Source of the DNA: a virus
Length of the DNA: 40,390 nt
Reading direction: 5' to 3' (one strand)
IMG/VR virus record: IMGVR_UViG_3300045240_000185
Span: 1-40,390 of that record
In this document: positions 1 through 40,390 of the stretch, piece after piece
How the letters are laid out: each line of letters starts with the position of its first letter
Numbering within the stretch: the stretch's first letter is position 1
Notes under the pieces: generated by a model
Seen by the model: the letters and a program-made list of their open reading frames with translations, nothing else
Told to the model about the DNA's origin: nothing
The model's database searches: none
Position numbers and translations under genes: made by a program

Positions 1-127
1 CTTTCTTGCCGACCAGCGCGTCCTCCCAGCCGGAGTCGAGCATCTCGTTGACCTCGTCGTCCGTCAGCCGGTGGCCGACCAGGGCATTGGCGATCTCGCG
101 GCCCGGCGCGATCTTGTTGGTCGCCGG
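1..127. repeat. Terminal direct repeat, left copy
   Basis: Bases 1-127 are identical to 40264-40390. The match starts at the first base and ends at the last base of the window, and it lies inside a coding sequence. A length of exactly 127 fits the k-mer overlap that assemblers leave on circular contigs, so I read this as proof of a circular or circularly permuted genome of 40,263 bp. It is less likely to be a true physical terminal repeat. Confidence 0.95.
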
Positions 128-373
128 ATTGTCGTAGGTCAGGTCGTTGGTGATCTTCCAGAGCTCGAACATCTCGCCGGTGTTGTCGTCGATGACGGCT
201 TCACCGGAGTCCATGTCCCACAGGTTGAATTTGTAGGTACACATCATCGCGTCTTTGCGTTTGTCGCGAAATTGCGATGGCTGTTCGTCCATGGCGACGA
301 GCTCGACGAGGTACTTGTTGGAATCGTCGACGGCGATCGACGGCGCGAATGCGTTGGTTGGTTTTTGCGGCAT
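1..373 (-). CDS. Hypothetical 173-aa protein, 5' part (continues at 40390-40109)
   Basis: The gene starts at ATG 373 (an AGGAA about 10 bases upstream) and reads leftward off the window edge. Because the window is circular it continues in frame from 40263 to the stop at 40109, giving about 173 residues. The protein is acidic in the middle, with strand-forming segments such as FELWKITNDLTYDNP and a DALVGKKAIADVEW/RLRLLRLKPY pair, and it ends in a basic, Gly/Pro-rich tail. It sits in the early operon just before replication genes. An OB-fold or single-strand-binding role is possible from context and strand pattern, but I do not recognise the family. Confidence 0.8.
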   Translation of the reverse strand, partial: MPQKPTNAFAPSIAVDDSNKYLVELVAMDEQPSQFRDKRKDAMMCTYKFNLWDMDSGEAVIDDNTGEMFELWKITNDLTYDNPATNKIAPGREIANALVGHRLTDDEVNEMLDSGWEDALVGKK

Positions 374-552
374 CTTGGGATTCCTGCCCACACGCGCGGA
401 TACGGCGCCGCGCTCGCCACTGGTGGAAAACCCTTCAACACACGGATGACGATGGCCACCACCGCGGCCACGATGAGCGGCGCGATGGAGAGGATGACGG
501 CGAACGCTAGCCACTCGCGGACCGAGATGTGGTCGGCAGCGCGGTACTTCAC
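244..552 (-). CDS. Small membrane protein, translationally coupled to the Rpf-like gene
   Basis: This 102-residue protein starts at GTG 552, whose last two bases overlap the TGA stop of the Rpf-like gene (GTGA). That coupling decides the start over the ATG at 594. One strong membrane segment lies at residues 12-35 (core WLAFAVILSIAPLIVAAVV). The C-terminal 43 residues are Arg/Ser/Thr-rich and overlap the start of the next gene by 130 bases in another frame. That part may be a by-product of the overlap, or the protein may really extend there. Its place beside a muralytic enzyme suggests a holin-like or anchoring role, which is inference only. Confidence 0.5.
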   Translation of the reverse strand: MKYRAADHISVREWLAFAVILSIAPLIVAAVVAIVIRVLKGFPPVASAAPYPRVWAGIPRCRKNQPTHSRRRSPSTIPTSTSSSSSPWTNSHRNFATNAKTR

Positions 553-968
553 CGCAACCCCAGTCGGCGAGAGCAGGCGGGCCAGGCTCCCCATCCCTGG
601 ACGGCGAGGCCACGCTCGGCGACGGCGATCTGCGCGGCTGGCGATGCCAGGTCGGGACGCGACGCGTACGCCAGCCCACCGTGATTGCGCCAGAAGCTCA
701 GGTCTTCCTGCAGCCCGCCGTAGTAGCCGTTGCCCGTATTGATGCCCCAGTTACCGGTGGACTCGCACTGGGCGAGACGCAGCCACACGGACGGCAGCGG
801 CTCGGGTGTCGGCTCGGGCTCGGCGACAACGTCCGGTGCGTCGGACGTGTCGTCCGTTGCAGCGGACACGAGATGCCCGTCAGCATCTGAGGCGTGGATG
901 GCCAGGGCAGCCCCGAGCGTCGAACCGACGACGATGCCGAACACCACGCCGACCGCGAACCTGGCCAC
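549..968 (-). CDS. Rpf-like (resuscitation-promoting factor) transglycosylase-type protein
   Basis: This 139-residue protein has an N-terminal membrane or signal segment (about 4-24), an acidic Pro/Glu linker (about 40-60) and a C-terminal Rpf catalytic domain (about 62-137). The hallmark pattern is present: LAQCESTGNWGINTGNGYYG with the expected catalytic Glu69, then QIAVAERGLAVQGWGAWPAC. Cys68 and Cys132 match the conserved disulphide pair. Rpf-domain enzymes cleave peptidoglycan and are chiefly actinobacterial; secreted host versions wake dormant cells. The start is GTG 968, overlapping the previous stop by one base (TAGTG). The gene lies in the early operon, far from the late lysis group, so it could act in cell-wall remodelling, superinfection or host physiology as well as in lysis. 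Confidence 0.9.
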   Translation of the reverse strand: MARFAVGVVFGIVVGSTLGAALAIHASDADGHLVSAATDDTSDAPDVVAEPEPTPEPLPSVWLRLAQCESTGNWGINTGNGYYGGLQEDLSFWRNHGGLAYASRPDLASPAAQIAVAERGLAVQGWGAWPACSRRLGLR

Positions 969-1168
969 TAGCGAGTCACCTGGGGCATGGTCGGCAGCAC
1001 GTGGTCACCCTCGTGGCCGCTCGGCAAAACGCAGGCGTCCACCCAGTGGACGAACTCGCCGCGCTGGATCGCGCCCCGCGTGATTCGGTTGAGCTTCATC
1101 CACGAGCCCTCCAGGCCTCTCAAGTTGAAAAAGGCGTAGTCGCAGCGCACGCGCTGGTGTCGTTTCAT
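968..1168 (-). CDS. Small protein with Cys/His motif (66 aa)
   Basis: ATG 1168 overlaps the TGA of the Gp157-family gene (ATGA), and its stop overlaps the Rpf-like start, so it is fixed within the operon. The N-terminus is basic (MKRHQRVRCDYAFF). The C-terminal half carries CVLPSGHEGDH, a short Cys-Pro-x-Gly-His type motif often seen in small actinophage proteins and possibly a metal site. Function unknown. Confidence 0.7.
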   Translation of the reverse strand: MKRHQRVRCDYAFFNLRGLEGSWMKLNRITRGAIQRGEFVHWVDACVLPSGHEGDHVLPTMPQVTR

Positions 1169-1734
1169 CGAACTTCCAGTCGTGACGAGCGGGTGATGTC
1201 CACGCCCGCGGGAATCTCGCCCGTGGTCCGGTAGCTGTCGAGAATGGCCCGCTTGTCGACGCTGGTGGTGGTCACCGTGCGCACGAACTCCGACGGCACC
1301 AGCACCTCCTGGATGACCTGCACCGCCGGCGGGTTGGGGCGCACGCGCAGCGAAAACCGGCCGGTGTCGATGCGCTCGGAGCCAAGCTCTTCCATGTGCC
1401 GCTTGACGTAGTCGCGCAGCCGCTTGGCTTTGCGCTGGTCCTGGGCGGCCAGGTCACGCATGCGGTTGGCTTCGGAGCCGCGCATGGCGGCCATGCCCTC
1501 GCACTGGGTGATCAGTCCGGCGATCGCCTCGGCCTTGTGGGTGATCAGCCCGGCCAGCGCGTCGAGTTGCCTGGCGAGCTCAGCCTCGTCCGCGTCCGGA
1601 TCCTCGAGCAGGTCGAGGATGTGCAGGTAGTCCGCACTGAGCGCGTACAGGGTGGTGCTGCGCTGCGCCAGCGCGTCGAAGGCGCGGCTGGCTTCGGCAA
1701 CGGACACGGCGGTGCCAGGGGTGGTGTCGGCCAT
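1165..1734 (-). CDS. Gp157-family (Siphovirus Gp157-like) protein
   Basis: This 189-residue protein matches the Gp157 family (Pfam Siphovirus Gp157). A long helical and coiled-coil N-terminal region (about 10-125) is followed by the typical C-terminal end: RFSLRVRPNPPAVQV, a VPSEF segment, a DKRAILDSY helix start and a closing GVDITRSSRLEVR. Family members lie in phage replication modules next to recombination or nuclease genes and have been linked to phage resistance when expressed in streptococci; the molecular role is not settled. Here it is the second gene of the early operon, four bases behind the small RHH gene, and it overlaps the next gene by ATGA. Confidence 0.88.
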   Translation of the reverse strand: MADTTPGTAVSVAEASRAFDALAQRSTTLYALSADYLHILDLLEDPDADEAELARQLDALAGLITHKAEAIAGLITQCEGMAAMRGSEANRMRDLAAQDQRKAKRLRDYVKRHMEELGSERIDTGRFSLRVRPNPPAVQVIQEVLVPSEFVRTVTTTSVDKRAILDSYRTTGEIPAGVDITRSSRLEVR

Positions 1735-1738
1735 CGAA

Positions 1739-1918
1739 CTAGGCCGCGGCGGGCTCGAGCGACTCGGACGGGCTGGTGGCGATCAGCGCGTCGCCCTCGG
1801 CGACGACGTCGCGGATCCTGTAGATGATCAGGGTGCGGACGGCAACGCCTTCGCGTTCGGCGACCTTCTCCAGTTTTGCCCACGCGCTGTGCGTAATCGG
1901 TAGGGAGAGCATCGGCAT
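1739..1918 (-). CDS. Small ribbon-helix-helix-type DNA-binding protein (59 aa)
   Basis: The gene runs from ATG 1918 to TAG 1739. The first half reads LSLPITHSAWAKLEKVAERE followed by GVAVRTLIIYRIRDVV, the strand-helix-helix layout of Arc/CopG/MetJ-type repressors, and the tail is acidic. It is the first gene of the leftward early operon. The 19-bp element at 1952-1970 stands 33 bases upstream, so self-regulation through that element is a reasonable inference. The Gp157-family gene follows four bases later. Confidence 0.65.
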   Translation of the reverse strand: MPMLSLPITHSAWAKLEKVAEREGVAVRTLIIYRIRDVVAEGDALIATSPSESLEPAAA

Positions 1919-1951
1919 GCCGCCCAGTCTGCGACGGACGGACCCGAAAGA

Positions 1952-1970
1952 GACGTCAGTCCGGTCAGTG
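1952..1970 (-). promoter_or_regulatory. 19-bp operator-like element, copy 1
   Basis: On the minus strand this reads CACTGACCGGACTGACGTC. An identical sequence in the same direction relative to the downstream gene lies at 3198-3216 on the plus strand. Each copy holds two ACTGAC half-sites nine bases apart and stands 33 or 32 bases before a start codon. The short leader between element and start also shares CAGACT and CATGCC. A shared repressor or activator site is the simplest reading. Confidence 0.7.
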
Positions 1971-1999
1971 CTTGCTATCCGCTGACCACGGGGCCGGCG

Positions 2000-2782
2000 C
2001 TAGAAGTACCGGTCCGGGAACCACTCGAGGCGGAGGCGATTGATCGTCTGCCCCGGCGTCTCCTCGCGGTCGCCACGGTACGGCGCAAGGTAACCATGCA
2101 GCGTGACGTGGTGCCCCACGTGGGTAGCCTCGAGCACGGCTTTGACCGTGACCTTGCCGTCGCCGAGGGCTGCCCGCAGGCGCTGGTCGAAGTCGGCTTC
2201 AGAGACCGCTCGCGCTCCCTTGTCCGGCCGCGGCTTGCGCCGCCGCGGTTTCTTTTTCATGCGCAGCAGGTGATCGGCGAGCAGGTCCTCTTCGAGCGGC
2301 ACCTGTTTGAGGCGTTTGCCCAGGTCCTCCACCGTGTGGGTGAGCTCCTCGAGGTGCCACTCGTTCAACAGCGCCTTTTGCCACGGCGTACGGAACTGCG
2401 GCCCCGACGGGATAGAGGTGAGCGTGACGTCGGCCGCGACTTCCCACAGAAAGTGGACCGCGTCATACGTCATGACCGCGTCGGGCAGGTCGATGCGCTG
2501 GCCGTCCCTGGTTTCGATCCACGACACGAGATGCTCCTCGACCGACTGGCGCCGCTCGAGTCGATGCTTGGCCGCGGTCAGCGCGAGGATCTCCGGATCG
2601 TCTGACGACGTGTGGGGCCGCAGCAACAACATGCCGGGATGATCGGCCACTTCCTGCTGGCTGTAGCCCATGACCGCACAGAACGCCTGGTTGGCGTTGA
2701 CCAGTACGCCGCGCGCGTCGGTGGCCCAGGCCAACCGTACCGTGTACGCCTGCCACGCTTCGTCCCTCTGCACTCCACCCAT
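2000..2782 (-). CDS. PAS-domain protein, putative phage regulator
   Basis: I take the start at ATG 2782 because AAGGGG lies seven bases upstream; GTG 2788 is the alternative. The N-terminal half (about residues 12-120) is a PAS domain: RLAWATDARGVLVNANQAF, then MGYSQQEVADHPGMLLLRP, and a closing stretch around VMTYDAVHFLWEVAADVTLT. PAS domains sense ligands, haem, flavin or redox state, or mediate dimer formation. A helical linker, a very basic stretch (KKKPRRRKPRP, about 178-188) and a 75-residue C-terminal region of unknown fold follow. No kinase, GGDEF or clear helix-turn-helix is seen. The gene sits alone between two RHH genes in the control region, so a role in the lysis-lysogeny decision is plausible but unproven. 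Confidence 0.8.
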   Translation of the reverse strand: MGGVQRDEAWQAYTVRLAWATDARGVLVNANQAFCAVMGYSQQEVADHPGMLLLRPHTSSDDPEILALTAAKHRLERRQSVEEHLVSWIETRDGQRIDLPDAVMTYDAVHFLWEVAADVTLTSIPSGPQFRTPWQKALLNEWHLEELTHTVEDLGKRLKQVPLEEDLLADHLLRMKKKPRRRKPRPDKGARAVSEADFDQRLRAALGDGKVTVKAVLEATHVGHHVTLHGYLAPYRGDREETPGQTINRLRLEWFPDRYF

Positions 2783-2867
2783 TGCCACACCCCTTCGCCT
2801 CGTGCGACAGACTCCGCGACCCCTCTCCCCGCGGTCTTGTCTAGAGCATATGTTCTACACTGTTTCG

Positions 2868-2875
2868 GGTCAGTG
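2868..2875 (-). promoter_or_regulatory. Half-copy of the operator motif upstream of the PAS gene
   Basis: The minus strand reads CACTGACC here, the first eight bases of the 19-bp element. CTGACC is followed after 17 bases by TATGCT (minus strand, near 2845-2850), which could be the -35 and -10 of the PAS gene promoter. The match is short, so this is tentative. Confidence 0.3.
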
Positions 2876-2888
2876 TGGCCCGTCACAG

Positions 2889-2930
2889 GTATCGACAGTC
2901 CGCGTATCGATGACGGTGACGTATCGATAC
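2889..2930. promoter_or_regulatory. GTATCGA repeat cluster in the divergent control region
   Basis: GTATCGAC at 2889, GTATCGAT at 2904 and GTATCGAT at 2921 lie 15 and 17 bases apart. The last is part of the perfect palindrome GTATCGATAC at 2921-2930. The cluster occupies the 211-bp non-coding gap between the divergent PAS gene and the plus-strand RHH gene, where a repressor operator would be expected. Confidence 0.5.
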
Positions 2931-2981
2931 GGCATCGAAAACACTACCACTTCTTGATATGCCGCGCATCAAAGTGATAGG

Positions 2982-2987
2982 TACACT
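2982..2987 (+). promoter_or_regulatory. Candidate -10 box for a leaderless RHH transcript
   Basis: TACACT ends six bases before ATG 2994, so transcription would begin at about the start codon. No convincing -35 box is seen. The same geometry recurs before the integrase and before the gene at 33863. Confidence 0.4.
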
Positions 2988-2993
2988 GCCACT

Positions 2994-3164
2994 ATGCTGA
3001 ACGCAGTGGTAGGAGAGAAACTTGTCAGCGTGCGCCTGAGCCAGGCGATGTTCCGTCGGCTGGAGATCCTCGCCCGAGAACAGAAACGTAGCCTGAGCGC
3101 TCAGGTGGCCCTCATGGTCGAAGAGTGGTTTGCCAGGCAGTCAACCCCGAAACCGCCGAAATGA
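2994..3164 (+). CDS. Small ribbon-helix-helix-type DNA-binding protein (56 aa)
   Basis: The gene runs from ATG 2994 to TGA 3164. The pattern KLVSVRLSQAMFRRLEILAR followed by SLSAQVALMVEEWF is a typical RHH strand-helix-helix, and the tail is basic and Pro-rich. It is divergent from the PAS gene across the GTATCGA repeats and stands upstream of the second 19-bp element and the integrase. A Cro/Arc-like or excision-control role is likely, but the target is not known. Confidence 0.7.
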   Translation: MLNAVVGEKLVSVRLSQAMFRRLEILAREQKRSLSAQVALMVEEWFARQSTPKPPK

Positions 3165-3181
3165 CGCGGTTTGCCGGCATC

Positions 3182-3216
3182 GTCAGTGCTCCACGATCAC
3201 TGACCGGACTGACGTC
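3182..3216 (+). promoter_or_regulatory. 19-bp operator-like element, copy 2, with an extra inverted half-site
   Basis: CACTGACCGGACTGACGTC at 3198-3216 is identical to the minus-strand element at 1970-1952. An inverted copy of the first seven bases, GTCAGTG, lies at 3182-3188 and forms a hairpin or dyad with nine bases between the arms. The element ends 32 bases before ATG 3249, matching the 33-base gap at copy 1. Confidence 0.7.
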
Positions 3217-3248
3217 ACATGAGCCTGGTCACAGGCCAGACTCGGAGC

Positions 3249-3452
3249 ATGCCCAGAAAACTCGCGCTGCCGCCCATGGTCGAGGTCACCTACGTTCGCA
3301 GCGCGGACGATGAACTGCTCTATGTCGAAGCCCTGAGGCTCATCGCCGGCTGGATCCGCGAAGACCGGGCACGCCAGGATCAATCTGTAGTACAATCGAA
3401 CACATGGCACCCAGACCGCCAGCACGCCGACGAACAACCCTCGGCCCGCTAA
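3249..3452 (+). CDS. Small protein upstream of and overlapping the integrase gene (67 aa)
   Basis: The start is set at ATG 3249 because its distance from the 19-bp element (32 bases) matches the other operon; an in-frame ATG at 3219 would add ten residues. The sequence MVEVTYVRSADDELLYVEAL followed by RLIAGWIREDRARQD looks like a compact strand-helix protein with a charged helix. The last 49 bases overlap the integrase gene in another frame. Function unknown; a directionality or accessory role is possible from position. Confidence 0.5.
   Translation: MPRKLALPPMVEVTYVRSADDELLYVEALRLIAGWIREDRARQDQSVVQSNTWHPDRQHADEQPSAR
3391..3396 (+). promoter_or_regulatory. Candidate -10 box for a leaderless integrase transcript
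   Basis: TACAAT ends seven bases before the integrase ATG at 3404, inside the overlapping small gene. No Shine-Dalgarno sequence precedes the ATG, which supports a leaderless start. The -35 region is weak. Confidence 0.45.
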
Positions 3453-5254
3453 CGATTTTTATCCGTCCACAGCGCGTCGCGGCGTACGGCCGCGTATCCA
3501 CTGACGTCCAGCGCGAAGCCGAGTCGATCAAAGTTCAGGTGCTCAAGCTCGAGAGCACCATCCGCATTCGCGAGAACGCCGAGCTGCCCGACAAGGACCA
3601 GTTGCAGCTCATCGACTCCTGCTGGGACGAAGGCATCAGCGGCACCATCCCACTCGAACACCGACCCGAAGGGCGCCGTCTCGTCGCCCTGATCTGCAGC
3701 TACGGCACCACCGACTGCGACGGCAACTGCATGGGCAGCCAGATCGATCAGGTCTGGATCACCAAGCTCGACCGACTGGCGCGCAGCCTGCAGATCCTGA
3801 TCAACATCGCCTCTTTCCTGACCGCTCATCGCGTTGCGCTGGTGTGCATGGATCCGGGCATGGACACGTCGACCGAATCAGGACGGCTCGTGTTCAACGT
3901 GATTGCCTCGATCGCCCAGTGGGAGCGTGGCACGATCCTCGAGCGCACCGTGGCCGGCAAGCATCAGAAAGCTTCGGAGGGCAAATTTGTGGGCGGCCGC
4001 AAAGCCTATGGGCTCGTCACTGACAGCAACGGGCACCTGGCCCTGGACACGACCTACGACGAGAACCTCAAGATGATGCGCTACGAGGTCGTTCAGAGCG
4101 TCTTCGAGAACATCGCCCTGCACGGCTCGACCGCATGGCGCGAAGCCCAGCGTATCGGGGTCACCGACCGTCGCTTGAACTGGATGCTGCACAACGTCCG
4201 CTATAAGGGTGAAGGCGGCATCCTCGACAAGAATGGCGAGTGGACGAACGCAGCCAGCAACCCGCCCCCGCAGGTGGTCACGCCCGAGGTGTGGGATGCA
4301 GCCCAGGCCGCGCTCGCTAACAACAAAAAGAACTCCAGCCGCAACCGTCATTACGATTACCTTCTCAGCCATGTCCTGATCTGCCACGAGCCGAATGGCG
4401 AAGGCATCTGCGGACGCGTGTTCACCGGCCGCACTGAGGCCCGCCACAAGTATCAGGCGAACTACACCTACTACTACTGCTCCCGCACGATGAAACAGGC
4501 ACACTCGCCATCGCAGGCTGGTTGCACCGCAAAAATGCTGCGCGCCGGGGACGCGGAGGATGCGGTGTGGGCCGAAGTCAAAGCCGTGGTTCGCGATCCC
4601 CACGCGTACCTGGCCATGCTCGATGACGGACGCAGCGAACAGTTGCGCATCCAGCTTGACGCAGAGCTGCAACAGATTGCCGCGCAGATCCAGCGCGCGA
4701 AGACCGAGCACGAAAACGTCCTGCGGTCGGGTGAGTTGGGACTCCGCGATTACGCGAGCACCGCGGTACGCGTGAAAGAGGTCATCGACCAGACCAACGC
4801 GCTGTACGAGCGGCAGGAGGTGATCGAGCTCCAGTTGCGTTCGATCGGCATGGACCGGGTCGCTGCCGAGCGCAGCGCCATCACCGTCGCCGACATCGCC
4901 GAAAAACTGGACGAGATCGAGGCAGCAGATGACCGCAAACGGAAAGCGGCACTCATCCGCGCCGTGGTCAAAAGTGCCGAGGTGCGCACTGTCAACGGTC
5001 GTCCAACGATCAGGCTGGAATTGCGACTGGGCGCCGCCATCGATCTGGGCTCGACAGTCCCACACATAGGTTCGATAGATTCACGCTCAGGTCAAGAAGC
5101 GTCGGACAATACACAACTCCAATCTCAGGATCCGTCGAAAACCGCCCGTGTTGGAGCGACCTACGCGGAGGACAACCCCCAGGTGGAGCAGGAGGAATTC
5201 GTCATCGTCCGCGAAATCAGCCTGCCGCCATCTCGACGCGGCTCCGCGGCATGA
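3404..5254 (+). CDS. int: Large serine recombinase (phage integrase)
   Basis: This 616-residue protein joins attP to attB during lysogeny. The resolvase-type catalytic domain (about 24-170) has RVAAYGRVSTD with nucleophile Ser32, ITKLDRLARS, and the long E-helix region around VFNVIASIAQWER. Next come a recombinase domain (about 195-310) with GRKAYGL at its front, a zinc-ribbon region with Cys pairs (LICHEPNGEGICGRVF and YYYCSR...GC, about 325-375) and a coiled-coil (about 405-476). The C-terminal tail of about 60 residues is low-complexity. Length and domain order are those of phiC31/Bxb1-type integrases. It is translated without a visible Shine-Dalgarno and is followed by a strong terminator. 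Confidence 0.97.
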   Translation: MAPRPPARRRTTLGPLTIFIRPQRVAAYGRVSTDVQREAESIKVQVLKLESTIRIRENAELPDKDQLQLIDSCWDEGISGTIPLEHRPEGRRLVALICSYGTTDCDGNCMGSQIDQVWITKLDRLARSLQILINIASFLTAHRVALVCMDPGMDTSTESGRLVFNVIASIAQWERGTILERTVAGKHQKASEGKFVGGRKAYGLVTDSNGHLALDTTYDENLKMMRYEVVQSVFENIALHGSTAWREAQRIGVTDRRLNWMLHNVRYKGEGGILDKNGEWTNAASNPPPQVVTPEVWDAAQAALANNKKNSSRNRHYDYLLSHVLICHEPNGEGICGRVFTGRTEARHKYQANYTYYYCSRTMKQAHSPSQAGCTAKMLRAGDAEDAVWAEVKAVVRDPHAYLAMLDDGRSEQLRIQLDAELQQIAAQIQRAKTEHENVLRSGELGLRDYASTAVRVKEVIDQTNALYERQEVIELQLRSIGMDRVAAERSAITVADIAEKLDEIEAADDRKRKAALIRAVVKSAEVRTVNGRPTIRLELRLGAAIDLGSTVPHIGSIDSRSGQEASDNTQLQSQDPSKTARVGATYAEDNPQVEQEEFVIVREISLPPSRRGSAA

Positions 5255-5305
5255 GTGCTAGACTCACCAACGCAGTGTGTTTGGGTGCCAATCCGCTCGC
5301 TGCAG
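5255..5305. other. Candidate attP region downstream of the integrase
   Basis: The short gap after the integrase holds an imperfect dyad, CACCAACGCA facing TGTTTGGGTG at 5265-5287, with a GT step near its centre. Large serine integrases use attP sites of about 50 bp with imperfect inverted arms, commonly beside the gene. A TAGACT at 5259-5264 could instead be a -10 box. Neither reading can be settled without the host junction. Confidence 0.25.
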
Positions 5306-5340
5306 CCCCTGTCCTCCTATGAGGGCAGGGGATTCTTTTT
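5306..5340 (+). terminator. Rho-independent terminator after the integrase
   Basis: CCCCTGTCCTC and GAGGGCAGGGG form a strong stem with a short loop (CTAT), followed directly by ATTCTTTTT. It would end integrase transcription, or a short RNA beginning near 5265. Confidence 0.85.
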
Positions 5341-5361
5341 GATGCGGAACGATGTACGCTG

Positions 5362-5439
5362 ATGACTATGTCTGTGCCTGAGCAATGCGATCGCGCTGGT
5401 TGTCAGGCGACGATCGCCACCTTCTGTCCTCTCACATGA
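5362..5439 (+). CDS. 25-residue peptide resembling a truncated AN1-type finger
   Basis: ATG 5362 opens a short frame with PEQCDRAGCQATIATFC, ending at a TGA that overlaps the HNH start (ATGA). Its Cys pattern (C-x4-C-x7-C) matches the first half of the AN1-like protein at 5926-6135 (PQTCERSGCQKPVETWC), and DNA similarity is visible too. It looks like a duplicated or interrupted copy cut off by the HNH gene. It may now serve only as a translated leader. Confidence 0.45.
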   Translation: MTMSVPEQCDRAGCQATIATFCPLT

Positions 5440-5951
5440 CGTTCACGTGCCCGATCTGCGGACGAACGCGGGAGTTCACCCCATCCCGGATTAACAGGCA
5501 ATACACGTGCGGGGGCGATTGCCGACGAGCGCGGCTTGATCGCGCACGTGACCAGCGCTTCTGGTCAAAAGTCGATAAGACCGCATCGTGCTGGCTTTGG
5601 ACCGGCTATGTGAACAACCATGGCTACGGGGTATTCGGCAGACATCGCCAGACGCAATATGTCCACCGGTTCGCCTATGAACGGTTGGTTGGCCCCATTC
5701 CTGAAGGCCTGGAATTGGATCATTTGTGCCGCACGCCCAGTTGCGTCAACCCTGAGCACCTGGAGGCAGTGACACATCGAGAGAACTCCCTCCGTAGTGA
5801 CAGCCCTCATGCGAGGGAGGCCCGTCAGACGCACTGCATCCATGGGCATCCGTTCTCCAAGAGCAACACCTATGTGACCAAATTAGGAAAGCGCCAATGC
5901 CGCCAATGTGCAGCTCGGAGGATGCGTGAACGACGTCCCGCAAACGTGTGA
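5436..5951 (+). CDS. HNH endonuclease (homing type)
   Basis: This 171-residue protein is coupled by ATGA to the preceding peptide, which sets the start. It begins with a zinc knuckle (TCPICGR...CGGDC), then an HNH_3 domain: FWSKVDKTASCWLWTG, a VHRFAYE helix, LELDHLCRTPSCVNPEHLE with the catalytic His-Asn pair, and a C-terminal zinc-type module (HCIHGHPF...RQCRQC). Such enzymes nick or cut DNA and spread as selfish genes. It resembles the HNH protein at 15492-16241, including the C-terminal GHPF...RQCR block. Confidence 0.9.
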   Translation: MTFTCPICGRTREFTPSRINRQYTCGGDCRRARLDRARDQRFWSKVDKTASCWLWTGYVNNHGYGVFGRHRQTQYVHRFAYERLVGPIPEGLELDHLCRTPSCVNPEHLEAVTHRENSLRSDSPHAREARQTHCIHGHPFSKSNTYVTKLGKRQCRQCAARRMRERRPANV

Positions 5952-6135
5952 ACGATCTGGATGCCAAAAGCCCGTCGAGACGTGGTGTGTTCTATGCCTG
6001 CGCTGTTTTTGTCTCGAGCATGACAAGTTGCCGGACGGGCATGTCTGCCTGAGTGCCATGCGTTTCAACACCAGTCGCGTGCTCGACGACGACGAGGTCG
6101 AAGCCGCCCTCGAGCACTTCCAACCACTGCCATGA
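5926..6135 (+). CDS. AN1-like zinc-finger protein (69 aa)
   Basis: Start GTG 5926 is preferred, although GGAGGA lies only a few bases upstream; GTG 5908 is the alternative. Residues about 8-41 carry C-x4-C-x7-C-x2-C-x4-C-x2-H-x6-H-x-C, close to the AN1 zinc-finger spacing of eukaryotic and archaeal stress proteins. An acidic tail (DDDEVEAALEHF) follows. The gene overlaps the end of the HNH gene and is coupled by ATGA to the next one. Function in a phage is unknown; protein or nucleic-acid binding is inferred. Confidence 0.65.
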   Translation: MNDVPQTCERSGCQKPVETWCVLCLRCFCLEHDKLPDGHVCLSAMRFNTSRVLDDDEVEAALEHFQPLP

Positions 6136-6407
6136 CCAGACACCTGTTTGCCGTCGTCAAGAATCCCGCGTATGGCGACCGCGCGCCCGAGCGACTCACA
6201 CCCTCCTGTCACGATGGCTCCGCGCCGCTGACGATCCAGTGCTCGTGCGACGCCCAGATGCACCTGCACGAGTCACAACTTGCCGCAGTTCCAGAGCATG
6301 CCATCATCCGCTCGCGCTGTTCAGGCTGCGGCGACGCCCTCGAACTGGACGTGGACGAGCTCAAGAAGGCATACCAACTGATGCGCGACCTGGGCTGGCA
6401 CGCGTGA
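6132..6407 (+). CDS. Small zinc-ribbon-like protein (91 aa)
   Basis: ATG 6132 overlaps the previous stop (ATGA). The sequence IQCSCDAQMHLHES and SRCSGCGDALEL supplies two Cys pairs and His residues for a likely zinc ribbon at about 36-72, followed by a charged helix (DVDELKKAYQLMRDLGW). The family is not recognised. It is part of the plus-strand accessory operon. Confidence 0.6.
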   Translation: MTRHLFAVVKNPAYGDRAPERLTPSCHDGSAPLTIQCSCDAQMHLHESQLAAVPEHAIIRSRCSGCGDALELDVDELKKAYQLMRDLGWHA

Positions 6408-6408
6408 A

Positions 6409-6810
6409 ATGTCGCTAGACGAAGGGCAAACCCACTACGTGGGCGACGGGTGTCAGCCAGCCCACGATCCGCGCATCGACGCTGAGCCCGTCGTTCTGAC
6501 CGACGCCCAGATCATCTACGACTTCGGCCACGAGATCGGACGGCTCAAGCACGAGGTCGAGCGGCTGCAACGCGAGAATGGGTCACAGGCCCGCATGTAT
6601 GCACTCTGCGAAGACACGTTGCGCGACCGTCAGGAGAAGGTCAAGCAGGCTGAAGCCTTCGTCGATTGGCATCTGAAAGGGCAGCCGCGTACGCCAGGAA
6701 CGCTCTATCCGATGACGTACGCCACCCAGAATCTGTGGCATGAGGAATGGGACCGTCGCCTCGCTGCTCTCATCGCGGCGCTTACTAGAGAGAAGGCCAA
6801 TTATCTATGA
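6409..6810 (+). CDS. Coiled-coil hypothetical protein (133 aa)
   Basis: It starts one base after the previous stop. Residues about 30-85 form a charged coiled-coil (FGHEIGRLKHEVERLQREN and DRQEKVKQAEAFVDWHL), and a Trp-rich helical end follows. It overlaps the next gene by ATGA. No known domain is seen. Confidence 0.6.
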   Translation: MSLDEGQTHYVGDGCQPAHDPRIDAEPVVLTDAQIIYDFGHEIGRLKHEVERLQRENGSQARMYALCEDTLRDRQEKVKQAEAFVDWHLKGQPRTPGTLYPMTYATQNLWHEEWDRRLAALIAALTREKANYL

Positions 6811-7133
6811 CAAACGTGATCCTTGATGCGTTTCGCCGACGGTTCGGGCACAACCCCGAAATCAACGAATTGACGCCGTTCGGCTTCTTTGAAGCAGGCT
6901 GGCTCGCCAGATCATCCATGGACAGCACGGTGATCGAGGTTGGGAGAGAGCAACTGGCCTACTGGGGCGCAGCGGTCACCCTCGCCGAGTCGTTCATGTC
7001 GCTGGTCTACTTTCGTGGCGGCATCCGCGAGTGGGACACGCCAGCAACACCCGCGAAGGAACGCTGGCATACGGCCATCGCTGAGACTGAACAAGCTTCG
7101 CGGCAGATAGCGGCGCTGCTTGATGCACCCTAA
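6807..7133 (+). CDS. Hypothetical protein (108 aa)
   Basis: ATG 6807 overlaps the previous stop (ATGA). The N-terminus has an FRRRFGHNPEINELTPFGFF segment, which looks like a small helical module; the rest is mostly helical. Downstream a 14-base gap leads to an HNH gene. Function unknown. Confidence 0.6.
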   Translation: MTNVILDAFRRRFGHNPEINELTPFGFFEAGWLARSSMDSTVIEVGREQLAYWGAAVTLAESFMSLVYFRGGIREWDTPATPAKERWHTAIAETEQASRQIAALLDAP

Positions 7134-7147
7134 AGCGAGTTAGTCGA

Positions 7148-7630
7148 ATGAACCGTGATGAACTTCGATTTGCCAAGTACGTCGAGAAAACGGATACCTG
7201 CTGGTTATGGACAGGTGCGACCACGAACGGCTATGGGTCGTTCCGCGCGGGCAAGGTTATGGCAGGTGCGCATCGTTTTGCCTGGGAATGGGCTCACGGG
7301 GAAGCAATACCAGAGGGGATGGAAATTCACCACGTGTGTCGTACGCCCAGATGTGTCAACCCAGCACATCTGGAAGTCACCACCCGCCGCCGTAATCTGC
7401 AACAGCGCAGATATGACTCATGGCGCGAGTTAGCCGGTCCCGCTGGTGGCGTTGAGGCCGAACTTGTAACAGTGACGCTGAATTCCGAGCAATCAGCCTG
7501 GGTTCGCGCCCGAGCAGCCGAGACGAACAGTCCCGTTCAGGACGTGGTAGAGCGGGCCGTATACCGATACATTCGCGGGCTGCTCAAGGATGAAGCGCGC
7601 AGACTTTCGGCTAAATCCCGGAATGTCTAG
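7148..7630 (+). CDS. HNH endonuclease fused to an RHH-like C-terminus
   Basis: This 160-residue protein has an HNH_3 domain at about 8-90 (YVEKTDTCWLWTG, AHRFAWEW, MEIHHVCRTPRCVNPAHLE). The C-terminal part (about 103-145) reads LVTVTLNSEQSAWVRARAAE followed by SPVQDVVERAVYRYI, a strand-helix-helix as in RHH DNA-binding proteins. The RHH part may give site specificity or autorepression. It sits between two small genes of the accessory operon, as expected for an inserted homing gene, and overlaps the following gene slightly. Confidence 0.88.
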   Translation: MNRDELRFAKYVEKTDTCWLWTGATTNGYGSFRAGKVMAGAHRFAWEWAHGEAIPEGMEIHHVCRTPRCVNPAHLEVTTRRRNLQQRRYDSWRELAGPAGGVEAELVTVTLNSEQSAWVRARAAETNSPVQDVVERAVYRYIRGLLKDEARRLSAKSRNV

Positions 7631-7886
7631 CAAACCTGACATGCTCGCGGCGGCAGGCGAATTAGCCGAACGCGTCAAGGCGCGCGAGTGGGAGGGCGGC
7701 ATCAGGATCGTGCTGCAAGGGTCGATGCGCGCCGTAACAAAGCCCGGTGGCGTCGATCTTGAGGCAGGCTTCAGAGCAGACGTGTTCTATGACACTCGCT
7801 CACGCCGGCCAGCGTTCACCCTGGTCGCGGAGACACCGCAACAGGTGCTGCGCGACCTGGCAGCACTGCTCGACGACCAGGCTTGA
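7623..7886 (+). CDS. Hypothetical protein (87 aa)
   Basis: ATG 7623 overlaps the HNH stop by eight bases; an in-frame ATG at 7590 would add 11 residues. The sequence begins MSSKPDMLAAAGELAERVKA and ends in a helix (TPQQVLRDLAALLDDQA); a strand-rich middle lies between. No family is recognised. It is the last well-supported gene of this plus-strand unit. Confidence 0.5.
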   Translation: MSSKPDMLAAAGELAERVKAREWEGGIRIVLQGSMRAVTKPGGVDLEAGFRADVFYDTRSRRPAFTLVAETPQQVLRDLAALLDDQA

Positions 7887-7957
7887 TAACGCTAAGAGCA
7901 CGTAGGATTGTCAAGCTGGCCAAATCGCTCCCGTTTGCCCTGGAACGATGGGTGTAC

Positions 7958-8021
7958 GCGCTCGAGCAGGCGCACGCGATGCCGCCGCCCTGCGACGTAC
8001 ACCCCAGCGCTGCTCGAGCGC
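7958..8021. terminator. 12-bp inverted repeat at the convergence point
   Basis: GCGCTCGAGCAG at 7958-7969 and CTGCTCGAGCGC at 8010-8021 are perfect arms with a 40-base loop. They lie exactly where the plus-strand accessory unit meets the end of the minus-strand late operon. There is no U-tract, so termination would need Rho, or the pair may be a protein site. Confidence 0.35.
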
Positions 8022-8098
8022 TAGACGAGGCCCAGGACTCTGAGCAGGATGACGATGATCAGTACGGTGATAATCAGCCCGCCGACGCCGTACACCAT
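8021..8098 (-). CDS. Tiny membrane protein (25 aa)
   Basis: ATG 8098 begins one base after the TGA of the 50-residue membrane protein. The peptide is almost wholly hydrophobic (VYGVGGLIITVLIIVILLRV). It is the last gene of the late operon. Tiny single-span peptides paired with a cell-wall enzyme often serve as holins or their regulators, which I infer here from position. Confidence 0.5.
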   Translation of the reverse strand: MVYGVGGLIITVLIIVILLRVLGLV

Positions 8099-8099
8099 G

Positions 8100-8252
8100 T
8101 CAGATCATCCGCGAGATGGCCAACCCGGCGAACATTCCGAACACGATCAAGGGGTTGAGCGGCAAGACGCCGACCAGCCCGATGACGGCCAGAATCAGGA
8201 TGATGATCGCGAGAATGAGTCCGATCGTAATCGGCGGCATCGCAATATTCAT
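8100..8252 (-). CDS. Small two-span membrane protein (50 aa), candidate holin
   Basis: Start ATG 8252 is fixed by a strong Shine-Dalgarno (AAGGAGC, four bases before the ATG). Two hydrophobic segments are seen: PITIGLILAIIILILAVIGL and about residues 28-47 (PLNPLIVFGMFAGLAISRM). It lies ten bases after the C39-like peptidase gene, so a holin role in lysis is plausible. Confidence 0.6.
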   Translation of the reverse strand: MNIAMPPITIGLILAIIILILAVIGLVGVLPLNPLIVFGMFAGLAISRMI

Positions 8253-8262
8253 GGTTGCTCCT

Positions 8263-8688
8263 TCACACCAGCCAGACGACGCTGAAGCCGCCCAGACGTT
8301 CAAAGTCTGAACGGCTCAGGATGTCGTAAATCCCCTTGTAGCCTTGCGCGCTGTTGGCCACCCACAGATTGGTGCCCTGCACCCCGCGCAGCGCGACCCA
8401 GTGGTACCAGTTCGCTCCACTGAGCATGCCCGGCGTTTCACGTGCCAGCGCGTACACCGAGTCATAGTCGAGCCACCCCTGCGCGCTGTCCTGGCCGTAC
8501 TCCCCGAGCACCCGCTGCAGCTCGGCGCCTGAGCCATCCATCAGCCCGTAGGTCGGGTTGATCTCCTCGGTGTAGCCGATCTGCATGGTGGTGGTGTAGC
8601 GATCACTCGCAGCCTCCATGCCGGTCGCTACCTTGAGCCAATCCAGGCTGCACGCCGCACACGTCCAGTCGAGCAACTGGGGCTCCAT
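8263..8688 (-). CDS. C39-like peptidase, candidate endolysin
   Basis: From ATG 8688 the protein has 141 residues. QLLDWTCAACSLDWL places a likely nucleophile Cys10 at the start of a helix, and NWYHWVALRGV with His96 and LWVANSA with Asn112 complete a papain-like Cys-His-Asn/Asp set. This resembles C39-like peptidases with a DDWSCS-type start. No Shine-Dalgarno precedes ATG 8688, and the same frame is open upstream with protein-like sequence (PPAVRWDPYTP), so the true N-terminus may be longer. Next to two tiny membrane proteins at the end of the late operon, a lysis role is likely. Confidence 0.7.
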   Translation of the reverse strand: MEPQLLDWTCAACSLDWLKVATGMEAASDRYTTTMQIGYTEEINPTYGLMDGSGAELQRVLGEYGQDSAQGWLDYDSVYALARETPGMLSGANWYHWVALRGVQGTNLWVANSAQGYKGIYDILSRSDFERLGGFSVVWLV

Positions 8689-8738
8689 CGGTGTGTAGGG
8701 ATCCCATCGAACCGCCGGTGGTGCCGGCTCGATCCCTG

Positions 8739-8921
8739 CTAGAAAGCTAGGCGGTTGACCTTGTTGTCTTCTTCGTAATACCAGTACTGTGCGTCTCTCG
8801 CGAGCGTGAGACTTACCTTCCGTCCGGGCTCGAGGATCACGTACTGCTCATCGCTGCGGGCGGAATCGTTATTTTCGTCGATGGCGGCCTGCACGCCTGG
8901 CCCGATGTTGTAGTCGGTCAT
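8739..8921 (-). CDS. Hypothetical protein (60 aa)
   Basis: ATG 8921 overlaps the previous stop (ATGA). The small acidic protein has a strand-rich middle (YVILEPGRKVSLTLARDAQY) and could be a compact virion or fibre-associated domain. Its end overlaps an open frame leading into the C39-like gene. No family is recognised. Confidence 0.6.
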   Translation of the reverse strand: MTDYNIGPGVQAAIDENNDSARSDEQYVILEPGRKVSLTLARDAQYWYYEEDNKVNRLAF

Positions 8922-9313
8922 GTCTGAGTCGCCTCCAGCCTCTTCAGCACCTGGTCATCGAGTACCCATCTGGCCTCGCCGTCGGTGTCGATCACACGCT
9001 GCTTGACCTCGGCCGCGGCCTGCTCGGCACTTTTGGCTTCGCGTGCCAGACCGGGCTGCATCGCTACCATGACGTGCAGCGACTGGCCCAGCAGCGCGTC
9101 GGCGCCACCACCTGGCGGCCAGTACGACACGCTGCCGCAGCCCTCGAACGGGCACGGCACCACGACCACGTTCTCGTTGGGCGTGCCGTCAACATTGACC
9201 CCGTAGCTCACCGTGGCGGGATCGAGTGTGCCCTCGTGGCTGCCGCCGGGAGCGTCGGCGTGCTCGTACTCCCACGCGGTGGGATCGTTGAAGGAGGTGA
9301 CTTTTACAGACAT
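8918..9313 (-). CDS. Hypothetical late protein (131 aa)
   Basis: The start is ATG 9313, directly behind the fibre gene stop. A Gly/Asp-rich N-terminal half ends with VVVVPCPFEGCGSVSYWPPG, a possible Cys-x4-Cys metal site, then a helical region (AEQAAAEVKQRVIDTDGEAR). It may be a tail or fibre accessory protein by position. Function unknown. Confidence 0.65.
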   Translation of the reverse strand: MSVKVTSFNDPTAWEYEHADAPGGSHEGTLDPATVSYGVNVDGTPNENVVVVPCPFEGCGSVSYWPPGGGADALLGQSLHVMVAMQPGLAREAKSAEQAAAEVKQRVIDTDGEARWVLDDQVLKRLEATQT

Positions 9314-9315
9314 GG

Positions 9316-10368
9316 TTAAGGGTTCGCCTCCATGACCACGTTGGCCCCCGCGATATTGTTGTTGTAACTCGTGGTCCCCGTTGCGGTAACCAAGACAGCC
9401 AACGAGACGGTGTCGACAGACCCTGACAGGATGATGGGTTGACCACAATTCGAGACAAGCCAGGTGGCATTCTTCGTAAAGGTTGGAGTGATCGCCTTCC
9501 TCGCCTTGAAACCGAAGAGCGTGCCGGTGGTGATCCCTGCCCCCCCATAGAAGGTGAACACAATTTCGTTCTGGAGCGCACCGACCACTTCGTAGTACCG
9601 TAAGCATCTGGCGAAGTCGTCGGCCGGGTGCATGGGCACGTAGTTGGCCGCCTGCGAGCCCACCACCAGCATGGCGTTGTCCACGTAATACGTGCCCGCA
9701 ACGTCGAACACCACGCGTGCCTGGAACTGCGACGCACTCGCCCCGGCCGTGCCCGTGACCGTCAGGGTCTCATATGCCCCACCACCCGTGTGGTACGCGC
9801 CCAACGCGGTCGCGCCCGTCGAGTCGAAGAGTGACAGTCGGCATCCGTTCGCCACGCTGCACTTGACCCGCGCGGAAAGGGAATAGGTCCGCCCACGAAA
9901 CTCCTGGCCTTCGGTGGTGTTGGGGATGAGATAGCTCACCAGCAGGTTGGTGGGACCTCCTGTGGCAACGATTGCCGCGCAGGTGCCGCCGCTCTGTGCG
10001 GCATTGGCCGTATCGCGTGAAACGCTCATCGTACCCACTGGCGCGACCATCCATCGGTCGGCCGACCACGACCCACTGGCCGTAAATGGGCCTGCCCCTC
10101 TTTGCCAAATTTCGAAGCCGCCATTGGTCAGCAGGTTGTCGCGCGCGACGTCCGCGCCCAGCATGGCGTTGGTGATCGAGCCGCCAGGGATCGCAGACGG
10201 AGCAATCGCCCCACCCTGGTGCGCCCCGCCGTGGTTGTGGCCGGTCACGTTGTTGAACAGCGCGTCCACCGTCCGCAGGGAATTCGCCAGCGACAGCGTC
10301 AGGTAGTCGGCGTTGTCATCGGTGTCGACCGCCGTCGCCAGATTCAGTTCAGTGGTTGATCCGCTCAT
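9316..10368 (-). CDS. Tail fibre / receptor-binding-like protein (350 aa)
   Basis: Start ATG 10368 has an excellent AAGGAGGAG Shine-Dalgarno. The N-terminus (about 1-75) ends in a short collagen-like, His/Gly-rich hinge (TGHNHGGAHQGGAI). Then NLLTNGGFEIWQRG opens a jelly-roll, carbohydrate-binding-like domain of the kind often found in phage fibres (about 80-250), with SADRWMV and a YYVDNAMLVVG strand near its end. A strand-rich tail completes it. It probably contacts the host surface. It follows the nozzle-like gene, as a fibre gene does in short-tailed phages. Confidence 0.78.
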   Translation of the reverse strand: MSGSTTELNLATAVDTDDNADYLTLSLANSLRTVDALFNNVTGHNHGGAHQGGAIAPSAIPGGSITNAMLGADVARDNLLTNGGFEIWQRGAGPFTASGSWSADRWMVAPVGTMSVSRDTANAAQSGGTCAAIVATGGPTNLLVSYLIPNTTEGQEFRGRTYSLSARVKCSVANGCRLSLFDSTGATALGAYHTGGGAYETLTVTGTAGASASQFQARVVFDVAGTYYVDNAMLVVGSQAANYVPMHPADDFARCLRYYEVVGALQNEIVFTFYGGAGITTGTLFGFKARKAITPTFTKNATWLVSNCGQPIILSGSVDTVSLAVLVTATGTTSYNNNIAGANVVMEANP

Positions 10369-10377
10369 GTCTCCTCC

Positions 10378-12519
10378 TTAAAGGAAGCGCGTCTGTGCAA
10401 TGGGAAAACCGCGCAGGTCACCGATACGGGTGCCGCGCGTGCGGCCGATCACGCCCAGGATCTCGATGATGCCGAACTGGGTCGCGTTGATGTCCAGCGC
10501 CCACGCCTGCCCCCCGAACGCCGAGTGCGCCACCATGCGTTCGGTGTAGTCGAACAGCGCCACGTTGAGGATCGTCTCGTCGGGGAACTCGAGCGCGACC
10601 GTGGCCGGCGCCGCGGCAGCCTGCATGACCATGTCACGGATGAAGCGGCCGCTCTGCCGAATACTCGCCCCGTCACGCCGCGCGACGAAATCCTGAGCGG
10701 CCACCGAGAAGGTGAAGTCCCGGCGGAACTGCGGCACGAGCCGCTCGTGGAGCCCCACCCCCTGCAGCACCATGCTGCTGGCCGTGCTCGCCGAGCTCAT
10801 CGTAATTTTGAGCTCGATGGCGTTGCCCGCGATCGACTGCCCGAGATCCTGACGCTGGCCGTTGAAGGTGAACGGCGTGTCCCAACTGATGAAGTCGCTG
10901 GTGGGAGGAGGCGTGGTCGGCGGCATGCCCGCGGAGCCGCGCAGACGGTAGCTCAGGTCGACCTCGGCGCCTTGCGGGAACCACGGGCCGAAGACGCTGG
11001 CGCCGACGAACTGTTTGTTGTCGGCCTGGAACATGGCGTGGTGCAAGGGCACGACGACATAGCTCGGCCCCAGGGTGAACTCGGCGCCCGAGTCGGGCGT
11101 CAGCGGGAACGGCACCAGTTTGATCCAGTCGTAGCCGCCGTCGGCGAAGCCGATGTAGAGCCGCGCGTCGGAGGGGATGTTCGAGACCCACAGCGCGGTG
11201 GCCTTGCGGCCGGTCCAGTGCGCGATACACCCATCCCACTGGTCGGCGAAACTGTAGCTGGTGCCCGTGTCGGTCTGGCCCGGCTCCCAGTTGCCGTACG
11301 TCAGCAGGTAACTGGTGTTCTTCGCGGCGTTGTAGATCACGCCGAAGGCCATCTGGCTGTTCCAGCCCTCGAACGCCTGGACGGGGCCTTTGACCTCGCT
11401 GATGTTCGAGAGCGCGCGGCCCGGCCCTTCGGCGGTAAGCACCGCGCCGCCCTGCATGTCGAGACGCCAGAAGGCGTGGTCGGTCCGAAACCACAGGCTG
11501 CCCTGCCACGCGGACGCGGTGCGGGCGTTGTCCGGATCGACGGTGCTCTGCAGGCCCGGAAACAGGTCGTTGTCCGACCCGTCGCCATTGGTCGTAAACA
11601 CGTCGCCATTGGCTTTGAAGATGCACAGACGGTTGGTGGTCTGACGGATCGCGGTGATCGGGATCGACGGGTTGCCGATCAGGATCGGCCCCGACCACGA
11701 GCCGGCGACCTTGGGATCGTTGGTGCATTTGCGGATGACGCAGGCGGCCGAGTCGGCGGCCCAGAGCTCGTCGCCGACGATCTCGAGCAGGTTGGCCGAG
11801 AACCCCGCGGGCAACGCGCAGGTGGTGGTCACGCCGGCCGCGCGCTCCTGCAGCACGCCGTCGTTCCACGCCACGTAGAGTGCGTCGACGGCTCCCGCGT
11901 AGGCTCCCTTGTAGCGGGCCGCGTCAGTGGCGATCTGGCCGGCGCGGGTGATCACGGCTGCCTGGCCCGTATTGGTGTCGTCGTTGCGGACCAGGACATT
12001 GGCCCCGGCCAGAATGAAGACGGCCAGCGTGCCCGAGGCGTTCAACGCCTCGACGAAGCGGCGCACCGAACCCGTCGCGGGAGGCACGATCGGATGCACC
12101 AGCGGTCCCTGGCCGAACAACCCGCCGGTGACCCAGCAGTCCATCGCGTAGTGGTAGCGGTGGTCGGTATTCGAGGACTGCACGCTTTCGCCCATGCCGC
12201 CCGTCGGCTTGAACATGAACGTGCGTTCCTTATAGATCGGCGCCGAGTCGTAGTCCTGCGCCGGGGGGAAGTAGGGATCGACCGGTTTCTGCTTCTTCCC
12301 CACCAGCAGGCCCGTCTGCCCGGGGATCAGCATCAGTCCCTGGCGGAAGATCTGCTGCGCGGTGGTCTGGCGCGTGTGGCCGATCAGTTGCGGCCGCAGT
12401 TGGCCGATCGTCTTCGGCCGCAGGTCGCCGATGGTGTGCGGTCCCGTGATCGGCTGGTCCATCAGGCCCAGTCGAAGGTCCCATGGCCAGGGACGGCGGC
12501 GCGACGACAGGGTGGGCAT
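10378..12519 (-). CDS. Tail nozzle / tubular-protein-B-like structural protein (713 aa)
   Basis: A basic N-terminus with repeated IGDLRP/IGQLRP/LIGHTRQ motifs is followed by a long strand-rich body with repeated Trp, Gly and Asp turns (GVLQERAAG, DELWAADSA, GSLWFRTDHAFWRLD). This suggests a beta-propeller like the tail nozzle (T7 gp12 type) of podoviruses. The motif returns at the C-terminus (IGDLRGFPIAQTRFL), so the two ends may pack together. Position after the connector and before the fibre supports the role. No enzymatic motif is seen. Confidence 0.6.
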   Translation of the reverse strand: MPTLSSRRRPWPWDLRLGLMDQPITGPHTIGDLRPKTIGQLRPQLIGHTRQTTAQQIFRQGLMLIPGQTGLLVGKKQKPVDPYFPPAQDYDSAPIYKERTFMFKPTGGMGESVQSSNTDHRYHYAMDCWVTGGLFGQGPLVHPIVPPATGSVRRFVEALNASGTLAVFILAGANVLVRNDDTNTGQAAVITRAGQIATDAARYKGAYAGAVDALYVAWNDGVLQERAAGVTTTCALPAGFSANLLEIVGDELWAADSAACVIRKCTNDPKVAGSWSGPILIGNPSIPITAIRQTTNRLCIFKANGDVFTTNGDGSDNDLFPGLQSTVDPDNARTASAWQGSLWFRTDHAFWRLDMQGGAVLTAEGPGRALSNISEVKGPVQAFEGWNSQMAFGVIYNAAKNTSYLLTYGNWEPGQTDTGTSYSFADQWDGCIAHWTGRKATALWVSNIPSDARLYIGFADGGYDWIKLVPFPLTPDSGAEFTLGPSYVVVPLHHAMFQADNKQFVGASVFGPWFPQGAEVDLSYRLRGSAGMPPTTPPPTSDFISWDTPFTFNGQRQDLGQSIAGNAIELKITMSSASTASSMVLQGVGLHERLVPQFRRDFTFSVAAQDFVARRDGASIRQSGRFIRDMVMQAAAAPATVALEFPDETILNVALFDYTERMVAHSAFGGQAWALDINATQFGIIEILGVIGRTRGTRIGDLRGFPIAQTRFL

Positions 12520-12527
12520 TTCTCAGA

Positions 12528-13259
12528 CTACGCCGTGGTGTTGTTGGTGATGATGCCCTGGCTCTGCAGCGCGACCAGCAGGTCGGTCAGCACCGTGCTG
12601 CGGATCATGCCGCGGCGTCCGCTGATCGCCAGTGGTGTCGGTGTCCAGGCAGGCCCAACCGCCCCGGCGGCTCCCTGCGGCCCCGTCGCGCCCTGAGGCC
12701 CGGTGAGTCCGGTCGGGCCGGCAACGCCCGGATTGCCCTGCGGCCCGGTCGCTCCAGGGGAGCCCTGTGGACCGGTGGAACCCTGAGGACCAGCGACCCC
12801 CTGGCTGCCGGTCGGGCCGGCGCTACCGGTCGGCCCCTGCTGGCCAGTATTGCCGGTGGCTCCCTGCGGACCGGTGGGTCCCGGAATCCCCTGCGGACCC
12901 TGTGGTCCGACCGGGCCGAGCGGACCGGCTGGGCCGCCGAGATTGCCCTGGTATTGCCACACGGCCGCGTTGATGACGTTGGAGGTCAACAGCCAGTACT
13001 GGTCGTTCCACGCGTTGAGCCACAGCGTCCCGACACTCAGGGTGTAGTCCTGGGGCAGCGGATTGCGCGTGTCGACGACCCAGCCCGGGCCGAGCGAACC
13101 CTGTGGTCCTGGCTGGCCCTGAGGACCGGCTGGTCCCGCCGGGCCAACCGGCCCCACCGCGCCGGGTTGCCCCTGCGGGCCTGGCGGTCCCTGCGACCAC
13201 GACGGCGGCCCGGCAGGAACGCCGAGCACGCTGCCGTTGATGACCGCGGGATCAATCAC
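12528..13259 (-). CDS. Collagen-like virion fibre protein (243 aa)
   Basis: Start GTG 13259 overlaps the TGA of the adaptor gene (GTGA). Two blocks of Gly-x-y triplets (about residues 18-56 and 93-200, of the form [16 protein letters not shown]) flank a compact domain with [21 protein letters not shown] non-collagen C-terminal helix ([19 protein letters not shown]) probably sets the trimer. Collagen-like stalks are common in phage fibres and give a thin triple-helical shaft. Confidence 0.85.
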
Positions 13260-14176
13260 CGATTGACCCACGTGCGGCTGCCGCTCCACCGCAGGGTGCT
13301 CGGCCGTAATCCGATGCTCGAGCGGAAGCCGATGGTGGTCGGCCGACTGGGGCCGAACATCCGCGCCTGGTAACTGAACTCGGCCGCGGCCATCACCTGG
13401 GTGGCCTGCGTGCCGCCCGCGGCCGCGGTCATCAACCGTGCGGGAAAGCGGTGCCAGGCTTCGATGTGGCCGGCGGCCGCGGCGTAGTCGAGGTCGACGT
13501 CGAGCACGTCGCTGTCGAGGGTTGGCCCGCTCGAGTCGAGGCCGTTCACGCGCGACCAGGCCGGCCGCCACACGCTGAGCCACATCGACACGGGCGCCGC
13601 CCAGTACGCGCTGCCCATCAGGATGATGTGGCCGCCCTGAGACACGGCCTCGAAGGGCGCGTCCGTCCACGGCTGCAGCCAGCCGTACTGGACGCGATCG
13701 ATCTGCCACGGGTCGGTCAGCCACGGCAACTGGGCCGTCACGTCGATGCCGCCGTACTGGGCCGTCGGCTGCACCTGGATCAGGTCGGGCAGGAAACAGC
13801 GCCGCAGCCCGGCCAGGACGGCCACGCGCAGCTCTTGCTCCGGGTTCAGGTGGTGGAACTCGCACACCTCGCCGGGTGAGGGGATGGTGCCCCACGGGTG
13901 GTCGGGATAGACGCGGCCCATGTCGGGGTCGTAGCTCGCGACCAGCCGCTGACGGTCGACGACGTCGAGCGTGATCGGCGTCCCGTCCCAGGTGACGCCG
14001 CGGCGCAGCAGCCACAGGTTAGTGACCGAGTCGAGGTCGATCTGCGACTGCAGCATGGGGAACGAGACGAAGGTGAACTGCGCGGTGTTCGGGATCTGCC
14101 GATCCGTGAACGCCGAGGAGTACGGCCCCAACCGCCGCGCGGTGTCCTGCTCGAGCTGTGCGAGCGTGGTGCTCAC
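13256..14176 (-). CDS. Head-tail adaptor / tail-tube-A-like protein (306 aa)
   Basis: Start GTG 14176 overlaps the previous stop (GTGA). The N-terminus [20 protein letters not shown] is typical of connector proteins that begin with a helix of this type. [16 protein letters not shown] middle and a helical C-terminal half ([20 protein letters not shown]) follow. Size and place between the capsid group and the nozzle gene match a gp11-like ring protein of podoviruses. No catalytic motif is seen. Confidence 0.6.
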
Positions 14177-14409
14177 GTCTTCGCCCGTTTCTCCCTATCC
14201 GTTTCTGTCTCCGTCTGGGACGCGGCCTGCGTGGCTGGTGGGGTCAGACCGGTGGAGTCGAGGATCTCGACCTTGCCGTCAACCCACAGGCTCCTGACGT
14301 ATTCAATGTCCTCGTCGCTGAAGTCGGTCTCGTGCTGCGGGCCGTAGACGATGCCCTCCTGGCCGGGGCGCGGATCGGCCGCAGGCGCCAGGAAACGCAC
14401 TCTCGCCAT
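14173..14409 (-). CDS. Small DGK-motif protein A (78 aa)
   Basis: ATG 14409 shares a base with the previous stop (TAATG). It has the pattern VRFLAPAADP..., an acidic middle (DFSDEDIEYVRSLW) and VDGKVEIL, then an acidic, Thr-rich tail. The same pattern occurs in the next two small proteins upstream, so these appear to be paralogous virion-assembly proteins. Confidence 0.65.
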   Translation of the reverse strand: MARVRFLAPAADPRPGQEGIVYGPQHETDFSDEDIEYVRSLWVDGKVEILDSTGLTPPATQAASQTETETDREKRAKT

Positions 14410-14693
14410 TACTTCTTCCCCTTTTTCGTGTCCTCGGGCTCGAGCGGCTTCGTGTCGCTACGCCCCGTGCGGTCGCCATACTCACCGGTGGACTCGACGT
14501 CCTCGCGACCGGTGCGTTCGCCGTAGTGGCCCGCCTCGGCGACTTTCGCATTCGCCGCTTCGTCGGTAAGCAGGCTGACCTTGCCGTCGGCTTTCCACGC
14601 GGCGGCCTGTTCGTCCGTCGTCTCGAACACGGTGCCGGGGGCGATCGGTCCCTCGGCATCCTCGAGTGGCGCCAGTGCGCGGACTGCGGTCAT
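14409..14693 (-). CDS. Small DGK-motif protein B (94 aa)
   Basis: ATG 14693 overlaps the previous stop (ATGA). MTAVRALAPLEDAEGPIAPG leads to EQAAAWKADGKVSLL, matching protein A. The tail has two related YGERTGREDVEST / YGDRTGRSDTK units and ends in a basic KKGKK. Function unknown; a capsid- or connector-associated role is suggested by position. Confidence 0.65.
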   Translation of the reverse strand: MTAVRALAPLEDAEGPIAPGTVFETTDEQAAAWKADGKVSLLTDEAANAKVAEAGHYGERTGREDVESTGEYGDRTGRSDTKPLEPEDTKKGKK

Positions 14694-14860
14694 CTGGTCT
14701 TCCCCCTGGTTTTTGTCGTCCCGGCAGCCTTTGCCGTCACTTTACGGCTGACCATCGGCGGAATGTAGGGCGGCAGAGCCGTCGCGCCGGGGGGCGGTCC
14801 CTGCGACGGCGACAACGGATTAGGCGTAAGTTTGGGCTTGGCAGTTTTGCGGACGGGCAT
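14690..14860 (-). CDS. Small basic Pro-rich protein (56 aa)
   Basis: ATG 14860 overlaps the previous TAA by one base, and its TGA overlaps the next ATG. It begins MPVRKTAKPKLTPNPL, has a Pro-rich centre (GPPPGATALPPYIPP) and ends with basic residues. It looks disordered. It is part of a run of very small late genes after the capsid. Confidence 0.6.
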   Translation of the reverse strand: MPVRKTAKPKLTPNPLSPSQGPPPGATALPPYIPPMVSRKVTAKAAGTTKTRGKTR

Positions 14861-15027
14861 TACGTCTTCTTGCCCTTTCTGGCGGGAAGCTTGTTCTCTT
14901 TGACGCCTTTGAGTTTCTTCTGGGCGTCGGTGGCGTCGAAGCCCGGCACGCCACCACCCGCGGCCAGCCCGAAGAACCTGGCTTGAGCTCGGCTCACCGG
15001 GCGTTTATAGGGTCGTCCGACGGGCAT
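14860..15027 (-). CDS. Small basic protein (55 aa)
   Basis: ATG 15027 to a TAA overlapping the next start. VSRAQARFFGLAAGG followed by KLKGVKENKLPARK resembles short phage proteins with an S-(K/R)-A-Q-x-x-(F)-F-G start and an LP-x-(R) end found in structural regions. The exact role is unknown. Confidence 0.6.
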   Translation of the reverse strand: MPVGRPYKRPVSRAQARFFGLAAGGGVPGFDATDAQKKLKGVKENKLPARKGKKT

Positions 15028-15030
15028 GAC

Positions 15031-15444
15031 TCAGACCGTGGTGAACGTCGCGTCCTGCGACAGGGTGACGGCCGTGCCGACCGTGACAGTGATGCGGTAG
15101 TGGTAGAGCGTCGCGGTGGTCAGGCCAGTCAGGTTGGCCAGGATGGCGCCCGAGCCCGAAGCAGGCGTCGCCGCCTGATTCGAGCCGTACGCCGTGGTCG
15201 TGCCGTAGTTGACCGCCATCGCGGTACACGGCTGATCCACCGTCCAGTTGACCGTGGCGGTCGTGGCCGCGATGGGCGTGACCGACTGGCCGCGCACCGT
15301 CGCGCCGGCGAGCGAGAGCTTGCCGTCGCGCAACATGGCGCGCACGGCATTCTCGTCGGTCACGGTGGCCTGATCGCCCACGCCGTGGATCAGCGTGGGC
15401 GTGGTCGGATCCTGGACGCTCGCCAGGAAGATGACGCTACTCAT
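15031..15444 (-). CDS. DGK-motif protein C with a fibronectin/Ig-like domain (137 aa)
   Basis: From ATG 15444 the N-terminal part (VIFLASVQDP ... ENAVRAMLRDGKLSLAG) is the third copy of the small DGK-type domain. The C-terminal part (about 50-137) is a fibronectin-III/Ig-like strand domain: ATVNWTVDQPCTAMAVNYG, LTGLTTATLYHYRITV and a closing DATFTT. Ig-like domains commonly decorate capsids. An HNH gene lies between it and the capsid gene on the other strand. Confidence 0.7.
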   Translation of the reverse strand: MSSVIFLASVQDPTTPTLIHGVGDQATVTDENAVRAMLRDGKLSLAGATVRGQSVTPIAATTATVNWTVDQPCTAMAVNYGTTTAYGSNQAATPASGSGAILANLTGLTTATLYHYRITVTVGTAVTLSQDATFTTV

Positions 15445-15491
15445 CCTGGCCTCAACCAATATCCATATCTAGTCATGCAACAATCGTTCCT

Positions 15492-16241
15492 GTGACTCTG
15501 GAATCAATCGAATATTCAGCTCGTTTACTGGCAGCGTTGCCGCCTCTCAGCGAAGCCCTGGGGCGTCCACTTATTCCGACCATGGATAGTTGGATCATAT
15601 GGAGCCGTTTCTGGCAACAGGTTATGTGCATGGTCAGCACGCGCTGCTGGGTGTGGACTGGCAAGGTAACCAGTGATGGATATGGACGCACACGCGCCCG
15701 TGGACCGGATGGAGGTGTCGCGATGGCCCACCGTCTCATGTTCACCTGGCTGGTTGGACCAATTCCGCTCAACATGACTCTTGACCATCTGTGCCGCAAT
15801 ACCGGGTGCGTGAACCCTGAGCATCTCGAGATCGTCGATCGTGGCGAGAATGCTCGACGAGCTCGAACGAAGGACCGTTGTGTTCGTGGGCACCAACTGA
15901 CATCCGACAACGTTGTGCCCATGAGCAATGGCGGTCGCCGTTGCCGAATTTGTCGCGATTCGTACTACGCAAGGAACAACGAGACGGTACGTGCGCAGAG
16001 ACGCTCGAGGTACGAGCAGCGAGTAGGGCGCCCGGTACTGCTCCCCGTAGGAGAACGAACTGAGTGCAAGTGGGGTCACCCGTTCGACGAGCAGAACACG
16101 CGGTATACGAAAACGGGAATGCGCCAGTGCCGCGCATGCGGCAACCGGCGCGACCGTGAACGTTATGCGAATGACCCAACTCGCAATGCATCTGTCAAAG
16201 CCAGGGCTAAAGCTGCAAAAAGTACCACGCAGAATGCGTGA
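15492..16241 (+). CDS. HNH endonuclease (homing type) inserted downstream of the capsid gene
   Basis: The HNH_3 domain (WVWTGKVTSDGYG, MAHRLMFTWL, LDHLCRNTGCVNPEHLE) is followed by two zinc-type repeats, each a C-x2/3-GH...RRCRIC or RQCRAC block, and a basic tail. GTG 15492 opens the frame; ATG 15582 (MDSWIIWSRF) is a likely alternative start. It runs against the late operon, between capsid and DGK protein C, and resembles the HNH protein at 5436-5951. It is probably a selfish insert. Confidence 0.88.
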   Translation: MTLESIEYSARLLAALPPLSEALGRPLIPTMDSWIIWSRFWQQVMCMVSTRCWVWTGKVTSDGYGRTRARGPDGGVAMAHRLMFTWLVGPIPLNMTLDHLCRNTGCVNPEHLEIVDRGENARRARTKDRCVRGHQLTSDNVVPMSNGGRRCRICRDSYYARNNETVRAQRRSRYEQRVGRPVLLPVGERTECKWGHPFDEQNTRYTKTGMRQCRACGNRRDRERYANDPTRNASVKARAKAAKSTTQNA

Positions 16242-16251
16242 TCAAATGCAA

Positions 16252-17259
16252 CTAACCCTCACCTCCAACTGCCGCCTTCTGCTGCACCACCCCGAACGGG
16301 TACCGGGAGGCTTTGGTCGGCTGTTGGCGATTTACGGGATTTGGAACTGCCCATGCAAAACGCGCGATCACACGGAGCGCCACCATGTCCTGCTGGAGCA
16401 GGTTGAACTGGATCACCGGCGGGCTGCCGTTGTCGGTGATGACGCCCGTGTCGAAGAGCTCCATGCTGATGTCTTCGCGAATCGCCAGCATGCTCTGGTC
16501 CCACTGGCCCATGATCATCGAGTAGTTGGCCGCGCCCGTGACGTAGCCGCTGAGGCCCGCGTTTGAGAAAATGATCGGCTCGCCGTACAGGCTGCCCGTG
16601 TCGGCTGACGCCGTCGGGGCCGTGTCCGGATACCACAGCAGCTCGTTGGTGGTGGCGCGCAAGCCGCGCAGCTTGGACTTGACCTGGCGCCGTGCCCAGA
16701 ACCCGGTGATGTCGAAGCCGTCGGCTTCCACCGAAGCCATGGCCGCGTTGACGTCGGCGAGGTAGTCGGGCGTGGTGGCGCCGGCGATGATCAGGTTGCC
16801 CGCGGCCGACGCCGAGGCGACGATGCTGGTGGGGAAGGTGGACGGCGCGTTATTTCCAAAAAAAATCGCTTCATCTAACGCCACGCCAAACGCTTCGGTG
16901 ACCTTGGGCTTGACCTGGGTCCAGAAGTCGTAGTCGATGTCGTCCAGCAGGTTCTTGCTGATCGGCACGATGACGGCCATCTCCTCGGCGTTTAAATAGA
17001 CGTTGTCCCAGGCCAACTGAGTGGTCTGCTTCATGCCGATGTCGCGCGCGTCCAGGCTGGCGCCCGTGAGCCAGTACGCCACCGGGAGCTGGCTCATGAC
17101 CGGGATACGCTGCTGCGCGCGCTTCATCGTCGTGTGCGGCATGAGCCGCATCGCCGCTGACTTTTGTTCGACGGACTGGACGATCTCTTTCTGAACGTCC
17201 TCGGGGATTAATGGACCTGTGCCGGGGGTGGCACGAGTGGATATCGTGTTATATGGCAT
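16252..17259 (-). CDS. Major capsid protein, HK97-fold type (335 aa)
   Basis: The start is ATG 17259 (MPYNTISTRATPG). Typical HK97-family features appear in order: MPHTTMKRAQQRIPVMSQLP, AEEMAVIVPISKNLLDD (the E-loop/P-domain junction), VALDEAIFFGN, and a C-terminal ALRVIARFAWAVPNP segment. The protein has no long delta domain; a separate scaffold-like gene lies upstream. The Shine-Dalgarno before its ATG is weak, perhaps because an HNH gene has been inserted 16 bases upstream. Confidence 0.92.
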   Translation of the reverse strand: MPYNTISTRATPGTGPLIPEDVQKEIVQSVEQKSAAMRLMPHTTMKRAQQRIPVMSQLPVAYWLTGASLDARDIGMKQTTQLAWDNVYLNAEEMAVIVPISKNLLDDIDYDFWTQVKPKVTEAFGVALDEAIFFGNNAPSTFPTSIVASASAAGNLIIAGATTPDYLADVNAAMASVEADGFDITGFWARRQVKSKLRGLRATTNELLWYPDTAPTASADTGSLYGEPIIFSNAGLSGYVTGAANYSMIMGQWDQSMLAIREDISMELFDTGVITDNGSPPVIQFNLLQQDMVALRVIARFAWAVPNPVNRQQPTKASRYPFGVVQQKAAVGGEG

Positions 17260-17275
17260 TGTCACACCGTGGTAG

Positions 17276-17935
17276 GTGCTGTACCCTGAGGTTGTGCAGA
17301 ACAACGAACTCTGGGCGCCAGCACCCGGCTGGGAGGGCTTGTACGAAGTTTCGGATCAGGGGAACGTCCGACGAGTCGCTCCCCGAGTTGACTGGAAAGG
17401 CGAAAGCACTCGCGTTCACTCGGTTACGGGTCGGCAAATTGGGCAGAACCCGCTTCGGTTGTTGCGCCCCATGTTGAAGAGCAACTACTTGCAGGTCTCG
17501 CCCACCCGTGGCAACGGGTCGACCAAATGGGTGACTGTTCACAGCCTGGTGGCGCAGGCGTTTATCGGACCACGTCCGTCGCGTCGTCATACGGTCAACC
17601 ACATCAATGGCAACAAGCTCGACAACCGTGCCGAGAACCTCGAGTGGGCGACCAATCGCGAACAGCAACACCACGCCGCTGGCCTTGGCAGAAAGCGTCA
17701 CGCCGAGTTCCAGCGACTCACGGATGACCAAGCGCGCGAGGTCTACAACACCATCGGCCAGATCTCTGGGCGCGAGTGGGCGACGCGGCTTGGTGTGAAC
17801 GCCGTCCTGATTTCTTCCATCAGAACCGGTTCTACCTATCGCTGGGCTACCGGTGCCCCGCCAAACAAACGGCGCGGCCAGTGGTTCCCGTGTACTGAAG
17901 AATGCGAGTGTCGCTGTCATCAGCGAAGAAAATGA
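17276..17935 (+). CDS. NUMOD4-HNH homing endonuclease inserted upstream of the capsid gene
   Basis: The first 25 residues hold the NUMOD4 motif (ELWAPAPGWEGLYEVSDQG), which often forms the DNA-binding front of phage homing enzymes. The HNH_3 core reads VHSLVAQAFIG and HTVNHINGNKLDNRAENLEW. A helical DNA-binding-like segment (about 145-190) and a Cys-rich end (CTEECECRCHQ) follow. GTG 17276 opens the frame; GTG 17294 fits the domain start as well. It lies between scaffold and capsid genes on the opposite strand. Confidence 0.9.
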   Translation: MLYPEVVQNNELWAPAPGWEGLYEVSDQGNVRRVAPRVDWKGESTRVHSVTGRQIGQNPLRLLRPMLKSNYLQVSPTRGNGSTKWVTVHSLVAQAFIGPRPSRRHTVNHINGNKLDNRAENLEWATNREQQHHAAGLGRKRHAEFQRLTDDQAREVYNTIGQISGREWATRLGVNAVLISSIRTGSTYRWATGAPPNKRRGQWFPCTEECECRCHQRRK

Positions 17936-17943
17936 TTCCTTTC

Positions 17944-18678
17944 TCAGAGTGAGCGTCTGGAGCCCAGTTGGCCTCGAAGCAAGTTCGAGACGTTCTTGTC
18001 ATTCGCCGAGGGAGCGCCACTGCCGATGAACTCGGGCTCGCTCATGCCCCGGCGAAACTCGTTCAGGACCTGTTTGCGGAAAGCGGGGTTGCGACGCAAC
18101 TTGTCTTCCGCGTCTTTGGCGCCCTCGGCCTTCCAGTGTTTTTCCAGGGCTTTGAGCCCTTCTTCGACGATCAGTTTGCGCCCCTCGAGACCGAGACCCG
18201 CGCCTTCGATGGCCATGATGCGGTTCCGCTCGGCCTGAGGTAAGGCCAGCACCACCGGGTCGACCGTGAAGCGGTCGTGGGTGGCGCCGATGTTGCCGAG
18301 GATCTCGCCGTTCTGCTGGTCGAGGTGAGCGATCTGCTCGGCCTTGCGCTCTTCCTCGGCAAAGGCCCACGGGTCTTCGTCGCGGAGTTTGCGGCGTCGC
18401 TCGGCCTGAGCCTGGGTCGCGCGTTTGGCTTCGCGGCGGTCCGTCTCGGCCTGGACCCGACGATCGAGCTCCTCCTGCGTCAGCGTGATCGCGCTGGACG
18501 TCTGAGGCTCGGGCTCGGGTTGCTCCTCGGGCTCGAGCTCCTGGCTCCCCCGTCCGTTGCGGAACAACCGCTGCAGGAAGGTGCGGGAAGCCGGTCGGCT
18601 CTGCTCGGAAGAAACCTCGCCTGCCTGAACATCCGCGGATGACTCGGCGCTCGAAGGCTCTGGTGCTGCTGGTTGCAT
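17944..18678 (-). CDS. Scaffolding-like protein (244 aa)
   Basis: It starts at ATG 18678 with GAGGA upstream. The N-terminal third is acidic and Glu/Pro-rich; a long charged coiled-coil follows (EELDRRVQAETDRREAKRAT and AEERKAEQIAHLDQQN), then a helical C-terminus (RRNPAFRKQVLNEFRRG). This composition and place just before the capsid gene fit a scaffold protein. No protease domain is seen. Confidence 0.65.
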   Translation of the reverse strand: MQPAAPEPSSAESSADVQAGEVSSEQSRPASRTFLQRLFRNGRGSQELEPEEQPEPEPQTSSAITLTQEELDRRVQAETDRREAKRATQAQAERRRKLRDEDPWAFAEEERKAEQIAHLDQQNGEILGNIGATHDRFTVDPVVLALPQAERNRIMAIEGAGLGLEGRKLIVEEGLKALEKHWKAEGAKDAEDKLRRNPAFRKQVLNEFRRGMSEPEFIGSGAPSANDKNVSNLLRGQLGSRRSL

Positions 18679-18690
18679 CGTAATCGATCC

Positions 18691-20763
18691 TCAGAAACTC
18701 GGTTGGTACGGGGGCATGACGGCTCCCTGCGCGAGGCCGCGGAAATCCTGCTGCGGAGCGGCCCCGTACCCCTGCTGCAAGCCAGGGAAGTACGGTCGTT
18801 GCGCCGTCTGGACTTGAGCCGGAGCAGCGGCAGCAGCCTGAGCCGGAGCCTGGTGGTTGATGGTCACCGTGCCGTCTGTGGCGATCGTAGTCGTGACGCC
18901 CGGCTGATATTTATCGCGCTGCAGGGACTGGGTGTAGTCATAGGGCTGTTGCTGCTGGCCGAACGCGGGAGCTGCCTGCACGCCGTGGGTGTCGTTCATG
19001 TTCTGGGCGGCCGTGGGCGACAGGTGCGCCAGCGCCTGATTCGTCACTTGCGACGCCAGTTGATTGAGGTCGGGCATCTGGTACGTGAGCGCACTCGACC
19101 AGTCGATGCCCGTCGCCGGCTTGCCGCTGCTCCACGCGTCGGCGAGCTGACCGAAGGCTTTCCCAAAACCCGGCCCCACCATGTTGGGCAACTGGGCCTT
19201 GTAGGCCTCGACGGCGTTCTGGCCTGACTGCTGGGCCGTCGCGAGGTTGAGGCGCTGTTGCTCGCCGGCCTTCTGCTCGAGCTCCGTCTGCTTCTGCTGC
19301 TGGGCCTGGGCGATCTCGGCTTTGGCCGGCTCGATGCTCGAGTCCCACCAGTCGTTGAACTGTTTGTCCGCGGCGGCTTCGGTCAGCGCGCCGCTCACGA
19401 CCTGGGCGTGGAGGTCCTGCTGCTTCTGCTGCGCGGTCTGCTGCAGTTGACGGACACGGTCGCCGACGTTGGTCGGCGTCCAGTTCAGATTCTTCTCAGG
19501 CGGCAGCAGGGTCCCGTCCGGAGCGCGCCGCTGCGGCAGGAACTCGTCCGTGCCCGCGCCGGTGACGGTGGTCGGCTGGGCAATGCCCGGCACGGTCATG
19601 GTGCGCGGCGGCTCGCCGTTCGGCCCCGGCTCGTAGGTGTACGAGCCGTTGCCGTCGGCAGTGACCTCGATCAGTTTGTCGGGACTGCTGGGCAGCGGAA
19701 CCCAGTACTTCTCGCCCTTCGGCTTGATCGCGCCTTCGGCACGGGTGGTGGTCGGGCTGACAGGCTTCTGCGGCGTGTCCGTGTCGTCGTGCCAGGCGCC
19801 GTTCAGGTAGACCTGATGCTTGGCGTAGCCGCCGCCGGCGTCGATCCACTGCTCGTCGTTGTCGTTCGGCGAGGCGACGCCGGTGACCCTGACCAGGTCG
19901 GGCTCGCCGGGCTGGCCTGCCTTCGGATTCGTCTTGTAGATCGTCCCGCCGACGGTGGTGGTCTGGTTCGGCGCGTTCTCCGAGCCGTACTCGGGGATGT
20001 CCTCGATCGCCTGCGTCTGGGCATTCGTGCCGACGTAGATCAACTTGCCGTTGCGATTGATTTGCTTGACGCTGCCCGGGACGTACTTCGCGGTGTTGAT
20101 CGGTGGCGGCGCCCCCGGCACCGGCTGGAGCGGCTTGCCGCTCGGATCGGTACCGACCCAGATAAGGTGACCGCTGCCGTCGTCGACCTGCTTGATGTCG
20201 TTCCAGCCCTTCGGTGTGGTGCCGAGACCCTGGGGCTGGTTGGGCATCTTCTCGAACGCGCCGGTGGAGCTGTTGGTGCCCCACAGCTCTTCGTGGCCGT
20301 CGTTGAACTGCTCGCGCTGAATCCCGGTGTAGCCGCCCTGTTTGGTGTCGATGGTGCCCTGGGGCGATCGATCGGTGATCGTGTACGAGTACCCGCTGGC
20401 CGCGTCACCCTGGCGCCCCATGGTGAGTTTGAGCATCTGGTTCGTCTGCGGGTTGACGACCCCGATGACGTAGTCGGCACTGGGCTGCACGATGAACGGC
20501 GGCACGCCCTTATTGAGTTCGTCGAGGTCAGCTTGCGTCGCGCCAGGGATGCTCTTGTAGGCCGGGTTGGGAACCGTCCGCCCCTGGTTGACCGGCTGGT
20601 GGCTGGCGCCCGCGATCTGCCAGCCGTCAAGACCGGCCGCGCGCAGCGCGGTGTTGATCGTCTGCCAGTCGTACAGGTCGGAGCCCGGGGTTGGCGGCGC
20701 CTGGACCTCTGGCCCGGTCCTGCGGGGGGTGGTGTCAGCAGGCTGTTTGGTGACGTCGACCAT
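18691..20763 (-). CDS. Putative internal virion / ejection protein (690 aa)
   Basis: Start ATG 20763 with AGGAG upstream. The first two-thirds are Gly/Pro/Thr-rich, with repeated strand units of the form GKLIYVGTN / GHLIWVGTD, perhaps a repetitive beta-structure. Residues about 430-560 form a Gln-rich helix (QQTAQQKQQDLHAQ, QAQQQKQTELEQKAGEQQ). The tail is Gln/Pro/Ala-rich. It lies between the giant ejection-type protein and the scaffold, a usual place for internal head proteins of podoviruses. The family is not recognised. Confidence 0.55.
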   Translation of the reverse strand: MVDVTKQPADTTPRRTGPEVQAPPTPGSDLYDWQTINTALRAAGLDGWQIAGASHQPVNQGRTVPNPAYKSIPGATQADLDELNKGVPPFIVQPSADYVIGVVNPQTNQMLKLTMGRQGDAASGYSYTITDRSPQGTIDTKQGGYTGIQREQFNDGHEELWGTNSSTGAFEKMPNQPQGLGTTPKGWNDIKQVDDGSGHLIWVGTDPSGKPLQPVPGAPPPINTAKYVPGSVKQINRNGKLIYVGTNAQTQAIEDIPEYGSENAPNQTTTVGGTIYKTNPKAGQPGEPDLVRVTGVASPNDNDEQWIDAGGGYAKHQVYLNGAWHDDTDTPQKPVSPTTTRAEGAIKPKGEKYWVPLPSSPDKLIEVTADGNGSYTYEPGPNGEPPRTMTVPGIAQPTTVTGAGTDEFLPQRRAPDGTLLPPEKNLNWTPTNVGDRVRQLQQTAQQKQQDLHAQVVSGALTEAAADKQFNDWWDSSIEPAKAEIAQAQQQKQTELEQKAGEQQRLNLATAQQSGQNAVEAYKAQLPNMVGPGFGKAFGQLADAWSSGKPATGIDWSSALTYQMPDLNQLASQVTNQALAHLSPTAAQNMNDTHGVQAAPAFGQQQQPYDYTQSLQRDKYQPGVTTTIATDGTVTINHQAPAQAAAAAPAQVQTAQRPYFPGLQQGYGAAPQQDFRGLAQGAVMPPYQPSF

Positions 20764-20774
20764 GGGGGTTTCTC

Positions 20775-23700
20775 CTACGCTGCCGATGACTGCTTCAGGT
20801 AACGCTGCGCCAGATTAGAACCGCTCTCTCGAATCTGGCGCATGACGTGGGCAGCCGCCAGTTCGCGCGCGTCGGTCATCGCCTGCTGCCGCAGCGAGTC
20901 GCGCACGGCTGGATTACTGAACGCGTGCAGGTCCATGTAGCGTCGTATCTGCTGATCGAAGTACTGGTTGGTCAGTCGCTGGTACTCGGCCTGCTCCTCC
21001 TGGCGCAGCGGAATCTTCTGGATGTCGGACGGGACCGAGCTCGGCTCGTACGTATCGCCGAGGGCGCGCATCTGGCGGCGAACATCGGGTGCCATCATGG
21101 CATCGGGCGTGGTCAGGTCCTGCCATTGCTGCCCCCCGGTGCCGCGCACGAAACGGCTGGCCAGACTCCCCACCACGGGGAGTTCCGACGCGGTGCCGGG
21201 TACCCGCGGCGCACGTTGCGCGAGGTAGTCCGACAGATTCAGCCCCTGCTGGCCGAGCCCGTTCAAGAGGTCTTTGATCGCGAAGTCGACCTGTGACGGA
21301 CGCACGCGCGCCGACGACATGCCCGGCAGTTGAGTGACGGCATCCTCGAGCGCGGGCGCCACCGCTTTGCTCAGGCTCGACGCGTTCTCGTCCGAGAACT
21401 TGTTGGCGATCGTGCTGTCGCGATACCAGTCCTTGTTCGCCGACAACTCGGCCAGGGTGCCCGGTCCTGGCGGGACGAAGCCGTAGACCGAGCTCGCCAC
21501 GCTGTTGCGGCTGCCCGCGTTGATCGGACTGAGCTCCTGCGTCAGCGTCGAGGCCAGTTCGCCTACATCCCGCGGCTTACCCTGGTCGGGCACGCCGCGC
21601 ACGTCCTGGATGTGGTGGAACGCTTCGCGGCCCGCTTCGACGAACGGCATGAACTCGTTCGGGATGGGGATCAGAATCTTCTGCGGGTTGCGGTTGCCGT
21701 TGGCGTCACGCGGCGCCTCGCCCGGCACCATGAGGACGATGCCCTGCTTCTTCAGATAGTCGGGCACGTCCTCGTAGTCTTTGGCGCGCTGCGGGTCAGA
21801 GTAGTTGTACGCCTCGGTCGCGGACGCGGGCGCGCCGAGCAACGTCAATCCGGCGAAGGCCGCGCCGGCGGGATGCTCTTTGAGCAGACGCCCCAGTTGC
21901 GCGGGCGCCTGCGTGCCTACATTAAAGAAGGGCACATAGCGGTTGATCTCCTTGCTGAGACGGCCACCGCGACTGAAGTCGGTCGTGCCCTCGCGTGCCT
22001 GGCGCATGGCTTCGAGCGGACTGCTGCCACGCGCCAGCTCCATCTCGCGCGCGGCGACGCGCGGCACCTGCTCGAAGCGATTGCCGAGCGCCTTGACCCA
22101 GCCGAAGGCGGCCACGTCATTCAGCAATTGCTTCAGGTCGCCTCGGCCATTGACGGTCAGGACGTTCCGTACGCTGACCGCGTTCTGGCGCGTCAGTTTG
22201 CGGAGCTGCTCCTGAGCCTGGGACTGGGTCATCCTGGCGCCGGCGCCGCCACTGCCCATGCCTCCGCCGGCGGCCTCGAGCGCGCGCACGCCTTCGCCGG
22301 TCATCCGCCCGCTGCCGGTGCCGCGCATCGCATCGGCGAACGCGAGCAGATACGCCCGTGCCGCGCTCGGCCCCAGGCCCAGGTTCTTGCCGATGCCGAT
22401 CCGCGTGCCCATGCCGAGCGCCAGCGCGGCGGCGATCTTCTGGTTGCGGTTCGGATCGTCGTCCGGGGTCATCGCCGCGGTGACCGCCGCCGGCCCCAGG
22501 TGGAGACCGGTGCTCACCAGATTGCCGGGGATGCCGCGAGCGCCACCCGCGGCCGTCTGCCGCGCCGCATAGGTGTACGCGTCACGCACGAGGTTGACCC
22601 CCTGGAACGCGGGGTTGCGCTCGGTGGCCGTGGCCCTGACGATCTTCGCGGGCGCCTGCAGGATCTTCTGCATCACGCTCGGGTCGCCAGTCTGGGCCAT
22701 CTGGTCGAGCGCGGTCTTCAGCAGTGTGTTGCTGGTGACGTAGTCCTTGCGGTCACCGTTGATGATGCCCGTGACCTTCTGCTCGTCGCCCCTGAGCGGG
22801 TAGTCGGGGTGCAGCAGCGGGCCGTTCTTGCCGCCGGAGTCGACGTACTCCCTGACGTTGTCGGCGACCCTGCGCATGACGGTGCTGTCGTTGCCGAAGC
22901 CCTTGACCAGCGCGGAGGTGACGTCGTTCTTGGCGATGCCCGACTTGTGCGCGTAAGCCTCGCGGATCATCGCGGCGACGTGGTTCTCGTGCTGCAACGA
23001 CGAGCCCTCTGGCGTGTAGGTGTGCAGCCCGGGGTCAGCGACGTTGAACGAGCTGCCGCGCTGCAGTCCCATGCCCGGACGTTCGTCCGACATGAAGTCA
23101 GTCATGTGGGTGGGGGTCCAGAAGTCGTAGGTCTTGAGCAAGCCGTCCATCTTGGCCTGCGGCAGCAGTCCGTGGTCGACCTTTTCCTGCAGCATCTGCT
23201 TGCGGAAGTCCTGCAGCGCGGTCAGCCCGTCCTGCATCTGCTGCCACTTTTCGGGCTGGTTGCGGTACTTGTCCTGGAGATCGGCGAGGTGCTGCATGAT
23301 GTCGTCGTAGTGCCAGGTCTCGCCATTGGGGCCGGCGAACTCGCGACCGTGGAGCTGGGCCAATCCCTGCGCTCGAGCCGCGGCGGGTACGTCCGCGTGT
23401 GCCTGCTGCACGTCGGCGAAAGCTTTCCTGACGCGGTTCTCGGCAACCGCCACGTCATTCGCCAGGCCCCGCTGACCGCGGGCCTGGGCTGCCTGGAGCC
23501 GCTCGAGGTTCTGCTGCTCGTAGCGGAGTTTGACGCTGGCGCCCGCGTACTCGGGAGTGGGGTTGTAGCGCGGCTGTTGCGCGGCGGCCCGGTCGGCAGC
23601 AGTCTGGGCGCGGCCTTCGATCACGGCGCCGCGCCTGGCCGAGGATTCACCCATCTGTGAACGCAACTGGCTCGCCCGGTCCTCGGCGCGCCCCACCTGC

Positions 23701-26700
23701 CTGGCCAGCGTCTCGAGGTACGGGCTGTCGGGATTGCGGGCGTAGAGTCGGTCGTACTGCTGGTTCAGGCGTCTGGCGTTGTCCTCAGCAATGCTCAGGT
23801 CGCGGTACTCGGGCAGGGTGGTGACCTTCGAGCCCGGAGCGGTCATGACCTGTTCACGCGCGGCGTCCGCGTTCGCCTGGCGCGCCACTTCGGCCGCGGC
23901 CTCGAGCTGCGTCCGCGCCTCGTCGACGCGGGCCTGTGCCGTGTTCAGGTTGATCTGTCCGCGCGTACGGGGATTGGCGGCCTGGGCCTGGGCCTCGTCG
24001 AGGACGTTCTGTGCCACGTTCCAGTTCTTCATCGCGGTGGTAAGCCGTTGCTCGGTACTCGGGGCAATGCCCGCCTCGAGCGCCTGCTGCTCGACCTGTT
24101 TGGCCAGGCCTTCGGCGACGGACTGGTTGGTGCGATGCTCGACGAGGTTGTAGAAATCCGGTAACGCCTGGTCGCCGATGGCCCGCAACTGCGGGCCGAT
24201 AGCGTGCTCCACCATGTTCTCAGCCTGGTGGGTGGGGTCCACGCGCGCGAGCAAGCCGACGCGCTCCGTGTCCGTGAGCGGGCGACCCAGTTTCTGGGCC
24301 AGGGCTTTTTCGATGTTGTTCAGGTCGGTGCCGCTATCGGTCAGGTTGCGCACCGACGTGTCCCAGGCTTGCTGGGCACGGGTGCGACTGAGCCCGCTGG
24401 CCACGCTCTGCTGCCCCTGGGTGGTGAGTTGCTGGATCGGGCTATTGCCGCCGCTGAACACGTTCGACGGCAGCGTCTCGCGCGTGGTCACCGTCGCGTT
24501 GGGAGTCGTTGCCGTGACCGATTCGCCCGGAGCAGCGCGAGCGCCACTGAACGCGGTCTCGGCGGCGGAGGGTTGTCCCGCCGACCGCAGCGCGTCGATT
24601 ACGTCGTTGGGCGTCATGTCCGGGGTGATCCGCACGCCATTCTCCTCGGCGATGCGGCGGACGTTGTTGCTGATAAAGCCCGGCACGCCTCCGCGATCCG
24701 CGGCGTCGATCAGTTGCTGGGCTTCGGTGGTGAGTCGGGACGGGGCAGCGGTTCTCGCGCCAGCGTCGCCGACGGCTCGGGCAACGCCACCCCCCAGGTC
24801 GTCGAGTGCCGAGCGAGTGATGCCACCGGTCAGCCCGCGGGCCTGGGCTCCCGCTTCGCGCTCGAATACCTGGTCGAGCGAGCTCGCGGCCCGTTCGGGT
24901 GCGCCGCGCTCGAGCAGGCGGCTGAGTCCTGTCACGTCACCGAGACCGTGGAGAGCCTGACCGATCGGCTCGAGCATGTCCGGGATGTCCATGCGCGGGT
25001 CGTTGCCGAGACGGGGGTCGAAAATGCCGAGACCGCCCGGCCCCATGCTCGGCCGCGGCAGGTTCATGGCCGTCGCGCCGGCGCGGTCGACGGCTTCCTT
25101 GAGCGCGTCGGCGATCGACATGTTCTTCAGGTCCGGCGGCAGCAGGTCCGGCACCCCGGTGAAGTCGCTGACTTTCCGTCCACCGGGCAGCGTCTGGATC
25201 TGCTCGATCATTTGCCGCGCGCGGGACCCCACGTCTGTTGGAGCGGGCTCGGCGGGTTGCTGCTGGTCCTGCTGGTTGCCCGAGCCTTTCGGACCAAAGC
25301 CGCCGGGGCCGCCGAGCGCGCTCTGCAGCGCGCTCTGGATGGCGTTGCCGATCATGCTGCCCAGGTTGTCGAGCGGGTTGCCGCTCGAGGCTACCGTCGA
25401 CGGCGCCTGGTCGAAGACCGACAGGTAGCCGGGGCGCTGTTGCGGTGATGGGCGGTTCGCCGTCTGCACGGCCTGGTCGAGCTGCTGGAGCGCGGGATCC
25501 GGGCTGCGCCCGAAGTCGGTCATTGCCTGTTTCGGGATAGGCGTGCCGGTCAGATCGGCACTGAGTGCCTGGCGCGTCTGATCGAGGTGGTCGGCTGGCG
25601 GCGCGCTGCTGGAGGTGGCCGGCACGCTCGGGTTATTGGCGAACAGGGCGCCCTGCACCGGACCCATCAGGCTCTGCATCTGCGACAGCGTCATCCACTC
25701 GCTGCCGTTCTTCAGGTCGAGGCCGCTCCGTCCGACGTGGAACTGCTGGGTCTGCGGGTTGTAGCCGTCGGCATAGAAGTAGTGGCCGCTGGTGCTGATG
25801 GTCACCGGGTTCCCGGTCTGGGCTTCGCGCGCGATCGCGTCCGAGTTCGCCCCCACCAGTCGGGTGGGCACGCCCATCTTCTCGAGCAACTGCTGCTCCG
25901 AGGCGATGCCGGCCATGCCCTGGCCAGGGGTCCAGCCCACGGTTTTCGCCAGGTCGGTCGCCTCTCTTAAGGTGGGGTTGCGGCCGTACGCCTGGGCAAA
26001 GCGCACGGCGGCAGCCGGGCCGCACGCCGCGTAGGCCTCATCGCTGGTGAGTTGCGGGTCGCCGAACTGGCTCTGCGCCATGGCCGTCGGCTGCGGTCCC
26101 GCCGTCGTTTGTGATGGCGGTGTGACGGATGACGGAGTGGGTGCCGGCCCGGTCTGGTTGGGGCGGCTCGAGCCGAGGATGCGGGCGACGTAGGTTTGCG
26201 ACTCCTGGTAGGGCTGGCCCGCGTCCCAGGCCGAGACCGCTCCCCCGCCGCCGTTATAGGCGATGAGCGCTTTCGACCAGTCGCCGCCGTACTGCTTGAG
26301 CAAACTGGCCATCAGGTTGGCCGCGTAGTCGAGACTGGCTTTCGGGTCCCACGTGTTCACGCCCGGGTGGTACTGGGGCACGATCTGGGCGATGCCCTGG
26401 GCGCCCGCCTGCGAGCCGGCGTTGGGGTTGTAGCCCGACTCCTGCTGAATCTGGGCGGCGAAGATCTCGGGATTGATACCCGCTTTCTGCGCCGCCTGGC
26501 GCGCGTAGTTCTGCAGGTCGCCCTGGGGCGCGGCATTCAGCGCCTGCATGGCAGGCGAGGTGGGGTCATAGCCGACGTTCTGGCTGCCACCACCCCCACC
26601 GAGCGTGGGCGGGACGTATTTCTCGGGCGTGCCGGGGGCGAACGGCCCGGTGGCCTCGCCGCCGAACGGGCTCTGTGTGGGCGGCTGAACCGTCGGCGGC

Positions 26701-27188
26701 GCCATGACGGGTGGGGTGGGTAGGGACGGCTGCGCCGGACCGGGCGTGACCGGCGTCTGCGGCGTGACCGGGGTCGGCAAGCCCTGCGGCGGTCCCTGAT
26801 CCGGTGGCGGCCCCTGCTGCGGGAAGGGTGTCGACGACGGAGGCAGGCCGATCGGCCCCGAGGGAGCCGATGGCAGGCTCGGCGCGGGTGCCGGCAGCGG
26901 CGACGGCAGGGGAGCCGGCTCCGGCGCCGGGACTGGAGCCGGTGTCGGAGCCGGTGTCGGTAACGGGGGGAGCGTCGGCTGCGGGGTCTGGATCGGCGGG
27001 ATCTGGATCTGGGGTCCCGTGATCTGCGGCAGGGTGTTGATGCGATTGGACGACGACGTCAGAAAACCCAGGCCCGGCGCGGCCGGCATCGCGCTGATGC
27101 TGTTGATGCGGTCGGTGGATTGTTTGAACCAGCGGTCGGCCGAAAAGCTCTGCCAGTCCTGCTGCGGGACGTCCGGTAATCCAGGCAT
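20775..27188 (-). CDS. Giant polyvalent ejection protein: lytic transglycosylase plus C39-like peptidase (2137 aa)
   Basis: In order: a Pro-rich region (about 60-165), an SLT transglycosylase domain (about 225-340) with QIQQESGYNP and catalytic Glu250, then a C39-like peptidase domain (about 380-530) with EAYAACGPAAAV (Cys389) and TSGHYFYADGY (His469). Long Gln/Ala/Arg-rich helices follow (about 900-1350). A C-terminal region (about 1515-1930; ERNPAFQGVNLVRDAYTYAA, INRYVPFFNVGTQ) matches large polyvalent proteins of the LPD38 type. Such proteins are injected with phage DNA and open the peptidoglycan, as T7 gp16 does. It is by far the largest gene, between two smaller ejection-type proteins. 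There is no tape-measure-like membrane pattern. Confidence 0.85.
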   Translation of the reverse strand: MPGLPDVPQQDWQSFSADRWFKQSTDRINSISAMPAAPGLGFLTSSSNRINTLPQITGPQIQIPPIQTPQPTLPPLPTPAPTPAPVPAPEPAPLPSPLPAPAPSLPSAPSGPIGLPPSSTPFPQQGPPPDQGPPQGLPTPVTPQTPVTPGPAQPSLPTPPVMAPPTVQPPTQSPFGGEATGPFAPGTPEKYVPPTLGGGGGSQNVGYDPTSPAMQALNAAPQGDLQNYARQAAQKAGINPEIFAAQIQQESGYNPNAGSQAGAQGIAQIVPQYHPGVNTWDPKASLDYAANLMASLLKQYGGDWSKALIAYNGGGGAVSAWDAGQPYQESQTYVARILGSSRPNQTGPAPTPSSVTPPSQTTAGPQPTAMAQSQFGDPQLTSDEAYAACGPAAAVRFAQAYGRNPTLREATDLAKTVGWTPGQGMAGIASEQQLLEKMGVPTRLVGANSDAIAREAQTGNPVTISTSGHYFYADGYNPQTQQFHVGRSGLDLKNGSEWMTLSQMQSLMGPVQGALFANNPSVPATSSSAPPADHLDQTRQALSADLTGTPIPKQAMTDFGRSPDPALQQLDQAVQTANRPSPQQRPGYLSVFDQAPSTVASSGNPLDNLGSMIGNAIQSALQSALGGPGGFGPKGSGNQQDQQQPAEPAPTDVGSRARQMIEQIQTLPGGRKVSDFTGVPDLLPPDLKNMSIADALKEAVDRAGATAMNLPRPSMGPGGLGIFDPRLGNDPRMDIPDMLEPIGQALHGLGDVTGLSRLLERGAPERAASSLDQVFEREAGAQARGLTGGITRSALDDLGGGVARAVGDAGARTAAPSRLTTEAQQLIDAADRGGVPGFISNNVRRIAEENGVRITPDMTPNDVIDALRSAGQPSAAETAFSGARAAPGESVTATTPNATVTTRETLPSNVFSGGNSPIQQLTTQGQQSVASGLSRTRAQQAWDTSVRNLTDSGTDLNNIEKALAQKLGRPLTDTERVGLLARVDPTHQAENMVEHAIGPQLRAIGDQALPDFYNLVEHRTNQSVAEGLAKQVEQQALEAGIAPSTEQRLTTAMKNWNVAQNVLDEAQAQAANPRTRGQINLNTAQARVDEARTQLEAAAEVARQANADAAREQVMTAPGSKVTTLPEYRDLSIAEDNARRLNQQYDRLYARNPDSPYLETLARQVGRAEDRASQLRSQMGESSARRGAVIEGRAQTAADRAAAQQPRYNPTPEYAGASVKLRYEQQNLERLQAAQARGQRGLANDVAVAENRVRKAFADVQQAHADVPAAARAQGLAQLHGREFAGPNGETWHYDDIMQHLADLQDKYRNQPEKWQQMQDGLTALQDFRKQMLQEKVDHGLLPQAKMDGLLKTYDFWTPTHMTDFMSDERPGMGLQRGSSFNVADPGLHTYTPEGSSLQHENHVAAMIREAYAHKSGIAKNDVTSALVKGFGNDSTVMRRVADNVREYVDSGGKNGPLLHPDYPLRGDEQKVTGIINGDRKDYVTSNTLLKTALDQMAQTGDPSVMQKILQAPAKIVRATATERNPAFQGVNLVRDAYTYAARQTAAGGARGIPGNLVSTGLHLGPAAVTAAMTPDDDPNRNQKIAAALALGMGTRIGIGKNLGLGPSAARAYLLAFADAMRGTGSGRMTGEGVRALEAAGGGMGSGGAGARMTQSQAQEQLRKLTRQNAVSVRNVLTVNGRGDLKQLLNDVAAFGWVKALGNRFEQVPRVAAREMELARGSSPLEAMRQAREGTTDFSRGGRLSKEINRYVPFFNVGTQAPAQLGRLLKEHPAGAAFAGLTLLGAPASATEAYNYSDPQRAKDYEDVPDYLKKQGIVLMVPGEAPRDANGNRNPQKILIPIPNEFMPFVEAGREAFHHIQDVRGVPDQGKPRDVGELASTLTQELSPINAGSRNSVASSVYGFVPPGPGTLAELSANKDWYRDSTIANKFSDENASSLSKAVAPALEDAVTQLPGMSSARVRPSQVDFAIKDLLNGLGQQGLNLSDYLAQRAPRVPGTASELPVVGSLASRFVRGTGGQQWQDLTTPDAMMAPDVRRQMRALGDTYEPSSVPSDIQKIPLRQEEQAEYQRLTNQYFDQQIRRYMDLHAFSNPAVRDSLRQQAMTDARELAAAHVMRQIRESGSNLAQRYLKQSSAA

Positions 27189-27194
27189 GACGGC

Positions 27195-28790
27195 CTACTG
27201 GAGCTTGAAGGTTCCCGCGCCGATGCCCGTCTGCGGGGCGTATTTGGGCAAACTCTGGTTGAACAGCGCCTGGGCGTCGTCTTTGGTGTAGCCCTGGGAT
27301 TCCCACTGGCCGAGCAGGAGCTGCTGCTGGCTCGGGGTGAGCGCATTCCACGTCTGCGGCGCCATCTGATTGGGCGCCACCAGCGTGTTCAGGGCGGCCT
27401 GGCCGGAGGGATCGGTGGGCTGGCCGCCGGTGGCGCTGCCGAGGAAGTTGCTCATGTTGACCGCGGTGGGCTGCACTCCCGTGGTGGCCCCGCCACCGGG
27501 GATGTACTGGCCGGCGGCAGCGGCGACGAGATCCTTCATGCCGCCGGGCGTGGCTCCAAGCACCTTCTGGTACTGCGCGTAATCGGCCGGGCCGCGCAGG
27601 TTGCTCATCATGGTCAGGTAGTTCTGGGCGGCGGTTTGCTGCGCCTGCCACGCGGCGAGGGTCTGCACCGGCTGCCCACCGGGCTGGCCCGTGGCCGAGA
27701 CCGGCGGGGTAGTGCCGGGCGTCGTCGTTGCGGGAGCCGTCGCCGCGGGTGCGGTCGCTTGCGCCGGCGGAGCCGTAAAACTGATGCCGCTCGGCATCCC
27801 GTACGCCACGTTGCCGCTCTGAGCAAAACCCTGCGCCCATTCTGCTTGCGCGGTCTGGGTGGCTTGCTGGGCGCTCTGGCCGTTCTGCTGCAGTTGCGCC
27901 ACGCGCGCAGTCATCCACTGGTCGGAGGTGGGAGCCTGCCATGCTGCGCCGGTCGCTGCGGCTGCCGACGGAGTAGAGGTCAGGCCGGACGGCATCCCGT
28001 AGGCCACGTTGCCGGACTGGGCGAACCCCTGAGCCCACTCGGCCTGAGCCGTTTGCTGAGCCTGCTGCGCGCTCTGGCCGATCTGTTGCAACTGGGCCGT
28101 GCGCGCGGCGAGGTATGACGCCTGTGTCAGCGCTGCTGGCGCGGCTCCTCCTCCTGCCGCCGCTGTCGCTCCGCCCACGGTGGCCGGCTGGGTGATGGGC
28201 GGCACCGGTGAGTACGTCGGCGGGGTGTACCAGCCGGTGAGCTCGGCGGCTTTAGAAGCCTGGTCGAACGCTTGCTGCTGGGCGGCGAGGGTCTGCTGTC
28301 CCTGTTGCGGGGCGCCCCACGTACCGAAAGCCTGAGCCTGGGCCAGCATGGTGCCGGCCTGCTGCTGGGCGATGTCGGCGAGCTGCTTGATGGCCGCCTG
28401 CGTCGGCATGCCGTTGTAGGTGCCGGTGGCGCCGGCGACCGACAGGTCGTTGGCGATCGACTGGGCGGCTTTCTGGTACGCCTCCTGGTCGGTGTCGAGC
28501 GCCAGTTTGGCGTTCAGGTATTCCTGCTGCGCCTTCTGCTGCAGGTTGTTGAGGATGGCCTGGTCGACCGCGGGATTGGTGCCGACCGGGCCGTTCGGGT
28601 TCGAGGGCGTGCTCGGATTCGAGGGAGAACTGGGAGCGCTGGGGGTGCCGCCGACGAGGGTGGCGCTGCCGGTGGGGGTGTTCTTGCCCTGCTTGGCGTT
28701 GTCGACGGCGGCGGCCGCGTCGGACGCGTTAACGGTGATCGTGCCGGGGGTGCCGTCCGGACCAGTGATAGGAACGGTGTACTGGGCCAT
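27195..28790 (-). CDS. Ala/Gln-rich ejection-type protein with internal repeat (531 aa)
   Basis: The N-terminus is strand-like (QYTVPITGPDGTPGTITVNA), then Ser/Pro/Asn-rich, then Ala/Gln-rich helices. Residues near 225-335 contain two almost identical units of about 43 residues (QSAQQAQQTAQAEWAQGFAQ continuing SGNVAYGMPSG). It lies between a small gene and the giant ejection protein. Composition fits an internal virion protein that must unfold for ejection. No enzymatic motif. Confidence 0.6.
   Translation of the reverse strand: MAQYTVPITGPDGTPGTITVNASDAAAAVDNAKQGKNTPTGSATLVGGTPSAPSSPSNPSTPSNPNGPVGTNPAVDQAILNNLQQKAQQEYLNAKLALDTDQEAYQKAAQSIANDLSVAGATGTYNGMPTQAAIKQLADIAQQQAGTMLAQAQAFGTWGAPQQGQQTLAAQQQAFDQASKAAELTGWYTPPTYSPVPPITQPATVGGATAAAGGGAAPAALTQASYLAARTAQLQQIGQSAQQAQQTAQAEWAQGFAQSGNVAYGMPSGLTSTPSAAAATGAAWQAPTSDQWMTARVAQLQQNGQSAQQATQTAQAEWAQGFAQSGNVAYGMPSGISFTAPPAQATAPAATAPATTTPGTTPPVSATGQPGGQPVQTLAAWQAQQTAAQNYLTMMSNLRGPADYAQYQKVLGATPGGMKDLVAAAAGQYIPGGGATTGVQPTAVNMSNFLGSATGGQPTDPSGQAALNTLVAPNQMAPQTWNALTPSQQQLLLGQWESQGYTKDDAQALFNQSLPKYAPQTGIGAGTFKLQ
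27787..27915. repeat. Internal gene repeat, copy 1 (second copy 27985-28113)
   Basis: About 129 bases here recur 198 bases further on with many silent differences. The encoded unit ends in SGNVAYGMPSG in both copies, so protein sequence has been kept while DNA has diverged. It is an old duplication within the ejection-type gene. Confidence 0.85.
27985..28113. repeat. Internal gene repeat, copy 2
   Basis: Second copy of the unit at 27787-27915, offset by 198 bases. It encodes QSAQQAQQTAQAEWAQGFAQ where the first copy encodes the same with one change (QQATQTAQ). Confidence 0.85.
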
Positions 28791-28793
28791 GGC

Positions 28794-29225
28794 TTAGCCT
28801 CCGAACGGGACCACCGGGGTGATGTTGGGATTCGGCGCGGTCAGCATGCCGCGCGGCACGGCCGGCACCGGCACGCCACTGGGCGCCTGGGGCGGGGTCA
28901 TCTCGGTGACCGGCCCGCTCGGCATACCGGGCGGGGTAGGCAGCCTGAGCTGCGGGTACGCCTTGAGCACGGTCTTGTAGACCTGGGTGAAACCCTGCGG
29001 CCCGAGGCGCTGCATCTCCTGCTGGCGGCCCTGCAGATTCGGAGTCCCGTCAGGATTAAAGAGCTGTGCCCGGTAATACTCGAGCTTGTCCGTCTCGGAG
29101 ATCTGGGCCGCGAACGGGGCGTTGCCCTGCGGCGCCATGGCCGCGGCGATGCGCGTCGACTCCTGGTCCAGCCACAGGGCGAGGTCGGTGGAGACGCTGT
29201 CGAGGAGAGTCGGCTCGCCCGGCAT
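28794..29225 (-). CDS. Hypothetical late protein (143 aa)
   Basis: ATG 29225 lies five bases after the portal stop. A helical first half (DLALWLDQESTRIAAAMAPQ, DKLEYYRAQLFNPDG) is followed by a Pro/Val-rich tail. Small proteins of this type after the portal are often head-assembly or ejection accessories. No family is recognised. Confidence 0.65.
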   Translation of the reverse strand: MPGEPTLLDSVSTDLALWLDQESTRIAAAMAPQGNAPFAAQISETDKLEYYRAQLFNPDGTPNLQGRQQEMQRLGPQGFTQVYKTVLKAYPQLRLPTPPGMPSGPVTEMTPPQAPSGVPVPAVPRGMLTAPNPNITPVVPFGG

Positions 29226-29230
29226 AGCTC

Positions 29231-31354
29231 TTAACGCCCCGGTCCCATGGGCAGCATGTTGGGCGGCGGGTTCGGGACGACGACGTTGCCAGACGGCGCG
29301 CCGCCGGGAGGCATGGCCGGCCCACCACCGCCGGGAGGGGGTGGCGCGAGAGGCAGGCCCGCTCCGGGCGACGGCACCGGGTTCGGAGGCATGCCGCCGG
29401 GCATCGGTCCCGACGGCGGGGTACCGGGCGTGCCGGGCACGCTGGTGACGGCACCGGTCTGCAGGCCGGCCATCTCGGCCGGGCTGGGGTTGCCCGCGGC
29501 GTTGACGCGTTTGGCCTGGATGGTGCCCAGTTTCTGGAACACGGCATCCTTTAACTGTTGCTGGATCTCGGGGCTCTGCTTCAGGTCGTGCAACAGCCAC
29601 GAGCGCTCCACCTCGTCGGGGTTGCCGCCGGCCTCGGTGACCGCGTCCTCGTAGGTGATCAACTTGAGCTGCATCTTCTCGCCGATGGATCTGATCTGGA
29701 TGATCTCGTTGCTCGGCGTACTTGGGCTCAACCGCACGGTGTAGCGGTGAATGCCCTCGAGGTCGGCGGGGTCCATGCGCAGCCAGGAGCCCTTGGTCTG
29801 GCCGGCGCCGCGACCACCCGTCTTGCCGGGCTGTTCGCCCCAGGCGTAGACCGACTCGGCGATCCTGTTCTCGATCAGCCAGGACTCGAAGCCGGTCCTC
29901 TCGGCGAGCGCCACTTCCGCGTTAGAGACGATGGGGTTGAAGGCGAGCCCGGCGAGGTAGGCGGCCTGGTTGAGGGCGTACCCCGACTGGTCGGCGCCCA
30001 CCGCGCCACTGAAGGCGGCCGGCATAGCCCGTTCGACCAGTTGCTGCACGTTGGTGAGCAGCTTTGAGGCGTCCTGCCCGGACTGGGGCTGGTCGACGGG
30101 GGTGACGTCGAAGGGGTAGAGCTTGCCCGGCTCCAATCGGTCCTGGACGGCCTGCTCCTGGCCGCTGGCCCCGTACGGCAGCCCCGGGATCTGATTCGGG
30201 TTGGTGGTCTGCTTCCAGGCCGGGAAGCCGGTCAGGTAGGCCGAGTTGCCCTGCATCGTCAGCAGGGAGTCGATCAGTCTGAAGAGCTGCAGGTAGCCGT
30301 ACAGGACGCTCAGGCCGGCGTGCTCTGGCAGTCTCGACGCCGTGGTGATGCCGAGGGCGTGGAAGTACGGCCCTCGGAGCGTGTGCAGGTGGGGATCGCC
30401 GTAGCTGTGCTGCGTGACCTTGCACAGGGTGGACTGGTCGTTGCCTTTGGCGATCTGGTTGGGACCCGAGAGGCACACCACCTGCACGTGCTCGTCCCAG
30501 GCCTCGATGCATTTCAGGGTGGTGGAGCCGGCCGTCTTCATGATGTGGCTCCACTCGGGCCGCGCGAGCTGCGCCGCCTGCGGATCGAAGGAGCGGTCCT
30601 TGCTCGGAGCTCGGACGTTGCCACTGCTATCGAGCTCGGCGCCGAAGCGTTCGAGGGCTTCGAGATAGGGCACGTCCTTGATCTCCACCACGCTGGTGTA
30701 GCCGTTCTCGTTGCGCGTGTAATAGAACGATTCGGGCGGCACGTCGGTGGTGGCGATCGGGTACGGCAGGCCGAGCTTGAGGTTCTCGGTGTGCTTGTCG
30801 TACGCCATGTCCTGGGCGTGCTGATCGAGACCGTCCTGCTCGAGCTCTTTCTGATAACTCTCGGAGTCGAGCGCGTACGTGCTCCACGCCGCGGCGCTTC
30901 TTTCCAGGGTTTTGAGGATGCCCTCGCCTTTGACAGCCAGGGACCACATGAAGAGGCGGCTGAGCTGCCGTCGGGCTTCCTGTTCCTGGCGCTGCCACGA
31001 GGCCTCGAAGAAGCGTTCCCTGCGGGTGGAGTTCTCCTGGTAGACGTCGCCGAAGCCGACGGGACGGAAACCGACGGTGGGGGCGTTGACACTCAGGGCG
31101 GCGGCCACGTTCTGGGCGATGTGCAGGGCCAGTGGCGCTCTGACCTCCACCGCCGTCTTTCTATACGCCTCGGGGATCTCGATCGGGAAATTCGAGAACA
31201 GGGTGGCGTCGATGTCGCGGTACAGGACATCGCGATCGTGGAAGTCGCGCTGCAACTGGTCGGCGAGCTCGCACGTGAGTTGCTGCATGGTCTCTTCCGC
31301 GGACGCGGACTTGCCCCACCCGTTCGACGAGCCGGTCTTTGTGAGAGTGGCCAT
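29231..31354 (-). CDS. Portal protein (707 aa)
   Basis: Start ATG 31354, six bases behind the large terminase stop. The helix-rich body has PLALHIAQNVAAALSVN near the front, a central strand region and a long helix with QSGYALNQAAYLAGLAFNPI, typical of podoviral-size portals. A Pro/Gly-rich tail of about 80 residues ends the protein. As a dodecamer it would form the DNA gate and the attachment point for the connector. Gene order terminase-portal supports the call. Confidence 0.8.
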   Translation of the reverse strand: MATLTKTGSSNGWGKSASAEETMQQLTCELADQLQRDFHDRDVLYRDIDATLFSNFPIEIPEAYRKTAVEVRAPLALHIAQNVAAALSVNAPTVGFRPVGFGDVYQENSTRRERFFEASWQRQEQEARRQLSRLFMWSLAVKGEGILKTLERSAAAWSTYALDSESYQKELEQDGLDQHAQDMAYDKHTENLKLGLPYPIATTDVPPESFYYTRNENGYTSVVEIKDVPYLEALERFGAELDSSGNVRAPSKDRSFDPQAAQLARPEWSHIMKTAGSTTLKCIEAWDEHVQVVCLSGPNQIAKGNDQSTLCKVTQHSYGDPHLHTLRGPYFHALGITTASRLPEHAGLSVLYGYLQLFRLIDSLLTMQGNSAYLTGFPAWKQTTNPNQIPGLPYGASGQEQAVQDRLEPGKLYPFDVTPVDQPQSGQDASKLLTNVQQLVERAMPAAFSGAVGADQSGYALNQAAYLAGLAFNPIVSNAEVALAERTGFESWLIENRIAESVYAWGEQPGKTGGRGAGQTKGSWLRMDPADLEGIHRYTVRLSPSTPSNEIIQIRSIGEKMQLKLITYEDAVTEAGGNPDEVERSWLLHDLKQSPEIQQQLKDAVFQKLGTIQAKRVNAAGNPSPAEMAGLQTGAVTSVPGTPGTPPSGPMPGGMPPNPVPSPGAGLPLAPPPPGGGGPAMPPGGAPSGNVVVPNPPPNMLPMGPGR

Positions 31355-31359
31355 CAGCC

Positions 31360-32706
31360 CTAGCCAAACCTCAAGGCGATCGGCTCGGTGGGCCGGGGCG
31401 GCTGCGCTTCGGCACACAGGCCGTAGCGAAAGGCATCGGGCGCGTGGTCTTCGGTCTTGGTGCCCCGCACCGTATCGGCGAGGTCCTCGGGATCGAGCGG
31501 GTCCACCACCATGCTGGGCAACGTCCGCGTCAGATTGGGAGCGCAGCCGTTCAGGATCTGCAATCGCGGCGGTCCCGCATCGTGAGCCAGCGCTCGCCTG
31601 ACGATAGCCCACCCCTGCTTTCTCGAATTCATGCCGGGGTGGACGGGCTTGACCCCGTGCGCCCAGTACACGGCCGCGATACTGGGCCTTTGCTGCTCCG
31701 TCCTGAGGTTGAACATGCTCGGGTCCAGGATCCGGAGATTGAGACGCTCGGCCCCACTATGAGCCACGATCGCCTGGGCCTGCTGCTCGTCTCTCAAGCC
31801 AGCCGCGTAGAGCTCGCGGTAGACAAAGATTCTTCTGGTTTCCGGTTCTCTTGCAAACCACAGGCAGCAGAACGGCACGGCGAAGCCGTAGTCGACGGCC
31901 AGCCATCTGGGCCATTCGGGTGGGATCTCGAATCTCGGCACCACGTGCAGGGACGGATCCCATTCCGTGAAATACATGCCCTCGGCCGCCACCCACTGCC
32001 CGAGCCTGAGCCGCTGGTACAGGAAGCCGGTCAGGCTATCCAGGGTGGCGATGTACTCCCTGCCGAAGTCGGTCCAGCCGTCCTGCTGATAGAGCATCGG
32101 GTTGTCTTCGTGCGTGCTTTCGAGCAGCTCGCACTCGCCGGCATTGCAGCGTTGCTTCAGCCAGTGATCGGGTGAGCTCGGGTTGCAATCAGCCACGATT
32201 TGCCGATAACTCAGCACCCCATTTCTGAGCCCGCGCAGGAGCATCGCCCAGTCGTCCTCGTCTAATTCCGTGGCTTCCTGGACGTACACGACGTCGAATT
32301 CGGTGGACCCGATTTTCTCCGGATCGTCCAGTCCGGCGACCATAATTCGTGCCCCGGACGGGTAGCGATATTCCTGATCTCCCTCGTGAAATCGGACCTG
32401 ATTCGGCCGCGGAAGAACCTTGTTTTCCAGGGTCGCCATGGCGCTCTGGGTGAGGCTTTTCCGGGTCTTCCGCACGATGGCCGCACGGATCGGTTTCTGC
32501 ATCGCAATCAGGTTCAATTTCTCTAAACAGGCACGGCTTTTTCCGGTCCCGGCAGGCCCCGAAAGTAAGACCTCTCGACGCCGACTTCGGAACAATTCCA
32601 GAGCCGCCCCGTGCGGTTGATAGGGCGCCTCGTCCGGGCTTGCTTCGGTGCCCCACTCCACCGTGGCCGGCCGCCCCGCCTGGCTGAGCTTGTTACTCGG
32701 CGGCAT
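31360..32706 (-). CDS. terL: Terminase large subunit (448 aa)
   Basis: The ATPase domain has Walker A GPAGTGKS at 50-57 and Walker B FDVVYVQEATE at 137-147. An RNase-H-like nuclease domain begins with WLAVDYGF (Asp272) and ends with a HAPDAFRYGL segment carrying a late acidic residue. It pumps and cuts DNA at the portal. ATG 32706 lies inside the last codons of the 58-residue upstream gene. Length is normal for the family. Confidence 0.95.
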   Translation of the reverse strand: MPPSNKLSQAGRPATVEWGTEASPDEAPYQPHGAALELFRSRRREVLLSGPAGTGKSRACLEKLNLIAMQKPIRAAIVRKTRKSLTQSAMATLENKVLPRPNQVRFHEGDQEYRYPSGARIMVAGLDDPEKIGSTEFDVVYVQEATELDEDDWAMLLRGLRNGVLSYRQIVADCNPSSPDHWLKQRCNAGECELLESTHEDNPMLYQQDGWTDFGREYIATLDSLTGFLYQRLRLGQWVAAEGMYFTEWDPSLHVVPRFEIPPEWPRWLAVDYGFAVPFCCLWFAREPETRRIFVYRELYAAGLRDEQQAQAIVAHSGAERLNLRILDPSMFNLRTEQQRPSIAAVYWAHGVKPVHPGMNSRKQGWAIVRRALAHDAGPPRLQILNGCAPNLTRTLPSMVVDPLDPEDLADTVRGTKTEDHAPDAFRYGLCAEAQPPRPTEPIALRFG

Positions 32707-32869
32707 CTTTCACCACCGTCTCCGTCTCAGCCCGGTGCGCCAGCAGCTCCAGCCCACGCCAGTCCTCGAGCAGGTGCAACCCCCAGTAGTGCTCGACCCG
32801 ATTCCCCGAGGACGCCAACTGCGCACCCACATCGTGCAACAGCACCAGCAACGCTCTCAACGCCGGCAT
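32693..32869 (-). CDS. Small protein before the large terminase (58 aa)
   Basis: ATG 32869 to a TAA that overlaps the terminase start by 14 bases. The sequence PALRALLVLLHDVGAQLA leads to RVEHYWGLHLLEDWRGLELL, mostly helical. It is the first gene behind the CGTGAAACA repeats. Function unknown. Confidence 0.55.
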   Translation of the reverse strand: MPALRALLVLLHDVGAQLASSGNRVEHYWGLHLLEDWRGLELLAHRAETETVVKDAAE

Positions 32870-32887
32870 GGTAGCCGAAAACTCAAC

Positions 32888-32911
32888 CGTGAAACATTGT
32901 CGTGAAACAAT
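32888..32911 (-). promoter_or_regulatory. Tandem CGTGAAACA repeats upstream of the terminase-structural genes
   Basis: CGTGAAACA occurs at 32888-32896 and 32901-32909, 13 bases apart, in a short AT-rich stretch just before ATG 32869. The two direct repeats could be an activator or repressor site controlling the late operon. No clear -10 box can be assigned. Confidence 0.4.
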
Positions 32912-32915
32912 TTAG

Positions 32916-33125
32916 TTAGGACACTCCGGACGAACTGCGCACGACGGGATGCGGCTTTCGCCCTCCTCGCTTCAGTCGCTCGTCCTTCACCCGGCATCGA
33001 GCACACGCCCCACCGTAGTACCACTGGCAGCACGTAGAACAGAATTTCAGAATTCTGTTTTCGCTGACGTGGGATGTGCCGTTCTGGGGGTATAGGATTC
33101 CGGGCTCGCGAACGGATCGGGGCAC
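32916..33125 (-). CDS. Possible small zinc-ribbon protein or truncated HNH N-terminus
   Basis: A frame from GTG 33125 gives 69 residues. The end carries FCSTCCQWYYGGACARCR followed by ERLKRGGRKPH, a four-Cys ribbon with a basic tail like the front of phage HNH enzymes, but no HNH core follows before the stop at 32916. It may be a decayed or truncated nuclease between the small and large terminase genes. The start is uncertain. Confidence 0.35.
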   Translation of the reverse strand: MPRSVREPGILYPQNGTSHVSENRILKFCSTCCQWYYGGACARCRVKDERLKRGGRKPHPVVRSSSGVS

Positions 33126-33216
33126 GTGGGGGAGTGGCCCTCGTCCTGGTGAGCGTGACCGCCCGCGGCGCTCGAGGACGGCTCCGTGGTCTGAGAGGCT
33201 CGTTACAAACAGTGGT

Positions 33217-33242
33217 CCTACGCTTGCTTGCACAAGCGTAGG
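33217..33242 (-). terminator. Perfect hairpin after the small terminase gene
   Basis: CCTACGCTTG and CAAGCGTAGG are perfect 10-base arms around a six-base loop, 26 bases past the small terminase stop. The minus strand continues ACCACTGTTTG without a long U-tract. It could reduce read-through or be a processing site separating terS from terL. Confidence 0.5.
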
Positions 33243-33267
33243 TGGCACCAACAGTTAGTGGGTGTTG

Positions 33268-33744
33268 TTAGAGCACGGATGCAGGGTCAACACCAGCAAT
33301 AGACTTAATGATCTGGTTGACCGCAACATCGACTTTTTCTCTGTACAGGTCTGGTTTCCGGGCTCTCAGTAGCAGCATCAGAAGCTGGTCTGAGTACTCA
33401 ATCTTAGAATCGGTACCGACAGGCTCACCGTGCCAGTAACTGGTACGAGTGTAAGGGCTACCTTCGGTAGCACGTCGCCAAGCTTCACGTTCGAGGCGTT
33501 CGGTAGCAGCTTCGCCGGCAAGTTTGACCGCAGTTGCGAATTGCTCATCACGTTCAATCCATGTGTAGTACGTACCACGTGAGACGCCGGCAGCAACAAC
33601 AGCGCTTGTCACATTAGCCCAGCGTACATAGTCCTGTAGGAACGCGTGTTTGGCACGTATAGCCTCGCTCCGGGTTAACCGGGTGATGTTTGAGGCAAGC
33701 CGTTGTTCGTGTGACCGTGCAGGCAAGAGTGGGGGAGCAGTCAT
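33268..33744 (-). CDS. terS: Terminase small subunit-like protein (158 aa)
   Basis: A helix-turn-helix of terminase type at about 38-70 (NVTSAVVAAGVSRGTYYTWI) is followed by a helical oligomerisation region, and the typical YSDQLLMLLLRARKPDLYRE near 118-138. The C-terminus is short. It would bind the packaging site and load the large subunit. The base composition looks clearly less GC-rich than the structural genes, and about 400 bp separate it from the next late gene, so it may have been acquired separately. Confidence 0.75.
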   Translation of the reverse strand: MTAPPLLPARSHEQRLASNITRLTRSEAIRAKHAFLQDYVRWANVTSAVVAAGVSRGTYYTWIERDEQFATAVKLAGEAATERLEREAWRRATEGSPYTRTSYWHGEPVGTDSKIEYSDQLLMLLLRARKPDLYREKVDVAVNQIIKSIAGVDPASVL

Positions 33745-33826
33745 GGTGGTAGGCGCTTAAAGGATAGAAGCACGCGAGAGGGTGAGCGTCAACGGACGCT
33801 GTAACCGTTGCGTAATCTGAGAATCC

Positions 33827-33855
33827 TTGCAGACTCTATAGCGATCCGCTATATT
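33827..33855 (+). promoter_or_regulatory. Leaderless promoter for the GP88 module
   Basis: TTGCAG at 33827-33832, 17 bases, then TATATT at 33850-33855; ATG 33863 lies seven bases after the -10 box. The transcript would begin at or next to the start codon, and no Shine-Dalgarno is present. This is the best sigma-70-type promoter seen in the window. Confidence 0.65.
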
Positions 33856-33862
33856 GCTCTGC

Positions 33863-34033
33863 ATGGCACTCAACACATGGCGCGTCGCGCTGAGCGATCC
33901 GAACGATCCGGGTTCGGATCGTGTTCTGGTAATGACCGAAGATGAAGTACGCGATACGTACCCGCAATTCGCAGGCCGGCCTGCGCAGTTCGTTGACCGG
34001 GATGGCGTTCACGTTTCGGTTGAGGCGATCTGA
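33863..34033 (+). CDS. Small hypothetical protein, leaderless (56 aa)
   Basis: ATG 33863 to TGA 34033, overlapping the next start (TGATG). It reads MALNTWRVALSDPNDPGSDR, then a DEVRDTYPQFAGRPAQFVDR segment and a strand end. Small acidic protein of unknown role at the head of the module. Confidence 0.6.
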   Translation: MALNTWRVALSDPNDPGSDRVLVMTEDEVRDTYPQFAGRPAQFVDRDGVHVSVEAI

Positions 34034-34725
34034 TGCGCCACTACATTCCGCGCCGGTACGTACCGGGTACGACGACCTTATTGCTAACCGAAGCACGGAA
34101 AATGCCGTGCGCCAGCTGGTCGCTGCCGGCACGTGAGGCCTGTCCGTACGCGTTCTACGGTGACGACACCATCTGCGGCAATTGCTACGCAACCAAGGGC
34201 TCGTACACGCAGTATCCGTCAGTCAAAAAAGCTCAACGCGCTCGTTTCGAGTGGGTACGTGAGTGCCTGAAAACAGATACGGGTACCGATTCATTCGTTT
34301 CGACCATGGTTGAGACGATTACGCGGACAGGCAACCCGTACTTCCGGGTTCACGATTCCGGCGATCTCTTCTCGCCAGCCTATGTCTGGGCATGGGTACG
34401 CATCACGCAAGCGCTGCCCGGCATTCGTTTCTGGTTTCCCACACGTTCCTGGCGCCCGCTGACCATGACAAAAATCTCCCCGGCTACTAAGATTGCCTGG
34501 GAACTGGCGCTACTGGCGCTAGCAGCCGAACCCAACGTGACGGTACGGCCGTCAGCGCTCTTTTTCAACGCTCCGGCACCGGTCATCCCCGGACTGTCGG
34601 CCGGATCGACCGCAGCCGATGATGGCTCGTTTACGTGCCCGGCGTCCAAACAGGACAACGAATGTCGCGACTGTCGCGCGTGCTGGGACGCGCCAACCAT
34701 GCCGATTAGCTACCGGGCGCACTGA
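34033..34725 (+). CDS. GP88-family protein (230 aa)
   Basis: It matches phage proteins of the GP88 type (Gene product 88). Front half: MPCASWSLPAREACPYAF, then ICGNCYATKGSYTQYPSV with Cys26, Cys37, Cys48 and Cys51, and FRVHDSGDLFSPAYVWAW. The end has a second Cys cluster (Cys202, 211, 214, 217). The Cys sets suggest a metal or Fe-S site. Family function is unknown although it is widespread in phages. It lies in a small plus-strand module apart from the replication operon. Confidence 0.8.
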   Translation: MRHYIPRRYVPGTTTLLLTEARKMPCASWSLPAREACPYAFYGDDTICGNCYATKGSYTQYPSVKKAQRARFEWVRECLKTDTGTDSFVSTMVETITRTGNPYFRVHDSGDLFSPAYVWAWVRITQALPGIRFWFPTRSWRPLTMTKISPATKIAWELALLALAAEPNVTVRPSALFFNAPAPVIPGLSAGSTAADDGSFTCPASKQDNECRDCRACWDAPTMPISYRAH

Positions 34726-34898
34726 TGCGCCCGGATTTCGAAGCGGCCTACCGGCGTCTAGCCGCTGCCGTACTGGCCTATGACGCCGCTATCCAACTGA
34801 CGGCCGCTACCGGATCCGGGCAGCGATGGGTAGCCGACGAGCCCGACCTCGACATCCTGTACGAACGCATGCTGGTCGCTGCCCGGCAAGCGCTCTAG
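34725..34898 (+). CDS. Small helical protein (57 aa)
   Basis: ATG 34725 overlaps the GP88 stop (TGATG). It is Ala/Leu-rich and helical (FEAAYRRLAAAVLAYDAAIQ; DILYERMLVAARQAL). Function unknown. Confidence 0.55.
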   Translation: MRPDFEAAYRRLAAAVLAYDAAIQLTAATGSGQRWVADEPDLDILYERMLVAARQAL

Positions 34899-34912
34899 CT
34901 CACTCTTTCAAA

Positions 34913-34925
34913 AAGGATTGGCACC
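34913..34925 (+). promoter_or_regulatory. Repeated ribosome-binding module, copy 1
   Basis: AAGGATTGGCACC lies just before ATG 34927, with AAGGA ten bases upstream of the start. The identical 13 bases occur at 35286-35298 before ATG 35303. Confidence 0.5.
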
Positions 34926-34926
34926 C

Positions 34927-35145
34927 ATGAACTGCGAATACTTCACCGACACCGATTGCGAGCAATGCTCAAACCCGGTCGTCGCACACGTTGAGCCCAA
35001 ACCCACCGGGCAGTTTGCTCCGGCCGCGCTGTGCATCACCCACACGTTTATGTGGGTGCGCGATCACGAGTGGCACCTCGGCACGGAATGGTCCATTGTC
35101 GCCATCTCATCCGAAGCGGCTCGAGCCTTGGCCAACGTCTCGTGA
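34927..35145 (+). CDS. Small Cys/His-rich protein (72 aa)
   Basis: MNCEYFTDTDCEQCSNPVVA at the front and ALCITHTFMWVRDHEWH further on give Cys and His pairs for a likely zinc site. The stop overlaps the next start (GTGA). Function unknown. Confidence 0.6.
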   Translation: MNCEYFTDTDCEQCSNPVVAHVEPKPTGQFAPAALCITHTFMWVRDHEWHLGTEWSIVAISSEAARALANVS

Positions 35146-35273
35146 ACTGGGACGAGCTCGTGTACCGGGTGACCATGCTCGTGGTCATCCTCGCACTCGT
35201 GTGGCTGTTCGTAGCGCCTATGCCGGACCACCAGCCACTCGTGCAATTCACCCATCAGGTTCTCGTTTCATGA
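35142..35273 (+). CDS. Small membrane protein (43 aa)
   Basis: GTG 35142 overlaps the previous stop (GTGA). One hydrophobic span, VTMLVVILALVWLFVAPM, follows a short front (VNWDELVYR). Role unknown; superinfection or membrane effects are possible. Confidence 0.6.
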   Translation: MNWDELVYRVTMLVVILALVWLFVAPMPDHQPLVQFTHQVLVS

Positions 35274-35285
35274 CTTCTCTCGACC

Positions 35286-35298
35286 AAGGATTGGCACC
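35286..35298 (+). promoter_or_regulatory. Repeated ribosome-binding module, copy 2
   Basis: AAGGATTGGCACC is identical to 34913-34925 and precedes ATG 35303 by four bases. It supports 35303, not ATG 35270, as the start of the next gene. Confidence 0.5.
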
Positions 35299-35302
35299 AC
35301 TC

Positions 35303-35503
35303 ATGTCTCGTATCAACATGGACGACCGTACCCTGCTCGGCCGGGCTCAACCCCCGGCCCTTCCGGACGCGGTCGTTTCCTCGCCCGGATCCACCACCTT
35401 CGGCCGCATTAACCGCGTCCTGGCCACCCTCATCTTTGGCGCGGTGATGTTCCTCGCCGGCGTTGTCTGCACCACCACCGTGCTGCCCGGTGGTCTGGCA
35501 TGA
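35303..35503 (+). CDS. Small membrane protein (66 aa)
   Basis: The start is ATG 35303 by the repeated ribosome-binding module; ATG 35270 would add 11 residues and overlap the previous stop (ATGA). A polar front is followed by one membrane span (VLATLIFGAVMFLAGVVCTT) near the C-terminus. The gene is coupled by ATGA to the next. Confidence 0.55.
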   Translation: MSRINMDDRTLLGRAQPPALPDAVVSSPGSTTFGRINRVLATLIFGAVMFLAGVVCTTTVLPGGLA

Positions 35504-35817
35504 CGTACGTGACACAGCGTCACCCTTCGGGGTGGCGCGTCCTGGACGACGCCGGTTCCGTCGTCAAACAGTTCGGCCCCGGCGCGTCCGGGGCTTCGGC
35601 CGCCGCTCAGTACGTGGCAGCACTCCACTCCCGGCAAGTGCCCGCGTTCGATCTCCGCGCGTGGCGCCGTAGTCACGGGCTCACCCTCAAGGCACTGGCC
35701 AGTGTCCTCGGCGTGTACTGGATCACGGTCCAGCGCTGGGAAACCGGCGCGCAGGCCATCCCACCCTATCTCCACCTCGCGCTCGAGCGACTCGAGCAGA
35801 AAGCTTCCGAACTGTAG
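35500..35817 (+). CDS. Xre/Cro-type helix-turn-helix protein (105 aa)
   Basis: A strand-rich front (about 1-48) precedes an HTH of Xre type at 52-100: DLRAWRRSHGLTLKALASVL, GVYWITVQRWETGAQAIPP and LHLALERL. It probably binds DNA as a dimer. ATG 35500 overlaps the previous stop. It may control this module, or oppose the repressor of the control region. The extra N-terminal domain is not recognised. Confidence 0.8.
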   Translation: MTYVTQRHPSGWRVLDDAGSVVKQFGPGASGASAAAQYVAALHSRQVPAFDLRAWRRSHGLTLKALASVLGVYWITVQRWETGAQAIPPYLHLALERLEQKASEL

Positions 35818-35819
35818 CC

Positions 35820-36104
35820 ATGAGCAACACAGCCAGCACCCAGTACATCGAGATCCGCTACAACTACGCCCGCCTGTCTTATCAGCACAGCACCTTCCAC
35901 ATCGTGGGCTGGCCCGGTGCTCTGAAGCCCCATGCCAGGGCGCTGTGTGGCGTCGTTCGGATTGCCGAGCAGCCCAGCGACCGGCCATCGTGGCAAGACT
36001 GCCGCATGCTGCCACCGTCCAACATCTGCGACGACTGCGATACCGCAGCCATTCGCGCGGCTTCGGACAAGGCGCTCAGCACAGCACACTTGTGGAACCG
36101 ATGA
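35820..36104 (+). CDS. Hypothetical protein (94 aa)
   Basis: ATG 35820 lies two bases after the HTH stop. A strand-rich front (YIEIRYNYARLSYQHSTFHI) and a Cys set (CGVVRIAE...DCRMLPPSNICDDCD) suggest a small zinc-binding protein. It is the last gene of the plus-strand module. Confidence 0.6.
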   Translation: MSNTASTQYIEIRYNYARLSYQHSTFHIVGWPGALKPHARALCGVVRIAEQPSDRPSWQDCRMLPPSNICDDCDTAAIRAASDKALSTAHLWNR

Positions 36105-36164
36105 ACTCTCAGACTGAACGAACGCCCTGATACACTGGGCCGCAGCAGGCCCTCCTTTACCCAG

Positions 36165-36197
36165 CAACGCCCTCGGGTCAGTCCACCGAGGGCGTTG
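36165..36197. terminator. Strong hairpin between convergent operons
   Basis: CAACGCCCTCGG and CCGAGGGCGTTG form a perfect 12-base stem with a nine-base loop. It stands after the plus-strand module, and the stop codon of the minus-strand operon's last gene (36178-36180) lies in the loop. No U-tract follows on either strand, so termination may be bidirectional but not classic. Confidence 0.6.
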
Positions 36198-36375
36198 TTG
36201 CGTTCCAGTACTCCCGCAGTTTGGCTGACCGCAGGCTCGTGATCTGTACCCGCTCGAACCACAACTGCCGCGCCGCTACCTGATCGCCTCGTTCGAGCGC
36301 CTGCCTGGCCGCGTGCTCGAGATAGATCATCTTTTTTGCCAGCTCGCGCAGCTGCACGATCGCGTAGTCCGTCAT
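36178..36375 (-). CDS. Small helical protein (65 aa)
   Basis: ATG 36375 overlaps the previous stop (ATGA). It is strongly helical and charged (VQLRELAKKMIYLEHAARQA; VAARQLWFERVQITSLR). It is the last gene of the early operon, and its 3' end lies within the shared hairpin. Function unknown. Confidence 0.6.
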   Translation of the reverse strand: MTDYAIVQLRELAKKMIYLEHAARQALERGDQVAARQLWFERVQITSLRSAKLREYWNATTPSVD

Positions 36376-36467
36376 CGCATCCTCCGCAACCAGCGCGACA
36401 GCACCGCGGCCAGTACCAGGCTCGCCACCAGCCAGCCCCCCAGAAACCACACGACCGCTTCAGGCAC
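36372..36467 (-). CDS. Tiny membrane protein (31 aa)
   Basis: GTG 36467 overlaps the nuclease stop by eight bases, and its own stop overlaps the next ATG. One span, VVWFLGGWLVASLVLAAVL, followed by a basic end (SRWLRRMR) gives a clear inside-positive orientation. Role unknown. Confidence 0.5.
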   Translation of the reverse strand: MPEAVVWFLGGWLVASLVLAAVLSRWLRRMR

Positions 36468-37197
36468 GCCGCCGGATCCTCCGCTGCGCCTGCAACTCGC
36501 ACTCGTGCCCGTGCTCCCACTTCGCCCCACACTCCGGGCAATTCGGGTGATCGCCGGAGCACACGTACCGGTTCTGGGCGACGTCCACCGAAATACGCTG
36601 CATGCGCGTCCACAGCCCGTTGATCTGCTCCAGCCACTCCAGCGGGGTCCACTCGCGTCGGAAACGGCTGAGCGTGCCCCTGACGCGATCCAGGACGATG
36701 TACTCGAAGGCGGCCGCGTACTCGGGCTCGTCGTTCCACCGCGCCCACGTGTACAGAATCGGCTGCCACTGCTCCCGCTGCGCTCGTTCCTGCGACCACG
36801 CCCCGCGGGTGGTCTTGAAGTCGTAGATCACGCCGTCGGCACCCCACAGGTCGATGGCGCCGACGATCGGGGCGCCGAGCTCGTTCTCCGTGTCAATGGA
36901 GAAACCGCGTTCCGGGATGCCCTCGAGGTTGAGGGCGAACGTCTGCTCGAGCAGGTCGAGACCGACCGCGGTCAGCCCACGGTTTTTCGTGGGATAGCCC
37001 TTCCACATGTCCCGGAAGGCGCGCACCCCGTCCTGGCCCTGGTAGTGCGCTTCCAGCCCGTGGTGGACGGCACTGCCGAACGCCATCGCTTCGGTCACCT
37101 CGAGCGCTTCGCCGTCCACGTAGTGGGCCTTAAAAAGCATCGGGCATTGTTCAAACAAGGAGAACCGGGTGGCGCTCCAGTGCGGCATCTGGCTCAT
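36460..37197 (-). CDS. RecB/Cas4-like PD-(D/E)XK nuclease (245 aa)
   Basis: The front FSLFEQCPMLFKAHY carries Cys18 and FGSAVHHGLEAHY the His of motif I. GAIDLWGADGVIYDFKTT gives Asp116, Asp126 and Lys128 (motifs II-III), and EQWQPILYTW the Q/Y motif. A C-terminal Cys cluster (213, 220, 223, 233) together with Cys18 is what Cas4- and AddB-type enzymes use for an Fe-S cluster. It is probably a recombination or resection exonuclease. ATG 37197 overlaps the previous stop. Confidence 0.85.
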   Translation of the reverse strand: MSQMPHWSATRFSLFEQCPMLFKAHYVDGEALEVTEAMAFGSAVHHGLEAHYQGQDGVRAFRDMWKGYPTKNRGLTAVGLDLLEQTFALNLEGIPERGFSIDTENELGAPIVGAIDLWGADGVIYDFKTTRGAWSQERAQREQWQPILYTWARWNDEPEYAAAFEYIVLDRVRGTLSRFRREWTPLEWLEQINGLWTRMQRISVDVAQNRYVCSGDHPNCPECGAKWEHGHECELQAQRRIRRRA

Positions 37198-37400
37198 CGG
37201 CGCTTCGCCAGCGTGGCCAGCCGCGCATAGCCCGTCGGCGCCTCCCTGGCCCGTATCGAGTGCCACTGCCCCCACGGGTCGCGCACGTTGAGCCAGCCCT
37301 GCTCGCGCCCCCAAATCACCCTCGGGGGAAAAAATCCGGAATCCCGGTATATATACCCCGGATTTGGGATTTTCCCTTTAGGACTAAACTCACCAGTCAT
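37194..37400 (-). CDS. Small protein between PrimPol and nuclease genes (68 aa)
   Basis: ATG 37400 overlaps the PrimPol-helicase end by 11 bases; a later GTG near 37307 would leave the palindromic stretch non-coding. The conserved-looking part is WLNVRDPWGQWHSIRAREAP followed by TGYARLAT, a pattern seen in small phage proteins. The front is encoded by an AT-rich stretch and may not be translated. Function unknown. Confidence 0.5.
   Translation of the reverse strand: MTGEFSPKGKIPNPGYIYRDSGFFPPRVIWGREQGWLNVRDPWGQWHSIRAREAPTGYARLATLAKRR
37332..37380. repeat. AT-rich palindrome cluster after the PrimPol-helicase gene
   Basis: GGTATATATACC at 37346-37357 is a perfect palindrome. It lies between AAATCCGG (37332-37339) and CCGGATTT (37358-37365), followed by GGGATTTTCCC. 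The stretch is strikingly AT-rich for this genome and next to the replication genes. An origin, a DNA-unwinding element or a transcription-control hairpin are the main options. Confidence 0.45.
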
Positions 37401-39294
37401 TTCTGGTGTCCTCGGCCACCTTCTGGGCGTAGCGGCGCGGTCGTCCGAACTGCTCCACGAGCCCCTCGTTGATCAGGTCGCGCAGCACCGCACGCAGCTC
37501 GAGCTCGCGCACGCCCAGCTCTTTCCGCAGCTCCAGAAATTCGGGCGCGTCCTCGTGATTGGTGGGCAGCGACGCCAGGATCTCGATACGCAACCCCTCG
37601 CGCCGCACGGTCCCGACGTCGCCCACCGCGCGGAACGTCGACCGCTCGCCGTCCTCGCCCGGCACGAACTCGACGAGCAGCTTGTCCGGCGTCTCCTCGA
37701 AGCGCGAGATGCCGTCGAGCAGACGCTGGCGCTCCTTGCCGGTCTGGTCGCCAGTGAGCCGCTGCAGGTGGAGCACGATGTCCACCGCGCCCGCGAACGC
37801 CGACGAGCCGCGGCCGCTGTCGCCCACCTCACCGCCCGACTTGCGGTCGTGGCGGCTGGTCACGATGGCCAGCCCGTCGGACGTCGCTGCCTGCAGCGGC
37901 TCCATGGTTTCCATCGCGGCCCCGGACTTGTTTTCGTCCTCGCCGCGGATCCCGCTGAACTGCGCCAGCGTGTCGACGATCAACAGACCAGCGCCAACCT
38001 CTTTCGCCTTGTTCCGCGCGTCGACGACGATGTCCGTCCACTTGCGGCCCACCACGCGGTTCCACATCAAGATGTGGAGGTCCTCGCGATCGAGCAGCCC
38101 GGCCCTTGACAGGTTTCTCTTAAAGCTGGGGCCAGACTGCTCGGTCAGATAGCAGATCGGCGTGTAGATCGTCGGCCGCCCCAGGAACTCCTCGCCGTGC
38201 AGGATGCAGTAGACGAGCGCGAGTATCAGCGTCGTCTTGCCGGCTTGCTTGGCTTTCCCGTCGAGCTCGGTGCTCAGGCCCGCACCGACCAGCCCGTGCG
38301 CGAACCAGCGGATGGTTTCATCCTCGAGCGCGTTCACGCTCGCGGCCGTCAGCCACTCAACCGTCGTCGGCGCTGCCGGTGCTGGCCTGTTCCGTGGCTC
38401 GCGCCGGATGCGGCCCGGTCCCTGGCCGGCCACCGCCGCAGCGGTAATGATGCGGTACCGCTCCGCGGCGTCGCCGCGCTTCGAAAACTTCTCCCAGCCG
38501 AGCGCCACGTCGCGCTCGGCGAGCAGCTCCTCGACGAACGGCGGCCGACAGCCCGCCTCGAGCAGACGCACCGCCAGCGACCACAGCGAGTGACTGCGAT
38601 CGACGTGCCCGTTCAGCCGACGGTCATAGACCCGCCCCGCCCAGCGCTCCATGCCCTCGAGCGACAGCACCACCGGTGGCGCGTCCTCGTCGTCAGCCTG
38701 CGGCGCCGCTATCGGCCGTCGGTGGCGCGCCAGCATCGCCACGGCCCACTCCGGCGACATCTTCCTGGCCGTCTCGAGCAGGATGCCGCTGGCCGGCTCG
38801 AGCCACGTGTACAGACGCCCGCTCTGGTGCAGGCTCGGCGGCATCACCGCATAGCCGGCGCTCAGCACGTCGTACTCGCCGGTGTGGCAGTCGCGATACA
38901 CCTCGCAGTGCTCCGGCCGACGGTACAGGTGGTGGGCGTGGCCCTCGCCGCCGCCTGAGGCAAACCGCAGCGTCGGCGGTAACCCGCGCGCGGTGAACTC
39001 GGCAAACCACTCGATGCTGTCGGGCGCGATGTCGACCAGGCCGGCGCGCGCCAGGTCGATGCCGATATTGGCTCGCGGGAACATCGTCCACCAGCGTCGG
39101 ATGGTCGCCTCGTCGCAACTGGCGTCGTCGAGCCCGTGCAGCGTCCGCGGATGTTTGCCAGGGCTCTCGCAGCGGGCACGCTTGGGGCAGTCGCACACCC
39201 CATCCACCGGCGTGTGCAGCGGGACCACCGGCCAGCCGATCTCGGCGTAGTTCAGGGCAGCGAGGACGAGCGCGTCGGTCTCGGTGGTCGTCAT
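37390..39294 (-). CDS. PrimPol-helicase replication protein (634 aa)
   Basis: The N-terminal bifunctional primase/polymerase domain (about 8-170) has ALNYAEIGWPVVPLH, a Cys-rich CDCPKRARCESPGKHP loop, LVDIAPDS with Asp88 and Asp92, GEGHAHHLYRRP, and GYAVMPPSLHQSGRLYTW. A RecA/RepA-like helicase ATPase (about 335-540) follows: Walker A GKAKQAGKTT at 346-355 and LLIVDTLAQFSG with Asp441, then a winged-helix-like end. It would prime and unwind phage DNA. ATG 39294 overlaps the nuclease stop (ATGA). The usual D-x-D of PrimPol is altered to D-x3-D. Confidence 0.88.
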   Translation of the reverse strand: MTTTETDALVLAALNYAEIGWPVVPLHTPVDGVCDCPKRARCESPGKHPRTLHGLDDASCDEATIRRWWTMFPRANIGIDLARAGLVDIAPDSIEWFAEFTARGLPPTLRFASGGGEGHAHHLYRRPEHCEVYRDCHTGEYDVLSAGYAVMPPSLHQSGRLYTWLEPASGILLETARKMSPEWAVAMLARHRRPIAAPQADDEDAPPVVLSLEGMERWAGRVYDRRLNGHVDRSHSLWSLAVRLLEAGCRPPFVEELLAERDVALGWEKFSKRGDAAERYRIITAAAVAGQGPGRIRREPRNRPAPAAPTTVEWLTAASVNALEDETIRWFAHGLVGAGLSTELDGKAKQAGKTTLILALVYCILHGEEFLGRPTIYTPICYLTEQSGPSFKRNLSRAGLLDREDLHILMWNRVVGRKWTDIVVDARNKAKEVGAGLLIVDTLAQFSGIRGEDENKSGAAMETMEPLQAATSDGLAIVTSRHDRKSGGEVGDSGRGSSAFAGAVDIVLHLQRLTGDQTGKERQRLLDGISRFEETPDKLLVEFVPGEDGERSTFRAVGDVGTVRREGLRIEILASLPTNHEDAPEFLELRKELGVRELELRAVLRDLINEGLVEQFGRPRRYAQKVAEDTRNDW

Positions 39295-39707
39295 AGGACG
39301 TGAACCTCGGGATGAGTGATCAACTGCAGCACGCGCTCGCGGTCGCGCGGCCGGGCCTGCACGAACGTCTGACCGCACGCTTTCAACATCGCGCCCACGT
39401 GCCGCTGCTCCGTCTCGAGGTGGCCGCGTTCTGCCTTGAGCTCGAGCCACAACATGTACGGCGGCTTGATCGCGAAGATGTCCGGGAAGCCTTTCTCGAT
39501 ACCGCGGTAGATCTTCGTGCGGCAGCGCGTACACACCACCACGTTCGGCGGAATGTGCAGCCACCACCACCCGAAGACGTCGAGCGCTTCTTCGACCTGC
39601 TTCTGCCAGGCGGCTTCGCTGAGCCGCCCATCCATCAGCCGACGGAAGTCGCGACCGTCGAGCGGCGGCTGGGCGGCCCCGGGCTTCTTAACTCGCCGTG
39701 CGACCAT
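39291..39707 (-). CDS. VRR-NUC-type nuclease (138 aa)
   Basis: WQKQVEEALDVFGWWWLHIP precedes the active-site region: KGFPDIFAIKPPYMLWLELKAE gives the D and E-x-K pair, and ETEQRHVGAMLKACGQTFVQ the closing helix and strand. It is a single-domain PD-(D/E)XK-like nuclease common in phage replication operons, thought to cut branched or 3'-flap DNA. ATG 39707 lies within the end of the preceding gene. Confidence 0.88.
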   Translation of the reverse strand: MVARRVKKPGAAQPPLDGRDFRRLMDGRLSEAAWQKQVEEALDVFGWWWLHIPPNVVVCTRCRTKIYRGIEKGFPDIFAIKPPYMLWLELKAERGHLETEQRHVGAMLKACGQTFVQARPRDRERVLQLITHPEVHVL

Positions 39708-39888
39708 TCCGTCCCTTCTTTGGTACCGACGGCGGGAACCAGACGTCGAGCGTCTCGCGCGAGATCGCCGACAGGTCGACGACGCGCACCACGCCCGATA
39801 CAACCTTGATCGAGGCAAAGACGCCGTTGGGGGTGGTGAGATGCGCCGCGAGATCCTCGTCGAGCTCGACCAGGAGCCACCGACTCAT
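39688..39888 (-). CDS. Small hypothetical protein (66 aa)
   Basis: ATG 39888 overlaps the previous stop (ATGA), and its end overlaps the nuclease start by 20 bases. It is strand-rich (MSRWLLVELDEDLAAHLTTP; IKVVSGVVRVVDLS). Unknown function in the early operon. Confidence 0.65.
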   Translation of the reverse strand: MSRWLLVELDEDLAAHLTTPNGVFASIKVVSGVVRVVDLSAISRETLDVWFPPSVPKKGRNGRTAS

Positions 39889-40106
39889 GCGCTCAACTTG
39901 GTCCTCAACGCGGCGAGAACCTCGAGTTTCTGCCAGCGCAGTTCATGCAGTCTCTCGTGCGACGGCGTGCAATCGATTCCGCCGATAACAATCGGGGGAA
40001 TCTTCCGAGTCGGCGCCTTCATCTTCGCGAATACGCGATCCATCTCCGTCTGTACCAGGTCGTAGAGTTCTGCCTGCTCAGCACGCGACACGGCAACGTC
40101 GGTCAT
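39885..40106 (-). CDS. Small helical protein (73 aa)
   Basis: ATG 40106 follows two bases after the join-spanning gene. Helical first third (EQAELYDLVQTEMDRVFAKM), a Pro/Ile turn, then a basic helix (ERLHELRWQKLEVLAALRTK). Function unknown. Confidence 0.65.
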   Translation of the reverse strand: MTDVAVSRAEQAELYDLVQTEMDRVFAKMKAPTRKIPPIVIGGIDCTPSHERLHELRWQKLEVLAALRTKLSA

Positions 40107-40108
40107 GG

Positions 40109-40390
40109 CTACTGGTCATCCCCGGGTGACGGACGCGGACCACGCCGAGCACCGGCTCCCACCGCTGCTGGCTCTTTCGCCTTCTTCACGTACGGCTTGA
40201 GCCGCAGCAGACGCAGCCGCTGACCACCATCCGACAACTCGGCCCACTCCACGTCCGCGATGGCTTTCTTGCCGACCAGCGCGTCCTCCCAGCCGGAGTC
40301 GAGCATCTCGTTGACCTCGTCGTCCGTCAGCCGGTGGCCGACCAGGGCATTGGCGATCTCGCGGCCCGGCGCGATCTTGTTGGTCGCCGG
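40109..40390 (-). CDS. Hypothetical 173-aa protein, 3' part (begins at 373 across the join)
   Basis: This is the second part of the gene that starts at ATG 373. The shared 127 bases put both parts in the same frame, and the stop is TAG at 40109. It encodes the middle and the basic C-terminal tail (VKKAKEPAAVGAGARRG). Confidence 0.8.
   Translation of the reverse strand, partial: PATNKIAPGREIANALVGHRLTDDEVNEMLDSGWEDALVGKKAIADVEWAELSDGGQRLRLLRLKPYVKKAKEPAAVGAGARRGPRPSPGDDQ
40264..40390. repeat. Terminal direct repeat, right copy
   Basis: Identical to 1-127. See the left copy: it most likely marks the overlap of a circular assembly. Confidence 0.95.

Follow-up and report, generated by a model that had tools for sequence, protein, structure and literature searches.

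The virus sequence that we analysed, hereafter the window, is a stretch of 40,390 bases from a phage known from sequence data only. Its major capsid gene occupies positions 16252–17259 on the minus strand, starts with an ATG at 17259, and was identified by a Pfam Phage_capsid match (E 2.5e-27) and as the PHROG major head protein. An HNH gene lies on the plus strand on each side of it. HNH1 (15492–16241, plus strand) sits in the gap between the capsid gene and the gene downstream of it (site B). It matches the Pfam families HNH_3 (40.7 bits) and zf-His_Me_endon (27.8 bits) and carries Cys/His repeats. HNH2 (17276–17935, plus strand) sits in the gap between the capsid gene and the gene upstream of it (site A), matches HNH_3 (47.9 bits) and NUMOD4 (31.1 bits), and starts at the GTG at 17276 or possibly at the GTG at 17294. 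PHROGs agree with the Pfam assignments for HNH1, HNH2 and the capsid gene. The stops of HNH1 and the capsid gene are 10 bp apart, the starts of the capsid gene and HNH2 16 bp, and the stops of HNH2 and the upstream gene 8 bp.

We refer to the upstream gene (17944–18678, minus strand) as scaffold and to the downstream gene (15031–15459, minus strand) as decoration. Both names are positional, because neither gene has a family match above cut-off in Pfam or PHROGs; the fn3-like matches of the decoration gene are weak and below cut-off. A preliminary description of this DNA had claimed that HNH genes of two types bracket the capsid gene, both antisense to it, and separate it from its neighbours. 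The open reading frames (ORFs), strands and Pfam domains bear this out, each HNH gene lying in one flanking gap between the capsid gene and a neighbour named by position only.

The window contains four HNH_3 genes, all on the plus strand, the further two at 5385–5951 and 7148–7630. It also encodes a serine recombinase (Resolvase; 3404–5254, plus strand) and a 2137-aa protein with SLT transglycosylase, C39-like peptidase and LPD38 domains (20775–27188, minus strand). No tyrosine integrase match was found in the window. A DNA search of annotated phages with positions 12000–21000 gave no match. The nearest annotated phages by capsid protein are Arthrobacter phages (~41%), and a genome scan returned 27 loci only, at 34–48%.

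Occupancy of the two capsid flanks among relatives

We collected the best 80 of 98 relatives from a capsid search of IMG/VR. Nine more (L326, L349, L351, L358, L366, L367, L368, L371 and L373) came from a subsequent profile search, giving a total of 89. The set includes four near-identical locus pairs (L010/L075, L012/L013, L040/L041 and L048/L049), and the contigs of some relatives stop before one of the two sites. Searching the 80 records with HNH_3 gave 26 matches in 21 records. Site A held 10 antisense and 2 sense HNH genes (L048 and L049), site B held 6, all antisense, and the 8 matches away from the two sites were all opposite to the capsid gene. The nine added records contributed 3 more matches, also all opposite to the capsid gene (site A in L326 and L371, elsewhere in L368; orientation read by hand). 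Across the 89 relatives, 27 of the 29 HNH matches thus oppose the capsid gene, with L048/L049 as the sole sense lineage; these orientations are not independent events, because homing preserves orientation, and a hand count by class and site gives about 9 antisense to 1 sense. Of the nine HNH genes found elsewhere, eight were inspected for their neighbours: six adjoin and oppose homologues of minus-strand genes of the window, and those of L108 and L113 have ambiguous neighbours.

The two sites hold different nuclease classes. All 11 distinct site-A proteins scanned have NUMOD4 together with HNH_3, whereas NUMOD4 occurs in none of the 7 site-B proteins scanned, site B holding other HNH types. 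The only cross-match between site-A and site-B proteins in BLASTP at 1e-3 covers 64 residues, between L041 and L002. On a capsid tree of 78 rows, from which the nine added loci were excluded, occupancy changed at least nine times at site A and at least six times at site B. The preliminary description had reasoned that relatives with the same HNH genes on the other strand or elsewhere would indicate simple random insertion. We found instead that occupancy is site- and class-specific with one sense lineage, though 9 of the 29 matches lie outside sites A and B. The insertion pattern at the capsid ends is not random. A sense LAGLIDADG-like ORF, just under the Pfam cut-off, lies at site B of one relative (L043 4776–5177).

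Both sites are filled in the window and in L023, so that an essential gene is flanked by nuclease genes at both ends. Most occupied relatives have one site filled, and most relatives have neither. Near twins of the window include empty, half-filled and swapped flanks: site A is empty and site B holds another HNH gene in L002; site A is empty and site B holds an HNH gene at 42% to HNH1 in L003; site A holds an HNH gene at 49% to HNH2 and site B is empty in L004; and both sites are empty in L073. We also checked 40 of 80 loci with relatives of HNH2 in other phages. A Phage_capsid match was present in six of these 40 records. Of these, L118 duplicates the phage of L023, and in the other five the capsid gene is at least 3.4 kb away.

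The HNH genes at both sites appear intact. All 16 ORFs lack internal stops and keep the HNH residues; the genes of L049 and L371 are short (124 aa as read). For five of six HNH pairs dN/dS was 0.07–0.19, at dS values of 1.8–4.0, which are saturated.

These genes thus recur at two sites, each of which takes its own class; both empty and swapped alleles occur, dN/dS is low, and the antisense orientation is nearly constant. We consider it probable that HNH1 and HNH2, both free-standing, are homing endonuclease genes and that each end of the capsid gene is a fixed landing site for such genes. When a relative without the HNH gene co-infects, the nuclease would cleave its capsid gene, and repair of the break would copy the HNH gene in, along with adjacent capsid sequence. 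The capsid leader and start codon fall within site A, and a homing event at this site would therefore exchange the translation start of the capsid gene as well. A small promoter of its own would drive each antisense HNH gene, with transcription running counter to the structural operon.

A comparable arrangement is known from phage T4. There, the free-standing homing gene segD, of the GIY-YIG type, separates the major capsid gene (gene 23) from gene 24; the segD portion of that account reports that the gene opposes capsid transcription, calls it the sole exception to co-orientation in T4, and states that no promoter was found for it (PMC2988022). The genes described here likewise are free-standing homing genes beside the major capsid gene and antisense to it. 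Unlike segD as presented there, which lies on one side only, they are of the HNH type and occupy both capsid sides in the window, many have promoter-like boxes, and antisense orientation is the rule in this phage family.

Translation and promoter signals around the capsid gene

The preliminary description had also proposed that the HNH genes weaken the capsid Shine-Dalgarno sequence. The sequence is indeed weak in the window, whose duplex (-3.0 kcal) is the weakest of 78 rows, but this does not generalize, as other occupied relatives have strong Shine-Dalgarno sequences (-8.4 kcal in L010 and -10.7 kcal in L055).

TANNNT-type boxes serve leaderless genes in high-GC hosts. We scored a box when TANNNT stood 5–9 nt before an in-frame start, and found one in 12 of 28 HNH genes, whereas none of 180 starts of late genes (scaffold, decoration and two more) had one; the p value of 5e-14 is overstated, because some candidate ranges were set by hand and the copies are related. 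The boxes occur in 12 of the 21 HNH genes without the hairpin leader described below and in none of the 7 with it. No candidate start was found for L371 in this count. The box is absent before the sense HNH gene of L049 and before the window genes at 5385 and 7148. In HNH2, TACCCT (17282–17287, plus strand) lies 6 nt before the GTG at 17294 and would be a leaderless-type promoter box. AACAAT (15479–15484, plus strand), 7 nt before the GTG at 15492 of HNH1, is one base off TANNNT; it was noted by eye and is not counted. No sigma-70 type promoter was found in the window. We found nothing on point about leaderless HNH genes in open-licence papers.

These signals bear on the possibility that the HNH genes are maintained for their control of the capsid gene, whose expression would be lowered or timed through antisense transcription and through the absence of its usual leader. 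Their orientation, the promoter-like boxes directed against the late operon and the weak Shine-Dalgarno sequences of the window, L012 and L013 agree with such a role, which we nevertheless regard as unlikely. Most relatives, without an HNH gene at either site, still keep the capsid gene, HNH classes swap freely, and Shine-Dalgarno strength ranges from weak to strong in occupied relatives. Moreover, site-B genes converge with the capsid gene and cannot touch its leader.

We compared the aligned first codon of the capsid gene (xPYN) in 87 genes, comprising the window and 86 relatives (78 rows plus the nine added loci; L078, L080 and L081 do not reach the codon). The codon is ACG in 25, GTG in 22, ATT in 19, ATG in 11, TTG in 6, ATC in 2 and CTG in 2, with three intron-bearing loci read by eye as ATT and L371 as ATC. 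Neither ATG, GTG nor TTG is present at this position in 48 of the 87 genes. Examples are ACG in L031 (9998–10000) and ATT in L073 (10001–10003), compared with ATG in the window (17257–17259). No ATG, GTG or TTG occurs from the upstream stop to about residue 11 in 45 of 77 capsid genes, versus 1 of 60 scaffold, 0 of 63 decoration and 0 of 59 g94 genes. The start codon requires 33 changes on the capsid tree. An AUU or ACG start, as these alignments suggest, would be surprising for the most abundant virion protein, and our search of open-licence papers for near-cognate starts returned nothing on point. The annotated capsid start of Arthrobacter phage ChuckDuck (L105 3968) lies 11 codons before an ATT-CCG-TAC-AAC (4001) that aligns with the first codon of the family, so the true start of that gene may be ATT.

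We dropped the claim that HNH insertion is "rescued" by an ATG capsid start. ATG was present in 4 of 11 antisense-occupied rows versus 2 of 65 empty rows, with support in only 1–2 of 7 independent pairs and none opposing, and L358, L366, L367 and L368 have ATG without a site-A HNH gene.

Divergent capsid ends and group I introns

Among the window, L002, L003 and L004, scaffold identity is 90–100% per 50-column block and decoration identity mostly 82–100% (77–86% in the first block of three pairs), whereas the capsid ends drop to 64–80% in several pairs. Between the window and L002 we counted 8 differences in 200 positions at the scaffold end, 14 in 57 over capsid nt 1–57, 11 in 288 over nt 58–345, and 59 in 257 over the last 260 nt. 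Two further pairs that differ at site A show 9 of 57 versus 14 of 288 beyond (L049/L072) and 16 of 57 versus 14 of 288 beyond (L074/L070). In the window/L002, L049/L072 and L074/L070 pairs, the divergent 5' block extends to nt 54, 48 and 54, and differences resume at nt 96, 70 and 109, respectively. No block end near nt 57 was seen in L004/L002 or L003/L002, which are divergent well beyond it (63 and 64 of 288).

Group I introns interrupt the capsid gene near this point in some relatives. Rfam detected them in L045, L071 and L074 (63–71 bits), after capsid nt 50 in our exon reading. Our custom model R1 detected one in L371 after nt 57 (133.6 bits), which Rfam did not report at E 0.1, and found no further convincing intron in 80 loci and the window; Rfam likewise found none in the window. 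The four introns (L045 9764–10002; L371 2741–3008; also L071 and L074) follow codons 16–19 and are ~240–260 nt in size. On the 78-row capsid tree, which does not include L371, the introns require at least three changes. In L074 and L371 an antisense NUMOD4-HNH gene lies just upstream of the intron-bearing capsid gene, and the intron is without a large ORF.

The nuclease gene, the intron point and the block ends converge within ~10 bases of capsid sequence, where we infer cutting. By comparison with relatives, the target of the site-A nuclease in the window would be capsid nt 48–57 (17203–17212, minus strand). The site-A class would thus cut near codons 16–19, at the intron point of relatives, as in collaborative homing, which pairs a free-standing nuclease with a neighbouring intron in the systems treated in the relevant parts of two papers (PMC10448857, PMC2988022). 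The upstream NUMOD4-HNH genes of L074 and L371 and the blocks that end near the intron point resemble those systems. The present case departs from those accounts in having the major capsid gene as its target and a nuclease gene that runs antisense. Cleavage at the intron point is predicted here, and the window is without an intron.

A 5' divergence block near the intron point is what collaborative homing would predict, and three close pairs that differ at site A clearly show one, with a weak wider control. In eight close pairs with both sites empty, capsid nt 1–57 differ at 0–6 positions, with a mild 5' excess in two (L051/L054 and L059/L061, p 0.02 and 0.03). Over 12 nearest pairs with an occupied site or an intron (5 of 17 were dropped as >15% divergent), divergence was 0.237 in nt 1–57 versus 0.090. 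The corresponding values for 33 untouched pairs were 0.202 versus 0.111, so the contrast is weak (Mann-Whitney p 0.02) and the capsid 5' end is variable in general. At site B, the window and L004 differ at 8 of the last 22 capsid nt and then nowhere until 82. The empty pair L062/L068 has similarly dense differences, and a co-conversion tract at site B is not convincing.

This mosaic can also be read as the trace of a mobile island. HEG-islands carry nucleases at both ends of an essential gene, as set out in part of the work of Barth and colleagues 2023 (PMC10448857). On that model the two HNH genes would mobilise the whole capsid gene as cargo. The capsid gene is indeed flanked at both ends, the interchangeable nuclease classes swap while their positions stay, and the capsid gene is mosaic among near twins. 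Unlike in the HEG-islands described there, however, the cargo is not the conserved part: in the four near twins the capsid ends diverge and the neighbours are conserved. Filling of both sites is also the minority state, most occupied relatives having one. We therefore think it improbable that the capsid gene moves as such a unit. Equally doubtful is that the HNH genes landed once and persist as inactive remnants without homing. In its favour, sequence alone cannot show homing and two of the genes are short, but the open frames with their HNH residues, the low dN/dS and the repeated gain or loss at fixed sites all speak against it.

In mycobacteriophage LittleE, an intron in the capsid gene holds an oppositely pointing nuclease gene, according to the section of PMC3706429 on this phage. 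A major-capsid intron and a nuclease gene pointing the other way occur here as well. In contrast to LittleE, the nuclease gene here lies free in the gap before the capsid gene and the intron has only the small size given above. The HNH bracket around the capsid gene is therefore a variant of what is known, since segD is antisense, HEG-islands bracket essential genes and phage capsid introns occur, as far as the cited parts of these sources describe them.

A hairpin leader before HNH and integrase genes

We looked for terminators around the HNH genes and rejected them as a general feature (3 found in the window versus 2.7 expected). A relaxed scan flagged 7 of 18 cassettes, versus 17 of 72 shuffled ones, as having a sense-strand hairpin with a T-run. 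Four of these seven were of one shape and led us to a hairpin leader, which we do not read as a terminator because the T-run is absent from other leader copies.

A structural scan of 374 loci recovered the shape four times in the family, at site B of L003 and at site A of L004, L023 and L371, together with one unrelated hairpin in L165/L166 and none in 0.5 Mb of shuffled sequence. A model built from these four (R2) matched before three HNH genes at other places in the family, in L108 (35.6 bits), L110 (25.1 bits) and L112 (19.9 bits). These three were accepted for their position; similarly weak R2 matches lie off HNH genes in L132/L133 (20.8) and L221 (19.1). The seven HNH leaders are at L003 2300–2351, L004 9886–9939, L023 1283–1334, L371 2598–2649, L108 2271–2322, L110 2311–2362 and L112 1725–1775. 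In the orientation of the HNH gene, they share two paired stretches of 7 bp and 4 bp with a bulge between them, followed by a loop, a GACACCACGGGAGG-like sequence and the start codon. Both partners have changed in six of the 11 base pairs (18 cells; 0 of 500 shuffles), a result favoured by the choice of four seeds for their pairing.

With a model built from the seven (R3), a search of 49 whole records returned the seeds and eight more matches at E 0.0012 or better. Of these eight, seven stand immediately before a tyrosine integrase gene (L374–L378, L380 and L381), and all seven face opposite to the capsid gene, as determined by hand. The eighth (L379) precedes ORFs without a family. An integrase gene is present in 9 of 25 records, two of which (G035 and G054) are without the leader. 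TANNNT occurs 2–11 nt upstream of all 7 HNH leaders and of none of the 7 integrase leaders, against a background of 5.3%. R3 found no hairpin leader in the window, and Rfam gave no leader match in eight leader-bearing loci at E 0.1.

We also ran R3 on 100 loci, almost all belonging to HNH relatives in other phages, and obtained L118, from the phage of L023, and seven weak matches. In L159 (2930–3004; 20.6 bits), TAGAAT, a bulged hairpin and a start codon lie directly 5' of the NUMOD4-HNH gene of another phage, so that L159 likely carries a leader copy outside the family. L221, L132, L133, L149, L156 and L120 were rejected as outside copies, being weak matches away from an HNH gene. Pattern-scan candidates were also rejected, namely L382, in the same record as L004, and three hits that are chance-like in coding DNA.

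The leader precedes HNH genes of different classes at several sites, accompanied there by a -10-like box. It raises the possibility, which we put forward tentatively, that the HNH genes are expressed as a group with the integrase and do not simply ride along with the structural operon. One shared factor, from phage or host, might act on the leader and switch the nucleases on early or in lysogeny and off late, with antisense placement as part of the control, and homing at site A might reshuffle the capsid start. We did not find in open-licence papers a leader common to HNH and integrase genes, nor the boxes or the capsid starts.

The relatives provide an ordered natural series, with capsid flanks that are empty, filled on one side, filled on both, swapped, or accompanied by an intron, for how homing genes settle around one essential gene. 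The series also bears on how HNH genes are expressed there and on whether intron and nuclease have one target. The leader that HNH genes share with integrase genes would be a directly testable surprise in phage gene expression, as would, separately, the capsid starts other than ATG.
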